From Egibacteraceae bacterium (GTDB taxonomy: Bacteria; Actinomycetota; Nitriliruptoria; Euzebyales; Egibacteraceae), in the NCBI GenBank assembly GCA_030447925.1, contig JAUJNX010000001.1, positions 832,973 to 896,972 of the forward strand: 64,000 bases of DNA, written 5' to 3'. The translations under genes and the position numbers were made by a program. Below, piece after piece: positions 1 to 64,000 of this stretch. The notes under the pieces were generated by a model. The model made no database searches. It was given only the letters and a program-made list of their open reading frames with translations, and was not told where the DNA came from. Numbering within the stretch: the stretch's first letter is position 1; every line of letters begins with the position of its first letter.

Positions 1-215
1 GTCCCGGGCAGGAAGACCTTGAGGATCGCCTTCAGCGCGGCGAGGTTCTCCTTCATGGTGTGGCTCTGCCAGACCACGCCGAGGGTCCCGACGATGACGA
101 TCAGCAGCGCCGGCACGTTGGTGAACAGCATGACGGGGTCGGCGCCCTTGAGGATCGCGCCCACGAACACCCCCACCAGTGCGAGGACGATGCCGATCAG
201 GCTCGCGAGGTCCAT
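1..215 (-). CDS. motA: MotA flagellar stator protein, N-terminal part (runs off the window)
   Basis: The 71 visible residues begin MDLASLIGIVLALVGVF, the usual first membrane helix of MotA, followed by a second hydrophobic stretch (VPALLIVIVGTLGVV). MotA forms with MotB the proton-driven stator in the inner membrane. The ATG sits 3 nt after the flbD stop and has a GGAGG ribosome site, so the two are co-transcribed from the sigma-28-like promoter at 531-558. The proton-channel and FliG-contact regions lie outside the window. In most flagellar loci motA and flbD follow flgE; here they lie about 28 kb away on the opposite strand. Family assignment rests on the N-terminus and context. Confidence 0.85.
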   Translation of the reverse strand, partial: MDLASLIGIVLALVGVFVGAILKGADPVMLFTNVPALLIVIVGTLGVVWQSHTMKENLAALKAILKVFLPG

Positions 216-218
216 GGC

Positions 219-500
219 TCAGTGCTCCTCCGGCTCGTGGGGCTGGTCCCCGGCGAGCTGCAAGTGGGTGGTGCGGCGCGCCGCGGTCTTCGGGCGCGAT
301 CGGGTCAGGGCGGGGCCGGCGGCACGGGAGCGCGCCTGGAAGTCGGCAACCAGGTCGACGACCTCCTCGAGCGACTCGGTGACGAGGTAGGAGTTGCCGT
401 TGGCCATCGTCACGACGGTGTCCGGCGTCTCGTCGAGACGCTCGATCTGGTCCTCGTTCAACCCGATGCGGCTGCCGTCGAGCCGCGTGAGCAGGATCAC
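219..500 (-). CDS. flbD: FlbD family flagellar protein
   Basis: This 93-residue protein starts MILLTRLDGSRIGLN and contains ETPDTVVTMANGNSYLVTES, the compact beta-rich FlbD/SwrD pattern. Family members are small soluble proteins encoded beside motA and flgE; SwrD in Bacillus raises stator power, and the role here is inferred. The last 30 or so residues are basic and proline/alanine-rich, longer than the usual family core of about 60-70 residues. GTG is chosen as start because AGGAGAGG lies just upstream. It is the first gene after the promoter at 531-558 and is followed by motA after 3 nt. Confidence 0.85.
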   Translation of the reverse strand: MILLTRLDGSRIGLNEDQIERLDETPDTVVTMANGNSYLVTESLEEVVDLVADFQARSRAAGPALTRSRPKTAARRTTHLQLAGDQPHEPEEH

Positions 501-530
501 GTCGCGCCCCTCTCCTCGTGTGCCCCTTCC

Positions 531-558
531 GAGTCGGCGCGCGCTCCCCCCCGATTGA
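531..558 (-). promoter_or_regulatory. Sigma-28-like promoter of flbD-motA
   Basis: On the minus strand TCAA (558-555), a 16-nt spacer and GCCGACTC (538-531) resemble the flagellar sigma-28 consensus (TAAA-N15-GCCGATAA). The same arrangement with the same 16-nt spacer occurs before four other flagellar units in this window. Transcription would begin near 524, giving a short leader that holds the flbD ribosome site. Confidence 0.6.
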
Positions 559-599
559 GGGAACTAGCCCAGAACCACCCGAACAGACCAGCCCGCTGC

Positions 600-1751
600 T
601 CAGGCCCCCAGCGCGGCCGCCAGAGCCGCGGCGACGCGGTCCTGGTCGTCGGGGTCCAGGTCGACCGAGCTGGGCAGCGACAGCCCGCGGGCGTACAGGT
701 CCTCGGCCACCTCGCCGCCCAGGCGCGGGGCAGCGCGGTACGGGGCCTGGCGGTGCAGCGGCGGCCACACGCGGCGGGCGGTGACACCCGCCGCCGCCAG
801 CGCGTCGGCGACTGCGTCGGGTCCCGGCCCGCCCGCGGCCAGCAGGACCGAGTACAGCCAGGCCGAGGGGGTGGTCCCGGCGGGTCGCGGCGGCGGCTCC
901 AGCGCCAGCCCGGCCAGCGCGCGGTCGTAGCGCTGCGCCACGGCCCGCTTGGCGGTCAGGAACGCGGGCAGCAGCTCCAGCTGGGCGACGCCCAACGCCG
1001 CCGCCAGGTTGGTCAGCCGGTAGTTGTAGCCCACGTCGTCGTGCACGTAGCCGCGCCCGGGCACCTTCGCCTGGGTCGTGAGGTGGCGCACGCGCCCGGC
1101 GATGTCGCCGTCGTCGGTCACCACCATCCCGCCGCCGCCGGTGGTGATGACCTTGTTGCCGTTGAAGGAGAAGCAGCCCGCGTCACCGGCGGTGCCGACC
1201 TGGCGGCCCGCCAGCGGCCCCGCCGTCCACGACGCGCCCAGCGCCTCCGCGGCGTCCTCCACGAGCGGGATCCCGAAGCGGGCGCGCAGGTCCAGCAGCG
1301 GCTCCAGGTCGGCCGGGGCTCCCAGCACGTGGACGGCCTCGATCGCCGACGGCAGCGGCGCGCCGCGGGCGGCGCGGTCGCACACCGCCTCGTGCAGCCG
1401 GGCGGCGTCCAGGTTCCAGCTGGAGCGCTCGCTGTCCACCAGCCACGGCTGCGCGCCGGTGTAGGTGACCGCGTTGGCCGAGGCGATGAAGGTGAAGGCG
1501 GGGACCGCGACGTCGGTGCCCGGGCGCGCGCCCACCACCCGCAGCGCGACGTGCAGCGCGGCGGTGCCGCTGGCGCAGGCCACGGCGTGGCGGGCGCCGA
1601 CGGCCGCGGCGAACGCGTCCTCGAAGCGGGCGACGAACGCCCCCACCGACGACACCTGGTTGTCCTCCAGGCACTGGCGCAGGTAGCGCTCGGCGTTGCC
1701 GCGCAGCGAGGGGACGGCCAGGGGGATCGGCCGCGGCGCGACGGCGCTCAC
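600..1751 (-). CDS. legC: DegT/DnrJ/EryC1/StrS aminotransferase, LegC-like
   Basis: A 383-residue PLP-dependent sugar aminotransferase. Visible marks are CASGTAALHVAL (cofactor phosphate region), VEDAAEALGA (aspartate facing the pyridine ring) and SFNGNKVITTGGGGM with the Schiff-base lysine. In the legionaminic acid route LegC aminates C4 of the 4-keto-6-deoxy GDP-GlcNAc intermediate made by LegB. GTG at 1751 is chosen because it overlaps the legB stop by 4 bp, like every other junction in the operon. It is the last gene of the operon; flbD and its promoter follow. A related aminotransferase of another nucleotide sugar cannot be excluded, but the neighbours give a nearly complete leg pathway. 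Confidence 0.88.
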   Translation of the reverse strand: MSAVAPRPIPLAVPSLRGNAERYLRQCLEDNQVSSVGAFVARFEDAFAAAVGARHAVACASGTAALHVALRVVGARPGTDVAVPAFTFIASANAVTYTGAQPWLVDSERSSWNLDAARLHEAVCDRAARGAPLPSAIEAVHVLGAPADLEPLLDLRARFGIPLVEDAAEALGASWTAGPLAGRQVGTAGDAGCFSFNGNKVITTGGGGMVVTDDGDIAGRVRHLTTQAKVPGRGYVHDDVGYNYRLTNLAAALGVAQLELLPAFLTAKRAVAQRYDRALAGLALEPPPRPAGTTPSAWLYSVLLAAGGPGPDAVADALAAAGVTARRVWPPLHRQAPYRAAPRLGGEVAEDLYARGLSLPSSVDLDPDDQDRVAAALAAALGA

Positions 1752-2740
1752 CGGTGGTACCGGGCGGCCTCGGCCGGCTCGACGCGACCGCGCAGCCATG
1801 CCGCGGTGCGCGCCAGCCCCTCCTCCAGGCCCACCGAGGGCGACCAGCCCAGCAGCGCCCGTGCGCGCGCCGGTTCGGAGCGCAGCACCTCGACCTCGCT
1901 GCCGTCGCGGCGCACCCGCTGCGGGTCGGTGACGACCCGCGCCGAGCTGCCCGTGACCGCGGCGCACAGGCCGACCAGGTCCCCGACGGACACCGCACGG
2001 CCGGTGCCCAGGTGCACCACAGAGCCGGGGGCCAGGTCCGCGGCGGCCAGGCGCACGAAGCCGTCGACCGTGTCCTCGACGTAGGTGAAGTCGCGCTCGG
2101 GGCGCAGGTTGCCCAGGTGCAGCTCCTCGGCGCCGGCCAGCATCTGGCCGAGCACCGTGGGGATGACCGCGCGGGCGGACTGGCGGGGCCCGTAGGTGTT
2201 GAACGGCCGCAGAGTGACCGCCCGGGTGCCGAACGACCGTGCGTAGGCCTCGCAGAGCTTGTCGGCGGCGATCTTGGACGCCGCGTACGGCGACTGGGCC
2301 TGGAGCGGGTGGTCCTCGGTGATCGGTACGGAGCGCGGGGTGCCGTAGACCTCGCTGGTCGAGGTGTGGACCAGGCGCGTCGCGTGCTCGCGGACCGCCT
2401 CCAGCACGTTCAGCGTCCCGCCGGCGTTGACGTCGAGGAACGACGCGGGGGCGGTGTAGCTGTAAGGGATGGCGACCAGGGCCGCGAGGTGGAAGACCAG
2501 GTCGCTGCCGGCCACGACCTCGCGGACCAGCCGGGCGTCGCGCACGTCGCCGCGCACGACGTCGACCGCCGCGCGCTGGGCGGGGCTCATGCCGTCCAGC
2601 CAGCCCAGCGACCCGTCGGAGGTGTACAGGCACAGCGCGCGCACGCTCGCGCCCTCGACCAGGAGGCGGTCGACGAGGTGGCTGCCGATGAAGCCGTCGG
2701 CCCCGGTGACCAGGGTGACCGTCCCGGCCAGCGCGCTCAC
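1748..2740 (-). CDS. legB: NAD-dependent nucleotide-sugar 4,6-dehydratase, LegB-like
   Basis: A 330-residue extended short-chain dehydrogenase. The Rossmann motif TGADGFIGSHL lies near residues 12-22 and the catalytic YAASK follows an STSEVYG segment. It is expected to oxidise C4 and remove C6 oxygen of GDP-GlcNAc, the first committed step toward legionaminic acid. GTG at 2740 overlaps the ptmE stop by 4 bp and legC starts in its own stop codon. Substrate preference (GDP rather than UDP sugar) is inferred from the neighbouring PtmE-type nucleotidyltransferase, not from residues I can read. Confidence 0.87.
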   Translation of the reverse strand: MSALAGTVTLVTGADGFIGSHLVDRLLVEGASVRALCLYTSDGSLGWLDGMSPAQRAAVDVVRGDVRDARLVREVVAGSDLVFHLAALVAIPYSYTAPASFLDVNAGGTLNVLEAVREHATRLVHTSTSEVYGTPRSVPITEDHPLQAQSPYAASKIAADKLCEAYARSFGTRAVTLRPFNTYGPRQSARAVIPTVLGQMLAGAEELHLGNLRPERDFTYVEDTVDGFVRLAAADLAPGSVVHLGTGRAVSVGDLVGLCAAVTGSSARVVTDPQRVRRDGSEVEVLRSEPARARALLGWSPSVGLEEGLARTAAWLRGRVEPAEAARYHR

Positions 2741-3822
2741 GACAGCCCCCGTGCCCGGGCCAGGTCCGCGGGGCGCCCGACGTCGGTCCACTCGCCGGTC
2801 AGGCGCCAGACGTGGACGGGCTCGCCCCGGCGCAGGCAGTCCTCCAGCAGCGCGGGCAGCGGGAAGGCGGCGCCGGCGGGGACGCGGTCCACCAGTGACG
2901 GGTCCAGGACGTAGATGCCCGCGTTCACCGTCCAATGCGCGGCGGGCTTCTCGCGCAGGGCCACCAGGCGCTCGCCGTCGGTCTCGACCACGCCGAAGGG
3001 CAGCTCGTGGACGTGGTCGCCGACGGCGATGGTCGCGGGCGCGCCGCTGGCGGCGTGGCTGGCGAGCAGGTCGCCGACGTCGAACTGGGTGAGCAGGTCG
3101 GCGTTCATCACCAGCATGGGGGTGTCGGGCAGCAGCCCCGCGCCGCGCAGCAGGCCCAGCGCCCCACCCGTGCCCAGCGGCCGGTCCGGGTCCTCCCGGA
3201 CGTAGGCGATGGAGCAGCCGAACGCCTCGCCGTCGCCGAAGTGCTCCTCGATGATGTCGCCCAGGTAGTTGACGGCGAGCACGACGCGGCGGATCCCCTG
3301 GCCGACCAGGTGCAGGACCAGGCGCTCCAGCAGCGGTCGGCCCGCGACGCGGACCATCGGCTTGGGGAGGGCGTCGGTGAGCGGGGCGAGCCGGGTGCCC
3401 CGGCCGCCCGCCATCACCACCGCGCAGTTGGCGCGCTCGACGGCGCCCAGCAGCTCGCGCAGCACGTGCAGCCCGCGCAGGCGCCCGTCGGGGTCCACCA
3501 CCGGGATCTGCCCCAGCGAGCGCGCGCGCATGAGGTCGAGGACCTCGGCCCGCCCCGCGCCGGGTCCCGTCACGACCGGCGCGCGCCCCAGGTGGGGCCC
3601 GACGGGATCGTCCAGGGCCGCCCCGCCCAGCAGCGCCCGGCGCAGGTCCCCGTCGCTCACCGTGCCCACCAGCCGGTCGTCGTCGTCCACGACCAGGGCG
3701 ATCTCCAGCGCACCCCGGTCGATGGCCGCCATCGCATCGCGGATCGTCGAGCCGGCCTCGGGCAGCGTCAGGCGGGCCAGGGCCTGCGGGCCCGCGGTCC
3801 TCTCCGCTGCGGTCGTGGTCAC
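2737..3822 (-). CDS. ptmE: CBS-domain sugar nucleotidyltransferase, PtmE-like
   Basis: About 361 residues in two parts. Residues ~10-130 hold two CBS repeats (ALVVDDDDRLVGTVSDGDLRR and QIPVVDPDGRLRGLHV regions). The rest is a nucleotidyltransferase with the signature MAGGRGTRLAPLTDALPKPM. This layout is that of Campylobacter PtmE, which makes a GDP-glucosamine-type sugar for the legionaminic acid branch. GTG at 3822 is preferred over an upstream ATG because it overlaps the inferred true end of legG by 4 bp. The CBS part suggests allosteric control by nucleotides, an inference from the family. Confidence 0.85.
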   Translation of the reverse strand: MTTTAAERTAGPQALARLTLPEAGSTIRDAMAAIDRGALEIALVVDDDDRLVGTVSDGDLRRALLGGAALDDPVGPHLGRAPVVTGPGAGRAEVLDLMRARSLGQIPVVDPDGRLRGLHVLRELLGAVERANCAVVMAGGRGTRLAPLTDALPKPMVRVAGRPLLERLVLHLVGQGIRRVVLAVNYLGDIIEEHFGDGEAFGCSIAYVREDPDRPLGTGGALGLLRGAGLLPDTPMLVMNADLLTQFDVGDLLASHAASGAPATIAVGDHVHELPFGVVETDGERLVALREKPAAHWTVNAGIYVLDPSLVDRVPAGAAFPLPALLEDCLRRGEPVHVWRLTGEWTDVGRPADLARARGLS

Positions 3823-5057
3823 GCGCGCGCCTCCAGTTCCGCCGGCACCGCGTCGCGCGGAGGTGGCGCCGGCCACGACCCGCCGCCGGGCGCCGCGGCC
3901 CCGGCGGCCTCGGCGGGGGGCGGCTTGATCGTCAGGGCGTCCAGGTCGGCCGCGGCCAGGAGGCGGGCGATCCGCGGGGCGGCGTGGCCATCGCCGTAGG
4001 GGGAGCGGGCGGCGGCGGCGAGCGCCCGCCCGGCGGGCGACAGGGCGGTGGCGAGGGCGGCCGCGACCGCGCCGGCCTCGGCCTAGGCGTGCAGCACCGT
4101 GGGCCGCCGCAGGCGCCCCCGCTGCCGGTCGCCCACGTCGACCGTGGGCGTGCCGAGCGCGGGCGCCTCGATGATCCCGGTGGAGGAGTTGCCGACAACC
4201 GCGTCGGCGGCCGCCACCAGGCTGAGGTAGCGGCGCTGGCCCAGCGACGTGCGGGTCGCGGTCGGCCCCGTGCGGCGCGACGCCCAGCGGTCCAGGCGGG
4301 CCGCGATCGCCCTCCCGCCGGCGTCGGCGCCCGGGTGCGTGGCCACGACGGTGGCGTCGGGGTGGCCGTCGAGCGCGCCCAGCACGGCGTCCAGTCCCGC
4401 GGCGGGCGGCTCGCCGAGCGTCGCCGGGTGGTAGGTGACCACCAGGGTGGGGCGGCGCAGGGGGACCCCGAGGTCCTCCTCCAGCGTGGCCCGCGGCAGG
4501 GGGTCCAGGCCGTGCACCTCGTCCAGGCCCGGGGCCCCGACCACGTGGACGCGGGCGGGATCCTCCCCGAGGGCTACGACCGCGCGGGCGAACGGCTCGG
4601 CGGCGACCAGGTGGAGCGCGGCGACCTTGGTGAGCGCGTGGCGCAGCGCGTCGTCGACGGCGCCCGCGGTCGTCTCGCCGCCGTGCAGGTGGGCGACGGG
4701 CACGCCCGCGAGGTGGGCCGCCAGGGCGGCGCCGAGGGTCTCGTAGCGGTCGCCGAGGACCAGCAGCACGTCGGGGGCGATGCGCCGCAGGGCGGGGGCG
4801 ACGCCGATGAGGACCAGCCCCATCGAGGTGGCCGCGCCCACCGCGGTGTCGCTGTCGAGCAGGACCTCGACGCGCTCGTCGACCGCCAGGCCGTCCGCCT
4901 CGATGGCGGCCACCGTCGACCCGTGCCCCGGCGCCAGGTGCGCGCCGGTGACCAGCAGGCGGGAGGTCACGCCCTCGGCGGCCAATGCGCGCAGCACGGG
5001 CCGCAGCAGGCCGTACTCCGCGCGCGTGCCGGTCACGGTGCAGACCGTCCGGGTCAC
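3819..5057 (-). CDS. legG: NDP-sugar hydrolysing 2-epimerase (NeuC/LegG family), interrupted by an in-frame TAG
   Basis: The N-terminal 324 residues carry GTRAEYGLLRPV, GDRYETLGAALAAHLAGVPV, HLHGGE and VGNSSTGIIEAPALGTP, the marks of the NeuC/LegG epimerase that releases the nucleotide and inverts C2. A TAG stop (4083-4085) ends the frame at TVLHA. Past it the same frame continues with SPYGDGHAAPRIARLL, the normal NeuC C-terminal motif, and ends at a TGA (3819-3821) that overlaps the ptmE GTG by 4 bp. The gene therefore carries a single nonsense codon, either a sequence error (GAG to TAG would fit) or a real mutation that would block the pathway. About 412 residues if read through. Confidence 0.88.
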
Positions 5058-6109
5058 CGGGGCGCTTCCGCGTGCAGGACGTCGGCGGCGGTGATGGGGT
5101 CGCCGGCCGCCACCGCCGCGGCCAGCCGCAGGCCTGCCAGCGGGGTGGCCGGCGGCAGGCCGGTGGCGGGGCGCAGGGCGACCACGTCGGCGGCGGTGAG
5201 GGCCTGGCCAGGGCGCAGGGCCCGGGCGGCGTGCAGGCTGCGGCGCACCGCGGCGAGGTTGGCGGCCTCCGATGGCATCGGCCGCTTCACGCCGTCGCCG
5301 AGGGCCGCCTCCAGGTCGCGGACCTGCCGGACGTAGGCTGTCAGCCCCGGGGGGTCGGCGGACGCGCGGTGGTCGGGCCCGCGCCGCCCGCGGTCCAGCG
5401 TGACGTGCTTCTCGAGCAGCGCCGCGCCCAGGGCGACCGCCCCCAGCGCGGTGGTCGCCCCCTCGGTGTGGTCCGACCAGCCGACCGGCAACCCGAAGCG
5501 GGCGGCCAGCGCCGGGATCACGCGCAGGTTCGCCTCGGCGGCCGGGGCGGGGTAGGCGGAGACGCAGTGGAGCACGCAGCGGCCCGGCGCGGCGCCGGTG
5601 GCGGCCAGCGCCGTGGCCACCTCCTCGCCGGTGGCCATCCCCGTCGACAGCAACAGGGGCAGGCCCCGCCCGGCGAGGTCGCGCAGGAACGCCAGGTTGG
5701 TCAGCTCACCGGAGGGGACCTTCAGGGCCGGGACGCCCAGGGCGCAGAGCAGGTCGGCGCTGGCGGGGTCGAAGGGCGTGGACAGGAACAGCAGTCCGCG
5801 CTCCCGCGCGTGGGCGGCGAGCTCGGCCCACGCTCCGGGGGGCAGCACCAGTGCGCCGAGCAGTCCCCGCTGGCGGTCCTGCCCGGTCGCGCCGGCCTGG
5901 TAGGCGGCGGTGGGCGCCGCGGCCGAGGCGAGCAGGTCGGGCGCGAAGGTCTGGAACTTGACCGCGTCGGCGCCGCAGTCGGCCGCGACGTCGACGAGCC
6001 GGTGGGCCAGCCCCTGGTCGCCGTCGTGGTTGACGCCCGCCTCGGCCACGATCAGGCAGGGCCGGCCCGGCCCGATCTCACGGTCGGCGAGCGCTAGGAG
6101 CGCCGTCAC
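5054..6109 (-). CDS. legI: N-acetylneuraminate/legionaminate synthase family, LegI-like
   Basis: A 351-residue NeuB-family synthase that condenses phosphoenolpyruvate with the 6-carbon amino sugar to form the nine-carbon acid. Motifs: VAEAGVNHDGD near the start, DAVKFQTF, LSTGMAT, GWSDHTEG and EKHVTLDRGRRGPDH. The C-terminal ~65 residues (from RSLHAARALRPGQALT) form the SAF/antifreeze-like domain typical of NeuB. GTG at 6109 overlaps the upstream stop by 4 bp. NeuB, PseI and LegI are hard to separate by eye; the neighbouring LegB/LegC/LegG/PtmE set favours LegI. Confidence 0.9.
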   Translation of the reverse strand: MTALLALADREIGPGRPCLIVAEAGVNHDGDQGLAHRLVDVAADCGADAVKFQTFAPDLLASAAAPTAAYQAGATGQDRQRGLLGALVLPPGAWAELAAHARERGLLFLSTPFDPASADLLCALGVPALKVPSGELTNLAFLRDLAGRGLPLLLSTGMATGEEVATALAATGAAPGRCVLHCVSAYPAPAAEANLRVIPALAARFGLPVGWSDHTEGATTALGAVALGAALLEKHVTLDRGRRGPDHRASADPPGLTAYVRQVRDLEAALGDGVKRPMPSEAANLAAVRRSLHAARALRPGQALTAADVVALRPATGLPPATPLAGLRLAAAVAAGDPITAADVLHAEAPR

Positions 6110-6774
6110 CGTTCTGGACTTTGCGTAGCTGGCACGCCACGCACAGTAACACCCGCGGGGACGTCGCTCACCACCACGGCACCGGCTGCGACCACCGCGC
6201 CGTCGCCCACCCGGCGCCCGGGCAGGACCACGGCCCCGGCGCCGACCAGCACGTCGCGCCCGCAGTGCACCCCGCCCGCCAGCACCGCCCCGGGGGCGCA
6301 GTGGCTGCGCGGGCCGAGATCGGCGTCGTGCTCCACCACCGCCCCCGTGTTGACCACGCACGCCCTGCCCACGCGGGAGCCGGGCCCGACGTGAGCGTGC
6401 TCCAGCACCACCGTGCCCGATCCCAGGGCGGCGTCGGCGGCCACCGTCGCGGTCACCGCCACCAGCGGGGGGAGTGGGACCTGGGCGGCCTCCAGGTCGA
6501 CCACCAGGCGCTCCCGAGCGTGGGCCGCGCCCATGCCGAGCAGGGCGGCAAGGTCCCGTCGGCGGGCGAGCGCCGCGGCGATGCCGTCGTCGGCCAGGAG
6601 CAGCGGTGCGGGGCCCCCGCGCGCCGCCCACGCCGCGCCGGCCGCGCCGCCCGCTCCGCCCCCCAGCACCGGGTCGCTGACGACCACGATCCGCCAGCCC
6701 GCCCGCCGGGCCGCGTCGCCGACCGAGCGGGCGTGGCCGCCCGCGCCGAAAAGCACCACCGCCGGACCCGTCAC
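6106..6774 (-). CDS. legH: NeuD/LegH-type sugar N- or O-acetyltransferase
   Basis: A 222-residue protein of the NeuD/PglD family. It begins VVLFGAGGHARSVGDAA, a small Rossmann-like substrate domain, and continues with hexapeptide repeats of a left-handed beta helix (GSGTVVLEHAHVGPGSRVG, CAPGAVLAGGVHCG, VLVGAGAVVLPGRRVGDGA). Members use acetyl-CoA to acylate the 4-amino group of bacillosamine-type sugars (PglD, LegH) or O-acetylate sialic acids (NeuD). No other acetyltransferase is present and LegH is needed between LegC and LegG, so LegH is the better reading. Overlaps its neighbours by 4 bp on both sides. Confidence 0.82.
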   Translation of the reverse strand: MTGPAVVLFGAGGHARSVGDAARRAGWRIVVVSDPVLGGGAGGAAGAAWAARGGPAPLLLADDGIAAALARRRDLAALLGMGAAHARERLVVDLEAAQVPLPPLVAVTATVAADAALGSGTVVLEHAHVGPGSRVGRACVVNTGAVVEHDADLGPRSHCAPGAVLAGGVHCGRDVLVGAGAVVLPGRRVGDGAVVAAGAVVVSDVPAGVTVRGVPATQSPER

Positions 6775-7430
6775 CCGGCCAGGACCCGCGCCAGCGCCAG
6801 GCCCACCGCGTCGTCGACGTCCACGGACCGCTCCGCGGGCATGACCACCGCGGCGGTACGCGGTCCGACCAGCGCCCCGCCGGCGCGCAGGTGATCCGCC
6901 CGGGCGGCGTAGACCGCCCCGTTCAACTGGTAGGTGGGGGCCACATCCTGGCGTCGCGAGGCCATGCGCTCCCAGCCGAGCAGGGGCTCCAGCGCGCCTG
7001 CCGGCCCCGCCCGGAACAGCCACTCCGGTGGGTGGGGCGTGGGGGACACCGTCGCCGCGGCGGGGGCGCCGGCCAGTGCCCGCAGGCAGGCCACGACGTC
7101 CTGGGGGGCCCGCAGCGGCGAGGTCGGCTGCAGCAGCACCACGCGCACGACGCCGGGCCGGCCAGCCAGGACGTCTGCCACGACCGCGGCGGTGGGGGTG
7201 GCGTCACCCGCGAGGGACGGGTCCCGCCGCAGCGCGGTGGCACCCGCCCGCGCGGCCTCCGCCAGGATGTCCTCCCCGTCGGAGGACACGACGACCTCGT
7301 CCAGGCCGGGCACCTGGTGAGCGACGTCGACGGCGCGGGCCACCAGCGAACGACCGCCGACCTCCGCGAGGTTCTTGCCGGGCAGGCCGCGCGAGCCGCT
7401 GCGAGCCGGCACGAGCGCCAGGGTCGTCAT
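6771..7430 (-). CDS. legF: CMP-nonulosonic acid cytidylyltransferase, LegF/NeuA-like
   Basis: A 219-residue cytidylyltransferase starting TLALVPARSGSRGLPGKNL, the CTP-binding signature of NeuA/PseF/LegF enzymes, followed by VVVSSDGEDI and LLQPTSPLR. It activates the nine-carbon acid to its CMP form, the donor for glycosyl transfer. It is the first gene of the seven-gene operon. ATG at 7430 lies about 9 nt after the predicted -10 box, so the operon mRNA probably has little or no 5' leader. Confidence 0.88.
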   Translation of the reverse strand: MTTLALVPARSGSRGLPGKNLAEVGGRSLVARAVDVAHQVPGLDEVVVSSDGEDILAEAARAGATALRRDPSLAGDATPTAAVVADVLAGRPGVVRVVLLQPTSPLRAPQDVVACLRALAGAPAAATVSPTPHPPEWLFRAGPAGALEPLLGWERMASRRQDVAPTYQLNGAVYAARADHLRAGGALVGPRTAAVVMPAERSVDVDDAVGLALARVLAG

Positions 7431-7439
7431 TACTCACAG

Positions 7440-7467
7440 TCGATACAAGATCTCACAACGTTGTCAA
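7440..7467 (-). promoter_or_regulatory. Sigma-70-like promoter of the leg operon
   Basis: Minus strand: a perfect TTGACA (7467-7462), 16-nt spacer and TATCGA (7445-7440). The -35 hexamer overlaps, on the opposite strand, the TCAA box of the divergent sigma-28-like promoter, so the two promoters share bases. Confidence 0.55.
7455..7464. promoter_or_regulatory. Perfect 10-bp palindrome between divergent promoters
   Basis: ACAACGTTGT lies between the -35 and -10 boxes of the leg promoter and touches the TCAA box of the opposite promoter. Its place fits an operator that could control both directions. No regulator is visible nearby, and a 10-bp palindrome can arise by chance. Confidence 0.35.
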
Positions 7468-7491
7468 GACCCCCCGCCGGACTGCCGAACA
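7464..7491 (+). promoter_or_regulatory. Sigma-28-like promoter of the helical-repeat gene
   Basis: TCAA (7464-7467), a 16-nt spacer and GCCGAACA (7484-7491) match the motif before the flagellin and flgE genes. Predicted start near 7498 leaves a 30-nt leader with an AAGGAG ribosome site. Confidence 0.6.
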
Positions 7492-7527
7492 CCGACCGGG
7501 TCCGACGCGACGACCCAAGGAGCAGGC

Positions 7528-8661
7528 GTGGACGAGTTGGCCCAGGCCCGGGCGGCGCTGGCCGCCGGGCGCCCGGCGTTCGCCCTGGAGCACCTGTCCG
7601 CCGCGGCCGAGACCGCGGGCCCCGACGAGCAGGCCGCGGCCATGGTCCTGGCCGCCGAGGTCAACCTGCGCCTGGACCGGCCGTACGAGGCGCTGGACTG
7701 GGTGGCGCGGCTGCGTGACACCGCGGGCCCCTCGGACCGGGCCGACCTGCTGGAGGCCAGCGCCCGTGTGGCCGTCGGGGACGGCAACACCGCCCTGGGC
7801 CTGCTCGACGGGCTCGACGAACCCGGCGCGGGGGAGGGCGGACCGGGGGCCGCCGCCCGCCTGGTCCTGCGCTCCCGCGCGCTGAGCCTGGTCGGCCGGA
7901 CCACCGACGCCGCCGCCGCGGTGCTCGCGGCGCTGCGCGAGGACGACGGCGACCCCTACGCCTGGGGTCAGCTCGCGGCCGTGCTCGCGCGGGAGCCCGT
8001 CGAGCCCGTACCGGTCCCCGACCTTCCCGGCGACCGCCTTCCCGAGGCCGCGGAGGCGCTGCTCAGGGCCCCCGCAGCCGGCGCCGACCGGGTGCTGGAG
8101 GCGCAGTGGGTCGCCGGGGCCCAGCGCTCGCGGGTGATCGCCGTGGTGGCCCACCTGGGCGCCGACCTGCCCCTGACCCGCGCCCTGGAGTGGTCCGCGC
8201 GCATGCGTGCCGCGGGCCACCCCGAGCACTGCCCCCTGCTGGGCCTGGCCGCCAACCGCGGCCGGCCCGCACAGGAACGGTTGCGTGCGGCGGCCGTCAC
8301 CGCCGCCACCTTCGGCGACCCGCGGGCGGCGTCCCTGGCCGAGCTGGCGGCCAACGACCTGCCCGTGGACCTGCTGGTGCCCGCACTGGACGAGCTGGCC
8401 GCCCTGGCGCCCGACCTGCTGGAGGGCTTCCTGGAGGTCGCCGCGGCCACGCGTCCCGACCGCGCCCTGGTGCTGGCCGCCGCGCTCGCCGACCGCGACG
8501 CCGCCGGCGCCGCCGCCGCGCTCGCCCGCCATGCGGTGGCACTGTCCGGGGGCGACGCGGCGGTGCTCGCCGGCGCCGGCCTGCCCGCGGCGCGCATGAC
8601 GGCCCTGGCCGGCCTCGCCGGTGAGCCGGTCCTGGCGGCGGCCGGACTGCTCGTACGCTGA
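7528..8661 (+). CDS. Helical-repeat (TPR-like) protein of unknown function, flagellar regulon candidate
   Basis: A 377-residue, alanine/leucine-rich all-helical protein. Degenerate 34-residue TPR-like units are visible in the first ~150 residues (ARAALAAGRPAFALEHLSAA; AEVNLRLDRPYEALDWVARL). The C-terminal half looks like shorter helical repeats. There is no signal peptide, membrane helix or glycosyltransferase motif. GTG at 7528 follows AAGGAG by 5 nt. It lies between the leg operon and the FlmG-like gene and has a sigma-28-like promoter, so it is probably made together with flagellin. A flagellin-binding chaperone or a partner of the glycosyltransferase are options; neither is shown. Confidence 0.7.
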   Translation: MDELAQARAALAAGRPAFALEHLSAAAETAGPDEQAAAMVLAAEVNLRLDRPYEALDWVARLRDTAGPSDRADLLEASARVAVGDGNTALGLLDGLDEPGAGEGGPGAAARLVLRSRALSLVGRTTDAAAAVLAALREDDGDPYAWGQLAAVLAREPVEPVPVPDLPGDRLPEAAEALLRAPAAGADRVLEAQWVAGAQRSRVIAVVAHLGADLPLTRALEWSARMRAAGHPEHCPLLGLAANRGRPAQERLRAAAVTAATFGDPRAASLAELAANDLPVDLLVPALDELAALAPDLLEGFLEVAAATRPDRALVLAAALADRDAAGAAAALARHAVALSGGDAAVLAGAGLPAARMTALAGLAGEPVLAAAGLLVR

Positions 8662-8674
8662 CCGGTTCCTGCGG

Positions 8675-10402
8675 CTAGCGGGCGGCGCGGGCGCGCAGGT
8701 CGTCCGCCACCGCCGACATGGGCGCGTCCCACGGCTCGTTCCACGCGCGGGGGAAGCGCCGCAGCGTGGGCATCCACGGCCAGTGCGGCGTACCCAGCGC
8801 CAGCGGGTCGGCCAGCGACAGCATCAGCGACGGCCGCCCCAGCGCACCGGCGAGGATCGCGGGGGTCGTCCCGACCCCGACGACCACGTCCAGGCAGCTG
8901 GTCAACGCCGCCAGCTCCTCGAAGTCGTCGGTGTAGTCGACGTCGTCCCAGCGGTGCACCCGCACGCCGGTGCGGTCCTCCACCTCGGCCAGTTCGGCCT
9001 CGCGTGCGTCCGCGGCGCCGTACTGGAGGTTCACGAAGGTCACGCCCGGCGTGGCCAGCACGGGATCCCACTCGGCCAGGGTGGTGTAGTGGTGGAGCCG
9101 GTCGACGGCGAGGTTCATGCTCCGCCAGGAGATGCCCACCGTCAGGCGACCCCCGAGCTCCGCCAGGCGGGCGCGCCAGCGCGGCTGGCGGGCGGGGTCG
9201 GCCAGCAGGTAGCCCGTGCGGTCGGGGAACGAGGCCAGGTCGGTGCGGAACAGGCGCGGCAGCGACCCCGCCGGGCAGTGCGCGTCCACGTCGTCGGTCA
9301 CCCCCGCGGGGAAGGGGCGCACCTCCGCGGTCGGGAAGGAGCGGGCGAACAGGCGGGTGAGGCGGGGGTCACACAGGAGCACCACCGCCCCGGCGCGGGC
9401 CAGCGCGTCGGGGTAGCACGAGGCCAGCCGCAGTTCGTCCCCCACGCCCTGCTCCCGCCAGATCAGGACCCGCCGGCCGGTCTCCCCCTCCCAGCGCGCG
9501 ACCGTGGGCTGCCGCCCGGCTCGGCGCCCGCCCGTGGACAGGCCGTGCTCGAACAACTCCCAACCCTGCGCCAGGTCGCCGCTGCCGAGGGCAGCGAAGG
9601 AGCGGTTGTACCGGAGGCCGAGGTCGCCGGGCGCCAGCGCCTCCGCGCGACGCAGCAGCCGCGCCGCCTTGGAGAAGTTGCCCATGCGCAGCTCCACCAG
9701 GCCCAGGTTGTTGAGCAGCGAGGCGCTGTCGGGACGCAGCGCCGCGGCACGTGCGAAGCACTCCCGGGCGACGTCCAGCGCCCCCACCGACAGCACGACG
9801 TTGCCCAGGTCCAGATGCACCTGCGCGTCAGCCGGCGCGAGCCGGGCGGCCGCCTCCAGTTCCGGTAGCGCCTCGACCACCCGGTCCTGGGCCGCCAGCG
9901 CGGTACCCAGCTCCCGATGCGCCAGCCAGGTGGGCGCGGCGCGCAGGGCGCGGCGCGCCGTGCCCACCGCCTCGTCGAACTTGCCCTGGCCGCGCAGGAG
10001 CTGGGCCAGGAGCACCAGTGCCGGCGGGTGGCCGCCGTCCGCCGCCAGCGCCTCGCGGCATGCGGTCTCGGCCGCCTCGGCCCGGCCCGTGGCCCCCAGC
10101 GCGACGGCCCGCCGGTAGGCGTCGGTCCCGGGGCGGTCCTCCACCGTCGCCCCTGTCTCGCCCATGCCCTCGATCACGTCGGCGAGTTCCCGGCGCTGTA
10201 CCAGCAGCAGTCCGAGGAGGCGCAGGGCGTCGGGGTGGTCGGGCTGGGCGGTGAGCAGCGTGCGGTAGCCGCGCTCGGCCTCGGCCAGACGCCCGTCGGC
10301 GTGGTCGCGCACGGCCGAGGCCAGGCGCTGCTGGGCGCCTGACGGGCGCGCGGGGGGCGGGGACGGCCGCCCGCGGGGGCGCTGGCGGTTGGCGCGCGAC
10401 AT
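8675..10402 (-). CDS. TPR-glycosyltransferase fusion, FlmG-like flagellin glycosyltransferase
   Basis: 575 residues in two parts. Residues ~25-290 are TPR repeats (AEAERGYRTLLTAQPDHPDA, NNLGLVELRMGNFSKAARLL). Residues ~310-575 are a GT-B-like domain with WREQGVGDELRLASCYPDAL, resembling the WxEQGxGD element of TPR-linked GT9-like proteins, and VVGVGTTPAILAGALGRPS near the nucleotide-binding end. Caulobacter FlmG has the same order: TPRs bind flagellin and the GT domain adds a nonulosonic acid. It lies between the leg operon and flagellin, facing away from the latter. Its -10 box (TAAGTT) is 6 nt before the ATG, so the mRNA may be leaderless. The specific activity is inferred. Confidence 0.8.
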   Translation of the reverse strand: MSRANRQRPRGRPSPPPARPSGAQQRLASAVRDHADGRLAEAERGYRTLLTAQPDHPDALRLLGLLLVQRRELADVIEGMGETGATVEDRPGTDAYRRAVALGATGRAEAAETACREALAADGGHPPALVLLAQLLRGQGKFDEAVGTARRALRAAPTWLAHRELGTALAAQDRVVEALPELEAAARLAPADAQVHLDLGNVVLSVGALDVARECFARAAALRPDSASLLNNLGLVELRMGNFSKAARLLRRAEALAPGDLGLRYNRSFAALGSGDLAQGWELFEHGLSTGGRRAGRQPTVARWEGETGRRVLIWREQGVGDELRLASCYPDALARAGAVVLLCDPRLTRLFARSFPTAEVRPFPAGVTDDVDAHCPAGSLPRLFRTDLASFPDRTGYLLADPARQPRWRARLAELGGRLTVGISWRSMNLAVDRLHHYTTLAEWDPVLATPGVTFVNLQYGAADAREAELAEVEDRTGVRVHRWDDVDYTDDFEELAALTSCLDVVVGVGTTPAILAGALGRPSLMLSLADPLALGTPHWPWMPTLRRFPRAWNEPWDAPMSAVADDLRARAAR

Positions 10403-10408
10403 GCACCG

Positions 10409-10414
10409 AACTTA
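10409..10414 (-). promoter_or_regulatory. -10 box of the FlmG-like gene, leaderless start
   Basis: TAAGTT on the minus strand ends exactly 6 nt before the ATG at 10402. A TTGAGC further up (10439-10434) shares bases with the flagellin promoter's TCAA, but the 19-nt spacing is long. Confidence 0.45.
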
Positions 10415-10435
10415 ACGGACAAATGAGATGACCGC

Positions 10436-10463
10436 TCAAGTACCCCGGGGGAATCCCCGATCC
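10436..10463 (+). promoter_or_regulatory. Sigma-28-like promoter of flagellin
   Basis: TCAA (10436-10439), 16-nt spacer, CCCGATCC (10456-10463). It leaves a leader of about 65 nt with GGAGG before the flagellin ATG. The -10 element matches the one before flgE in 7 of 8 bases. Confidence 0.6.
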
Positions 10464-10535
10464 CCTTGTCTGCCGGCATGACGTCGGCGGACCCGGGAGT
10501 GCCGGGTTCCTAAGGGTCCAGGAGGACGACACCCA

Positions 10536-11351
10536 ATGCGCATCAACCAGAACATCGGCGCGTTCAACGCGTACCGGAACCTGTCGGTCACCAACAACAA
10601 CATGAGCAAGTCGCTGGAGAAGCTGTCCAGCGGGTTCCGGATCAACCGGGCCGCCGACGACGCGTCGGGCCTGGTCCGCTCCGAGGGTCTGCGGGCGGAG
10701 ATCGGCGGCACCAAGGTCGCCATCCGCAACGCCCAGGACGGCATCAGCTTCGTGCAGACGGCAGAGGGCGCGCTCGAGGAGGTCCACTCCATCCTCCAGC
10801 GCATGCGCGACCTCGCGGTCGGCGCCGCCAGCTCCACCTCCGACGGCGTCGCCGAGCAGGCCGAGTTCGACGAGCTCAGCAACGAGCTCACCGCCATCGG
10901 CTCGCGCACCACCTTCAACGGCAAGGAGATCTTCGGCGAGAGCGCCAGCTTCCACGTCGGCGCCGGTTCCGGCAGCACCAACGCGGTCACCGTCACCGTG
11001 ACCGGTCTGAGCGCCGGAGCGGTCGGCGCCGACGGCGTCAGCCTCAGCGCCGTCTCCCTGTCCACCGACTCGGGCGCCGCGTCGGCCATCGCCACCCTGG
11101 ACTCGGCCATCGCCAGCGTCTCGACCGAGCGCTCGACGCTGGGTGCCACCCAGAACCGGCTTGAGTCGGCCGTCCGCAACCTGTCGGTCGCGGCCGAGAA
11201 CCTCTCCGCGGCGGAGTCGCGCATCCGCGACACCGACATGGCCGAGGAGATGGTGAAGTTCACCCGCAACCAGATCCTCCAGCAGGCCGGCACGGCGATG
11301 CTCGCCCAGGCCAACCAGGCGCCGCAGAGCGTCCTGTCCCTGCTGCGCTAG
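10536..11351 (+). CDS. fliC: Flagellin
   Basis: A short flagellin of 271 residues. The N-terminal D0/D1 part (MRINQNIGAFNAYRNLSVT, LSSGFRINRAADDASGL) and the C-terminal part (RIRDTDMAEEMVKFTRNQIL, ending SVLSLLR) are canonical. The variable middle, residues ~135-190, is small and rich in Ser, Thr and Gly, the likely surface and a natural site for O-linked sugars. Flagellin is exported by the type III apparatus and polymerises under the FliD cap. It has its own sigma-28-like promoter, a GGAGG ribosome site and a strong hairpin before fliD. The position next to the FlmG-like gene makes it the presumed glycan acceptor. Confidence 0.95.
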   Translation: MRINQNIGAFNAYRNLSVTNNNMSKSLEKLSSGFRINRAADDASGLVRSEGLRAEIGGTKVAIRNAQDGISFVQTAEGALEEVHSILQRMRDLAVGAASSTSDGVAEQAEFDELSNELTAIGSRTTFNGKEIFGESASFHVGAGSGSTNAVTVTVTGLSAGAVGADGVSLSAVSLSTDSGAASAIATLDSAIASVSTERSTLGATQNRLESAVRNLSVAAENLSAAESRIRDTDMAEEMVKFTRNQILQQAGTAMLAQANQAPQSVLSLLR

Positions 11352-11366
11352 ACACCACCGACCACC

Positions 11367-11395
11367 GGCGGCGGTGCCCAGTGGGCGCCGCCGCC
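11367..11395 (+). terminator. Strong hairpin between flagellin and fliD
   Basis: A 13-bp stem (GGCGGCGGTGCCC with GGGCGCCGCCGCC, one T-G wobble) around a 3-nt AGT loop, 16 nt after the flagellin stop. There is no T run after it. It could be an attenuator that lets more flagellin than FliD be made, or a 3' stabiliser of the flagellin mRNA. Confidence 0.6.
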
Positions 11396-11424
11396 GTTCC
11401 GTCTCCAAGGAGGGAGAAAGACCC

Positions 11425-13307
11425 ATGTCGTCGCCGCTGTTCTCCGTGGGTGGGCTCGCGTCCGGGTTGGACACCTCGGGCATCGTCAAGCAGCTGCTGC
11501 AACTCGAGCGCCAGCCGGTGGTCCGTCTCGAGCAGCGGCAGGCCGAGCTGCGCAAGGTCAACGACGCCTGGGGTCAGATCACCACCAAGCTGTCGGCGCT
11601 GCGGACCGCCATCGACAAGATCGGCAAGCCCGGAGCGCTGGCCCCCACCAAGGTCTCGTCCTCCAACGAGGCCGCCGTGGCGGTGACCGCGAACGGGACG
11701 GGCACACCGGGTGAGGTGTCGTTCACGGTCACCCGGCTGGCGACCTCGCACCGCATCCAGGCGGGGGGGAGCTTCGCCTCGTCCACCGCCACGGTGGGCG
11801 CCGGCACGTTCGCCCTGGTCGACAGCACCACGGGGGCGCAGCTGTTGTCGGTGGAGACCACCGACACCACCACGGTGGAGCAGCTGGCGGCCCAGATCAA
11901 CGCCGCCGACGGGGACATCAGCGCGCAGGCCCTGAAGGTCGCCGACGGCGACGTGCGCCTGCTGGTCACCGCCGGGGACACCGGCGCGTCCGGGTCGTTC
12001 GCGGTCGGGTCCGCCCCGGCGGCGGGCGGCTCCACGACCGTCCTGACCGCGGGGGTCGACGCGTCGCTGCAACTCGGGTCGCTGGAGGTCACGCGCTCCT
12101 CCAACACCATCGACGACCTGCTGCCCGGCGCCACCGTCGAGCTGCGCGCCGTCACCGCCGGCCCCGTGACCGTGCGCACGGAACGCGACACGGCCGCGAC
12201 CGTCGCCACCGTCAAGGGGCTGGTCGACGCCCTCAACGGCGTGCTGTCCACCGTCAAGGACCTCTCCTCCTACGACGCGGCCAGCAAGAAGGCCAAGCCG
12301 CTCCAGGGCAACGACACCGCCCGGCGGCTGGCCACCGATCTGCGCGCCGCGGTCTCGGGCACGGTCGCGGGCCTCACCGGCCCGATCAGCACCGCGGGCT
12401 CCATCGGCATCGAGCTGGACCGCTACGGCGCGATCACCTTCGACGAGGCGGTGTTCACCAAGGCCCTGGCCGACAACCCGGAGGGCGTGACGGCGCTGTT
12501 CAGGCGCGCGGGCTCCAGCTCCGACGCCCGGGTCCGCTACATCACCTCCAGCGACCGCACGACCGTCGGCGACCACACCCTGGACGTCACGCAGGCCGCG
12601 CTGGTGGCCTCCGCCACCGGGTCCGCCTACTCGTCGCCGAACGGGCAGGACCGGATCTTCACGATCACCACCGGCGGCCAGGCCGTCACCGTCACCGTCG
12701 AGAAGAACGCCGCCCTGGCGACGGCGGTGACGCGGATCAACGACGCGCTGCGGCTCAACGGCGTGACCACGCTCACGGCCACCGAGGCCACCGTGGGCGG
12801 CCAGGGCGTCGTGCAGCTCAGCGAGAGCAGGTACGGCACCGCCGGCAGCTTCTCGGTGGCGAACTCGGGCGACTTCGGGCTGGACGGCACCCACGCTGGC
12901 GTCGACGTCGCCGGCACCATCGACGGGGTCGCGGCCACCGGGTCGGGCACCCGCCTGACCGGGACCTCCGGCCCGGGGACCGGGCTGGTGGTCGAGGTCA
13001 GCGGGGCCGACGTGACCGGCCTGGGGCCCGTGACCGTCGTCGGGGGCTCGGCGGGGCGCTGGAGGGCGTCCTGCGCTGGGCGGAGGGCGACCGGAGCTCC
13101 TCCGACGCCGCGGTGGCGGCGGGTGCGGTGGGCCGCGCCCGCACCACCCTCAGCGACGAGATCCGCCGGTTCGACCGCCGCATCGACGACTACGAGCTGC
13201 GGCTCGTCTCGCGCGAGAAGACCCTGCGGCACAAGTTCTCCGCGCTGGAGTCCGCCCTGGCCCGCCTGCAGAGCCAGGGCGACCGCCTGGCCGGCCAGCT
13301 CGGCTGA
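11425..13307 (+). CDS. fliD: FliD flagellar hook-associated cap protein, frameshifted near 13050
   Basis: FliD forms the cap under which flagellin assembles. The N-terminus (FSVGGLASGLDTSGIVKQLL) is the classic FliD_N start. The frame runs to about 13050, where it would lose the C-terminus. One missing base restores a coiled-coil C-terminal end that stops at 13307 and includes HKFSALESALARLQSQ, the FliD_C signature. Total length would be about 627 residues, larger than many FliD proteins because of a Thr/Ala-rich middle region. The ATG at 11425 follows AAGGAGGGAG. fliS would normally follow, but an insertion island now separates it. Confidence 0.9.
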
Positions 13308-14325
13308 CAGTGAGGATGGGCGGCAGCCTTCGTGCTGGCCGGGTCTGACCCTTCGCCTGACTGACTTCGGGTCTTAAAGCCGATCTGTCGGCCCGTGCTG
13401 GTGGGGGCTGTCGCACCTGCCGGACGGGCGGGGTGACCTCATAGCGCCTCTATGTCAAGCCGGGTAGTGCGGGGAGGCGCTGGTCGTGGCGGAGGCGGCG
13501 GTAGATGACGTTGGCGAGGTGCCGTTTGACGCTGCGGAACGCCTCGGTCTCGGTCTTGTGTTCGGCGAGCTTGCGGCGGTAGTGGCGGCGTCCGGCGGTG
13601 TCGTGATTGAGCTGGGTGCGCGCGATCAGGTGCAGCGCGTTGTTCAGCGAGCGGTTGCCGCCGCGGTTGAGGCGGTGGCGGCGGACGTCGCCGCTGGAGG
13701 TTTCGATCGGGGCGGTGCCGGTGTAGCTGCCGTAGTGGTTGCTGGTGGGGAAGCGGGTGACGTCGCCGGTGTGGCCGATGATCTTGGCGGCCAGGACCTC
13801 GCTGACGCCGAACAGCTCGGTCAGCCGGGTGCCGCTCGCGGCGACCGCCTCGGCGCAGCGTTTGCGGTTGCGCCGCAGCGCCTCGTCGAGGCGGCGCAGG
13901 TCGGTGAGCAGCTCGCGGGCCATCAGCTTGCGCTCGAGCGCGACGGCGTCGCCGGGGCGGATCCGCGCCAGCAGCGCGGCGGCGCGGTCGGCGGACAGCG
14001 ATCGCGCGGCGCCGCCGGGGTGCAGGTCGCGCAGCAGCACGTGGAGCCGGTTGACGGTGCGGCGTCGCTCCTCGTTGAGGTCGTCGCGGCGGTCCGCGAG
14101 CAGCCGCAGCACCGCGGTGTAGTCGTCCCGGGCGACCTGACGCAGCCCAGCGTTGCGCACCGCCACCACCGCGACCGAGGCGGCGTCGACGTCGTCAGTC
14201 TTGCGGCCATGGCCAGTGTCCAGCAGCCGTGCGCGGGCGGCCAGCTTGGCGGGCACGTCCACGACCGTCTCGCCGGCGGCGACCAGCTGCTGGGCGAGCA
14301 GCCGGCCCAGCCCGTTGGCGCCCTC

Positions 14326-15124
<799 letters not shown>

Positions 15125-15289
15125 CTCGACCGCCCAGCGCCGCTGCGGCCAGGGGGCCGCCCAGTCCAGCAGCCGCCTCACGGCGGCGGTGCCGGCGGGA
15201 ACGCGCAACTGCTCCATGACCTGGCCGCGGTCGTTGACGGCGGCGGCGGTGTGACTGGCCTTGTGCGGGTCGATGCCGATGGTGATCAT

Positions 15290-15624
15290 GGGTGCGGCTC
15301 CCCTTCGGTTGCTCATCGGGTGGGAGTCCGCGACGGACAACCTGAATTTCAGGGACGGTTCACACGCCTCTATCGAGTCACGTCGCGGCAGACGCCGACC
15401 CGGTTCGCACGCTATGAGCCAGCCAGCCTCTCCCAAGGCGGCAAGGAGCCTGCGGGCCAGCCGGGGCGGCGTCCTGAGCACGCTACGAGGCTGCAGACCT
15501 CAACGGCCTACCCGCATCCAAACAAGTCAGGAGCCTGGCTAGAGGCCCCGTCACTGTCTTGTCCGCCCGCCCGGCCGGCGGGTGCCGCCCTCACACAGAC
15601 GAGACAAGGGACGGCACGCCCACG
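15290..15624. other. Noncoding gap between two divergent IS110-type genes; possible bridge RNA region
   Basis: No convincing protein gene is seen. IS110-group elements carry a structured bridge RNA in the noncoding end next to the transposase start, so this stretch, upstream of both transposases, is where one would be expected. A small palindrome (CCTGAATTTCAGG) lies near 15340 and the CGCCTCTAT repeat at 15365. I could not fold the region into a specific bridge RNA model. Confidence 0.35.
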
Positions 15625-16701
15625 ATGACAGCCTTCATGGGGACGGTCCAGGCAGCAGCGGCGACACGGGTGACCGCAGGTGTGGACACTCACGGCGACG
15701 CCCACACCGCCGCGGCGGTAGACGACGCGGGCCGGGTGCTGGGCTCAGCCCAGTTCGACGCGGACGCGGCCGGCTACGCGGCGCTGCTGGCTTGGCTGCG
15801 CGGGTTCGGGAAGCTGGTGTTGGTCGGGGTCGAAGGCACCGGCGTCTACGGCCGCGGCCTGGCCGCCCACCTGCACGCGGAGGGCATCGCGCTGGTCGAG
15901 GTCGACCGGCCCGACCGCAAGACCCGCCGCGCGCACGGCAAGTCCGACCCCATCGACGCCGAAGCCGCCGCCCGGGCCGCGCTGGCCCAGACCGCTGCCG
16001 GCGTCCCAAAGCAGCGCGACGGCCGAGTGGAGGCGCTGCGAGCGCCGCGCGTCGCACGGCGCTGCGCCGTCGCTCACCGCGCCGACACCCAACGGCGGAT
16101 CAAGGCGCTGGTGGTCACCGCCCCCGAACCGCTGCGCCAGACCCTGCGCCACCTGCCGACCCGCCAGCTGATCGCCACCTGCGCCGCCACCCGCCCCGAC
16201 ACTGGCCGCGTCGACGACCCGACGGTGGCGACCAAGGTCGCGCTGCGGTCCCTGGCCCGCGCCCACCAACGGCTGGGCGTCGACATCGACGAGCTCGATG
16301 CGCTGATCGGCCCGCTCGTCGCGGCGATCAACCCGCGGCTGCTCGCCCTCAAAGGCGTCGGCCCCGACGTCGCCGGGCAGCTGCTGGTCACCGCCGGGGA
16401 GAACACCGACCGGCTGCGCAGCGAGGCCGCCTTCGCCATGCTCTGCGGCGCCGCTCCGCTGCCCGCCTCCTCCGGCAAGACCACCCGCCACCGGCTCAAC
16501 CGCGGCGGCGACCGCCACGCCAACAACGCCCTGTGGCGCATCGTCATCACCCGCCTGGGCACCGACCAGCGAACCCGCGACTACACCGCCCGCCGCACCG
16601 CCCAAGGCCTCAGCAAGACCGAGATCATCCGCTGCCTCAAGCGCTACATCGCCCGCGAGGTATTCACCGTGCTCGCAAACCGTCACCCCAATCCCGCTTG
16701 A
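15625..16701 (+). CDS. IS110-family transposase, apparently intact
   Basis: 358 residues. The RuvC-like DEDD domain starts VTAGVDTHGDAHTAAAVDD and continues VGVEGTGVYGRGLAAHL and AHGKSDPIDAEAAARAAL. The Tnp_20 domain follows (LLALKGVGPDVAGQLLVTAG, HRLNRGGDRHANNALWRIV). IS110 enzymes carry out RNA-guided recombination without typical inverted repeats. The gene differs clearly from the split copy at 13450-15289 on the other strand, so these are two different elements. The region after the stop (CTTGACAACCATAGGAGC) resembles the end of the other copy (CTTGACATAGAGGCGC) and may mark the right end. Confidence 0.93.
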   Translation: MTAFMGTVQAAAATRVTAGVDTHGDAHTAAAVDDAGRVLGSAQFDADAAGYAALLAWLRGFGKLVLVGVEGTGVYGRGLAAHLHAEGIALVEVDRPDRKTRRAHGKSDPIDAEAAARAALAQTAAGVPKQRDGRVEALRAPRVARRCAVAHRADTQRRIKALVVTAPEPLRQTLRHLPTRQLIATCAATRPDTGRVDDPTVATKVALRSLARAHQRLGVDIDELDALIGPLVAAINPRLLALKGVGPDVAGQLLVTAGENTDRLRSEAAFAMLCGAAPLPASSGKTTRHRLNRGGDRHANNALWRIVITRLGTDQRTRDYTARRTAQGLSKTEIIRCLKRYIAREVFTVLANRHPNPA

Positions 16702-16749
16702 CAACCATAGGAGCATCGGGCCCCCGGCGGGTGGCCGCCGGGGCCCGCC

Positions 16750-17521
16750 TCAGGCCCGGTCCCCGGCCGCGGGGGCCGGGGCGAGGCGAAGACCACGACG
16801 TTGTCGCGGTAGCTGCGGGAGCGCCGGTCGAAGGGGCCGCCGCAGGTGACCAGGCGGAGCTCGGGCCCCGCGGTGGGGCCGTAGACCTCCGCGGTGGGGA
16901 ACGTGTCCTTGTGGTGGCGCTCGACCCGGTCGATGGTGAACCACACCACCGTCCCGCCGGCGCCGGTGACGGCGACGCGGTCGCCGGGGCCAGGTCGTGC
17001 ACCCGGGCGAACACCGCGGGACCGGCGCTGGTAGCCACGTGGCCGACCAGCACCGCCGGGCCGGTCGCACCCGGCGCGGCGCCGCCGGACCACCAGCCGC
17101 TCACCAGGGGTCCCCGGGGACCGTCAGCGTGCCGTCGCCGGCCAGCCCGACCGGGGCGACCGCGGCGTCCAGCCCGATCGCGGGGACCTGGACGCGCTCC
17201 GGTGCCGCCGGGACGGGCAGGGCGGGCGGGCCGACCGGGCGGACCGCCGGGCCGGGCAGCGCCGCGGCCGAGCCCAGGTCGTCGGGCGCCGCGACGGCCT
17301 CGGAGGGCGCGGGCGGGGGCGGAGCCCGCGGGCACCGGCTCGGGCAGGGACAGGACGAGCGCGCCGGCGGCAGCCGCGGCGGCGGCCGCCCGCAGCGCGG
17401 CCGCGCGCGGCGGCGGCGGGGCGGCGGCGTGGCGCGGGCGGTAGCGCCGCGGGGGTGCGGCGTGGCGCGGGCGGTAGCGCTGCGGGGGTGCGGCGTGGCG
17501 GGGGCGGTAGCGCCGGATCAC
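16750..17521 (-). CDS. Class F-type sortase, frameshifted at three points
   Basis: Pieces in successive frames add up to one sortase. The N-terminus has three copies of RYRPRHAAPP-like sequence, then a hydrophobic segment (ALRAAAAAAAAGALVLSL) as membrane anchor. The catalytic part follows: VQVPAIGLDAAVAPVGL, GPAVLVGHVATSAGPAVF (catalytic His), ELRLVTCGGPFD (catalytic Cys) and YRDNVVVFA. Sortases are membrane transpeptidases that attach proteins to the cell wall. Shifts near 17320, 17105 and 16985 break the frame. The GTG overlaps the stop of the upstream secreted-protein gene by 4 bp. An IS110-type element ends just beyond the C-terminus. Confidence 0.8.
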
Positions 17522-18060
17522 CGTGCCCGCCCCCTGGACCGTGCCCCGGCCCAGCCGGCGGCGGCGGCGGCCAGCACCGCCGCGGCCAGGCGACTGGAGC
17601 CCGGCCCCGATGGCCCGTCACCAGCGGGCACCGGCCCGACCGGCGTGGGGGCACCGTCCCGCCCACGCCGCCCTCGTCGCTCCCGGCCCCCCGGCTCCTC
17701 CCGGTGCCGCCGTCCCCGGCACCGGGGGTGCCGGAGCCGCCCGCCCCGTCCGTGTCGCCGGTCCCACCGGCTCCACCCGTAGCGCGGCTGCCGCTCGTGT
17801 CGGCGGTGTCGCCCGCGTCGGGGGTGCCACCGGTGCCGCCGGTGCCGCCCCCGGCCGTGCCGGGCCCGGGATCGCCGCCGCCCGCCCCGGCCCCGGTGCC
17901 GGGCACGGGGGTCGGTCGGTCCCGCCGTGGCTGGGACCTCGTCGGGGACCAGGGGATCGAACGGGTCGCGGACGTCCGCCCCGGCCGGCGCGGGCACCGC
18001 CAGCGCCAGGAACCCCGCGGCGGCCACCGCCGCGAGCCGTGCTGTCCTTGTCGCAGTCAT
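17518..18060 (-). CDS. Secreted low-complexity protein with C-terminal membrane segment, frameshifted
   Basis: The N-terminus (MTATRTARLAAVAAAGFLALAVP, written here as two motifs: MTATRTAR and AAVAAAGFLALAVPAPAGA) is a signal peptide. The middle reads as Arg-rich in the long frame but as a Gly/Thr/Asp-rich linker (GTGGTGGTPDAGDTADTSGS) in another, so at least two bases appear to be missing. The C-terminus has a short hydrophobic helix (SSRLAAAVLAAAAAGWAGA) and a basic tail, the layout of a sortase substrate. I find no clear LPXTG-type motif before it. It is translationally coupled to the sortase gene, which suggests a substrate/enzyme pair. Its function is unknown. Confidence 0.6.
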   Translation of the reverse strand: MTATRTARLAAVAAAGFLALAVPAPAGADVRDPFDPLVPDEVPATAGPTDPRARHRGRGGRRRSRARHGRGRHRRHRWHPRRGRHRRHERQPRYGWSRWDRRHGRGGRLRHPRCRGRRHREEPGGRERRGRRGRDGAPTPVGPVPAGDGPSGPGSSRLAAAVLAAAAAGWAGARSRGRAR

Positions 18061-18113
18061 GGAACGAAAGTAATAAGGGGGACATCGATATCAAAGCACC
18101 CGGCACCGCCGGC

Positions 18114-18141
18114 TACAGCGGCGTGGTGCGCCGACCGACGT
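18114..18141 (+). promoter_or_regulatory. Sigma-28-like promoter of fliS
   Basis: TACA (18114-18117), 16-nt spacer, ACCGACGT (18134-18141). The -10 element ends 7 nt before the fliS ATG and no ribosome site is seen, so the transcript would be leaderless. This is the weakest of the five matches. Confidence 0.45.
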
Positions 18142-18148
18142 ACCGCTC

Positions 18149-18523
18149 ATGAACCCGTACGCGCACAGCAGCTATCAAGCGCAGGCCGCCGAGACGGCCG
18201 GGCCGGCCCAACTCGTCCTCATGCTCTACGACGGGGCCCTGTCCGCGGTCGCCCGCGCCCGCCAGGCGCGCGACGTGCAGACCATCCACCGGGAGCTGGT
18301 CAAGGCCCAGGACATCGTGACCGAGCTGTCGGTCACCCTGGACCGCGAGCGCGGCGGCCAGGTGGCCGCGGGGCTGGCCGCGCTCTACGACTTCTGCCAG
18401 GACCGGCTGGTGACGGCCAACCTGCGCAAGGACACCACCCCGCTCGGCGACGTGAGCGCGGTGCTGAGCGACCTGCGCGAGGCCTGGGACGAGGCGTGCG
18501 TGCAGGCACCCGCGGGGCCGTGA
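18149..18523 (+). CDS. fliS: FliS flagellin export chaperone
   Basis: 124 residues starting MNPYAHSSYQAQAAETAGPA, the conserved FliS N-terminus, followed by LVLMLYDGALSAVARARQA. FliS binds the C-terminal tail of flagellin in the cytosol and keeps it monomeric until export. The gene would directly follow fliD if the insertion island were removed. The start ATG is fixed by the NPYAHSSYQ motif. Its stop overlaps the GTG of the next gene by 4 bp. Confidence 0.93.
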   Translation: MNPYAHSSYQAQAAETAGPAQLVLMLYDGALSAVARARQARDVQTIHRELVKAQDIVTELSVTLDRERGGQVAAGLAALYDFCQDRLVTANLRKDTTPLGDVSAVLSDLREAWDEACVQAPAGP

Positions 18524-18798
18524 ACCCCGAGGCGTGGGCGGTCTCCCTGGACGCCCTGGAGGAGGAGCTGGCCGCCGTGGAGGCCGCCGCGGCCGAGGGC
18601 GGGGTGCCGCCGGCGCTGCGCTGGGAGGCCCCGGCCGGCGGCGGGGTCCCGGCGTCGCTGGGCCCGCGGGCCGCGGCGCTGCTCGCCCGCCTGCGCGCCT
18701 GCGAGGCGCTCCTGGCCGCGCAGCTGGGTGCCGTGGGGGAGGAGCTGGACGACCTCGGCGCCCGCCGCACCGCGGCCCGCAGGTACGCCGGCAATTGA
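18520..18798 (+). CDS. Small coiled-coil protein in the fliT/flgN position
   Basis: 92 residues, mostly helical, with ALEEELAAVEAAAAEG at the start and AAALLARLRACEALLAAQLG further on. Position right after fliS with a 4-bp overlap is where many flagellar loci encode a FliT- or FlgN-like chaperone of the cap or hook-junction proteins. The sequence is too biased in composition to prove this. Confidence 0.65.
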   Translation: MNPEAWAVSLDALEEELAAVEAAAAEGGVPPALRWEAPAGGGVPASLGPRAAALLARLRACEALLAAQLGAVGEELDDLGARRTAARRYAGN

Positions 18799-18965
18799 CT
18801 AGCCCCCCGGGTCATCCTGGAGACCCCCCAAGTCTGGGAGCCCTCCGCACCGTCTTAGACCTCGTCACAACAGAAGACGGACAGCGAACGCGGGTCACGG
18901 AGGACCTTCACGGCCCTCCCGTGTGCCCGCGTTCGGCGTTCCGCCCGGGAGACGAGGCAGGCCAG

Positions 18966-19313
18966 GTGGAGATCAGCGACCGGACCATCGCCAGCGCGGA
19001 GTACGCGCTGGGGGGGCTCGCGCGGCGGGCCGAGGTGCGGGCCCACAACGTGGCCAACGCCAACACCCCCGGCTTCCGCGCCCAGCGGGTGGACTTCGAG
19101 TCCGCGCTCACCAGCGCCCTGCGCAGCGGCGACCCGCGCCGCGCCGCGGCGCCGGCGGTGGTGCCCGGCACCGACCTGCCCGGCGCCAACGGCAACAGCG
19201 TGTCGGTGGAGACCGAGCTGGTCGGGATGCTGCGCGACAACCTCCTGCGCGACGCCATGGTCAACGCCTTCAACACCAAGGCGACCCTGCTGCGCACCGC
19301 CCTGGGGGCGTGA
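18966..19313 (+). CDS. flgB: FlgB flagellar basal-body rod protein
   Basis: 115 residues from the GTG at 18966 (VEISDRTIASAEYALGG). The rod-protein motif AHNVANANTPGFRAQRVDFE lies near residue 23 and the C-terminus (LLRDAMVNAFNTKATLLRTAL) forms the second helix of the D0 pair. FlgB sits at the base of the rod next to FliE. It opens a long run of basal-body genes. The 167 nt before it contain no clear promoter of the type seen elsewhere in the window. Confidence 0.9.
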   Translation: MEISDRTIASAEYALGGLARRAEVRAHNVANANTPGFRAQRVDFESALTSALRSGDPRRAAAPAVVPGTDLPGANGNSVSVETELVGMLRDNLLRDAMVNAFNTKATLLRTALGA

Positions 19314-19317
19314 CCCG

Positions 19318-19731
19318 GTGGACGCCTTCTCCACCCTGGACATCGCCCGCAGCGGCGTCGGCTTCTCGCGCTACTGGCTCGACACGATCGCCCACAACAT
19401 GGCCAACGTGCACACGGTCAACCCGGCTGGCGAGGAGCCCTTCCGCCAGCGCCTGGTGGTCGCCCGCGAGATCGCCGGCGGCCCGTTCGCCCCGAACGGG
19501 TCCGGCGTCGAGGTCGGCGACCTGGTCGAGGACGACGGCGACCCGGCCCGGCTCTACGACCCGACCAGCCCGCTGGCCGACGCGCAGGGCTACGTGACCC
19601 AGCCGCTGGTCGACCTGTCGGGCCAGATGACCGACCTGATCCTGGCAAACCGGACCTACCAGCTCAACCTGCGGACGATCGAGACGGCCCGCGAGGCCTA
19701 CCAGTCCGCCCTCCGGATCGGACAGCGCTGA
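19318..19731 (+). CDS. flgC: FlgC flagellar basal-body rod protein
   Basis: 137 residues beginning MDAFSTLDIARSGVGFSRYW. The conserved HNMANVHTVNPAGEEPFRQR is the rod motif. The C-terminus (LILANRTYQLNLRTIETARE) matches FlgC, where it packs beside the N-terminal helix. FlgC forms part of the proximal rod. It starts 4 nt after flgB and ends just before fliE. Confidence 0.92.
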   Translation: MDAFSTLDIARSGVGFSRYWLDTIAHNMANVHTVNPAGEEPFRQRLVVAREIAGGPFAPNGSGVEVGDLVEDDGDPARLYDPTSPLADAQGYVTQPLVDLSGQMTDLILANRTYQLNLRTIETAREAYQSALRIGQR

Positions 19732-19732
19732 C

Positions 19733-20032
19733 ATGGCCCTCGCACCCCTCCCCCCGATCGGCGCCGCGAGCGCCGGCCTGCCGGCCACGGGCGTGGCCGA
19801 CCGCGCCCCCGCCGCCGGCTTCGGCGAGGCCCTGCAGCGCGGCCTCGGCAGCGTGTCCGCGATGGAGCACGCCGCCGACGGCGTCGCGCAGAGCCTCGCG
19901 ACCGGCGGGCCGGCCCAGGTCCACGACCTGATGGTGGCCGCCACGAAGTCCCAGGTCGGCGTCGACGCCCTGGTGGCCGTGCGCAACCGCGCGATCGAGG
20001 CCTACCAGGACGTCATGCGCCTGCAGGTCTGA
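19733..20032 (+). CDS. fliE: FliE rod-MS ring junction protein
   Basis: 99 residues. The C-terminal half (QVHDLMVAATKSQVGVDALV, then RNRAIEAYQDVMRLQV) is the highly conserved FliE pattern. FliE links the MS ring (FliF) to the rod and is among the first exported rod subunits. The gene lies between flgC and fliF as in most species. Confidence 0.93.
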   Translation: MALAPLPPIGAASAGLPATGVADRAPAAGFGEALQRGLGSVSAMEHAADGVAQSLATGGPAQVHDLMVAATKSQVGVDALVAVRNRAIEAYQDVMRLQV

Positions 20033-20066
20033 CCCCTCCCGCCCGCCAACCACCGAGGACTCCCCG

Positions 20067-21626
20067 ATGGACGACATGCGGCAGCGTGCACTCGCCTTCG
20101 TCAAGGCGCTCCCCCTGGCCCACAAGGTCGGCATCGTCAGCGCGCTCGCCGCGCTGACCATGCTGTCGCTGGTGTTCAGCCGCTGGGTGACCACGCCCAG
20201 CTACACGGTCCTGTTCGCCGACATGCCGCCGGAGGAGGTCGCCGCTGCGGTCGACGAGCTGGAGACCGCCGGGGTGCCCTACCAGCTGGCCGGCGGCGGC
20301 CGCTCCATCCTGGTCCCGCGCGAGCGGCTCTACGAGACCCGCGCCTCGATGGCCGCCGAGGGCTTCAGCGGCGAGACCGTCCCCCAGGGCTACGAGATCC
20401 TGGCCGAGGAGGGGCTGTCGGTCTCCGACTTCCGCCAGCGCGTGGACTACCAGCGCGCCCTGGAGGGCGAGATCGCCAAGACCCTCATGGGCATGGACGG
20501 CGTCGAGCAGGCCACCGTCCACCTGGTCATCCCGGAGGAGGAGCTGTTCGCCGAGCAGGAGCAGCCGGTCACGGCCTCGGTCCTGCTGGACACCCAGCGC
20601 CCCCTGTCGGAGGGCGAGATCGAGACCGTGTCGTTCCTGGTCTCCTCCTCGGTCGAGGGCCTGGACATCGACGCCCTCACCATCGCCGACACCGACGGCA
20701 CCGTCCTGCACGCGCCGGGCGAGGCCGGTGGCGCCAGCGTCGCGACCAACCGCAACCTGCGCCAGACCCGCGAGTTCGAGCAGGCGCTGGCCGCCGACGT
20801 CCAGGGCCTGCTGGAGCAGGTCTCCCCCGGTGGCCCCGCCTCGGTCGTGGTCCGCGCCACCCTGGACTTCGACGAGCGCGTCACCGAGACCGAGGACTTC
20901 ACCGGCGAGGGCGCCGTCGCCCTCAGCGAGCAGACCTCCACCGAGGACTACGTGGGCGCGGGCGTCCCCCCGGGCGGCGCCGTCGGCGTCGACGGCGGCC
21001 CCCAGGCGATCGCCGGCCAGACCGGTGAGTACAACCGCGACGAGGCGCTGCGCGAGTTCGGCGTGGACCGCACCAACGTCACCACCACCGCCGCCCCCGG
21101 CACCGTCGAGAAGCTGTCGGTCGCCATCGTCATGGACGACGGCACGATCACCGGCGTCCCCGCCCCCCAGGTCGCCGAGGTCGAGCAGCTCGTGACCGCC
21201 GCGCTCGGCCTGGACGCGGCCCGCGGCGACGCCGTCGCCGTCTCCGCCATCGCCTTCCCCGCCGCGGAGCCCGAGGTCGTCGAGGAGCCCGAGGCGCCGT
21301 CGCTGGAGGACCGCCTGCCGGTGATCGCCGGCGCCGCCGTGCTCCTCCTGGTCGCCGTCGCGCTGTTCCTGATGTCGCGCCGCCGCAAGGGCGCCAAGCA
21401 GGTCCCGGGCGTCGCCCTGGAGCGCGCGGCCACCGTGGTGGTCGACGTCACCCGCGACGAGCCGCAGGAGCAGCCGGCCCCCGCGACCGTGCGCCTGGAG
21501 CCCGTCCCCGCCGTCGTCGAGCCGTCGCCTGCCCTGCAGGACGAGGTGACCGCCCTGGTCGCCCGCCAGCCGGAGGAGATCGCGGTGCTGCTGCGCAGCT
21601 GGCTCGCGGACCGGCGGGCGTCGTGA
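20067..21626 (+). CDS. fliF: FliF MS-ring protein
   Basis: 519 residues. A first membrane helix lies near residues 25-42 and a second near 425-447 (LPVIAGAAVLLLVAVALFLM). Between them are the ring-building motifs: YTVLFADMPPEEVAAAVDEL, VDYQRALEGEIAKTL, ATVHLVIPEEELFAEQEQP and VVRATLDFDE. The C-terminal tail, which binds FliG in the cytosol, is acidic and ends shortly after the second helix. Length is within the usual 500-570 range. FliF builds the membrane ring that carries the export gate and the rotor. Confidence 0.95.
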   Translation: MDDMRQRALAFVKALPLAHKVGIVSALAALTMLSLVFSRWVTTPSYTVLFADMPPEEVAAAVDELETAGVPYQLAGGGRSILVPRERLYETRASMAAEGFSGETVPQGYEILAEEGLSVSDFRQRVDYQRALEGEIAKTLMGMDGVEQATVHLVIPEEELFAEQEQPVTASVLLDTQRPLSEGEIETVSFLVSSSVEGLDIDALTIADTDGTVLHAPGEAGGASVATNRNLRQTREFEQALAADVQGLLEQVSPGGPASVVVRATLDFDERVTETEDFTGEGAVALSEQTSTEDYVGAGVPPGGAVGVDGGPQAIAGQTGEYNRDEALREFGVDRTNVTTTAAPGTVEKLSVAIVMDDGTITGVPAPQVAEVEQLVTAALGLDAARGDAVAVSAIAFPAAEPEVVEEPEAPSLEDRLPVIAGAAVLLLVAVALFLMSRRRKGAKQVPGVALERAATVVVDVTRDEPQEQPAPATVRLEPVPAVVEPSPALQDEVTALVARQPEEIAVLLRSWLADRRAS

Positions 21627-21678
21627 GCCCCGCGTCCCGCGCCCCGTCCCACCTCGCCACGGCCCCGGAGTCCCAGCC

Positions 21679-22725
21679 ATGAGCATGGACCTGCTGAACC
21701 GCTCGGTGCCCGTCGCGGCCCCTGCCCAGGCGCTGTCCCGCTCGCAGAAGGCCGCCGCCGTCCTGCTGGCGGTCGGGCCGGAGCTCGCCTCCGGCATCCT
21801 GGGGCACCTGGCCGAGCACGAGGTCGAGCACCTCACCCTCGAGGTGGCGACCCTCGGCGAGCTGACCCCCGCCACGGTCAACGCGGTCCTGGAGGAGTTC
21901 CGCACCGAGGCCGCGGCCCACGCCCAGCTGGTCACCGGCGGCGAGGACCACGCCCGCGCGCTGCTGCGCCAGCTGCGCGGCGACGAGGGCGACGAGATCG
22001 TCGACCGCCTGCTCGCCACCGTGCGCACGACGCCGTTCGCGTTCCTGCGCTCGCGCCAGCCGGCGGAGGTCGTCCAGCACATCCGCGACGAGCACCCCCA
22101 GACGGTCGCGCTGATCCTGGCCCACCTGCCCACGCGCTTCGCCGCGTCGGTCCTGGCCGGCCTGGACCCCGACCTCCAGGCCGACGTCGCGCTGCGCGTC
22201 GCGACCATGGACGCGACCACCCCGGAGGTCGTCGCCCGCGTCGAGGCCGCCCTGCAGGCCCGCCTGGGCGGGGGCTCCCAGCGCGTCACCCGCAACGCGC
22301 AGGGCGGCGTGAAGGACCTCGCCTCGATCCTCAACAACTCCGACCGCGGCACCGAGCGCGCCATCCTCGGCGCGCTGGAGCGCAGCGACGCCGAGCTCGC
22401 CGACGAGATCCGGCGCCTGATGTTCGTCTTCGAGGACATCACCACCCTCGACGACCGCGCGATCCAGCAGGTCCTGCGCCACGTCGAGGGCCGGACCCTG
22501 GCGCTGGCGCTCAAGGGCGTCCGCCCCGACGTCAAGGACGCGATCATCCGCAACCTCTCCGAGCGCGCCCGCGAGGCCCTCGGCGAGGACATGGAGCTGC
22601 TCGGGCCGACCCGCGTCAAGGACGTCGAGGGCGCCCAGTCCGACATCGTGCGCGTCATCCGCAAGCTCGAGGAGGACGGGACGATCGTGGTCAGCCGTGA
22701 AGGTGAGGGGGCCCTCGTTGACTAG
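21679..22725 (+). CDS. fliG: FliG motor switch protein
   Basis: 348 residues with all three FliG domains. The N-terminal FliF-binding part starts SRSQKAAAVLLAVGPELASG. The middle has the EHPQTVALILAHLP motif (EHPQ). The C-terminal torque domain carries charged residues in RLMFVFEDITTLDDRAIQQV and ends with GTIVVSREG. It receives torque from MotA. The 52-nt gap from fliF has no other gene. The frame is intact, unlike fliH and fliI downstream. Confidence 0.95.
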   Translation: MSMDLLNRSVPVAAPAQALSRSQKAAAVLLAVGPELASGILGHLAEHEVEHLTLEVATLGELTPATVNAVLEEFRTEAAAHAQLVTGGEDHARALLRQLRGDEGDEIVDRLLATVRTTPFAFLRSRQPAEVVQHIRDEHPQTVALILAHLPTRFAASVLAGLDPDLQADVALRVATMDATTPEVVARVEAALQARLGGGSQRVTRNAQGGVKDLASILNNSDRGTERAILGALERSDAELADEIRRLMFVFEDITTLDDRAIQQVLRHVEGRTLALALKGVRPDVKDAIIRNLSERAREALGEDMELLGPTRVKDVEGAQSDIVRVIRKLEEDGTIVVSREGEGALVD

Positions 22726-23337
22726 GCGACTGAGCAGCCCGGTCCTGGACCGGTCCCCGCACCTGCTGGGGGCCGACCGGGCCGTGCCCGACCCGCAGGT
22801 CGTCGCGGCGCTGCAGCGCGCCGCCGAGGAGGCCTACGCCCAGGGCCGCGCCGACGGCGCCGACGAGGTGCGCCGGTCCGCCGCGGCCGACGCCGCCCGC
22901 GCCGCCGACGGCCTGCCGCCGCGCTCGCCGACGGCCTCGCCGCCCTGCGGGCGCACCAGGCCGAGGCGGCCGACGAGGCCGTGGACCTGGCCTGCGCGAT
23001 CGCCGCGAGCGTGCTGGGCCGCGAGCCCTCCGACGGCGGCGCCGCGCTGGCCGCCCGGCTGCTCGACGTCCTGGACGCCGTCGACGACGAGGCCCTGACC
23101 GTGACGGTCGCCCCCGCCGAGGCCGAGATCGTCGCCACCGCGCTGGCCGGCACGGCCGGGGTGGAGGTGCGCACCGACCCGCGCCTGGCCCCCGGCGAGG
23201 CCCGCGTCGCCGGGCGCTGGGCGTCGGCCGACCTGACCCGCACCGCCCTGCTGGCCGCGGTGCGCGACGCGCTGCTCGCCGGTCGCTTCACCCCGCTGGC
23301 CGTCGTCGGGGAGGAGGTCCTGGATGCCGCGGCGTGA
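22697..23337 (+). CDS. fliH: FliH, export ATPase regulator, one frameshift near 22915
   Basis: The first ~73 residues include [20 protein letters not shown], the Gly-spaced helix (GxxxG-type) of FliH. Restoring one missing base near 22915 leads into [20 protein letters not shown] and then [15 protein letters not shown], the C-terminal FliI-binding part, ending at 23337 for about 213 residues. FliH holds the ATPase FliI at the export gate. The GTG at 22697 lies inside fliG; a TTG at 22718 is another possible start. The fliI ATG overlaps the end of this gene. Confidence 0.85.
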
Positions 23338-24616
23338 GCTCCTGGCCGGCCTCGACCCGGTGCGGCCCAGCGGCGCGGTCACCCGCGTCGCGGGCCACGA
23401 GGTCGAGATCCGCGGCCTGCGCCTGCGGGTGGGGAGACCCTGGACATCGGCGACCGGGTCGCCGAGGTCGTCGCCCTCACCGAGGACGGCGTCCGCGCCC
23501 TGCTGCTCGGCGACACCGGGGCCTGGCCCGCGGCGACCGCGTGACCCGGCGCCCGGAGGTCACCGCTTCCGCCTCCGCCGGCCTGGTCGGGCGCGTCGTG
23601 GACGCGCTGGGCCGCCCGCTGGACGGCCGCCCGCTGCCCCCGGCGAGCCCGTCGACGTCCACGCCGAGCCACCCCGGCCATGGCGCGGTCGCGGATCACC
23701 CGGCCCCTGCCCGTGGGCGTGCGCCTGATCGACACCCTGTGCACCGCGGGCGCCGGTCAGCGCGTCGGCATCTTCGCGGGCAGCGGCGTCGGCAAGTCGA
23801 CCCTGCTGGGGATGATGGCCCGCGGGACCGTCGCCGAGGTCAACGTCATCGCCCTGATCGGCGAGCGCGGCCGCGAGGTGCGCGAGTTCCTGGAGGACGA
23901 CCTCGGCCCGGAGGGGCTGGCGCGCAGCGTCGTCGTCGTCGCCACCTCCGACCAGCCGCCGCTGGTGCGCCTGCGCGCCGGGTTCCTGGCCACCGCCATC
24001 GCCGAGTGGTTCGCCGACGGCGGCGCGTCGGTGCTGCTGCTGCTCGACTCGCTGACCCGCCTGGCCATGGCCCAGCGCGACGTCGGCCTGGCCGCCGGCG
24101 AGCCGCCCACCGCGCGCGGCTACACCCCCTCAGTCTTCTCCCTGCTGCCCAAGCTGCTGGAGCGCGCCGGCCCGCGCGCGGCGCCGGGACCGGGTCGATC
24201 ACCGGCTTCTACACGGTGCTGGTCGACGGCGACGACATGAACGACCCCGTCGCCGACGCGGCCCGGTCGATCCTGGACGGCCACCTGGTCCTGGACCGGC
24301 GCCTGACCACCGCCGGGCGCTACCCGCCGATCGACCCGCTGGCCAGCCTGTCCCGGCTGGCGTCCAAGGTCTGCTCGCGCCCGAGCAGCGCGACGCCGCC
24401 ACCGCCGTGCGCGCGGCGCTCGCCGCCGCCGAGGACGTGCGCGACCTCGTCGAGGTCGGCGCCTACGTGCGCGGGACCAACCCGGCCGCCGACCGCGGCC
24501 TGGAGCTCGCCCCGAGATCCAGGGCTTCCTGCGCCAGACCGCCGACGACCGCTCCGACTTCGACGACAGCTGGGCCCGCCCTGGGCGCCCTCGCCGCGCG
24601 GGCGGTCGCCCCGTGA
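23324..24616 (+). CDS. fliI: FliI flagellar export ATPase, multiple frameshifts
   Basis: Pieces in changing frames reconstruct a normal FliI of about 430 residues. Recognisable parts are [38 protein letters not shown], Walker [17 protein letters not shown], Walker [37 protein letters not shown] and GHLVLDRRL. Bases appear missing near 23434, 23519, 23640, 23673, 24186, 24375 and 24510, mostly in runs of four G or C; an extra C seems present near 24578. FliI hydrolyses ATP to help load substrates into the export gate. If the breaks are real there is no functional FliI here; error is far more likely. Confidence 0.9.
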
Positions 24617-25029
24617 GCCGGCTGCGGACGGTCCTGCGGCTGCGCGAGCTGCGCGAGCGCCAGGCGCTGGGCGCGCTGGGCCGCGCCCGCCAGGAGCTGG
24701 CCGCCGCCGAGGACGTCGAGGCGGCGCGCGCCGCCGCCTACGCCGACCGTCCCGCGCCCGCCGACGGCGTGGGCCTGGCGCCCGCGGCGCTGTGGTCGCT
24801 GGCCCGGCAGGGCAGCGGCGCGCTGGACCGCCTGGCCGAGGCCGGGGCCCTGCGCGAGCAGGCCGGCGCCGCGGTCGATGCGCGCCTCGCGGCCTGGTCC
24901 GCGGCCAGCGCGGCGCACGCCAGCGCCCAGCGCCTGGACGAGCGGCAGCGGCTGGCCGAGGCCGCCGCCGCGCAGAAGCGCGCGGACAACGCGCTGGACG
25001 AGCTCGTCGTGCTCGGGAGGAGGTCGTGA
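24613..25029 (+). CDS. fliJ: FliJ-like export chaperone-escort protein
   Basis: 138 residues predicted as two long helices: [20 protein letters not shown] at the start and a second from [20 protein letters not shown] to the end. This antiparallel coiled coil and the place after fliI are those of FliJ, which links FliI to FlhA. The frame is intact. GTG at 24613 overlaps the fliI stop, and the next gene overlaps its own stop by 4 bp. Confidence 0.82.
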
Positions 25030-25787
25030 CCGCTGTCGACGCGCTCGCCGCCGTCAACGCAAGGGTCGCCGACGTGCGCGAGCGGCTGGCGCAGGTCAGC
25101 GCCCCGCCGTTCCCGCTGGCGCCGCCCGGGCCGACCGGCGCGCCCGCCGCGGGGCCGCGGCCCCCGCGGGAGCTGCGCCGGTCGCCGGCGCGGGGCTCCC
25201 GCCGCGGTCCCCCACGCCGCGGGCTCGTGCGCCAGCTGCAACCCCGCCGCCCTGGGCGCCGGGGCCCCGCCTGCCCGGCGGCCAGCCCAGCGCCGACGTC
25301 GTCCGCGCCAGCTACCTGGCCGCGGGCGGTCGTCGGGCCCGCCGCCGCGGGGCGCCCGCGGGCGCCACCACCGGCCCAGCGGGCCCCTGGGCCGACCGCC
25401 TGCCCGAGCGCGGCCGCCGGTGGGCGGGCGCGATCGAGTCCGCCGCCGCCAAGGCCGGCGTCGACCCGCGCCTGCTCGCCGCCCTCGCCCAGCAGGAGTC
25501 GGCTTCCGGCCCGACGCGCGCTCCGGCGCCGGGGCCATCGGGCTGACCCAGCTGATGCCCGGGACCGCCCGCGAGCTGGGCGTCAACCCGCACGACCCCG
25601 TCGCCAACCTGGAGGGCGGGGCGCGCTACCTGCGCGCCCAGCTCGACCGCTTCGGTCGGTCGACCTCGCCCTCGCCGCCTACAACGCCGGTCCTGCGCGG
25701 GTCGCCCGCGCCGGCGCCGTCCCCGACATCCGCCAGACCCAGGACTACGTCCAGCGCGTGACGGCCAACTGGGAGCGCCTGCGGTGA
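25026..25787 (+). CDS. Lytic transglycosylase (SLT domain) in the flagellar operon, three frameshifts
   Basis: The C-terminal ~120 residues form a goose-lysozyme-like SLT domain: [14 protein letters not shown] (catalytic Glu), [36 protein letters not shown] and [13 protein letters not shown]. The three pieces lie in three successive frames, each explained by one missing base. The N-terminal ~120 residues are Pro/Arg-rich and disordered-looking, without a clear signal peptide, so export may be through the flagellar apparatus. In many actinobacteria and firmicutes such an enzyme in this position opens the peptidoglycan for the rod, replacing the FlgJ muramidase. It is tightly coupled to fliJ and fliK. 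Confidence 0.83.
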
Positions 25788-27470
25788 ACGCCGCCCGCGT
25801 CCCGCCACCCCCGCGCCCGGGCCCCGGCCCGCCCCCGGCGCCCGCCCCGTCCCGCCCGACGCCTTCGCGGCGGCGCTCAGCGGCGCCCTGGCCGAGCCCG
25901 GCGCGGCGGACCGCGACCGCGCACCCGCCGGCCGTGACCCGGCCGGCCGCGAGGTCGCCGCGGCCTCCGCCGTGGCGTCCGCCGCCCGCGAAGCCCTGGC
26001 CCCCGCGGCCCGCCCCCGCCGGGCCACGCCCGACCCCGCGGACCCCGCCGCCGCTCCGACGCCCGGTGCCGGGTCGCCGGCCGCCGCCGCACCCGGCGCA
26101 TCCGGCGAGGTGGCCACCGCCACCGGCACGGCCGCCGAGGGGACCGCCGCCACCGCCACCGGCGCGGCGGCCGTCGCAGACGCGGCCGCCGGCACCCGCC
26201 CGCCCGGTGCCCCGTCCGGCACGGGCGCGATGATCGACCCGGCCGCCACCGACGCAGCCGTCGCCGCCGCCACGACCCCCGCCGCCGCCACGACCCCCGC
26301 CGCCGCCACGACCCCCGCCGCGGCGGCGACCGCCGCCGCCGCGACCGCTGCCGACGCGGCTGCCGGTACCGGCGCGACCGCCGGCCCGGCGGAGGGTGCC
26401 GTGGCCATCGGTGCCGACGCGGCGGCCGGTACCGGCGCGCCGGGGCCGCCGGGGCGGCTGGAGCCGCCGGGGCGGCTGGCGCCGCCGGCGAGGACGACGC
26501 CACCACCGGCGCGACCGCCGGTGCGCCTGCCCCTGCCGACACCGGGCCGACCGCAGGTCCCGCTGCTGCCGCCACCACCGCCGCTGCTGCCGCCACCGCC
26601 GCCGCCACCGGCGCGACGGCCACCGCCGCCGCCACCGCCGCCTCCGGCGCGACGGCCACCGCCGCTGCCGCCGGCGCGACGGCCCCGGACCCGGCCACCG
26701 GCGCCACCGCCGGGCCCGCGGCCGGCCCCGCAGCCGGGCTCCCCACCGGCGGCCGGGACCTCGTGCCCGACGGCTCCGGCCCCGGCGAGCCCACCGCCGA
26801 CGGCGGCGGGGCCGCCGTCGTCGCCGGGGCCGCAGCCGCGGGCGCCGGTCCGGCGGGGTCGCCCGCCGCAGCCGCCGACCTGATCGCCACCGGGCTCCGC
26901 GCCACCGGCGCGCCGGGGCCGGCGTCCCCACCGCGGCGACCGGCACCGCCGGCGACCCGGGGACCGCCGCGCGCCGACCAGAGGGGAGCCCGGCGTCCCG
27001 CCGGTCGCCGATCCCGGCGTCCCGCCGGTCGCCGACCCCGCCGTCGCGCCGCCGCCCGACCTCGGGCCGTCCCCGCCCTGTCCGCGGCCCCGCCCCGCCC
27101 CGGCGCGGACCCGCTGGTGCCGGCCGGGCTGGCGCCGCGGGTGGCGGAGGTCGCCGCCCGGCTGGAGCGCGCGCCCGCGACCGCGCGCGTCGTCCTGGAG
27201 TTCGGGGACGTCCGCGTGGCCGTCAGCGTCCGCGCCGACGTCGTCCGCGTCGCGCTGCTCGGCGCGGGCGACGGCGCCCGCCCGCTGCCACCCGGCTGGC
27301 TCCCCGGCCTGTCCGCCGCCCTGGACGCCCGCGGCCTCAACCTGGCCTCGGGACAGTCCGATCACCAGGGCAGCGGCCAGCAGGCCCCCCAGGACGGCGG
27401 GCCACCCCCCGCCCCCACCCCCGCCCGCCCCCGACCCGCCCGTGCCGCCGACCGCGGTCTGCGCCTCTAG
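25784..27470 (+). CDS. fliK: FliK-like hook-length control protein, Ala/Thr/Pro-rich, frameshifted
   Basis: Position between fliJ/transglycosylase and flgD, and a long biased N-terminal region followed by a folded C-terminus, fit FliK. The middle is almost pure Ala, Thr, Pro and Gly, with AATTP units repeated near 26262-26315 and long GCC/ACC runs. The end ([40 protein letters not shown]) resembles the Flg_hook C-terminal domain that switches export specificity. Several frame changes occur in the low-complexity part, so its exact sequence and length are not reliable. GTG at 25784 overlaps the upstream stop. Confidence 0.75.
26262..26315 (+). repeat. 15-bp tandem repeat inside fliK
   Basis: Three near-perfect copies of a 15-bp unit (CCGCCGCCACGACCC) encode AATTP repeats in the FliK linker. 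Such in-frame units can change the length of the hook ruler by slippage. Confidence 0.75.
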
Positions 27471-27478
27471 GAGGACCC

Positions 27479-27913
27479 ATGTCCGTCCCCGCGATCCCCG
27501 GCGCCGCCGCGGCCGCCACCCCGGCGCCCGCCGGCGCCCAGGCCGCCGGCCTCGGCGCCCTGGACAGCCAGGCGTTCCTCAAGCTCCTGGTCGCCCAGCT
27601 GCGCTACCAGAACCCGCTGGCGCCGTCGGACCCGTCGGCGATGCTGGGCCAGACGGCCCAGTTCACCCAGGTCGAGTCGCTCCAGGCCCTGGCCGCCACC
27701 CAGGCGCAGCTGTCGACGCTGTCCCAGACCGGGGTCGCGTCGGGGCTGGTCGGCCGCCAGGTGTCGGCGGTCGCCGCCGACGGCAGCGCGCTCAGCGGGG
27801 TCGTGGAGGCCGTGCGCTTCTCCGGCCAGGGCCCGGTCCTGGTGGTGGGCGGCGCGGAGGTGCCGCTGGCCGCTGTCTCCGAGGTCCGCCCCCAGGCCCC
27901 GCCGACCGCCTGA
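27479..27913 (+). CDS. flgD: FlgD hook-capping protein
   Basis: 144 residues. The conserved N-terminal export and capping region is clear: LDSQAFLKLLVAQLRYQNPL followed by FTQVESLQALAATQ. The C-terminal half (SGLVGRQVSAVAADGSALSG) is the short tudor-like part; the FLG_hook Ig-like domain of larger FlgD proteins is absent. FlgD caps the growing hook. ATG at 27479 follows AGGAGGAC. A sigma-28-like promoter begins 7 nt after its stop. Confidence 0.93.
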   Translation: MSVPAIPGAAAAATPAPAGAQAAGLGALDSQAFLKLLVAQLRYQNPLAPSDPSAMLGQTAQFTQVESLQALAATQAQLSTLSQTGVASGLVGRQVSAVAADGSALSGVVEAVRFSGQGPVLVVGGAEVPLAAVSEVRPQAPPTA

Positions 27914-27919
27914 CCGCGC

Positions 27920-27947
27920 TACAGGCGGCCCCCGAACCCGCCGATCC
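27920..27947 (+). promoter_or_regulatory. Sigma-28-like promoter before flgE
   Basis: TACA (27920-27923), 16-nt spacer, GCCGATCC (27940-27947), the closest match to the sigma-28 -10 consensus in the window. It leaves a leader of about 115 nt before the flgE ribosome site GAGGAAGGG, with no gene in it. Confidence 0.55.
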
Positions 27948-28067
27948 TCCAACCGGAACACGGGCACCGGGCGCGATACGCGCACTGCAGGGATGCGATC
28001 CGCCTCCACGGACGGGGGGTGCCGAGCCCGCGGCACCGATCACACCACGACGAGGAAGGGATCACCC

Positions 28068-28928
28068 ATGCTGCGCTCGATGTTCTCCGGGGTCTCCGGG
28101 CTCCGGTCCCACCAGGCGATGATGGACGTCGTCGGCAACAACGTCGCGAACGTCAACACCTCCGGGTTCAAGTCGTCCCGGGCGACGTTCCAGGAGGCGC
28201 TCACCCAGGTGCAGCGGGGCGCCACCGCGGCGACCGCCGCGCAGGGCGGCATCAACCCGTTCCAGCTCGGCCTCGGCGCCCGCACCGCGACCGTCGACGC
28301 CGTGATGGGCCAGGGGGCCCTCCAGCTCACCGGCCGCAGCACCGACCTCGCCATCCAGGGCGAGGGCATGTTCGTCGTCGAGCGCGACGGGGCGCAGTTC
28401 TTCTCGCGGGCCGGCGCGTTCAACTTCGACGCCCCCGACCCCGCGGGCGTCAGCCGCCTGGTCGGTCCCGGCGGCGAGCGCGTCCAGGGCTACCTGGGCA
28501 GCCCGCCCGACGAGGCCACCCTGGTCGACGTCGAGCTGAACCTGCGCGACTTCGCCGACGTCGCCATCGGCGTGGACGGGTCGATCACCGGCCGGCGCAT
28601 CCGCGACGCGGGCGGCAACCCGGTCGAGGGCGCGCCGGAGGAGGTCCTCGGCGCCGTCGCCGTCGCCACCTTCGGCAACACCAACGGCCTTGAGCGCGAG
28701 GGCAACAGCCTGTACCGGACCACGCCGAACTCCGGCGCCCCCGACATCGGCCGAGCCGGGCAGGAGGGCCGGGGTGCGCTGCAGGCCGGGAGCCTGGAGA
28801 TGTCCAACGTCGACCTGGCCCAGGAGTTCACCAACCTGATCCTCGCCCAGCGCGGGTTCCAGGCGAACTCCCGGCTGATCACCTCCAGCGACGAGATGCT
28901 GCAGGACCTCGTCAACCTCAAGCGGTGA
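28068..28928 (+). CDS. flgE: FlgE-type flagellar hook protein, short
   Basis: 286 residues, shorter than most hook proteins. It starts MLRSMFSGVSGLRSHQAMMD with the rod/hook motif NNVANVNTSGFKSSRATFQE. The internal DLAIQGEGMFVVERDGAQFF segment is the FlgE/F/G core, and the C-terminus (VDLAQEFTNLILAQRGFQAN) is the second D0 helix. The place after flgD identifies it as the hook protein, though the small size is also compatible with FlgG. The ATG at 28068 is set by the GAGGAAGGG ribosome site and the family start. Confidence 0.88.
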   Translation: MLRSMFSGVSGLRSHQAMMDVVGNNVANVNTSGFKSSRATFQEALTQVQRGATAATAAQGGINPFQLGLGARTATVDAVMGQGALQLTGRSTDLAIQGEGMFVVERDGAQFFSRAGAFNFDAPDPAGVSRLVGPGGERVQGYLGSPPDEATLVDVELNLRDFADVAIGVDGSITGRRIRDAGGNPVEGAPEEVLGAVAVATFGNTNGLEREGNSLYRTTPNSGAPDIGRAGQEGRGALQAGSLEMSNVDLAQEFTNLILAQRGFQANSRLITSSDEMLQDLVNLKR

Positions 28929-29833
28929 TGCGCGGCTACGACTTCCGCCGCCCCGACCGCTTCGGCCGGGAGCAGATCCGCCACCTGGATGCCCTGCACG
29001 AGGTCTTCGCGCGCCGGTTCTCCAGCGGCCTGGGCGGCCAGCTCCGCGCCCTGGTGTCGCTGGAGCCGGTCGCGCTGGACCAGCTGGGCTTCGACGACTA
29101 CCTGCGCTCGATGCCGAACCCGACGGTCGTGGGGGTCGTGAACGTACCCCCGCTGGCCGGCGCGGTGACGCTGGAGCTGGACGTGCAGCTGGCGCTGGTC
29201 CTGGTCGACCGCCTGCTCGGCGGCCGGCCCGGCCCGGGCGGCGCCGGAGACCCGCGCCGCCCGACGGAGCTGGAGACCTTCCTGCTCCGCGACCTGCTGA
29301 CCACCGCCGTCGCCGCGCTGGCCGAGGCGCTGGAGGGCGTCGGGGACCTGCGCCCCGCCCTCGCCGGGCTCGAGTACAACCCGCAGTTCCTCCAGCTGGC
29401 CGCGCCGTCGGAGACGGTCCTGCTCGTCACCTACCGGCTGACGGTCGCGGGTGACGGCACCTGCGAGGGTCTGCTCACCCTGTGCTACCCGGCGTCGGTG
29501 GCGGGCCCGCTGCTCGAGCAGGTGTCCGAGGCCCTGCCGGCCGAGGCGCCCGCCCAGGACCCGGCCACCGAGCCGCTGCGCGAGCTGCTGGAGGACATCG
29601 AGGTCGGCCTGACCGTCAGGCTGCGCGACTGCCCCGTCCCCGCCCGCGACGTGGCGGCGCTGCGCGTCGGCGACGTCCTGCGGCTGGACCACCGCGTCGA
29701 CGAGCCCGCCCTGGTCGCCGTCGGCGACATGCCCGTGCTCACCGCCCACCTCGGCCGCCGGGGACGGCGCCTTGCGGTCGCGGTCGAGGCGTGGCGCGAC
29801 CGGCCCGCGCTCGGCTGGGAGACCGCCCGATGA
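28928..29833 (+). CDS. fliM: FliM motor switch protein
   Basis: About 301 residues. The N-terminus begins directly with the core (YDFRRPDRFGREQIRHLDAL), so the CheY-binding LSQxEID segment found at the start of most FliM proteins is missing. The middle domain follows (RRFSSGLGGQLRALVSLEPV, VDRLLGGRPG). The C-terminal SpoA domain (VGLTVRLRDCPVPARDVAAL, VGDVLRLDH) pairs with FliN. FliM forms the C ring. ATG at 28928 shares one base with the flgE stop; a GTG three bases earlier is possible. fliL, usual before fliM, is absent. Confidence 0.92.
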   Translation: MRGYDFRRPDRFGREQIRHLDALHEVFARRFSSGLGGQLRALVSLEPVALDQLGFDDYLRSMPNPTVVGVVNVPPLAGAVTLELDVQLALVLVDRLLGGRPGPGGAGDPRRPTELETFLLRDLLTTAVAALAEALEGVGDLRPALAGLEYNPQFLQLAAPSETVLLVTYRLTVAGDGTCEGLLTLCYPASVAGPLLEQVSEALPAEAPAQDPATEPLRELLEDIEVGLTVRLRDCPVPARDVAALRVGDVLRLDHRVDEPALVAVGDMPVLTAHLGRRGRRLAVAVEAWRDRPALGWETAR

Positions 29834-30168
29834 CCACGTCCGCATCCGCGCCCGCACCCGGCGGCACCGAGCCGCCCGTCGCCCCCGTCGCCTACCCCGA
29901 CCTGGGGGCCGGGCAGGCGCCCGCCGCCCCCGGCGACCTCGACCTGCTCCGCGACGTCGACCTGACCATGACCGTGGAGCTGGGCCGCGTCCAGCTCAAG
30001 GTGCGCGACCTGCTGCGCCTGGGGCAGGGCAGCGTCATCGAGCTCAACCGCTCCGCGGGCGCGCCCGTCGACGTCCTGGTCAACGGCAGCCTGGTCGCAC
30101 GCGGCGAGGTCGTCGTCGTGGACGACGAGCTCGGCGTCCGCGTCACCGAGCTGTTCCGCCGCTCCTGA
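29830..30168 (+). CDS. fliN: FliN motor switch protein
   Basis: 112 residues. A ~38-residue Pro/Ala-rich lead is followed by a complete SpoA domain: RDVDLTMTVELGRVQLKVRD, LLRLGQGSVIELNRSAGAPV and DVLVNGSLVARGEVVVVDD. FliN builds the lower part of the C ring and docks FliH. ATG overlaps the fliM stop by 4 bp. Confidence 0.95.
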   Translation: MTTSASAPAPGGTEPPVAPVAYPDLGAGQAPAAPGDLDLLRDVDLTMTVELGRVQLKVRDLLRLGQGSVIELNRSAGAPVDVLVNGSLVARGEVVVVDDELGVRVTELFRRS

Positions 30169-30173
30169 GCACT

Positions 30174-30659
30174 ATGGGCCCGCCCTCGACGCTGGACGCG
30201 GCGGTGCGCCTGCTGCTGCCGCTCGCCCTGATCGTGGGCGGGCTGCTCGGCGTGCGCTGGCTGCTTGCGCGCGGGCAGGCCGGCGGGCGGGTCGACGGCC
30301 TGCGCGTCCTGGGCCGCGCGGCCATGACCCGCGGGGCCGCCGTGGCCGTCGTGCGCGTGGACGGCCGCCGCTTCCTGGTCGGCGCCGCGGACGGGGCGTG
30401 CGCCTGCTGGCCGAGCTGGGACCCGACGCCGCCCACCCGGGCCAGGGAACCCCGGGCACCCCGGGGAGCGCGCACCCCCCGGGCACCGGCCCGCTCGCCG
30501 GCGCCGGACCGCTGGCCGGGCCGGGCCCGCTGGCCGGGCCGGGCCCCCTGGCCGGGCCGGGCTCCCTCGCCGGGCCGGGCCCGCTGGCCGGGCCGGGCCC
30601 GCTGGCGCTGCCCGAGGGGGCGGACGGGCGCGGGGTCCTGGGGCGCCTGCGGCGGATGA
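30174..30659 (+). CDS. fliO: FliO export component, frameshifted near 30395, with PLAGPG repeats
   Basis: The N-terminus has one membrane helix (LLLPLALIVGGLLGVRWLLA) followed by the cytoplasmic FliO region (VDGLRVLGRAAMTRGAAVAV, VDGRRFLVGAAD). Near 30395 one missing base shifts into RLLAELGPDAAH and then about seven GPLAGP/PLAGPG repeats, ending near LGRLRR. FliO assists assembly of the FliP pore. The repeat part has no known role. The published-frame stop overlaps the fliP ATG; in the shifted frame no stop intervenes before fliP, so the exact end is uncertain. Confidence 0.8.
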   Translation: MGPPSTLDAAVRLLLPLALIVGGLLGVRWLLARGQAGGRVDGLRVLGRAAMTRGAAVAVVRVDGRRFLVGAADGACACWPSWDPTPPTRAREPRAPRGARTPRAPARSPAPDRWPGRARWPGRAPWPGRAPSPGRARWPGRARWRCPRGRTGAGSWGACGG

Positions 30660-31504
30660 CCGTGCGCTCGGCGCCGGGCGCGCGGCGGGCGCTGGCCGCC
30701 GCCGCCGTGGCCGTGGTCGCCGGCGGGGTGCTGGCCCCCGGGCCCGCGCGGGCGCAGGACGTCGCCCCGCCGCCCGCCGTGCCGGACACCCCCGCGGGCG
30801 CGGGGCCCGTCGTCCCCGACGTCCCCGGCACCCAGGTCGTGCCCGACCTCGGCGTCACCATCGACGGCGACCCGGCCCTCAGCCGCACGGTCGTCGTCGT
30901 GCTGCTGCTCACGATCGGGTCGATCGCCCCCGGGCTCCTGCTGCTGATGACCACGTTCACGCGCTTCGTGATCGTCCTCGGCCTGGCCAAGAACGCGCTC
31001 GCGCTGCAGACCATCCCGCCGTCGCAGGTCCTCGTCGGGCTGGCCCTGTTCCTGACCTTCTTCGTCATGGCCCCGACCTTCCGCGAGGCGAACGAGAACG
31101 GCCTCCAGCCGCTGCTGGCGGGCGAGCTGGGTCAGGGCGAGGCGCTGCAGGGCGCCTTCGACCCCTTCCGCCGGTTCATGCTCGCCCAGACCCGGCCCGA
31201 CGACCTCGAGCTGTTCATCGACCTCAGCGGCGACGAGCCCGCCCAGCCGTCCGACGTGGCGGCCACCACGCTCATCCCCGCCTTCGTGATCTCCGAGCTG
31301 CGCACGGCGTTCATCACGGGCTTCGTGATCTTCGTGCCGTTCCTGGTCGTCGACCTCGTCGTCGCCGCGGTGCTCATGTCCCTCGGCATGGTCATGCTGC
31401 CGCCGGTCTTCATCTCGCTGCCCCTGAAGCTGCTGCTGTTCGTGCTGGTGGACGGGTGGGTGCTCATCATCGGCTCGCTGGTGGGGTCGGTGAACGCGGC
31501 GTGA
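30656..31504 (+). CDS. fliP: FliP type III export gate protein
   Basis: 282 residues with an N-terminal cleavable-type signal (ALAAAAVAVVAGGVLAPGPARA), unusual for export gate parts but normal for FliP. Conserved segments are GSIAPGLLLLMTTFTRFVIV, IPPSQVLVGLALFLTFFVMA, FISELRTAF-like ISELRTAFITGFVIFVPFLV and LPPVFISLPLKLLLFVLVDG. FliP, FliQ and FliR form the helical pore of the export gate. The ATG overlaps the stop of fliO, and fliQ overlaps its stop. Confidence 0.95.
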   Translation: MTVRSAPGARRALAAAAVAVVAGGVLAPGPARAQDVAPPPAVPDTPAGAGPVVPDVPGTQVVPDLGVTIDGDPALSRTVVVVLLLTIGSIAPGLLLLMTTFTRFVIVLGLAKNALALQTIPPSQVLVGLALFLTFFVMAPTFREANENGLQPLLAGELGQGEALQGAFDPFRRFMLAQTRPDDLELFIDLSGDEPAQPSDVAATTLIPAFVISELRTAFITGFVIFVPFLVVDLVVAAVLMSLGMVMLPPVFISLPLKLLLFVLVDGWVLIIGSLVGSVNAA

Positions 31505-31767
31505 CCGACGCGCAGGTCCTGCAGATCGCCGGGGGCGCGCTGGCGGTCGCCGCCAAGCTCGCCGTCCCGCTGCTGGGCGTGAGCCTGGTGATCGGCGTGG
31601 CGATCTCGCTGCTGCAGACCATCACCCAGATCCAGGAGCAGAGCCTCACCTTCGTGCCCAAGCTGATCGGGGTCGCCGTGCTGGTGCTGCTGCTGGGGAG
31701 CTGGATGATCCGCGAGCTGACCACCTGGGTGACCGCGCTGTGGCGCGCGATCCCCACGATGCTGTAG
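31501..31767 (+). CDS. fliQ: FliQ type III export gate protein
   Basis: 88 residues with two membrane helices and the family motif VAISLLQTITQIQEQSLTFV in the middle, typical for FliQ/SctS. GTG at 31501 overlaps the fliP stop by 4 bp. Length is the family norm. Confidence 0.95.
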   Translation: MTDAQVLQIAGGALAVAAKLAVPLLGVSLVIGVAISLLQTITQIQEQSLTFVPKLIGVAVLVLLLGSWMIRELTTWVTALWRAIPTML

Positions 31768-31774
31768 CCGCGGC

Positions 31775-32551
31775 GTGCTCGACCTCGACCTCGCAGCCGG
31801 CCTGCTGACGGGGCTGCTGCTGGCCCTGACCCGGGTCGCCGCGTTCGTCGTCGCCTCGCCGCTGCTGGCCCGGCTGGTGCCCGCCCCCGGCCGGGTCGCG
31901 GTCACCGTCGCGCTGGGCTTCGCCCTGGCCGCGCCCGTGGAGCCGGCCGTGTCCCTGCCGGGCCTGCTCGTCCTGGCCACCGCCAACGCGGCGGTGGGCA
32001 TCGCCGTGGGCTGGCTCACCGGGGTGCTGTTCCAGCTGTTCGCCGCCGCCGGCGGCCTGGTCGACCTGACCTCGGGGATCAGCGTGAGCAGCCTGTTCGA
32101 CCCGACCCTGGGCGACCAGGCCGCGGTCTACAGCCGCCTGTTCAACCAGGTGGCCCTGGCGCTGTTCTACGTGCTCGGCGGGGTCGAGGCGCTGGTCCGG
32201 GGGCTGGCGCTCAGCGTCGAGGCGCTCCCGCTGGACGGTGCCGTCGACCCGCAGCCCGCCCTGGCTGACGTCGCCGTGGACCTCACGAGCCGCCTGCTGG
32301 TCCTGGCCGTCGAGCTGGCGCTGCCGCTGCTGTCGGCCCTGTTCCTGACCGAGGTCGTCCTGGGCCTGGCGGGGCGGCTGGCGCCCCAGGCCAACGTGTT
32401 CCTGCTCGGCCTGCCGCTGAAGCTCCTGCTCGCCCTCACTGTGGGCGGGGCCGCCCTCGCCCTGTTCCCCGGCGCCATGGACAGCCTGCTGGGGAGCATC
32501 GCCGACACCTTCCGCGATGCCCTGCGCGGCCTGATGCCCGAGCCGCCATGA
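31775..32551 (+). CDS. fliR: FliR type III export gate protein
   Basis: 258 residues and six or so hydrophobic helices. The LTRVAAFVVASPLLARLVPA start and the AAGGLVDLTSGISVSSLFDP segment are the FliR signature. It completes the FliP-FliQ-FliR pore. In most loci flhB and flhA follow; here metG lies directly downstream on the other strand, so flhB, flhA and the hook-junction genes must be elsewhere. Confidence 0.94.
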   Translation: MLDLDLAAGLLTGLLLALTRVAAFVVASPLLARLVPAPGRVAVTVALGFALAAPVEPAVSLPGLLVLATANAAVGIAVGWLTGVLFQLFAAAGGLVDLTSGISVSSLFDPTLGDQAAVYSRLFNQVALALFYVLGGVEALVRGLALSVEALPLDGAVDPQPALADVAVDLTSRLLVLAVELALPLLSALFLTEVVLGLAGRLAPQANVFLLGLPLKLLLALTVGGAALALFPGAMDSLLGSIADTFRDALRGLMPEPP

Positions 32552-32563
32552 TGGGGGCCGGCC

Positions 32564-34273
32564 TCAGGCGCCCGCCTCCGCGGGGCCGCCGAAGCGGGCC
32601 CGCCAGGCGATCAGGTCCTCGTCGGCGATCTTGCGGAACAGGACCTCCGGCACGGAGAAGGCGTGGCCGGGCCCCAGGCGCGCGAGCTCGGCGGCCGGGT
32701 CCCCGCCCGGCCAGGCGAGGTCGGCCGGCCCCAGGCCCAGCGCCGCCGCGATCCGCTCCGCGGTCGACGGCAGGATCGCGGCGGACAGCACCGCGGTCAC
32801 GCGCAGCAGGTTGGCCGCGGTGCGCAGGGTGCAGGCCGTCGTGGCCGGGTCGGTCTTGATCGTGCGCCAGGGCTCGCGGCGCTCGAGGTAGGTGTTGCCC
32901 ACGGCCCACAGCCCGCGCAGCTCGCGCGCGGCCTTGCGGAAGTGCAGGGCCTCGATCTCCGCGGTGTAGGCGGCGACCGCGCGGCCGACGTCGGCGGCGA
33001 GCTCCGCCTCCAGCTCGCCGGGCTCCCCGCCCTCGGGCAGCGCGTCGCCGAAGCGGCGCTGGGTGAACGTCAGCGTGCGGTTCACGAAGTTGCCCAGGGT
33101 GTCGGCGAGGTCCTTGTTCACGGCCTCGGCCAGCAGCTCCCAGGTGAAGGCGCTGTCGGAGGACTCCGGGGAGTTGGCCATCAGGTACCAGCGCCACTGG
33201 TCGGCCGGCAGGATCTCCAGCGCGTCGTCCATGAAGACGCCGACGCCGCGGCTGGTCGAGAACTTGCCCCCGTAGTAGGTGAGGTAGTTGGTGCCCTTGA
33301 TGGTGTCGACCAGCTTCCAGGGCTCGCGCGTCCCCAGGATCGTGGACGGGAAGCTGATCGTGTGGAAGGGCACGTTGTCCTTGCCCATGAACTGGGTGTA
33401 GCGGACGTCGTCGGCCTCCCACCACCACGACCGCCAGTCGCGCGCCTCGCCGGGCGGGGCCGCGTCGGCCCACTCCCAGGTCGCGCCCAGGTACTCGATC
33501 GGCGCGTCGAACCAGACGTAGAAGACCTGGTCCTCGAACCCGGGCCGCCCGACCGGGACACCCCAGCGCAGGTTGCGGGTGACGTCGCGGTCCGCCACGC
33601 CCTCGTCCAGCCACTTGTAGGCGATCGAGGTCACCAGCACGGGCCAGTCGGCCTTGGTGTCGATCCAGGCCCGCACCTCGTCGGACAGCTTGGACTGCAG
33701 GAGGTACAGGTGCCGCGTCGAGCGGACCTCCAGGTCGGTGGAGCCGCTGATCGCCGAGCGCGGCTCGATCAGGTCGGTGGGGTCCAGCAGCCGGGTGCAG
33801 TTCTCGCACTGGTCCCCGCGCGCCGCGTCGTAGCCGCAGTGCGGGCAGGTCCCCACCACGTAGCGGTCGGGCAGGAAGCGGTCGTCGGCGACGGAGTAGA
33901 CCTGCTTGGTCTCGCGCTCCTCCAGGAACCCCTGCGCCTCCAGCCGCCGCGCGAACTGCTGGGTCAGGGTGTGGTTGCGCGCGGAGGAGCTGCGCCCGAA
34001 GTGGTCCCACGACAGCCCGAAGCGCGCGCCGACGTCGGCCTGCAGCGCGTGCTGGCGGCGGCAGTACTCCTCCACGTCCAGGCCCGCCGCCCGCGCCGCC
34101 AGCTCCGCGGGCGTGCCGTGCTCGTCGGTGGCGCAGATGTACAGGACCTGCTCGCCGCGGGCGCGCAGGTGTCGTGCGTACACGTCGGCGGGGAGCATGG
34201 ACCCGACCAGGTTCCCGAGGTGCTTGACGCCGTTGATGTACGGGAGGGCGCTGGTGACGAGGTGCCGGGTCAT
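32564..34273 (-). CDS. metG: Methionyl-tRNA synthetase
   Basis: 569 residues, class I synthetase. The HIGH-type motif appears as [20 protein letters not shown]. The zinc knuckle has two CxxC pairs (CPHCGY and CENC). The KMSKS loop is [11 protein letters not shown], a known variant. The anticodon domain starts after [20 protein letters not shown]. There is no C-terminal tRNA-binding (Trbp111) extension. It charges tRNA-Met in the cytosol. The -10 box TAGCCT lies 6 nt before the ATG, so the mRNA is likely leaderless. It ends 13 nt from fliR, in convergent orientation. Confidence 0.96.
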
Positions 34274-34279
34274 GCCGGG

Positions 34280-34285
34280 AGGCTA
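34280..34285 (-). promoter_or_regulatory. -10 box of metG, leaderless start
   Basis: TAGCCT on the minus strand ends 6 nt before the metG ATG. No clear -35 element is seen. Confidence 0.5.
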
Positions 34286-34368
34286 GCGTTCCAGGTCGCA
34301 CGTCATGTCGGGGCGCAACCTGCCCGCCCGCTGGTGCGTCGGGGCTCTCCGAGAGGAGGTCCGCGACG

Positions 34369-34920
34369 GTGACGACCCTGCCCCTGCCGCTATCGACGAG
34401 GACCACATCCGTGGCCGCACGTCCCGCCGGGCCCCCGGCGGCGTTCGCCGACGTCTACGCCGCGCACCACGCCGAGGCCCTGCGCCTGGCCTACCTGCTG
34501 TGCGGTGATGTGACCCGGGCGGAGGACGCGGTGGCGGAGGCGTTCGTCAAGGTGTGGCGGCGGTGGGAGGCGGGGGCGGTGACCTCGCCGCGGGCCTACG
34601 TCCGCCGCGCGGTGGTCAACGAGGTCAACTCGCGCTTCCGGCGCCTGCGCCTGGAGCGGCGCGAGGCCCAGCGCCGCCACGGCGACGACCGCGGCGCGCG
34701 GGCCCACGACGAGGACCTGGCCGACGCCGACCAGCTCCTGGGCGCGCTGCGCCAGCTGCCCGCGCGCCAGCGCACCGCGATCGTGCTGCGCTACTACTCG
34801 GACCTGTCGGAGGCGGAGACGGCCGCCGCGATGGACTGCTCGGTCGGCACGGTGAAGTCCAGCGTGTCGCGCGGGCTCGCCCGGCTGCGCGCGATCGTCC
34901 CCGCGGAGCGCGCGCTGTGA
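34369..34920 (+). CDS. ECF RNA polymerase sigma factor, SigE-like family
   Basis: 183 residues with region 2 (FADVYAAHHAEALRLAYLLC, then AEDAVAEAFVKVWRRW) and region 4 (LPARQRTAIVLRYYSDLSEA, ETAAAMDCSVGTVKSSVSRG). These match the SigE family of actinobacterial ECF sigma factors. GTG at 34369 is chosen for the GAGAGGAGG ribosome site and because the next downstream start would cut region 2. Two tandem 65-bp repeats separate it from a membrane-anchored partner that may act as its regulator. Its target promoters are unknown. Confidence 0.9.
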   Translation: MTTLPLPLSTRTTSVAARPAGPPAAFADVYAAHHAEALRLAYLLCGDVTRAEDAVAEAFVKVWRRWEAGAVTSPRAYVRRAVVNEVNSRFRRLRLERREAQRRHGDDRGARAHDEDLADADQLLGALRQLPARQRTAIVLRYYSDLSEAETAAAMDCSVGTVKSSVSRGLARLRAIVPAERAL

Positions 34921-35050
34921 GCGCCGCGGGGCGAAGCCCGGAGTCGTCGCACGCAAGCCGTCCGGCGTCTGAGGTGCAGGCATGAGCGCCGCGGGGCGAA
35001 GCCTGGAGTCGTCGCACGGAAGCCGCCCGGCGTCTGAGGTGCAGGCATGA
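34917..35050 (+). repeat. Two tandem 65-bp repeats, each holding a coupled 22-codon reading frame
   Basis: Copy 1 begins at 34918 and copy 2 at 34983; they differ at only a few positions. Each unit, with its flanking base, reads as a GTG/ATG start, 22 codons and TGA (34917-34985 and 34982-35050). The peptides end SRPASEVQA in both. Each start overlaps the previous stop by 4 bp, forming a chain from the sigma factor to the next gene. Peptide 1 reads VSAAGRSPESSHASRPASEV plus QA, peptide 2 MSAAGRSLESSHGSRPASEV plus QA. The 24-bp core recurs at 36851, which argues for a dispersed repeat; translation is unproven. Confidence 0.8.
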
Positions 35051-36824
35051 TCCCCGACGACGACGACCTGGAGCGCCGCCTGCGCGCTGCGCTGGCCCTG
35101 CGCGCGGCGCAGGTCACGCCGGACCCGCGCACCTGGCAGCGCGTCGCCGACCGCGCCGAGCGCGTGCGCCGCCGCGCCCAGGTGCTGGTCGGCGCGGCGG
35201 CCGCGGCGGTGCTGCTCGTGGCCGGCGGGGTGGTATACGACGCGGTCCGCCCCCGTGTGGAGTTCCCCGCCGGCGACGCCCGGCCCGACCAGACCGAGCT
35301 CGCGACCCCGGCGCCGACGGCCGCGAGGGGCCCCTGCGGCGACGCCGACCTGGTGCTCGTCCTGCGCACCGCGACCGGCGCGCTGGACGGCGCCGGCGCC
35401 GACGGCACCGTGGCCGACCTCACGGCCGGCGCCGGGCCGGCGGACGCCCCGGCCCTGTCGGCCGACGGCGCCCTGCTGGCCTTCTCCGCCCCGCGGGGTC
35501 CGGCGCCGAGGTCGTGGTGCGCGACCTGCGCACCGGCGCGGAGCGGGTGCTCGGCCCGGGCGGGCAGCCGGCCTTCGCGCCGGACGGGCGCATCGCCCGC
35601 GTGACCGCGGCGGACCGCGCGGGTGCGCGCATCGTGGTGACGTCCCCGGTGGGCGAGGAGCTGGGGACCTTCCCCGCCGGCGGCGCCTCGCGTGGGGGGG
35701 AGGTCGTCGACCTCGCCTGGACGCCGGACGGCGGGCGGCTGAGCTACGGCATCGTCGGCGACGGCGGGGACCGCCGGACCGACGTCGTCGCCGACCCCGC
35801 GACCGGCGCGGTCGACCCGCTCATGGCCCACCAGGACGCCCTCGGGGGCGAGCACGCCGGGTCCTGGCCCCTCGGCCGCGCCCAGCTGGTGACCCTGGCA
35901 CGCTGCTGCCCCGCGTCCGACGAGGTCGAGTCCGCGGCGCTCGCGGTCGCCGGGTACCGCGGGCAGCCCGGGGCGGGCTTCGCCGGTCCCGAGTACCGGG
36001 CCCTGGTCGACCTCTCCGACCTGCTGGGCTTCGCGACCGGCGAGCCGGGCCGCGACTACCTGGTCCGGCCGGTGGGCCGCGCCGCCGCCGAGCCGGTCGG
36101 CGTGGGCGCGGTCTGGTCGCCCGGCCCCGCCGACGCGTTCCTGGTCGGCGACGGGTCGGCGCTGTGGCTCATCGCCACCGACGGCGCCGCGACCTTCCTG
36201 GCCGACGACGTCACCGCCGCGGCCGTCAACCCCGCGGCGTTCGGCGCGGGCGGCGTCGACGGCGGCACGCTGCTGGCGGACCGCCTCCCGCCGCGGTCCG
36301 CGCGCCCCGGCACCGCCGAGGTCCAGGTGTTCTTCGCCGCGCCGAGCCCCGGCTGCACCGCCACCCGCCCGGTGACCCGGTCGGTCCCGCTCCCCCGGGT
36401 GGCCGAGGGCGCGGTGCGCGCGCTGGTCGCCGGCCCCACGGCCGAGGAGGCCGCCCAGGGGGCGACGAGCGCCTTCTCGGCCGCGACCGCCGGCCTGGTC
36501 CGCGACTTCGCCCTGGACCAGGCCGGGGTGGCGACGGTGGAGCTGGCGGCGCTCGAGGGCGTCCTGCCGCGCCCGGCGTCGGTCTGCGAGGCCGACCGCA
36601 TCCGCGCCCAGCTCACCGACACGCTGCTGCAGTTCGACGAGATCCGCGAGGTGCGTTACCGGGTGGAGGGCCAGGAGGGCGTGTTCGAGCGCTACCTGAC
36701 CCCGCGGCGGGGTGCGGCCGCGTCGGAGCGCCGGCCTCCCTCCGGCCCCCAGGACCCCGGCCCCAGCGCCCCGCCCGAGGCGGAGACGGCGACCGCGGGG
36801 CGGGCGGAGGAGGGCGACTACTAG
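35047..36824 (+). CDS. Membrane-anchored propeller/GerMN protein next to the ECF sigma factor, one frameshift
   Basis: About 592 residues after restoring one missing base near 35503. Residues 1-42 are cytoplasmic and charged, with a helix at ~43-65 (VLVGAAAAAVLLVAGGVVYD). The extracellular part has a TolB-like propeller (GGQPAFAPDGRIARVT, VVDLAWTPDGGRLSYGI). The C-terminus is a GerMN domain (VQVFFAAPSPGCTATRPVTR, VRALVAGPTAEEAAQG). A cytoplasmic tail on a membrane protein beside an ECF sigma gene suggests an anti-sigma role, though the short tail lacks a clear zinc-binding anti-sigma motif. The start codon overlaps the stop of the second repeat frame. Confidence 0.75.
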
Positions 36825-36850
36825 TCCGTGTCACCCGACCCCGTGCTCGA

Positions 36851-36874
36851 AAGCCGCCCGGCGTCTGAGGTGCA
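36851..36874 (+). repeat. Third copy of the 24-bp repeat core
   Basis: AAGCCGCCCGGCGTCTGAGG plus TGCA is identical to the core at 35020-35043 and differs by one base from 34955-34978. It lies in the gap between the GerMN gene and tatD. Confidence 0.8.
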
Positions 36875-36928
36875 CACTTGGCGAGCGGCCGGGGGATCGT
36901 CGCAGGGCCCTCCGCAGTTGGAGCACAC

Positions 36929-37699
36929 GTGTACACCGACACCCACTGCCACCTCGGCCTGATCGAGTCCGCCCCACCGGACGACGTCGTCGACCGCGCC
37001 CGCGCCGCCGGCGTGACCACCATGGTCACGATCGGCACCGACCTCGCCTCGTCCGCGGAGGCCGTGGGCGCCGCCTCGGCCTACGAGGGCGTGTGGGCCG
37101 CCGTCGGCATCCACCCGAACAACGCCATCGAGGCCACCGAGGGGGTCCTGGCCCGCCTGCGCGCGCTGGCCACCCACCCGCGGGTCGTCGGCATCGGCGA
37201 GACGGGTCTGGACCACTTCCGCGACAGCACCCCTGCGATCCGCCAGGAGGAGAGCTTCCGCGACCACATCCGCCTGGCCAAGGAGCTGGACCGCGCGCTG
37301 ATCATCCACGACCGCGACGCCCACGACGACGTCGTGCGCGTCCTGCTCGACGAGCGGCCGCCGCCCCGCACCGTCTTCCACTGCTTCAGCGGCGGCGCGG
37401 ACCTGGTGGGCGCCTGCGCCGAGCACGGCTGGTTCGTGTCGTTCGCGGGGACGGTCACCTTCCGCAACGCCCCCGACCTGCGCGCCGCCGCCGCCGAGGT
37501 CCCGCTGGAGCTGCTCGTCGCCGAGACCGACTCGCCGTTCCTCTCACCCCACCCCCACCGCGGCACGCCGAACGAGCCCGCGCGCGTCGTCCACACCGTC
37601 GCCCAGCTCGCCGAGCTCCACGACATCGCGCCGGAGGAGATGGCCGCGGTCACCTCGGCCAACGCCGCGCGCCTGTTCGCCCTGCCCGCCGGCGCCTGA
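36929..37699 (+). CDS. tatD: TatD family metal-dependent DNase
   Basis: 256 residues from the GTG at 36929. Metal ligands of the amidohydrolase-like barrel are visible: TDTHCHL at the start, GIGETGLDH (Glu), LIIHDRDAHDD (His), VFHCFSGG (His) and LVAETDSPFLSPHPHRGTPN (Asp). The family acts as 3'-5' DNase in the cytosol. A TTG further up would add residues with no family match. The order tatD-ksgA-ispE is conserved in actinobacteria. Confidence 0.93.
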   Translation: MYTDTHCHLGLIESAPPDDVVDRARAAGVTTMVTIGTDLASSAEAVGAASAYEGVWAAVGIHPNNAIEATEGVLARLRALATHPRVVGIGETGLDHFRDSTPAIRQEESFRDHIRLAKELDRALIIHDRDAHDDVVRVLLDERPPPRTVFHCFSGGADLVGACAEHGWFVSFAGTVTFRNAPDLRAAAAEVPLELLVAETDSPFLSPHPHRGTPNEPARVVHTVAQLAELHDIAPEEMAAVTSANAARLFALPAGA

Positions 37700-37701
37700 C
37701 G

Positions 37702-38691
37702 GTGGCGACCGGCCTGCTCACGCCCCGGCGCGTGCGGGAGCTGCTGACGACCCACGGGCTGGCCCCCAGCAAGCGGCTCGGCCAGAACTTCGTCGTCGAC
37801 GCCAACGTCGTGCGCAAGGTCGTGCGCGACGCCGGCGTCGCCGTCGGCGAGGGCGTCGTGGAGATCGGGCCGGGACTGGGCAGCCTCACCCTCGCGCTGC
37901 GCGAGGCGGGCGCCACGGTCCTGGCGGTGGAGGTCGACGCCGGCATGGTCCGCGCCCTGGGCGACGTCGTCGGCGGCGACCCCGGGGTCACCGTGGTCCA
38001 CGCCGACGCGCTGCACGCCGACTGGCCGGCCCTCACCGCGGGCCTGCCGCCGCCGCCCGCGCTGGTGGCCAACCTGCCCTACAACGTGGCCACGCCGATC
38101 GTGCTCCACGCCCTGGAGAGCGACGCCTTCGGGCGGCTCCTGGTCATGGTGCAGCGCGAGGTGGGGGAGCGCTGGGCGGCGGGCCCCGGGTCGGCGCGCT
38201 ACGGCGCGGTGAGCGTCAAGGTCGCCGCCCTGGCCGCGGCCGCGGTCGTGGCCGCGGTCCCGCGCGGGGCGTTCTGGCCGGTGCCCAACGTCGACAGCGT
38301 CACCGTCGGCCTGGTGCCCCGCCCCTGGCCCTACGACGTCGCCCGGCGGCACGTCGTCGCGCTGGTCGACGCGGGCTTCGCGCAGCGCCGCAAGCGCCTG
38401 CGCAACGCGCTCGGCGCCGGCGGGCGCGCGCCGGCCGCGGTCGAGGCGGCCCTGGCCGCCGCGGGCCTGGACCCCGGCGCGCGCGCGGAGGAGCTGGACC
38501 TCGCCGACTGGGTGGCGCTCGCGCGGCACCTGGACCCCCGGGGCCCGAGCTGCACCCTTGACCCGTTTGGCGTCTCCTGCCTTCCCCCTACCATGCGGTA
38601 CCGCGATCCGGAGACGAAGGAGCGGTCCTGCGGCACCTCGACATCGATGTCGACGGCCCGCGCGTCTCCGTCCGCGTCCCGGCCAAGGTGA
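37702..38691 (+). CDS. rsmA: 16S rRNA (adenine(1518/1519)-N6)-dimethyltransferase RsmA/KsgA, C-terminal overrun
   Basis: SAM-binding motif VVEIGPGLGSLTLALREAGA, the KRLGQNFVVD entry segment and the NLPYNVATPI catalytic motif (NLPY) identify KsgA, which dimethylates two adenines of helix 45. The readable frame runs to 38691, about 50 residues beyond the family end at WVALARHL, and overlaps ispE. If one base is missing in the C or G runs at 38535-38543, the gene stops at the TGA at 38559-38561, the normal size. The GTG start is 2 nt after the tatD stop. Confidence 0.92.
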   Translation: MATGLLTPRRVRELLTTHGLAPSKRLGQNFVVDANVVRKVVRDAGVAVGEGVVEIGPGLGSLTLALREAGATVLAVEVDAGMVRALGDVVGGDPGVTVVHADALHADWPALTAGLPPPPALVANLPYNVATPIVLHALESDAFGRLLVMVQREVGERWAAGPGSARYGAVSVKVAALAAAAVVAAVPRGAFWPVPNVDSVTVGLVPRPWPYDVARRHVVALVDAGFAQRRKRLRNALGAGGRAPAAVEAALAAAGLDPGARAEELDLADWVALARHLDPRGPSCTLDPFGVSCLPPTMRYRDPETKERSCGTSTSMSTARASPSASRPR

Positions 38692-39606
38692 ACCTGTTCC
38701 TGTCGGTGCGCGGCCGCCGCGACGACGGCTACCACGAGCTGGTGACCGTCCTGCAGACCGTCTCGGTGTTCGACGAGGTGCGGGCGGCCTTCACCGGCCC
38801 GCCCGGCCGCGGGCACCACCCCGCCTCGCGGCGGCGCATGAGCCTGGAGCTGCGCGCCGACGACGCGCAGGGGCTGCCCGACCCGCGCGACAACCTCGCG
38901 GTGCGGGCGGCGCTGGCCCTGGGCCGGCGGACGGGCTTCGCGGAGCTGGAGGGGCCGCCGGACCCCGAGGCCCCGCGCACCGTCATCGAGCTGCGCAAGC
39001 GCATCCCCGTCGCCGGCGGCATGGCGGGCGGGTCGGCCGACGCGGCCGGCGCGCTGGTGGCGCTGAACCAGCTGTGGCGCACCGAGCTGGACCGCGACGC
39101 GCTGCGCGCCCTGGCCGCCGACCTGGGCAGCGACGTCCCCTTCTGCGTCCAGGGCGGCACGGCGCTCGCGACCGGCCGGGGCACCGCACTGGCCCAGGTC
39201 CTGTGCCGCGGCACCTACGCCTGGGTGGTCGGCACCGCCCGGGAGCCCCTGTCCACCGCCGAGGTGTACCGCGCGCCTGGGACGCCCACTGCGCGCCCGG
39301 GGACGCCGAGCCCGACGGGGTCCTCGCGGCCCTGCGCGGCGGGGAGCCCGAGGCCCTGGCCGCCGCGCTGCACAACGACCTGGAACCGGCCGCGTTCGCC
39401 CTGCGCCCGGAGCTCGCGGCGGCCAAGGAGGCGTTGCTGGAGGCCGGCGCGCTGGGCGCGGTGCTGTCGGGCAGCGGCCCGACCCTGCTGGGTCTGTGCG
39501 CCGACGACGAGGCCGCGGCCGCGGTCGCCGACCGCGTGCGCGACGGTCACCGCGAGGTGTTCCCGGCGCGGTCGCCCGCGGGGGTCCGGACGCGCTGGCC
39601 GGCTGA
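38628..39606 (+). CDS. ispE: 4-diphosphocytidyl-2-C-methyl-D-erythritol kinase IspE, frameshifted
   Basis: A GHMP kinase of the MEP isoprenoid pathway. Motifs are VPAKVNLFLSVRGRRDDGYH, the ATP loop PVAGGMAGGSADAAGALVAL and LSGSGPTLLGLC. The frame breaks near 39272; one missing base restores the C-terminal part. A second missing base would place the end at the TGA at 39604-39606; without it the frame runs to 39688, into the tRNA. The start is unclear: AAGGAG (38617-38622) points to a CTG at 38628, since no ATG, GTG or TTG lies in frame upstream of the VPAKVN motif. Confidence 0.88.
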
Positions 39607-39641
39607 CGCCGTGGGCTACGCTGGCGGAGCCGGCAGGTCCA

Positions 39642-39710
39642 TGGGAGGTGGTGAAATGGCATCACGTCGTCCTTGGAGTCGAAGTTGAAGGTTCGATCCC
39701 TTCCTCCCAG
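39642..39710 (+). tRNA. tRNA-Gln (UUG), with two apparent single-base gaps
   Basis: The acceptor arm TGGGAGG, D arm GTGA-AATGGCA-TCAC and T arm GAAGG-TTCGATC-CCTTC fold well. The anticodon loop reads CTTGGA, only 6 nt; one more T gives CTTTGGA with anticodon TTG (Gln). The 3' acceptor strand has CTCCCA, one C short of pairing fully. Both gaps fall in short homopolymers. tRNA-Gln between ispE and glmU is the known actinobacterial order. CCA is not encoded. Confidence 0.85.
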
Positions 39711-39722
39711 CCGTCCCGGCCG

Positions 39723-41100
39723 GTGCGCGTGGCGGTCGTGATGGCCGCCGGCCAGGGACCCGCTTCCGGTCGGACCTGGCCAAGGTCCTGCACCCCGTCG
39801 CCGGCCGCACCCTGCTGCGCTGGGTGCTGGAGGCCCTGCGCCCCCTGGAGCTGGACCGGGTCGTCGTGGTGGTCGGCCACCAGGCCGACGCCGTCGCGGC
39901 CGAGGTCGCCGCGGCCGGCCTGCCGGGCGCCACCACGGTCCTGCAGGCCGAGCGCCGCGGCACCGGCCACGCGGTGCGCATGGCCGCCGAGGCCGGCGCG
40001 CTGGACGGCGCGGACACGGTGCTGGTCCTGCCGGGCGACGCCCCGCTGTTCACCCCGGCCCTCCTCGGCCGGCTCCTGGACGGCCACGCGGGCGACGCGA
40101 CCCTGCTGGTCACCGACCTGCCCGACCCGACCGGCTACGGCCGCGTGGTGCGCGACGCGGGCGGCGCGGTGCGCCGCATCGTGGAGGAGCGCGACGCGAC
40201 GCCCGACCAGCGGGCGGTGCGCGAGGTCGGCACCTCGGTCTACGCGTTCGACGGCCCCGCCCTGGCGGCGGCGCTGCCCAAGCTGTCGACCGACAACGCC
40301 CAGGGCGAGGAGTACCTCACCGACGTCGTCGAACTGCTGGCCCCCGCCGGCGCGGTCGCCGGGCCGCCCGAGGAGGTCGCCGGGGTCAACGACCGCGTGC
40401 AGCTCGCCGCCGCCGGCGCGGTGCTGCGCCGCCGGGTCCTGGAGGACCTCATGCGCGCCGGGGTCACCGTCGTCGACCCCGCGGCCACCTACGTCGCCGC
40501 GACCGTCACCGTCGGGCCCGACACGGTGCTGCTGCCCGGCGTCCACCTGGAGGGCGCCACCGCGATCGGGTCGGGCCGACCATCGGCCCCGACAGCCGCC
40601 TGGTCGACGCCACCGTCGAGGACGGCGCCACGGTCGCCAACTCGGTCCTGCTGGGCGCGTCGGTCGGCCCCGGCGCGACGGTCGGGCCGTTCACCTACCT
40701 GCGGCCCGGCACGCGGCTGGAGCGCGGCGCCAAGGCCGGCGCCTTCGTGGAGATGAAGAACAGCCACGTCGGCGAGGGCAGCAAGGTGCCCCACCTGTCC
40801 TACGTGGGCGACACCACCATCGGCCGCGACGCCAACATCGGCGCCGCGACCGTCACGGTGAACTACGACGGCTTCGACAAGCACGCCACCGTCATCGGCG
40901 ACGGCGCGCGCGTCGGGAGCGACACCATGCTCGTCGCGCCCGTCACCGTCGGCGCCGGGGCGTACACCGGCGCCGGATCGGTGATCACCAAGGACGTGCC
41001 CGACGGCGCCCTGGCGGTCGAGCGCAGCGAGCAGCGCACCATCGCGGGCTACGCCGACCGCCGGCGGGCCCGTCACGACCAGCGTGCCGACGACGGCTGA
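39723..41100 (+). CDS. glmU: Bifunctional UDP-GlcNAc pyrophosphorylase / GlcN-1-P acetyltransferase GlmU, two frameshifts
   Basis: GlmU makes UDP-GlcNAc, needed for peptidoglycan. The uridylyltransferase domain starts [12 protein letters not shown]; after one missing base near 39768 it continues [34 protein letters not shown] and GYGRVVRD. A second missing base near 40575 leads into the left-handed beta-helix acetyltransferase domain ([54 protein letters not shown]). About 459 residues when joined, the family length. GTG at 39723 starts 13 nt after the tRNA; glmU then leads into prs. Confidence 0.93.
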
Positions 41101-41110
41101 GGAGTCCCGG

Positions 41111-42082
41111 GTGGAGATCGTCACCAAGAAGCGCATGCAGATCTTCTCCGGGACGGGGTACCCGGAGCTGGCCGAGGAGGTCGCCGCCCACCTGGGCATG
41201 CGCCTCGGCGACGTCGATGTGCACGAGTTCTCCAGCGGCGAGCTGTACTGCCGCTTCAACGAGAACGTGCGCGGCAGCGACGTCTTCCTGATCCAGACCC
41301 ACTGCCACCCCGTCAACCGCACGATCATGGAGATGCTGATCATGATCGACGCCCTGAAGCGGGCGTCGGCCAAGCGCATCGTCGCGGTCGTGCCGTACTA
41401 CGGGTACGCGCGGCAGGACAAGAAGGCCCGCTCGCGCGAACCGATCTCCGCGCGGCTCCTGGCCGAGATGCTCCAGGTGGCGGGCGCGGACCGGACCGTG
41501 TCGGTCGACCTGCACACCGGGCAGATCCAGGGCTTCTTCCGCACCCCGTTCGACCACCTGACGGCGCTGCCCCTGCTGGTCACCTGGCTGCACGACCACT
41601 TCCCCGACGAGGAGCTGGTGGTCGCGTCGCCCGACTCTGGCCGCGTCCGGCTGGCCGAGCGCTTCCAGGGCCGCCTGCACACCTCGCGCATCGCGTTCCT
41701 GGCCAAGACCCGCATCGCCCACAACGTCGCCAAGACCCTGGCGGTCGCGGGCGATGTCGAGGGCCGCACCTGCGTCCTGGTCGACGACATGATCGACACC
41801 GCGGGGACGATCTGCGGCGCCGCCGAGGCGCTGGTGGAGCACGGCGCGCGCCGGGTCATCGTCGCCGCCACCCACCCGCTGTTCTCCGGACCGGCGTGCG
41901 AGCGGCTGGCAGCGGCGCCGATCGAGAAGGTCGTGGTCACCAACACCCTGCCGGTGCCGCGCGACTGCGCGCTGATGGACAAGATCGAGGTCGTGTCCAT
42001 CGCCCCGGTCATCGCCAGCACCATGAAGGCGATCTTCGAGGACGAGAGCGTCAGCGAGCTGTTCGACGACCAGAACCAGTAG
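41111..42082 (+). CDS. prs: Ribose-phosphate pyrophosphokinase
   Basis: 323 residues making PRPP from ribose 5-phosphate and ATP. Clear motifs are MQIFSGTGYPELAEEVA, RFNENVRGSDVFLIQTHCHP, YYGYARQDKKARSREPISAR (ATP and flexible loop), DLHTGQIQGFF and the PRPP loop VLVDDMIDTAGTI. Frame intact. GTG at 41111 is preceded by GAGGAG-like sequence overlapping the end of glmU. It forms the conserved glmU-prs-rplY-pth block. Confidence 0.96.
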   Translation: MEIVTKKRMQIFSGTGYPELAEEVAAHLGMRLGDVDVHEFSSGELYCRFNENVRGSDVFLIQTHCHPVNRTIMEMLIMIDALKRASAKRIVAVVPYYGYARQDKKARSREPISARLLAEMLQVAGADRTVSVDLHTGQIQGFFRTPFDHLTALPLLVTWLHDHFPDEELVVASPDSGRVRLAERFQGRLHTSRIAFLAKTRIAHNVAKTLAVAGDVEGRTCVLVDDMIDTAGTICGAAEALVEHGARRVIVAATHPLFSGPACERLAAAPIEKVVVTNTLPVPRDCALMDKIEVVSIAPVIASTMKAIFEDESVSELFDDQNQ

Positions 42083-42103
42083 GCGCTAGCCTGTGCGGTC
42101 GGT

Positions 42104-42133
42104 GCGCGCTCCCGCCTGACCGGCGGAGCGCGC
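42104..42133 (+). promoter_or_regulatory. Stable hairpin in the rplY leader
   Basis: GCGCGCTC and CGCC on the left pair with GGCG and GAGCGCGC on the right (42122-42133), a 12-bp stem with one bulged C. It lies between a TAGCCT -10 box (42087-42092) and the rplY ATG, without a following T run, so it may be a leader control element or a terminator for prs. Confidence 0.5.
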
Positions 42134-42176
42134 CGTTCCCCATTCCGTCAGACCGACCCAGCAGGAGTGTTCCGGC

Positions 42177-42836
42177 ATGGCCGAGCAGGTGACCCTCGCG
42201 ACGCGCCCGCGGGTGGGCAGCGGCAAGGGCGAGGCGCGCGCCCTCCGTCGCGAGGGCCGCGTTCCCGCGATCGCGTACGGCGTCGGCATCGACCCCACGC
42301 CGCTCTCGGTCGACGCGCTCGACCTCTACCACGCGCTGCACACCGACGCGGGCGACAACGCCGTCCTGCGCCTGGCCGTCGAGGGCGGCACCCACCTGGC
42401 CCTCGCCCGCGAGGTCCAGCGCCACCCGGTTCGCCGCGACGTCCTGCACATCGACTTCGTGACCGTGTCGCGGACCCAGAAGGTCCAGGCCGTGGTCCCC
42501 GTCGTGCTCGAGGGCGAGGCCCCCGGCGTCGCGGAGGGGGGCGTCGCCGAGCAGGCCGCCTTCACCCTCAACGTCGAGGCGCTGGCGCTGGAGGTGCCCG
42601 ACCAGCTCGTGCTGGACGTGTCCGACCTCGGTGTCGGCGACGTCAAGCGCGCCGGCGATGTGTCCCTGCCCTCGGGCGTCGAGCTGCGCGACGACCCGGA
42701 GTCCCCGCTGGTCAGCCTCGTGGTCCCGGCCCTGGACGTGCCCGAGACCGAGGGCGAGCAGGAGCGCGACGCCGGCGAGCGCGAGGCCGAGGGCGCGACC
42801 GCCGACGAGGCCGAGGCGGCCGCCGCGGCGGAGTAG
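42177..42836 (+). CDS. rplY: 50S ribosomal protein L25/general stress protein Ctc
   Basis: 219 residues, the long Ctc form. The L25 part (LATRPRVGSGKGEARALRRE, VPAIAYGVGIDP, VQRHPVRRDVLHIDFVTVSR) binds 5S rRNA. The TL5-type beta domain follows (VPVVLEGEAPGVAEGGVAEQ) and an acidic Glu/Ala-rich tail ends the protein. ATG at 42177 follows AGGAG. A TAGCCT box and a hairpin in the leader suggest its own promoter. Confidence 0.95.
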   Translation: MAEQVTLATRPRVGSGKGEARALRREGRVPAIAYGVGIDPTPLSVDALDLYHALHTDAGDNAVLRLAVEGGTHLALAREVQRHPVRRDVLHIDFVTVSRTQKVQAVVPVVLEGEAPGVAEGGVAEQAAFTLNVEALALEVPDQLVLDVSDLGVGDVKRAGDVSLPSGVELRDDPESPLVSLVVPALDVPETEGEQERDAGEREAEGATADEAEAAAAAE

Positions 42837-42863
42837 CCGCAGCCGCCCCGGGGCGGAGGGGCC

Positions 42864-43448
42864 GTGGTGGACCGCTGGCTGGTCGTGGGCCTGCGCAACC
42901 CGGAGAAGGAGTACGGCGGCACCCGCCACAACGTGGGCGCCGACGTCGTCCGCACCGTCGCGGGGCGCCTGCGGGGGTCCTTCCGGGCGACGCCCAAGGC
43001 GGGCGGCGAGGTCGCCGACGTCACCGACCCCGGCTCGGGGGCGCCGCTGACGCTGCTGCTGCCCTCCGGCTACATGAACGAGTCCGGCGGTCCCGTCCAG
43101 CGCGCCGCCGCGTTCTACAAGGTCCCGCCGGACCGCGTCGTCGTCGTCCACGACGACCTCGACCTCCCCGCGGCGGCGCTGCGGGTCAAGCGCGGCGGCG
43201 GCGCAGGCGGGCACAACGGGCTGCGCGACGTGGCCCGGCGGCTGAGCACCCCGGACTTCCTGCGCGTCCGCATCGGCGTCGGGCGGCCCCCCGGCCGCCA
43301 GGACCCCGCCGACTACGTGCTGCGCCGCTTCGGGGCCAAGGAGCGCGAGAAGATCGACGTCACCGTCGAGCAGGCGGCCGACGCGGTCCTCAGCCTGGTC
43401 GCCCAGGGGCTGGAGGCGACCCAGAACCGGTTCCATGCTCGCGCATGA
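42864..43448 (+). CDS. pth: Peptidyl-tRNA hydrolase
   Basis: 194 residues. WLVVGLRNPEKEYGGTRHNV holds the catalytic His with its Asn, LLLPSGYMNESGGPVQRAAA and VVVVHDDLDLPAAALRVKRG (Asp) complete the site, and GGAGGHNGLRD is the GHNGL motif. Pth recycles tRNA from peptidyl-tRNA dropped by ribosomes. It closes the glmU-prs-rplY-pth block and converges on a CPBP protease gene. Confidence 0.96.
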   Translation: MVDRWLVVGLRNPEKEYGGTRHNVGADVVRTVAGRLRGSFRATPKAGGEVADVTDPGSGAPLTLLLPSGYMNESGGPVQRAAAFYKVPPDRVVVVHDDLDLPAAALRVKRGGGAGGHNGLRDVARRLSTPDFLRVRIGVGRPPGRQDPADYVLRRFGAKEREKIDVTVEQAADAVLSLVAQGLEATQNRFHARA

Positions 43449-43459
43449 CCGTGGCCGGG

Positions 43460-44311
43460 TCAGGCGGCCCAGACCGCCAGCCAGGTGAACAGCGCGACGT
43501 TGGCCAGGACGTGCGCCGCCCACGGCGCCGCGAGCCCGCCGGCGCGCACGCGCAGGACGCCCAGCAGGTAGCCGTAGGCGCCGCTGAGCACGATCCCCCA
43601 GACCCCGCCGAGCACGCTGCCGCCGTGGACGAGGCCGAACACCACGGCCTGCAGGGCCAGGGCGGCGGGCAGCCCCACCGCGCTCCACGCGGCGTCCAGG
43701 AACACCCCGCGGAACGCCAGCTCCTCGGCGCCGGCGTTGACCAGCGACACGAACGCGATGACCAGCGGCAGGACCCACGGGCTGGGGTCGTCGAAGCCGG
43801 GCCCGGCGGGCGCGGCGTCCCAGCCCTCCAGCAGCCGCCACAGCGGGACCCCGGCGACCGGGAGGAGCCCGACGGCCAGGGCGGCACGGCCGGCGGCGGG
43901 TCCCGACGCGCCGCTGTGCAGCCAGTCCCCGGCCGCGCGCAGCAGCGGCGACGGCGTCGTGGCGACCAGGAAGGCGTAGGCGCACAGGGCGCCGACCAGC
44001 GGGAACGGGTGGGCGCCGAACCCGCGGGTCAGCGCCGCCAGGCCGGCCAGGACCACCAGCAGGGTGGTGTGGACCGCGGGCGGGCTGCCCGCGCGCCGGG
44101 CGAGCAGGTGCAGCACGCCGGCGGCGGCCACGGCCTGCCAGGGGACGCGGGTGAAGCCGTCCGCGCCGACGCCGACGGCGGCGAACCCGGCCAGCGTGAG
44201 GACCACGATCGCCGTGCCCGCCCGGCCGGTGGGCTCCGGCTCGCCGGCCAGCCGCTCGACCGGCGTGCGCCCGCGCTCGTCGGCCAGGCTGCTGCGCTCG
44301 GGGCGGCCCAT
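43460..44311 (-). CDS. CPBP family intramembrane metalloprotease
   Basis: 283 residues, about seven hydrophobic helices. The Abi/CPBP motifs are present: NAGAEELAFRGVFLDA (EExxxR), VVFGLVHGG (FxxxH) and AAHVLANVALF (HxxxN). Such proteins act as membrane proteases, for example in prenyl processing or bacteriocin immunity; the substrate here is unknown. The start lies 4 nt from the stop of the spermidine synthase-like gene. Confidence 0.85.
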   Translation of the reverse strand: MGRPERSSLADERGRTPVERLAGEPEPTGRAGTAIVVLTLAGFAAVGVGADGFTRVPWQAVAAAGVLHLLARRAGSPPAVHTTLLVVLAGLAALTRGFGAHPFPLVGALCAYAFLVATTPSPLLRAAGDWLHSGASGPAAGRAALAVGLLPVAGVPLWRLLEGWDAAPAGPGFDDPSPWVLPLVIAFVSLVNAGAEELAFRGVFLDAAWSAVGLPAALALQAVVFGLVHGGSVLGGVWGIVLSGAYGYLLGVLRVRAGGLAAPWAAHVLANVALFTWLAVWAA

Positions 44312-44315
44312 GTCG

Positions 44316-45854
44316 CTAGTAGCCCGCCCACTCCTCGCGCTGCAGGTCCAGGAGGACCGGCCGCAGCAGCGTGGAGGGGCGCTGGGCGGGCGGGATGCGG
44401 TCGGGCGGGAAGACGCGGGCGGCGTCCAGCACCGGTCCCGTGAGGAAGCGCGCGGGCGGCGCGGGGTCGGGCAGGCGCAGGTCGGGCGCCGCGCCCCGCG
44501 CGGCCAGGACGAACCCCCAGTCGCCGAAGGACGGCACGTCGACGTGGTAGGGGACGACCTCCAGGCCCGCCGCCTCGACCGACGCGACGACGGTCCAGAA
44601 CGAGCGCGGCGCGAAGAACGGCGACCCCGCCTGCACGGCCATGCGCCCGTCGGGCGCCAGCAGGCCCGCGGCGAGCCCGTAGAACTCCACGCTGTACAGC
44701 TTGGCCGTCTCGGTGCTGTCGGGGTCGGGCAGGTCCACGACGACCGCGTCGAACGGCGGGCCGTCGTGGTCGCGCGCCCAGGCGAAGGCGTCGGCGGCGA
44801 CGGTGCGCACCCGGGGGTCCTCGAAGGCGGCGCGGTTGCGCTCGCGCAGCCAGGCGTCGTTGCGGGCGAGGTCGACGACGGCGGGGTCCAGGTCGACGAG
44901 CACGACCTCGGCCACGCCCGGCAGCGCCAGCACCTCGCGCAGCGCCAGGCCGTCGCCGCCGCCCAGGATCAGCACCCGCCCGCGGGGGCCGGCCAGGGCG
45001 GGGCGGACCAGCGCCTCGTGGTAGCGGTGCTCGTCGAGGCTGGAGAACTGCAGGTCGCCGTTGAGGTACAGCCGCACGTCGGCGCCGGGGCCGCGCACCT
45101 CGGCGCGCGTGAGGACGATCTCCTGGTAGTCGCTGCGCTCGACGTGGACGATCGGGTCGCGGTAGAGGCGCTGGCGGGCGGTCAGCTCGAACGGCGCGGC
45201 GTAGGCGGCCCCGGCACCGAGCAGGGCCAGCGCCCCGGCGCAGCCGGCCGCCACCGCCGCCCGCCCGGAGGCGGGCAGCGTCCGGCCGAAGACCACGCCG
45301 GCGACCACGCCGGCGGCGACGACGTTGACCGCCCCGACCAGCAGCGTGCCCTGGAGGAGCCCGAAGGCGGGCAGCAGCACGAAGGGGAACGCGAGGCCGC
45401 CGGCCAGCGCCCCGCCGTAGTCGACCGCGGACAGGTCGGCGACGGCCCCGGGCGCCTCCTGGCGGCGGATGCGCTGGATCAGGGCCATGAGCAGCGGGAT
45501 CTCGGCGCCCACGAGCAGGCCGATCACCACCGCCGCCACGAGCATCGCCCCGGTGTAGACGTTCAGCCAGGCGAAGGCGGCGTACAGGGCGGGGACCGAG
45601 AACGCGCCGACCAGGCCGAGGGTGACCTCGACGGCGGCGAACGCGGCCACGGGCCGGCCCAGGAGCGGCTTCACCGCGACCGCGCCCGCGCCCATCGCCG
45701 CCAGCACGACGCCCAGGACCACCGAGGTCTGCTGGATCGAGCTGCCCAGCAGGTAGGACCCCAGCGCGACGAGCGCCAGCTCGTACACCAGCCCGCACGC
45801 GGCGCAGACGAACACCGCGCCCAGGACGACGCGGCGGGCCGCGACGGGGCTCAC
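44316..45854 (-). CDS. Spermidine synthase-like protein with N-terminal membrane domain
   Basis: 512 residues. The first ~225 form about seven membrane helices (GLVYELALVALGSYLLGSSI, MLVAAVVIGLLVGAEIPLLM). The C-terminal half is a SpeE-like aminopropyltransferase with YQEIVLTRAE, LNGDLQFSSLDEHRYHEALV, ILGGGDGLALREVLALPGVA, VVDLPDPDSTETAKLYSVEF. Cytosolic SpeE makes spermidine; membrane-fused relatives in actinobacteria are of unknown substrate. It is the last of five overlapping or closely spaced genes (DUF4178-DUF2617-DUF4247-DUF350-this). Confidence 0.88.
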   Translation of the reverse strand: MSPVAARRVVLGAVFVCAACGLVYELALVALGSYLLGSSIQQTSVVLGVVLAAMGAGAVAVKPLLGRPVAAFAAVEVTLGLVGAFSVPALYAAFAWLNVYTGAMLVAAVVIGLLVGAEIPLLMALIQRIRRQEAPGAVADLSAVDYGGALAGGLAFPFVLLPAFGLLQGTLLVGAVNVVAAGVVAGVVFGRTLPASGRAAVAAGCAGALALLGAGAAYAAPFELTARQRLYRDPIVHVERSDYQEIVLTRAEVRGPGADVRLYLNGDLQFSSLDEHRYHEALVRPALAGPRGRVLILGGGDGLALREVLALPGVAEVVLVDLDPAVVDLARNDAWLRERNRAAFEDPRVRTVAADAFAWARDHDGPPFDAVVVDLPDPDSTETAKLYSVEFYGLAAGLLAPDGRMAVQAGSPFFAPRSFWTVVASVEAAGLEVVPYHVDVPSFGDWGFVLAARGAAPDLRLPDPAPPARFLTGPVLDAARVFPPDRIPPAQRPSTLLRPVLLDLQREEWAGY

Positions 45855-46279
45855 GCGATGGCGGCGCAGATGATCGCGCCGAGCGCGACGTGGTTGGCCG
45901 CGACGATCCAGGCGGCTGGGTTGGGCTCGGGGCGGGTCACCAGCTCGCCCAGCTCGCCGGGCGTGATGCGGTCGGTGATCACGAACGACACCGCCAGCAC
46001 GGCGATCCCCATCAGCCCGTAGGCCAGCGCGCTGACGAGCCCGGGGACGAACCCGTCCAGTGACCTCACGATCGCGGTCGTCACGACCGCGCCGACGGCC
46101 AGCAGGCCGGAGGCGACCACGACGCCCGCGTTGGCGTTGTGCTGCTCGTACAGCAGCTCGCCGAGCCGGCCGGGGGTGAGCAGGTCCACCACCCAGTAGC
46201 CGACGGCGAGCAGCACGATGCCCAGCGCCGCCCAGGCGGCGATCTGTCCCAGCTCGACGGCCAGGTTGCCCAGCTCCAC
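45851..46279 (-). CDS. DUF350 membrane protein
   Basis: 142 residues with four hydrophobic helices in two similar halves (AAWAALGIVLLAVGYWVVDL and ALAYGLMGIAVLAVSFVITD), the DUF350 pattern. A D-LTPG / DRITPGELGE element follows helix 2 and its counterpart in each half. Function unknown. It is coupled to the spermidine synthase-like gene by a 4-bp overlap. Confidence 0.85.
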   Translation of the reverse strand: MELGNLAVELGQIAAWAALGIVLLAVGYWVVDLLTPGRLGELLYEQHNANAGVVVASGLLAVGAVVTTAIVRSLDGFVPGLVSALAYGLMGIAVLAVSFVITDRITPGELGELVTRPEPNPAAWIVAANHVALGAIICAAIA

Positions 46280-46291
46280 GTTCTGCTCCTC

Positions 46292-46738
46292 CTACTTGCC
46301 GGTGCCGGGGCCCCCGCCGCGGAAGCCGCCGCCGCTGCTGGGGCGGGAGGCGGTGGGCCCACGCGGACCATAGGAGGTGGGGGAGCGGCCCCAGTACCCG
46401 ACGATCAGCGGCAGGTAGCGGGTGCGGACCCGGTCGTGGTCGTCCAGCTCCACGCGCGACCCGCTGCCCTCGGGCAGGACCGCCACCGCGTAGTCGCGGG
46501 CGCGCAGGAACGCCGAGCCCTGCTCGGTGAAGCGGTCGCGTGGTGCCATGCGCCCGGCCACCAGGTCCGCGGTGGGCTCCACCGCCTGCGCCGACCGCCA
46601 GACGCCCGCGCCGGCGGGCTCGAAGGTGGCGTCGAGAAAGGCGCGCAGGTCGGCGCGCTGCGGCGACGGCGCCGTGCAGCCGCCCAGGACGAGCGCGGCG
46701 GCCAGGACCGCGAGCAGGGCCGGGCGCGCGCGGGTCAC
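46292..46738 (-). CDS. DUF4247 lipoprotein
   Basis: 148 residues. The signal (ALLAVLAAALVLGGCTAP) ends in a lipobox with Cys near residue 21, so it should be a membrane lipoprotein. The body (DRFTEQGSAFLRARDYAVAV, RYLPLIVGYWGRSPTSYG) matches DUF4247, and the C-terminus is Gly/Ser/Arg-rich. GTG at 46738 overlaps the DUF2617 gene's stop by 4 bp. Function unknown. Confidence 0.83.
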   Translation of the reverse strand: MTRARPALLAVLAAALVLGGCTAPSPQRADLRAFLDATFEPAGAGVWRSAQAVEPTADLVAGRMAPRDRFTEQGSAFLRARDYAVAVLPEGSGSRVELDDHDRVRTRYLPLIVGYWGRSPTSYGPRGPTASRPSSGGGFRGGGPGTGK

Positions 46739-47250
46739 CCGGCGCCCCGCCCGAGCCGGGACCGGGTCACGACCACCTCGCCGGTGCGGGGGTAGGAGTG
46801 CCAGGTCGTCCACACGGCGGTCCCGTCCTCGCCGCGCAGGCGCAGCGCGGTCACGGCGTCGCCGTCCTCGCCGGGGTAGACCCCGCACAGGGCGCGCGGG
46901 TCGGCGGCGAGCCCGCAGGCGAGGCGCCGCACCGCGGCCCGCAGCGCCGGGGGGTCCAGGTGGCGCACCGACGAGGTGAATCGGTAGGCGCCGGCGGCGT
47001 GGCGCGCGGGCAGGGCGGCCCCGCCGGGGGAGCAGGCGACGGTCTCGGACCACGCCGCGCCGGACCCGTCGTGCAGCAGCACCTGGTGGGAGGCGCCCAG
47101 GAGTCGCAGCTCGACGCGCCAGGTCCCCTGGCGCAGCGCGCGGACCGCCAGCGCGGGCTGCGGCGCCAGCCCCAGCGACAGGCGCAGGTCCGCCGCCCGG
47201 GTGTCGCGGTAGGGGGCCGCCAGCACCAGCGCGGCGGCGGGGGCGCTCAC
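46735..47250 (-). CDS. DUF2617 family protein
   Basis: 171 residues, beta-rich and soluble. Recognisable segments are VLLHDGSGAAWSETVACSP, AYRFTSSVRHL and GEDGTAVWTTWHSYPRTGEV, the tail typical of DUF2617 in actinobacteria. GTG at 47250 overlaps the DUF4178 gene's stop. Function unknown. Confidence 0.82.
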   Translation of the reverse strand: MSAPAAALVLAAPYRDTRAADLRLSLGLAPQPALAVRALRQGTWRVELRLLGASHQVLLHDGSGAAWSETVACSPGGAALPARHAAGAYRFTSSVRHLDPPALRAAVRRLACGLAADPRALCGVYPGEDGDAVTALRLRGEDGTAVWTTWHSYPRTGEVVVTRSRLGRGAG

Positions 47251-47837
47251 TCCTCCACCACGTAGACGGTCAGGCTGCGCGGCAGCACGTCGGTGCCGGT
47301 CGAGACCTCCCAGGCCCCGCCGAAGTGCTCGAAGCTGAGGCGCGCGTCGCCGTCGCCGCGGTAGTCGGCGTAGCGGGCGGTGCCCGCCGGGGCGGTGCCC
47401 GTCGTGCCCTCGGCCCGGAAGGCCGCCTCGCCGCGCTCGCGGAGGCGGTAGGCGGCGCCGCCCATCCGCACCTCGCGGGCGCCGGGCTCGCCGTCGACCT
47501 CGGCGATGCCCACGCGCTGCCACCAGGTCACGACCAGCCCCTCGTCGTCCTCGACGCCCAGCCAGCGCTGCTCGCGGCCCTCGGCGACCAGGTGCTCGGC
47601 CCACGCGGCGCCGTCCTGGTCGAAGCGCAGCGACCCGCGCACCAGCCAGTCGCGGCCCTCGTGGCTGACGACGTCGCCGGCCTTCAGCTCCTGCAGGAGC
47701 TGCTCGGTGCCGGTCAGGTCGGCCAGCGGGTCGCGGCGCGGCACGGGCCGCTGCGCCGCGCGCCGGGCGCGCAGCCACAGGACCACCGCGACGGCGGCGA
47801 TCACCACCAGCACGGCCACCACGACCGCGCCCCTCAT
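47247..47837 (-). CDS. DUF4178 membrane-anchored protein
   Basis: 196 residues. One N-terminal helix (AVVVAVLVVIAAVAVVLWLR) is followed by a DUF4178 domain (LKAGDVVSHEGRDWLVRGSL, EQRWLGVEDDEGLVVTWWQR, LSFEHFGGAWEVSTGTDVLP). ATG at 47837 follows GGAGCGGGC. It is the first gene of the five-gene cluster; a TAGCCT box on the minus strand near 47892-47897 may be its promoter. The cluster recurs in actinobacteria and has no assigned role. Confidence 0.83.
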   Translation of the reverse strand: MRGAVVVAVLVVIAAVAVVLWLRARRAAQRPVPRRDPLADLTGTEQLLQELKAGDVVSHEGRDWLVRGSLRFDQDGAAWAEHLVAEGREQRWLGVEDDEGLVVTWWQRVGIAEVDGEPGAREVRMGGAAYRLRERGEAAFRAEGTTGTAPAGTARYADYRGDGDARLSFEHFGGAWEVSTGTDVLPRSLTVYVVEE

Positions 47838-47937
47838 CGCTGCCCGCTCCTCCGCCTCGTGCACCTCCGGAGGCCGGACGGCCCCGCACCGAGGCTAGGC
47901 GCGCGGCGGGTCGCGCGCCTCCTCCGGACGGCCCGGG

Positions 47938-49582
47938 TCACAGCCGCCGCAGCCAGGCGTCGGCGTGCGCGAGGCGCCGCTCCAGCTGCGCGACGGTCGC
48001 CTCGCCGATCGCGCGGATGCCCGCGAGGCGGTTCAGCTCCACGTTGACCTGCTGGTGGGTGCGCCCCGACAGCCGCGCGATCGCCTTGGCGCGCTCGGCG
48101 TTGCCGGCCCGCAGCGCCGCCTACTGCTCCCGCCGGGTGCCCGCCGCGGGCGAGTCCGCCCCGTCGGCCCCGCCCGCCCCCGCGCCGCCGGGCAGCGGCG
48201 GGGCGGGCCCAGCGCGACGGTGACGCCGGCGTCGGGCTCCTCCTCGGCCGCGGGTGGGACGCCCGGCGCGTCGTCGGCCAGCGCGGCCGACGGCGTCCCC
48301 AGCGGGGTCGCCGAGATCGCAGCGAACAGCGACAGCTGCTCGGTGTCCTCGCGCAGGGCGGCGGGCAGCGGGTCCTCGAGCAGGTCCTCGACCGGCTCGC
48401 CGTCCTCCCGCGCCGGCGCAGGCTGTGGCGCCGCTGCTCGGCGATGCGGGCGGCGAAGGTGCGCAGGCGCGGGTCGTCGGGGACGAACAGGAACGCGCGC
48501 TGGCGCGGCACGCCGCGGGTCCAGCGCACCAGGCGGCCGACGGCCTGGCGGAAGAACAGCTCCGTCGCGGTGGTGGTGGCGTACACCCCGACGCGCAGGC
48601 GGGGCACGTCCACGCCCTCCGAGATCATCCGCACGGCGACGATCCACGGGGCCCCGCCGCGCGCGAAGCGGGCGATGCGCGCCGACGCGGCCGGGTCGTC
48701 GGAGGTGGCCACCTCCACGGCGACGCGGTGGCGGTCGCGCAGCAGCGCCGCGATCCCGCGCGCGTGGTCCTGGTCGATGGCGATGACCAGGCCGCCCGCG
48801 TCGGGGTGGGTGCGGCGGATGCGCGTGAGCTGGTCGTGGGCCTGGTCCAGGACGGTGGGCAGCCACTGGCCCTCCAGCGACAGCGCCGTGCGCAGCCGCT
48901 GGCCCGTGCCCGCCCGGTCGAGGTTGTCGGCGAAGGTGTGCGCGCGCATCGCCCCGTCCGGGGCGGTCCACTCCATGTGCCCGTCCAGGCGCGGGAACAC
49001 GACCGGCCGCACGACCCCGCCCTCTGCGAGGGCGTCGCCGTAGCCGTACTCGAAGTCCGGCTCCGCCTCGCCGCCCAGGTAGCTGACGAACGGGATCGCC
49101 GTGGTGTCGGACCGGAAGGGCGTCCCCGACAGCGCCAGGCGGCGCGCGGCGGGCTCAAAGGCGTGGCGGATGCCGTCGCCCCACGCGCGCTCGTCGCCGG
49201 CGTGGTGCAGCTCGTCGAACACGACGAAGGCGTCGCGGGCCAGCCCGCGGATCAGGTCGGGGCTGCCGGCGACCTGCTGGTAGGTGACGACCACGCCGTG
49301 CATGTCGGCGGGCAGGCGGTCCCGCGACGCCCACGCCGGGTCCAGGTGCAGCGCGAACGCCGCCGCCGCGGCCGCCCACTGGGTCTTCAGGTGCTGGGTG
49401 GGCGCGACCACGATCACGCGGGCGCGCGGCTGCCCGCCCAGGTGACGGCGCGCGGCGGTCAGGGCGAAGGTGGTCTTGCCGGCGCCCGGCGTGGCCACGG
49501 CGAGGAAGTCGGGGCCCGGTGTGGCGGCCCAGCGCTCCAGCGCGCGCAGCTGCCAGGCCCGCAAGCGGACGGAGCGCGACAT
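47938..49582 (-). CDS. DEAD/DEAH-type superfamily 2 helicase, frameshifted and with an in-frame TAG
   Basis: The N-terminal ~370 residues read cleanly: VATPGAGKTTFALTAARRHL (Walker A), VFDELHHAGDERAWGDGIRH (DELH box), LALSGTPFRSDTTAIPFVSY, VAVRMISEGVDVPRLRVGVY and FFRQAVGRLVRWTRG (motifs V and VI). Frame changes follow near 48425 and 48200. A TAG (48121-48123 region) precedes a last segment (NAERAKAIARLSGRTHQQVN, LAHADAWLRRL) that ends at the TGA at 47938-47940. Function is likely DNA repair or defence-like remodelling; no partner gene is seen. Total about 548 residues. Confidence 0.85.
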
Positions 49583-49612
49583 GCGGCGGCCGATGATGCC
49601 ACCGGGCTGGCT

Positions 49613-49618
49613 TACCCT
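49613..49618 (+). promoter_or_regulatory. -10 box of the adenosine deaminase gene, leaderless start
   Basis: TACCCT ends exactly 6 nt before the ATG at 49625. No ribosome site lies between. Confidence 0.5.
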
Positions 49619-49624
49619 CTGCGG

Positions 49625-50760
49625 ATGCGACCCCTCGCCACCCTGCCCAAGGCCCACCTCCACCTGCACCTGGAGGGCGGGATGCGTCCCACCACGCTGG
49701 CCGAGCTGGCCGACCGCGCGGGCCTGGAGGTCCCGCCCATCCGCGGGTACGGCAGCTTCACCGCGTTCGCCGACATGTACCACGCCGCCTGCGAGGTGCT
49801 GCGCACGCCGGAGGACTTCGCCCGCCTGGTGCACGAGGTCGTCGCCGACGCGGGAGAGGCGGGCGCCGCCTGGATCGAGCCGGCGCTGTGGGCGCCCCTG
49901 CACGCCGACCGGCTGGGCCCCGAGCGCGAGGTGCTGGAGCTGGCGCTGGACGCCGGCCGCGCCGCCGAGGCCGCGACCGGCGTGGGGGTCGGGTGGATCG
50001 TCGCGGCCGACCGCACCCGGCCGGTCGAGGAGGCGGTCGCCCAGGCGCGCCTGGCCGCGGAGTACGCCGGGCGGGGGTGGTCGGGTTCGGCCTGGCCAAC
50101 GACGAGGCCGCCTTCCCGCCCGAGCCGTTCGCGCCGGCCTTCGCGATCGCCCGCGAGGCCGGGCTGCTGCCCGTGCCCCACGCCGGGGAGCTGGCCGGGC
50201 CGGAGAGCGTGCGCGGCGCCCTGGACGCGCTGCACGCGCGGCGCCTGGGCCACGGCGTCCGGGCCGTCGAGGACCCCGACCTCGTCGCCCGCCTCGCCCG
50301 CGAGCAGGTCTGCCTGGACGTCTGCCCGACCAGCAACCTGCTCCTGGCCGTCGTCGCCGACCTGGCCGAGCACCCGCTGCCCCGCCTCCTGCGCGCGGGC
50401 GTGCCCTGCAGCATCAACGCCGACGACCCGCTGCTGTTCGGGTCTGGGCTGCTGGAGGAGTACACCGTCGCCCGCGACGGCATGGGCCTGGACGACGGCC
50501 AGCTGGCGGTCGTCGCGGCGTCCTCGATCCGCCACAGCGGCGCGCCGTCGGAGCGCCGCGCCGCCGCCCTCGCCGGCATCGACGCCTGGCTCGCCGTGCC
50601 TGACCTGGCGCTAGCGGCCCCGCCGGCGGTGGGCGCACGGCGGCGAGGGGCGGGAGGAGACGATCGTGCGGCCACCGCCGGATGCGGCGGCGCGCGCACG
50701 TCCCACCGCGGGACGGCGGGCGGCGGGTGTGCGGTTTACCGTCGGCGGCCGGCGAGGTAG
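49625..50760 (+). CDS. Adenosine deaminase, frameshifted near 50085
   Basis: MRPLATLPKAHLHLHLEGGM carries the HxH metal site at the start. After one missing base near 50085 come VVGFGLANDEAAFPPEPF, LLPVPHAGELAGPESVRGAL (His and Glu), RLGHGVRAV, VCLDVCPTSNLLLAVV and GVPCSINADDPLLFGSG (Asp-Asp). The enzyme converts adenosine to inosine in purine salvage. The frame after ~50610 (AVGARRRGAGG onward) has no family match and overlaps the end of the fic gene on the other strand, so the true end is likely earlier. Confidence 0.9.
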
Positions 50761-51659
50761 GCGTCGACCCAGGTGCGCGTCGTGCGCCACTGGTCGCCGC
50801 GCTTGACGGCCTCCAGCCGGCCGCGCTGGGCCGCCGCCCGCAGGGTCTCGACCTTCAGCCCGGGGTCGCGAAGGCGGCCAGCGGCAGGAGCAGGTCGACG
50901 CCGTGGCCCGGCCCCGCCGCGAAGCGGCGCAGGACCGCCCCCAGCCCGGCCGCGAGCAGGTCCGCCAGCGGGAGGGTCTCCCCGGTCGGCGCGCCCCAGC
51001 GCGTGCAGGTAGCGGTAGCGCTCGCGGTGGTGCAGCAGCGCGGGCGGCCAGCCGCGCCGCAGCAGCAGCAGGTCCACGAGCAGCCGGCCCACCCGCCCGT
51101 TGCCCGCCGCGAACGGCCGGATCACCTCGAAGCGCGCGTGCAGGTCCGCCAGTGCGGCGAGCCCGTCGTCGGGGTCGGCGGCGTCGGCCTCCTCGACCCA
51201 CGCCGCGACCGCGTCGGGCACGGCCGAGGCGGCGGCCGGCGAGGTCCCGCCGCGGAACGGCAGGACGTCGAAGGTGCGCCAGGCGCCGCCGCCGTCGCCC
51301 GCGACCCGCCGGTGCAGGTCGCGGACGTCGTCGACGGTCAGCGGGGGCCCCGCGGCGTCGGAGCCGGGCGGCCGGGCCCGGTCGTGCACCGCCGCCACCG
51401 CGTCGGCGAGGCCGCGCACCGCGGCCACGTCGGCGTCGGCGGCGCCCGCGGGGACGCGGCCGTCCAGGATCGCGGCCACCTCCGCCCCGGTCACGGCGCG
51501 CCCGTCGATCGCCGCGCCGTGGGCCACCTGGTCGGCCAGCAGCCGCCGCCACGGCTCCGGCGCCGACGCCGGCGGCGGCAGCCCGCCCAGCCGCGCCCGC
51601 AGCCCCTCCAGCTCGGCCTGTGCGGCGGTCGCCGGGCTCCTCCGCCTCGTGTTCGCCAT
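50736..51659 (-). CDS. Fic/DOC family protein with degenerate active site
   Basis: The Fic core reads FEVIRPFAAGNGRVGRLLVD, where the family motif is HPFxxGNGRxxR: the catalytic His is Arg. The N-terminal inhibitory helix, normally (S/T)xxxEG, reads HGAAIDGRAVT. Fic enzymes transfer AMP or other groups from nucleotides to proteins; this one may be inactive or altered. Two compensating frame changes lie near 51005 and 50870, after which a small HTH-like C-terminal part (VETLRAAAQRGRLEAVKRGD) ends at a TAA. ATG at 51659 has the -10 box GATACT 6 nt upstream. Confidence 0.82.
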   Translation of the reverse strand: MANTRRRSPATAAQAELEGLRARLGGLPPPASAPEPWRRLLADQVAHGAAIDGRAVTGAEVAAILDGRVPAGAADADVAAVRGLADAVAAVHDRARPPGSDAAGPPLTVDDVRDLHRRVAGDGGGAWRTFDVLPFRGGTSPAAASAVPDAVAAWVEEADAADPDDGLAALADLHARFEVIRPFAAGNGRVGRLLVDLLLLRRGWPPALLHHRERYRYLHALGRADRGDPPAGGPARGRAGGGPAPLRGGAGPRRRPAPAAGRLRDPGLKVETLRAAAQRGRLEAVKRGDQWRTTRTWVDAYLAGRRR

Positions 51660-51665
51660 GGCCGG

Positions 51666-51671
51666 AGTATC
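51666..51671 (-). promoter_or_regulatory. -10 box of the fic gene, leaderless start
   Basis: GATACT on the minus strand lies exactly 6 nt before the ATG at 51659. The rest of the 51660-51868 gap shows no gene. Confidence 0.45.
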
Positions 51672-51868
51672 GGGCTTGTGAGGGCTCCGCGTCCCGGCGA
51701 TCCTGCGCGAGTGCACGAAGAGGAGCCGGCCGCCGACCGCGCCCGCCGTCCGGAGCGCTGACGCCGCGCTGTCAAGCACCACACCCGTCCGGCCGGACGC
51801 CAGGCCGCACGCGGCCGGTGGGTAGCGTCCCGCCGCGCGGAGGTCGGGGCGACGGCGGAGGGGGCGGC

Positions 51869-52240
51869 GTGCGGGCCAGGACGGCGGCGGGTCTGATCGC
51901 GGCGGCGGTGGTGCTGGTGGCGGCACCCGCCCCGCCCGCGTCGGCGGCGCTCCCCGCAGCGGTCCCGCCCGCGGTGCCCGCCGCCGTGGCCGCGGCGGTC
52001 CCGCCCGCGGCGCCCGCCGCCGTGGCCCCGGCGGCCCCGGCGGCCCCGGCGGCCGCGGCCCCCGCCGCCCCTCCCACGCCCGGCGCGCAGGCCGGGCCGG
52101 TGCTGGCCCACACCGGGCCCGCGACCGCCGGGCCGGAGGTGTGGCTGGGGGCGCTGGCGCTGCTCACCGGCGGCCTGCTGGTGGCCGCCGGGGTCGGGCG
52201 CGGGGTGCCGGAGCCCGCGCGTGCCCCCGACCCCCGCTGA
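51869..52240 (+). CDS. Small surface protein with an LAHTG cell-wall sorting signal
   Basis: 123 residues. The signal peptide (TAAGLIAAAVVLVAAPAPPA) is followed by an Ala/Pro-rich stalk of about 50 residues, then VLAHTGPATAGPEVWLGALA, a hydrophobic helix and a tail with Arg residues. LAxTG plus helix plus charged tail is the sorting signal of class E sortases. It should be linked to the cell wall and act as a spacer or stalk; it has no other domain. GTG at 51869 follows GGAGGGGG. The only sortase in the window, at 16750-17521, looks class F, so the enzyme is probably elsewhere. Confidence 0.75.
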   Translation: MRARTAAGLIAAAVVLVAAPAPPASAALPAAVPPAVPAAVAAAVPPAAPAAVAPAAPAAPAAAAPAAPPTPGAQAGPVLAHTGPATAGPEVWLGALALLTGGLLVAAGVGRGVPEPARAPDPR

Positions 52241-52271
52241 CGCTTTGCCGCCCGGCACGGCGGGGGAAACA

Positions 52272-55767
<3,496 letters not shown>

Positions 55768-55837
55768 CGGCGCGCGGGTACCCCGGTAGGATCGGGGCGA
55801 TCACGACCACCCCCTCACCCCCCTAGAGGATGTCGCG

Positions 55838-56956
55838 TTGCGCCCCCACCCCCGCCGCCTGGCCCTGCTCCTGTCCGCCGTCGCCCTGCTGGCCGCCGGC
55901 TGCGGCGCCGCGGACGCCGCCACCGACCCGTCGCTGGCGGCCACGGTGAACGGGCAGGCGGCCACGGTGAACGGGCAGGAGATCACCGTCGAGCAGCTCG
56001 AGGAGCGCTTCGCCGCGCTGCGGGAGAACCCGCAGACGGCCGCGCAGCTCGAGGACGACCCCGACGGGACGATCGCCCAGCAGGCCCAGGCCGAGCTGCT
56101 GTCCGACCTCGTCCGCACCGCGCTGCTCGAGCAGTCCGCGGAGGAGGAGCTGGACTTCACCGTGAGCGACGCGGAGGTCGAGGAGCAGCGCGAGCTGGTC
56201 GTCGAGCAGCTCGGCGGCCAGGAGGGCTTCGACGCCTTCGTCGAGGAGCAGGGGCTGACCGAGGAGGAGGTCGACCTCCAGCTGCGCCAGCTCGCGCTCA
56301 ACACCGGGATCACCGAGCGCCTCCAGGAGCAGGAGGGCAACGAGGTCACCGACGCCGAGGTCGCCGAGTACTACGAGCAGAACGCCGAGACCCAGTTCGG
56401 CCCGACCGCGACGGTGCGCCACATCCTGGTGGAGGACGAGGCCGCGGCGCAGGCGGCGCTGGACCGGCTGAACGGCGGCGAGGACTTCGCCGCGGTCGCC
56501 GAGGACGTCTCCACGGACCCGGGCAGCGCCGCGCAGGGCGGGGAGCTGGGCGAGATCTCACGCGGCCAGACGGTGCCGGAGTTCGAGGAGGCCGCCTTCA
56601 GCGCGCCGCTCAACGAGCCGACCGCGCCGGTGCAGACCCAGTTCGGGTTCCACATCCTCGAGGTCACCGCCCGCAACGAGGAGCCCCGGCCCCTGTCGGA
56701 GGTCGAGGACGAGATCCGCGAGCAGCTCCAGAGCGAGCGCAGCGGCAACCTGGCCCAGGAGTTCCTCCAGGAGCAGGCGGCGGACGCGGAGGTCACCGTC
56801 AACCCGCGCTTCGGCACCTGGGACGCCGACCTCGGCCAGATCGTCCCCGAGGACCCGCTGGGCGAGGCCACCCCCGCCCCCGAGGACGCCCCCGCCGGCG
56901 AGGCCCCGGGCGCGCCCGAGGACGGCGCCCCCGCGCCGGACGACGTCACCCCGTAG
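55838..56956 (+). CDS. PpiC/SurA-type peptidyl-prolyl isomerase lipoprotein
   Basis: 372 residues. The signal ends in LLAAGCGA with a lipid-modified Cys at 22. A SurA-N-like helical part follows, then a PpiC rotamase domain near 183-275 (ATVRHILVEDEAAAQAALDR, GGELGEISRGQTVPEFEEAA, FGFHILEV). The tail is Pro/Glu/Asp-rich. It should fold exported proteins outside the membrane. TTG at 55838 follows AGAGG; a TAGGAT box lies at 55787-55792. A 21-bp tandem duplication near 55938-55979 repeats ATVNGQA. mfd-ppiC-mazG is a common actinobacterial order. Confidence 0.9.
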   Translation: MRPHPRRLALLLSAVALLAAGCGAADAATDPSLAATVNGQAATVNGQEITVEQLEERFAALRENPQTAAQLEDDPDGTIAQQAQAELLSDLVRTALLEQSAEEELDFTVSDAEVEEQRELVVEQLGGQEGFDAFVEEQGLTEEEVDLQLRQLALNTGITERLQEQEGNEVTDAEVAEYYEQNAETQFGPTATVRHILVEDEAAAQAALDRLNGGEDFAAVAEDVSTDPGSAAQGGELGEISRGQTVPEFEEAAFSAPLNEPTAPVQTQFGFHILEVTARNEEPRPLSEVEDEIREQLQSERSGNLAQEFLQEQAADAEVTVNPRFGTWDADLGQIVPEDPLGEATPAPEDAPAGEAPGAPEDGAPAPDDVTP

Positions 56957-56968
56957 GGTCCGACCGCG

Positions 56969-58114
56969 ATGGCCCGGCTGGTCCTGATCGACACCGTCGA
57001 CGCCCTGCCGGGCCTGCTGCCCCTGCACGCCTGGTCGGCGCTGATGTCCAGCGACCTCGTGCTCGTGGGCCGCGACGACCACCCGTTCCTGCCCGCCCTC
57101 CAGCTGGAGGAGCTGCGCGTCGAGGTCCTGCCCACCGAGCTCGAGGGCAGGGCGCTGACCCGCGCGGACCTGCTCAGCGGGCTGGCGCCCGCCGACAAGG
57201 CCCGCGCCGACCTGGTCGTGGACCGCGCGCGGGCGGAGGGCCAGGCCGCCTACCTGTTCGGCCCGTCCGACGCGGAGGCGTTCACGCGTGTCCTGGGCAT
57301 GGAGGCCGCCCGCGCGGGCGTGGAGGTCGAGGTCGTGTACTTCGGTGTGGCGCCGCAGGGGACCGCGCTGCTGGAGCTCGTGGAGGTCCAGCGCCGCCTG
57401 CGCGCGCCCGGCGGGTGCCCGTGGGACGCCGAGCAGACCGCCGCCTCCCTGGCGCGCTACGCGGTCGAGGAGGTCTACGAGCTGCTCGAGGCGATCGCGT
57501 CGGGCGACGTCGACGCGCTGCGCGAGGAGCTGGGCGACGTCCTGCTGCAGGTCGTGTTCCAGGCCCAGGTCGCGGCCGACGCCGGCCGGTTCGGCATCGA
57601 CGAGGTCGCCCGGGGGCTGGTCGACAAGCTGGTCCGCCGCCACCCCCACGTCTTCGGCGACGCGACCGCCGCCGACGCGGACAGCGTCATGGCCAGCTGG
57701 GACGCGCTGAAGCGCGCGGAGAAGCCGGAGCGCACCGGGGTCTTCGACGGCGTGCCGCCCGCGCAGCCCGCGCTGCAGTACGTCGAGCAGCTCCAGTCGC
57801 GCGCGGCGCGGCGCGGGTTCGACTGGGACGCCGACCGCGAGGCCGCCGACCGGGTGCGCCTGGAGCTGGAGGAGTTCCTGGCCGCCGGCGACGACGACGC
57901 CCGCGCGCACGAGGTCGGGGACCTGCTGATGAGCGTCGTCGGGCTGGCCCGGCGCCACGGCATCGACCCGGAGCTGTCCCTGCGCGGCGCCGCCCAGCGC
58001 TTCCGGACCCGCGTCGAGCGCATGGCGGCCCTCGCCGAGGTCCCCCTGGAGGACCTCGACCGCGCCGCCTGGCTCACCCTCTGGGACCGCGCCAAGGCCG
58101 ACGAACCGGCGTAG
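56969..58114 (+). CDS. mazG: MazG nucleoside triphosphate pyrophosphohydrolase with N-terminal extension
   Basis: 381 residues. From about residue 137 the first MazG domain reads LRAPGGCPWDAEQTAASLAR, YAVEEVYELLEAIASG (ExxE) and LREELGDVLLQVVFQAQVAA (ExxD); a second, weaker copy lies in the C-terminal half (LEEFLAAGDDDARAHEVGDL). The first ~135 residues resemble the degenerate methylase-like part seen in YabN-type and actinobacterial MazG. The enzyme removes aberrant NTPs. ATG at 56969 lies 12 nt after the lipoprotein gene. Confidence 0.92.
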   Translation: MARLVLIDTVDALPGLLPLHAWSALMSSDLVLVGRDDHPFLPALQLEELRVEVLPTELEGRALTRADLLSGLAPADKARADLVVDRARAEGQAAYLFGPSDAEAFTRVLGMEAARAGVEVEVVYFGVAPQGTALLELVEVQRRLRAPGGCPWDAEQTAASLARYAVEEVYELLEAIASGDVDALREELGDVLLQVVFQAQVAADAGRFGIDEVARGLVDKLVRRHPHVFGDATAADADSVMASWDALKRAEKPERTGVFDGVPPAQPALQYVEQLQSRAARRGFDWDADREAADRVRLELEEFLAAGDDDARAHEVGDLLMSVVGLARRHGIDPELSLRGAAQRFRTRVERMAALAEVPLEDLDRAAWLTLWDRAKADEPA

Positions 58115-58117
58115 CAT
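58112..58117 (+). promoter_or_regulatory. -10 box of the Uma2 gene, leaderless start
   Basis: TAGCAT overlaps the mazG stop and ends exactly 6 nt before the ATG at 58124. Confidence 0.45.
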
Positions 58118-58123
58118 CCGCCC

Positions 58124-58675
58124 ATGAGCAGCCAGGCGGCCGCACCTCCCCCGCTGCGCGCGGAGGACCTCTACGACCTGCCCGACGACGGGCGGCGCTA
58201 CGAACTCGTGCGAGGGGAACTGCGCAGCATGCCACCAGCGGGGTTCCGGCACGGTCTGGTCTGCACCAACGTCATCGCCAGCCTCGGCACCTTCGTCACC
58301 GAGCACGGCCTCGGTGCGGTGGTGTCCAACGACACCGGGTTCATCCTCGAGCGGGACCCCGACACGCTGCGCGGTCCCGACATCGCCTTCGTGGCCCTCG
58401 ATCGGCTGCCGGAGGACCAGTCGGGCTTCCCGGAGCTGGCGCCGGACCTCGTCGTCGAGGTCGTGTCGCCCAACGACCGGATCCAGGACGTCATCGAGAA
58501 GGCCCGTCAGTACCTGGACGCCGGGGTCCGCCTGGTGTGGGTGGTGGACCCGCGCAGCCGGACCGCGACGGTGCACCGGCCCGACGGCGGCACGGTGCTG
58601 ATCGGGGACGCGGCGCTGGACGGGGAGGACGTGCTGCCCGGGTTCCGCCTGCCCCTGCCGGAGCTGTTCAGCTGA
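58124..58675 (+). CDS. Uma2 family (DUF820) endonuclease-like protein
   Basis: 183 residues with the PD-(D/E)XK-like Uma2 pattern: YELVRGELRSMPPAG (Glu), GPDIAFVALDRL (PD), APDLVVEVVSPNDRIQDVIE (ExxS) and KARQYLDAGVRLVWVVDPRS (K). The fold is that of Holliday-type nucleases, but the family's role is unknown. It is usually multi-copy in cyanobacteria and some actinobacteria, and often in variable regions; here it sits between mazG and uppP, a possible late insertion. Its end overlaps the uppP end by 8 bp. Confidence 0.9.
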   Translation: MSSQAAAPPPLRAEDLYDLPDDGRRYELVRGELRSMPPAGFRHGLVCTNVIASLGTFVTEHGLGAVVSNDTGFILERDPDTLRGPDIAFVALDRLPEDQSGFPELAPDLVVEVVSPNDRIQDVIEKARQYLDAGVRLVWVVDPRSRTATVHRPDGGTVLIGDAALDGEDVLPGFRLPLPELFS

Positions 58676-59486
58676 TCCGCCCGCTCAGGGCGAGCCACAG
58701 GACCACCAGCCCCAGGGCCACGCGGTAGGCCACGAACGCCGCCTGGGAGTTGCGCGCCAGGAAGCGCAGGAACCAGGCGATGGTCGCGTAGCCGGAGGCG
58801 AACGCCACGACGGTGGCGATCGCCAGGGGCACGGGGTCGGCCGCCTCCTCGCCGGTGAGGATGCCGACCAGCTGGAACAGCCCGGCGGCGACGATCGCGG
58901 GCAGGGACAGCAGGAACGAGAAGCGCGCGGCGGCGACGCGCTCCAGGCCCAGGAACAGCCCCGCGCTGATCGTCGCGCCGGACCTCGACACGCCGGGGAT
59001 CAGCGCTGTGGCCTGCGCGAGGCCGATGACGACGGTGTCGCGCCAGCCGACCTCGCCGATGCCGCGCACCTGGCGGCCCACCAGCTCGGCGACGAGCATG
59101 ACCCCGCCGACGCCGATCAGCGCCCCGGCGATGAGCACGAGGTCGCGGGCGCCGCCCTCGATCTGCTCGTCGAAGGCCAGCCCCAGCACGCCGACGGGGA
59201 TGGTCGCGGCGATCAGGTACCAGCCCATCCGCGCCCCCGGGTCCTTGCGGCGCTCGGGCCGCGCCAGGCTGGACAGCCACGCCCCGGCGACCTCGCGCAG
59301 GTCGCGCTGGAAGTACAGCACCACCGCCGCGGAGGTCCCCAGCTGGGTGACCGCGGTGAACGCCGCCCCGGGGTCGCCCCAGTCCAGCAGCGCCGGCACG
59401 ACGCGCAGGTGGGCGGTGGAGGAGATGGGCAGCCACTCGGTGACGCCCTGGAGCAGCCCGAGCACGATCGCCTGGAACACGGTCAC
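58668..59486 (-). CDS. uppP: Undecaprenyl-diphosphatase UppP/BacA
   Basis: 272 residues, eight or so helices. The catalytic motifs GVTEWLPISSTAHLRVVPAL and IPGVSRSGATISAGLFLGLE are both present. UppP recycles undecaprenyl diphosphate at the membrane for cell-wall synthesis and gives bacitracin tolerance. GTG at 59486 is chosen since the family starts right there (VFQAIVLGLLQGVTEWLP). It is divergent from eno. Confidence 0.95.
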   Translation of the reverse strand: MTVFQAIVLGLLQGVTEWLPISSTAHLRVVPALLDWGDPGAAFTAVTQLGTSAAVVLYFQRDLREVAGAWLSSLARPERRKDPGARMGWYLIAATIPVGVLGLAFDEQIEGGARDLVLIAGALIGVGGVMLVAELVGRQVRGIGEVGWRDTVVIGLAQATALIPGVSRSGATISAGLFLGLERVAAARFSFLLSLPAIVAAGLFQLVGILTGEEAADPVPLAIATVVAFASGYATIAWFLRFLARNSQAAFVAYRVALGLVVLWLALSGRIS

Positions 59487-59501
59487 GGCGGGGCAGGCTA
59501 G

Positions 59502-61566
<2,065 letters not shown>

Positions 61567-61570
<4 letters not shown>

Positions 61571-61998
61571 TCAGCCACGCCGGCCCCGAGATCGACGCCG
61601 CGTCGCTGTACGCGGTGCTGTGCCTGCGCGCCGAGGTCTTCGTCGTCGAGCAGGACTGCCCCTACCAGGACCCCGACGGGCGCGACCTGGAGCCGGGCGT
61701 GCACCACCTGTGGACCGACGGGCCGGACGCCTACCTCCGCATCCTCGACGAGGGCGCCGGGGTGCACCGCATCGGCCGCGTCGTCACCGCCCCCGCCGCC
61801 CGCGGCCGGGGCCTGGCCGCGGCGCTGATGACCCGGGCGCTGGAGCTGGTGGGCGACGGGCCGGTCGTCCTGGACGCCCAGGCCCAGTTGGAGGGCTGGT
61901 ACGCCCGCTTCGGCTTCACCACAGCGGGCCCGGCGTTCCTGGAGGACGGCATCCCCCACGTGCCGATGCGCCGCCCGGCGACCGCGGGGACCGGGTGA
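61567..61998 (+). CDS. ElaA-like GNAT acetyltransferase
   Basis: About 143 residues. LYAVLCLRAEVFVVEQDCPY is the ElaA signature and RIGRVVTAPAARGRGLAAAL the acetyl-CoA loop (RGxGLA). The substrate is unknown. No ATG, GTG or TTG lies in frame before the domain; the CTG at 61567 overlapping the ftsB stop is the best place, or a base is missing upstream. The next gene overlaps its stop by 4 bp. Confidence 0.85.
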
Positions 61999-62621
61999 CC
62001 ACCGAGCCCGCCTGGCTGGACCGCGCGCGCCGACTGGCCGCGCAGGCGCAGAACGGCCTGCTCTACGCGACCGATGGCTTCGAGGTGCTGCGCTGGACCG
62101 AGGTCCGCCGGATCGCCGCCGAGCTGCTGGCGGAGGGGGCGGGCGCCGACGCCGATGCCGTCGAGGGCCTGCTCGCCCGCGAGCAGGGCTACGCCACCCC
62201 CAAGGTCGACGTCCGCGCGCTGCTGGTGCGCGACGGCCGCGTGCTGCTGGTCAAGGAGCTGGCCGACGGGCGCTGGAGCCTGCCCGGCGGCTGGGCCGAC
62301 CCCGGCGACCGGCCCAGCGTGGCCGCGGAGCGCGAGGTGCGCGAGGAGGCGGGCTACGTCGCCCGCGCCACCCGCCTGCTGGCCTGCTGGGACCGCAGCC
62401 TGATGCGGGGCGCCCCGCCCTACCCGTTCCGCATCTACAAGCTGTACTTCGCGTGCGAGGTCCTGGGGGAGACCGCGCGCGACGACACCGAGACCGACGA
62501 CGTCGGCTGGTTCGCGCCCGACGCCCTGCCCCCGCTGTCGCCCGGGCGGACGCACACCGACCAGATCGCGCGGCTCCTCACGGTCCACGCCGATCCGTCC
62601 GCGCCCGCCCTCTTCGACTAG
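61995..62621 (+). CDS. NUDIX hydrolase, ADP-ribose/NADH pyrophosphatase-like
   Basis: 208 residues. An N-terminal ~65-residue helical part (LDRARRLAAQAQNGLLYATD, LLAREQGYATPKVDVRALLV) of the NUDIX_N_2 type precedes the NUDIX box: GGWADPGDRPSVAAEREVRE plus EAGY, which fits Gx5Ex7REUxEE. Such enzymes hydrolyse nucleoside diphosphates linked to another group. GTG at 61995 overlaps the upstream stop. Confidence 0.9.
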   Translation: MTTEPAWLDRARRLAAQAQNGLLYATDGFEVLRWTEVRRIAAELLAEGAGADADAVEGLLAREQGYATPKVDVRALLVRDGRVLLVKELADGRWSLPGGWADPGDRPSVAAEREVREEAGYVARATRLLACWDRSLMRGAPPYPFRIYKLYFACEVLGETARDDTETDDVGWFAPDALPPLSPGRTHTDQIARLLTVHADPSAPALFD

Positions 62622-62629
62622 ATATCAGT

Positions 62630-62635
62630 TACCGT
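62630..62635 (+). promoter_or_regulatory. -10 box of the HTH gene, leaderless start
   Basis: TACCGT ends exactly 6 nt before the ATG at 62642. It lies 9 nt after the NUDIX stop. Confidence 0.45.
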
Positions 62636-62641
62636 TCTCCC

Positions 62642-63220
62642 ATGGTCGGGGGAGAGCACGACGATCTCCTGTCGCTGTCGGAGGCGGCCCGCCGGTCGGG
62701 GCTGTCACGGGGGCGCCTGCGCCGCCTGCTCGACGGCGGCGACCTCCCCGGCGCCCGCCGCGCCCCCGGGGGCGGTCCCTGGCAGATCCCGGCGTCGGAC
62801 CTCACCACCGTCGACCTGGCCGCGGTGGACGTGACCGCGGTGGACGTGACGGGGGTGGACGTGACCACGGTGGACCTGACCGACGGGACGGCGCCCGGCC
62901 CGGGCGGCACCGACGAGCCCGACCTCCCCGGCGACCCGGCCGACGCCGGCCCGGTGGTCGACTGGCTGCGCGCGGAGGTGGAGCGCTGGCGCCGCCGCGC
63001 CGAGGTCGCCGAGGCCCAGGCACGCGAGCGCCAGACCCACAGCGTCGACCTGCAGCGCGCGCTCGCCGCCCTCGAGGCAGCCGTCGACGCGCCCGCCGCC
63101 GCGCGCCGGCCCGCCGACCCCGCCCCGGTCGCCCCCGACCGCATCCTGGCGGTGCCGGCGCCCCTGCCCGTGGGCCTGCGCCGGCCCCGCGGCCCCGCCT
63201 GGCTGCGCCGCGCCCCTTGA
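62642..63220 (+). CDS. HTH (excisionase/MerR-like) protein with VDVT repeats and coiled coil
   Basis: 192 residues. LLSLSEAARRSGLSRGRLRR and LLDGGDLPGARR form an excisionase-type helix-turn-helix. A run of five VD(V/L)T-x-x units (residues ~57-80, DNA repeat near 62812-62880) follows. Next comes a charged coiled coil (VVDWLRAEVERWRRRAEVAE) and a Pro/Arg-rich tail. DNA binding by the first part and dimerisation by the coil are inferred. The repeat suggests recent expansion in frame. No known partner gene. Confidence 0.8.
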   Translation: MVGGEHDDLLSLSEAARRSGLSRGRLRRLLDGGDLPGARRAPGGGPWQIPASDLTTVDLAAVDVTAVDVTGVDVTTVDLTDGTAPGPGGTDEPDLPGDPADAGPVVDWLRAEVERWRRRAEVAEAQARERQTHSVDLQRALAALEAAVDAPAAARRPADPAPVAPDRILAVPAPLPVGLRRPRGPAWLRRAP

Positions 63221-63233
63221 GTCGCGCGCCGGC

Positions 63234-63330
63234 TCAGGCCACCGGCACGCCGTCGGCGGCCGCGCGCAGCGCGGCGGCGTCCAGCTTGCGCATGCCGAGC
63301 ATCGCCTGCATCGCGCGCTGGGCGCGTGAT
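63234..63330 (-). pseudogene. C-terminal remnant of a PhnB/VOC-like protein
   Basis: On the minus strand QRAMQAMLGMRKLDAAALRA and AADGVPVA with a TGA (63234-63236) match the common tail of PhnB-like VOC proteins (AMLQMxKxDxxxL). Nothing upstream on this strand continues the protein. No other gene is seen in 63221-63456. Confidence 0.6.
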
Positions 63331-63443
63331 GCGCTGCTGCACGGCGTCTCCTCTCCAGCGGCGGGGACGGCCCCCGCGGCGGCTGCTGCAGAGGAGACGG
63401 CCACGCCGCCCGGAACTCATCGCCGCTCCCGGGGTTCGCGGCC

Positions 63444-63449
63444 TACCCT
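63444..63449 (+). promoter_or_regulatory. -10 box of the DUF501 gene, leaderless start
   Basis: TACCCT lies 7 nt before the ATG at 63457; no ribosome site is present. Confidence 0.45.
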
Positions 63450-63456
63450 GTCGCCC

Positions 63457-64000
63457 ATGCCCGCCGCCGACGCCCTCCGGCCCGCCCCCGACGCGTCGTA
63501 CGCGGCGCAGCGGGAGCGCCCGCTGCTGGACGACCGCGAGCGGCGCGTGGCCGGGCGGATGATCGGGCGCCCGCTGCGCGGGGACAGCGCCGCGGCCGTC
63601 CGCTGCGCGTGGGGGCTGCCGGCGGTGCTGCGGGTCGACCCGCGCCTGCGCGACGGCACCCCCTTCCCCACGACCTTCTGGCTGGCCTGCCCGATCGCCA
63701 ACCAGCGCGTCGGCCGGCTGGAGGCGGAGGGGGCGATGGTGGGGCTCAACGACCGCCTCGCCGCCGACGCCGATCTGGCGGCGGCCTACCGGGCGGCCCA
63801 CGAGCGCTACCTGGCCTTCCGCGACAGCCTGGGCGACCCGCTCCCGCGGCGCACCGACTCCGCCGGCGGGATGCCCGACCGGGTGAAGTGCCTGCACGCC
63901 CTCTACGGCCACCACCTGGCCACGCGCGACAACCCGATCGGCGCCTGGGTCGCCGACCGCAACGAGCCGATGCCCTGCCCCTCTCCCTGCGTGGACACCG
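63457..64000 (+). CDS. DUF501 family protein (runs off the window)
   Basis: 181 codons are visible with no stop. WGLPAVLRVDPRLRDGTPFP, TTFWLACPIANQRVGRLEAE, PDRVKCLHALYGHHLATRDN and NPIGAWVAD are the conserved DUF501 blocks, with Cys and His residues that may bind a metal. The family lies after ftsB and before a Ppx/GppA phosphatase in many actinobacteria. Function unknown. Confidence 0.92.
   Translation, partial: MPAADALRPAPDASYAAQRERPLLDDRERRVAGRMIGRPLRGDSAAAVRCAWGLPAVLRVDPRLRDGTPFPTTFWLACPIANQRVGRLEAEGAMVGLNDRLAADADLAAAYRAAHERYLAFRDSLGDPLPRRTDSAGGMPDRVKCLHALYGHHLATRDNPIGAWVADRNEPMPCPSPCVDT

Follow-up and report, generated by a model that had tools for sequence, protein, structure and literature searches.

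A legionaminic-type operon, an FlmG-layout glycosyltransferase and a flagellin gene in an actinobacterial flagellar cluster suggest flagellin glycosylation

We suggest that in the Egibacteraceae bacterium studied here the CMP-legionaminic acid of a seven-gene operon is quite probably moved onto flagellin by a TPR-glycosyltransferase (TPR-GT) of FlmG layout, likely aided by a free-standing TPR-like protein. Directly observed are the genes and their GTGA-overlapping order, the position in a flagellar cluster, and the fact that the transferase, the free TPR-like protein and flagellin occur together in other actinobacteria. The first-pass annotation had proposed that the operon and the transferase act together on flagellin, and this holds as the best reading because of the place in the flagellar cluster, the TPR plus GT-B model of the transferase, the phylogenetic placement of the LegI-type synthase and the single NeuB-type gene of the genome. 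It is weakened by leg models matched below cut-off and by a leg operon in a genome without a flagellin match (G050); also counted against it were an in-frame TAG in LegG, 47 of 66 transferase loci without a flagellar gene, two leg-linked synthases (L056, L068) outside the LegI clade and a weak Ser/Thr enrichment of the flagellin.

The island is placed within the flagellar cluster of the window (the whole 64,000-nucleotide stretch of DNA analysed), with csrA-fliW-flgL-flgK-flgN-fliL-motB-motA on one side and flagellin-fliD-fliS-fliF on the other. Downstream of LegC, on the same strand, comes an FlbD-like gene and then, beyond the window, motA, motB, fliL, flgN, flgK, flgL, fliW and csrA; the opposite side holds flagellin, fliD, transposase genes, fliS, flgB, fliF and others. 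The features are as follows.

219..500, minus strand: small FlbD-like protein (named by eye), first gene after LegC; no NCBIfam match
600..1751, minus strand: LegC-type PLP aminotransferase; TIGR04181 LegC 372.8 bits (cut-off 420), PseC 227.7
1748..2740, minus strand: LegB-type NAD-dependent 4,6-dehydratase; TIGR04180 LegB 393.4 bits (cut-off 475), PseB 47.6
2737..3822, minus strand: PtmE/LegX-type protein; Pfam CBS and NTP_transferase, no NCBIfam model above cut-off
4083..5057, minus strand: LegG-type hydrolysing 2-epimerase; TIGR03568 (NeuC_NnaA) 348.7 bits, above the cut-off of 235.9; in-frame TAG
5054..6109, minus strand: LegI-type nonulosonate synthase, NeuB family with SAF; NeuB_NnaB 333.6 bits (cut-off 399.65), PseI 231.2 bits
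6106..6774, minus strand: LegH-type hexapeptide acetyltransferase, NeuD family; TIGR03570 158.2 bits (cut-off 160.8)
6771..7430, minus strand: LegF-type CMP-sugar synthetase; Pfam CTP_transf_3, best NCBIfam model PseF 91.3 bits (cut-off 205.7)
about 7528-8661, plus strand: free-standing TPR-like superhelix protein, proposed flagellin-recognition partner
8675..10402, minus strand: FlmG-layout TPR-glycosyltransferase, 575 aa; predicted TPR at about residues 22-288, GT-B at about 305-575
10536..11351, plus strand: flagellin, 271 aa; Flagellin_N and _C, proposed acceptor region at residues about 135-186
11425..13307, plus strand: FliD, C-terminal part in another frame (13113-13307)
18149..18523, plus strand: FliS; TIGR00208 102 bits (cut-off 53.75)

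The seven legionaminic-type genes run head to tail on the minus strand from 7430 down to 600, in the order LegF-H-I-G-PtmE/LegX-B-C. Five of their junctions are 4-bp GTGA stop-start overlaps as assembled, and the sixth (LegG/PtmE) is a GTGA overlap too if the LegG frame is followed to its end. LegB, LegC, LegH, LegI, LegF and PtmE/LegX types of the legionaminic pathway are all found in this one operon. Of the seven genes LegG alone passes a curated NCBIfam cut-off: the best models for LegB, LegC, LegH, LegI and LegF all stay below theirs, and the PtmE call is based on the CBS plus nucleotidyltransferase layout (Pfam), the type being named PtmE/LegX as such in PMC13317340. A pseudaminic pathway in the window was ruled out (PseB 47.6 vs LegB 393.4 bits, PseC 227.7 vs LegC 372.8), and a single NeuB-type synthase was found in the genome (E<=1e-20). 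In the legionaminic pathway PtmE/LegX would provide a GDP-sugar for dehydration by LegB and amination by LegC, followed by acetylation by LegH, hydrolysis and epimerisation by LegG, condensation with PEP by LegI and CMP activation by LegF, so that the product of the operon would be legionaminic acid, or a closely related stereoisomer, in CMP-activated form. It may be that flagellin is glycosylated as proposed, but with a sugar that is derived from legionaminic acid or differs from it in stereochemistry (4-epi, 8-epi, other acyl groups). We consider this explanation unlikely, though the most probable of the alternatives: LegB, LegC and synthase models are matched below cut-off only and stereochemistry is not fixed by sequence alone, whereas a LegB type along with a PtmE/LegX type and a LegG of NeuC type reportedly make up the set expected for legionaminic acid itself.

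The overlapping leg-type genes described at first pass hold up in their content, place and five GTGA overlaps; what had been missed is an in-frame TAG at 4083-4085, which truncates LegG as assembled. A further 87 codons follow in frame, open down to 3819; the piece beyond the TAG aligns with the C-terminal end of LegG from a relative (E 1.9e-9, 53 residues), its third-position G+C is still high (0.95 vs 0.98), and its second-position G+C is up (0.74 vs 0.56). Elsewhere in the window glmU, ispE, fliI and fliD are each split between two frames. Since glmU and ispE are usually essential, their splits suggest assembly errors, a comparison that is partial for the LegG TAG, which is a substitution and not a frame shift. 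A true nonsense mutation, with the pathway inactive in this strain and the flagellin bare, would be in keeping with a frame that is open and homologous beyond its in-frame TAG and with the transposase genes adjoining fliD; set against the split frames of glmU and ispE, even at the value of a partial comparison, we regard it as quite unlikely.

The search of the genome, which is 93% complete, yielded a single flagellin, and a second was ruled out, the other Flagellin_N match being FlgL (TIGR02550 191.1 bits, cut-off 127.2). The short flagellin with a Ser/Thr-rich middle reported earlier is indeed there, and its 52-residue middle is 31% Ser/Thr, the top of 26 compared sequences (some of which are copies of one gene). 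However, values of 23-30% occur in flagellins just as short from a genome of the same order, and the enrichment was dropped as too weak to prove an acceptor role. In the mechanism that we propose, the TPR-GT would likely transfer the sugar in the cytoplasm to Ser/Thr in this middle region, the GT domain presumably choosing the sugar and the TPR part the protein, while the free TPR-like protein would likely help to hold flagellin.

The structure model of the transferase is a TPR superhelix followed by a GT-B domain (pLDDT 92), which bears out the TPR-glycosyltransferase fusion recognised in the first-pass annotation. With its predicted N-terminal TPR and C-terminal GT-B in 575 aa, the protein has the arrangement of FlmG-type enzymes of about 600 aa, a layout assigned from domain order and length. 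The genetic link of such enzymes to flagellin and a nonulosonate pathway is found in the window and in 4/4 named actinobacterial loci. No nonulosonyl transferase stands out in the VIA rows, where an absence is uninformative.

In the LegI tree, the window falls into a 55-member clade (0.941) that also holds the synthases from three loci of its class with leg operons, while four PseI of related islands stand apart (0.999). The 53-member subclade holding the window has a support of only 0.713, and the synthases found with leg genes in L056 and L068 lie outside the 55-member clade, so that leg-linked synthases are not all united. The LegI phylogeny proposed earlier as a check comes out in favour of a leg-type synthase distinct from PseI. 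In the GT tree, the window belongs to a clade of 9 (0.993), separate from a clade of 7 with four Pse-linked GTs (1.0), and support for the nodes between the two is low to moderate (0.16 to 0.76).

A genome of the same class (G050, 98% complete) carries LegF-LegH-LegI-LegG-PtmE-LegC in the order seen in the window; LegB was not found in the 20 kb fetched, and no flagellin match was found in the genome. This indicates that the sugar operon alone says nothing about flagella. An operon placed with surface polysaccharide and having no link to flagella had been named at the outset as grounds for giving up the reading, and the data go halfway there, with a near-identical operon order in a genome without a flagellin match. 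It is conceivable, therefore, that the sugar is meant for a surface polysaccharide or for some other protein of the surface and that the operon has its flagellar neighbourhood by chance; many leg-type synthases are moreover found among environmental proteins, actinobacteria being the named source of some. Yet in the window the operon is wedged between two flagellar blocks and adjoins the TPR-GT and flagellin, and four other actinobacterial loci have the transferase and a nonulosonate pathway beside flagellin, which makes this explanation decidedly improbable.

These four loci, from the Acidimicrobiia genome KatS3mg009 (L050) and the MAGs RYN_52 (L053), RYN_51 (L038) and F1-120-MAGs023 (L067), resemble the window in having a TPR-GT beside flagellin and FliD, and all four genomes encode the free TPR-like protein, but PseB/PseC and other pse genes take the place of the leg genes. 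PseB scores above its cut-off of 407.75 bits in L050 (455.9) and L053 (476.2), and PseC just over its cut-off of 423.5 in L050 (424.7) and under it in L053 (408.5); PseB and PseC are present in L067 and L038 too, and PseG-like and PseF-PseH-like genes in L067, L050 and a second contig of the L038 genome (L114, cut at its end). The synthases of L050 and L053 score higher with NeuB_NnaB (357.8 and 358.8 bits) than with PseI (320.2 and 329.6), all below cut-off, so that these models do not name them; the NeuB_NnaB margin over PseI is 38 bits in L050 and 29 in L053, and wider for the window (102) and L068 (124). Because these relatives pair the same type of transferase with pseudaminic genes, the sugar appears to have been swapped between islands, legionaminic-type in the window and pseudaminic in the named actinobacterial relatives. 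The transferase is not confined to this one actinobacterium.

A scan of named genomes gave 203 stretches encoding a TPR-GT relative, of which 80, making up 66 loci, were kept and the weaker ones left out; the gene-context comparison also leaves out the nearest TPR-GT relatives (P0001-P0013). The kept loci are mostly from Azospirillum and include the four actinobacterial ones. Flagellar genes occur in 19/66, all four actinobacterial loci among them; when the fetched DNA of the other 47, mostly Azospirillum TPR-GT arrays, was searched with proteins of the window, no flagellar gene came up, which indicates that the TPR-GT family is not confined to flagellin. We consider it highly unlikely that the window's TPR-GT transfers another sugar or modifies another protein, with a Maf enzyme elsewhere acting on flagellin: most kept loci of the family, chiefly the Azospirillum arrays, do lack a flagellar gene nearby, but the Maf models PF01973 and PF20157 have no match in the genome, a weak argument as the controls gave only archaeal (PF01973) or no matches (PF20157), none of them bacterial.

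Among plasmids, TPR-GT matches were found in 103 of 72,556 records, 47 of them from Azospirillum. In Alphaproteobacteria, the class of Oceanibaculum, 98/289 genomes have a TPR-GT (E<=1e-8), whereas it is found in 1/66 genomes of the window's class and 1/396 of its phylum (E<=1e-10), the window's own genome in both cases, in counts that differ in threshold, score only the best candidates (4 to 6 per genome in the phylum searches) and may be too low for the phylum. This difference suggests that a transferase of alphaproteobacterial type was passed to Actinomycetota, where its partner sugar would have become pseudaminic acid at the four named loci and legionaminic acid in the window.

The TPR-like protein reported beside the operon was confirmed at its position, and its model (from 7531) is an all-helical superhelix of 23 helices (pLDDT 92.7). 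All 50 Foldseek matches listed are TPR or similar repeat proteins, each with TM < 0.5. Kinship with the FlmG-type TPR domain was considered and not adopted, the profile match being weak and partial (probability 55%, E 1.2e-4, 154 columns) and compatible with generic TPR likeness. Three other relatives came from the protein search; one of them, P0123, lies on a contig of 110,721 bases, as does P0127, a 75% LegI relative. The protein is encoded in 4/4 named actinobacterial genomes with a TPR-GT, whatever the sugar, and its gene stands directly upstream of PseI in L050, L067 and L114. It was not found in 6/6 alphaproteobacterial TPR-GT genomes, with a query that does give matches in the phylum search.

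In that search it was matched in 3/396 genomes, possibly an undercount given the 4 to 6 candidates scored per genome: the window's, G024 and G266. G024 has two GT2-TPR proteins that end C-terminally in such a relative; one is encoded some 5 kb from the fliW gene belonging to a flagellin-flgK-flgL-fliW cluster, the other elsewhere. In G266 the relative is embedded in a frame of 1,500 aa, together with three GT2 domains and a region resembling GT4, at a distance of one gene from flagellin-FliD-FliS. The TPR-like protein thus occurs also without a TPR-GT. We propose that it may be a flagellin-recognition module. More tentatively still, flagellin glycosylation in actinobacteria could be the work of a three-part machine with swappable sugars, in which a TPR-GT-B enzyme would fix the donor, leg and pse gene sets would be exchangeable, and a new, sugar-independent free TPR factor, fused instead to GT2 enzymes beside flagellin genes of other actinobacteria, would recognise flagellin; we rate this as possible, with less than even confidence.

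If our main reading is true, FlmG-type flagellin sialylation extends into Actinomycetota, and a new candidate acceptor-recognition protein can be named. There would also be a natural pair of islands with a constant flagellin and transferase architecture and different sugar pathways (legionaminic vs pseudaminic), in which the discrimination of the two sugars by transferases and the selection of flagellin as acceptor become directly testable.

Several known systems invite comparison. In Brevundimonas subvibrioides, an alphaproteobacterium and not an actinobacterium, Kint et al. (2023, EMBO J) reportedly described an FlmG-type transferase with a legionaminic pathway; we know of no free TPR-like partner in that system. 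The claim that the combination is undescribed thus stands for actinobacteria, for which no report of FlmG or of a legionaminic flagellin sugar was found among the open-licence PMC papers listed, and has to be narrowed otherwise. As FlmG is known with pseudaminic acid and, by this account, with legionaminic acid, the free TPR-like protein is possibly the one new component. As an idea, a transferase with a free specificity factor recalls the flagellin sialylation by Maf and GlfM that Unay et al. (2024, Curr Biol) reportedly described; GlfM is said to be a four-helix bundle, however, and the window's free protein is predicted to have 23 helices. The loci of Oceanibaculum pacificum (L068) and of a MAG from a marine alphaproteobacterium (L056) share LegB, PtmE, LegG and a NeuB-type synthase beside such a transferase, but they have PseB and PseC as well, three GT copies and no flagellin found within the locus. 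FlmG of Caulobacter crescentus, already published with pseudaminic acid (PMC7591256), agrees with the window's transferase in having TPR first and GT-B second, in length (596 vs 575 aa) and in its partners, a nonulosonate pathway and flagellin; the sugar there is pseudaminic acid, whereas the window has a leg-type operon and an additional free TPR-like protein.

The following genes of the window are each split over two reading frames:

11425-13307, fliD, two frames
23680-24461, fliI, two frames
38688-39685, ispE, two frames
39824-41097, glmU, two frames

Because ispE and glmU are usually essential, their splitting points to assembly errors. The interval between fliD and fliS is occupied by transposase genes, and a sortase-domain gene adjoins them within the flagellar cluster, where G+C content reaches 87% at 26001-27000:

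13450-16698, two IS110-type transposase genes that enclose transposase pieces of HTH_Tnp_1 and rve type
16683-17093, minus strand, sortase-domain gene

In genome G266, of the same phylum, a long frame carrying a domain related to the window's free TPR-like protein lies close to flagellin-FliD-FliS (locus L113):

379-4881, minus strand, frame of 1,500 aa that combines three GT2 domains, this TPR-like domain and a GT4-like part

A leg operon with nearly the gene order of the window is present in the same-class genome G050 (locus L115), and no flagellin match was found in that genome. At Azospirillum loci, including L008, L009 and L013, TPR-glycosyltransferase domains are arrayed on both strands, with at most five per array; no flagellar genes were found around these arrays within the retrieved locus DNA. 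Leg-type and Pse-type genes occur together with three FlmG-layout glycosyltransferase domains at one locus in Oceanibaculum pacificum (L068) and in a marine alphaproteobacterial MAG (L056).

The pseudaminic acid locus of the actinobacterial MAG F1-120-MAGs023 (L067) holds additional genes, flanked by PseC and a PseF-PseH fusion:

7528-10146, genes resembling HisF/HisH and one amidotransferase-like gene, each named by eye

The amidotransferase-like gene has no Pfam match. Judging by its gene content, this set looks as if it could carry out amidination of pseudaminic acid.
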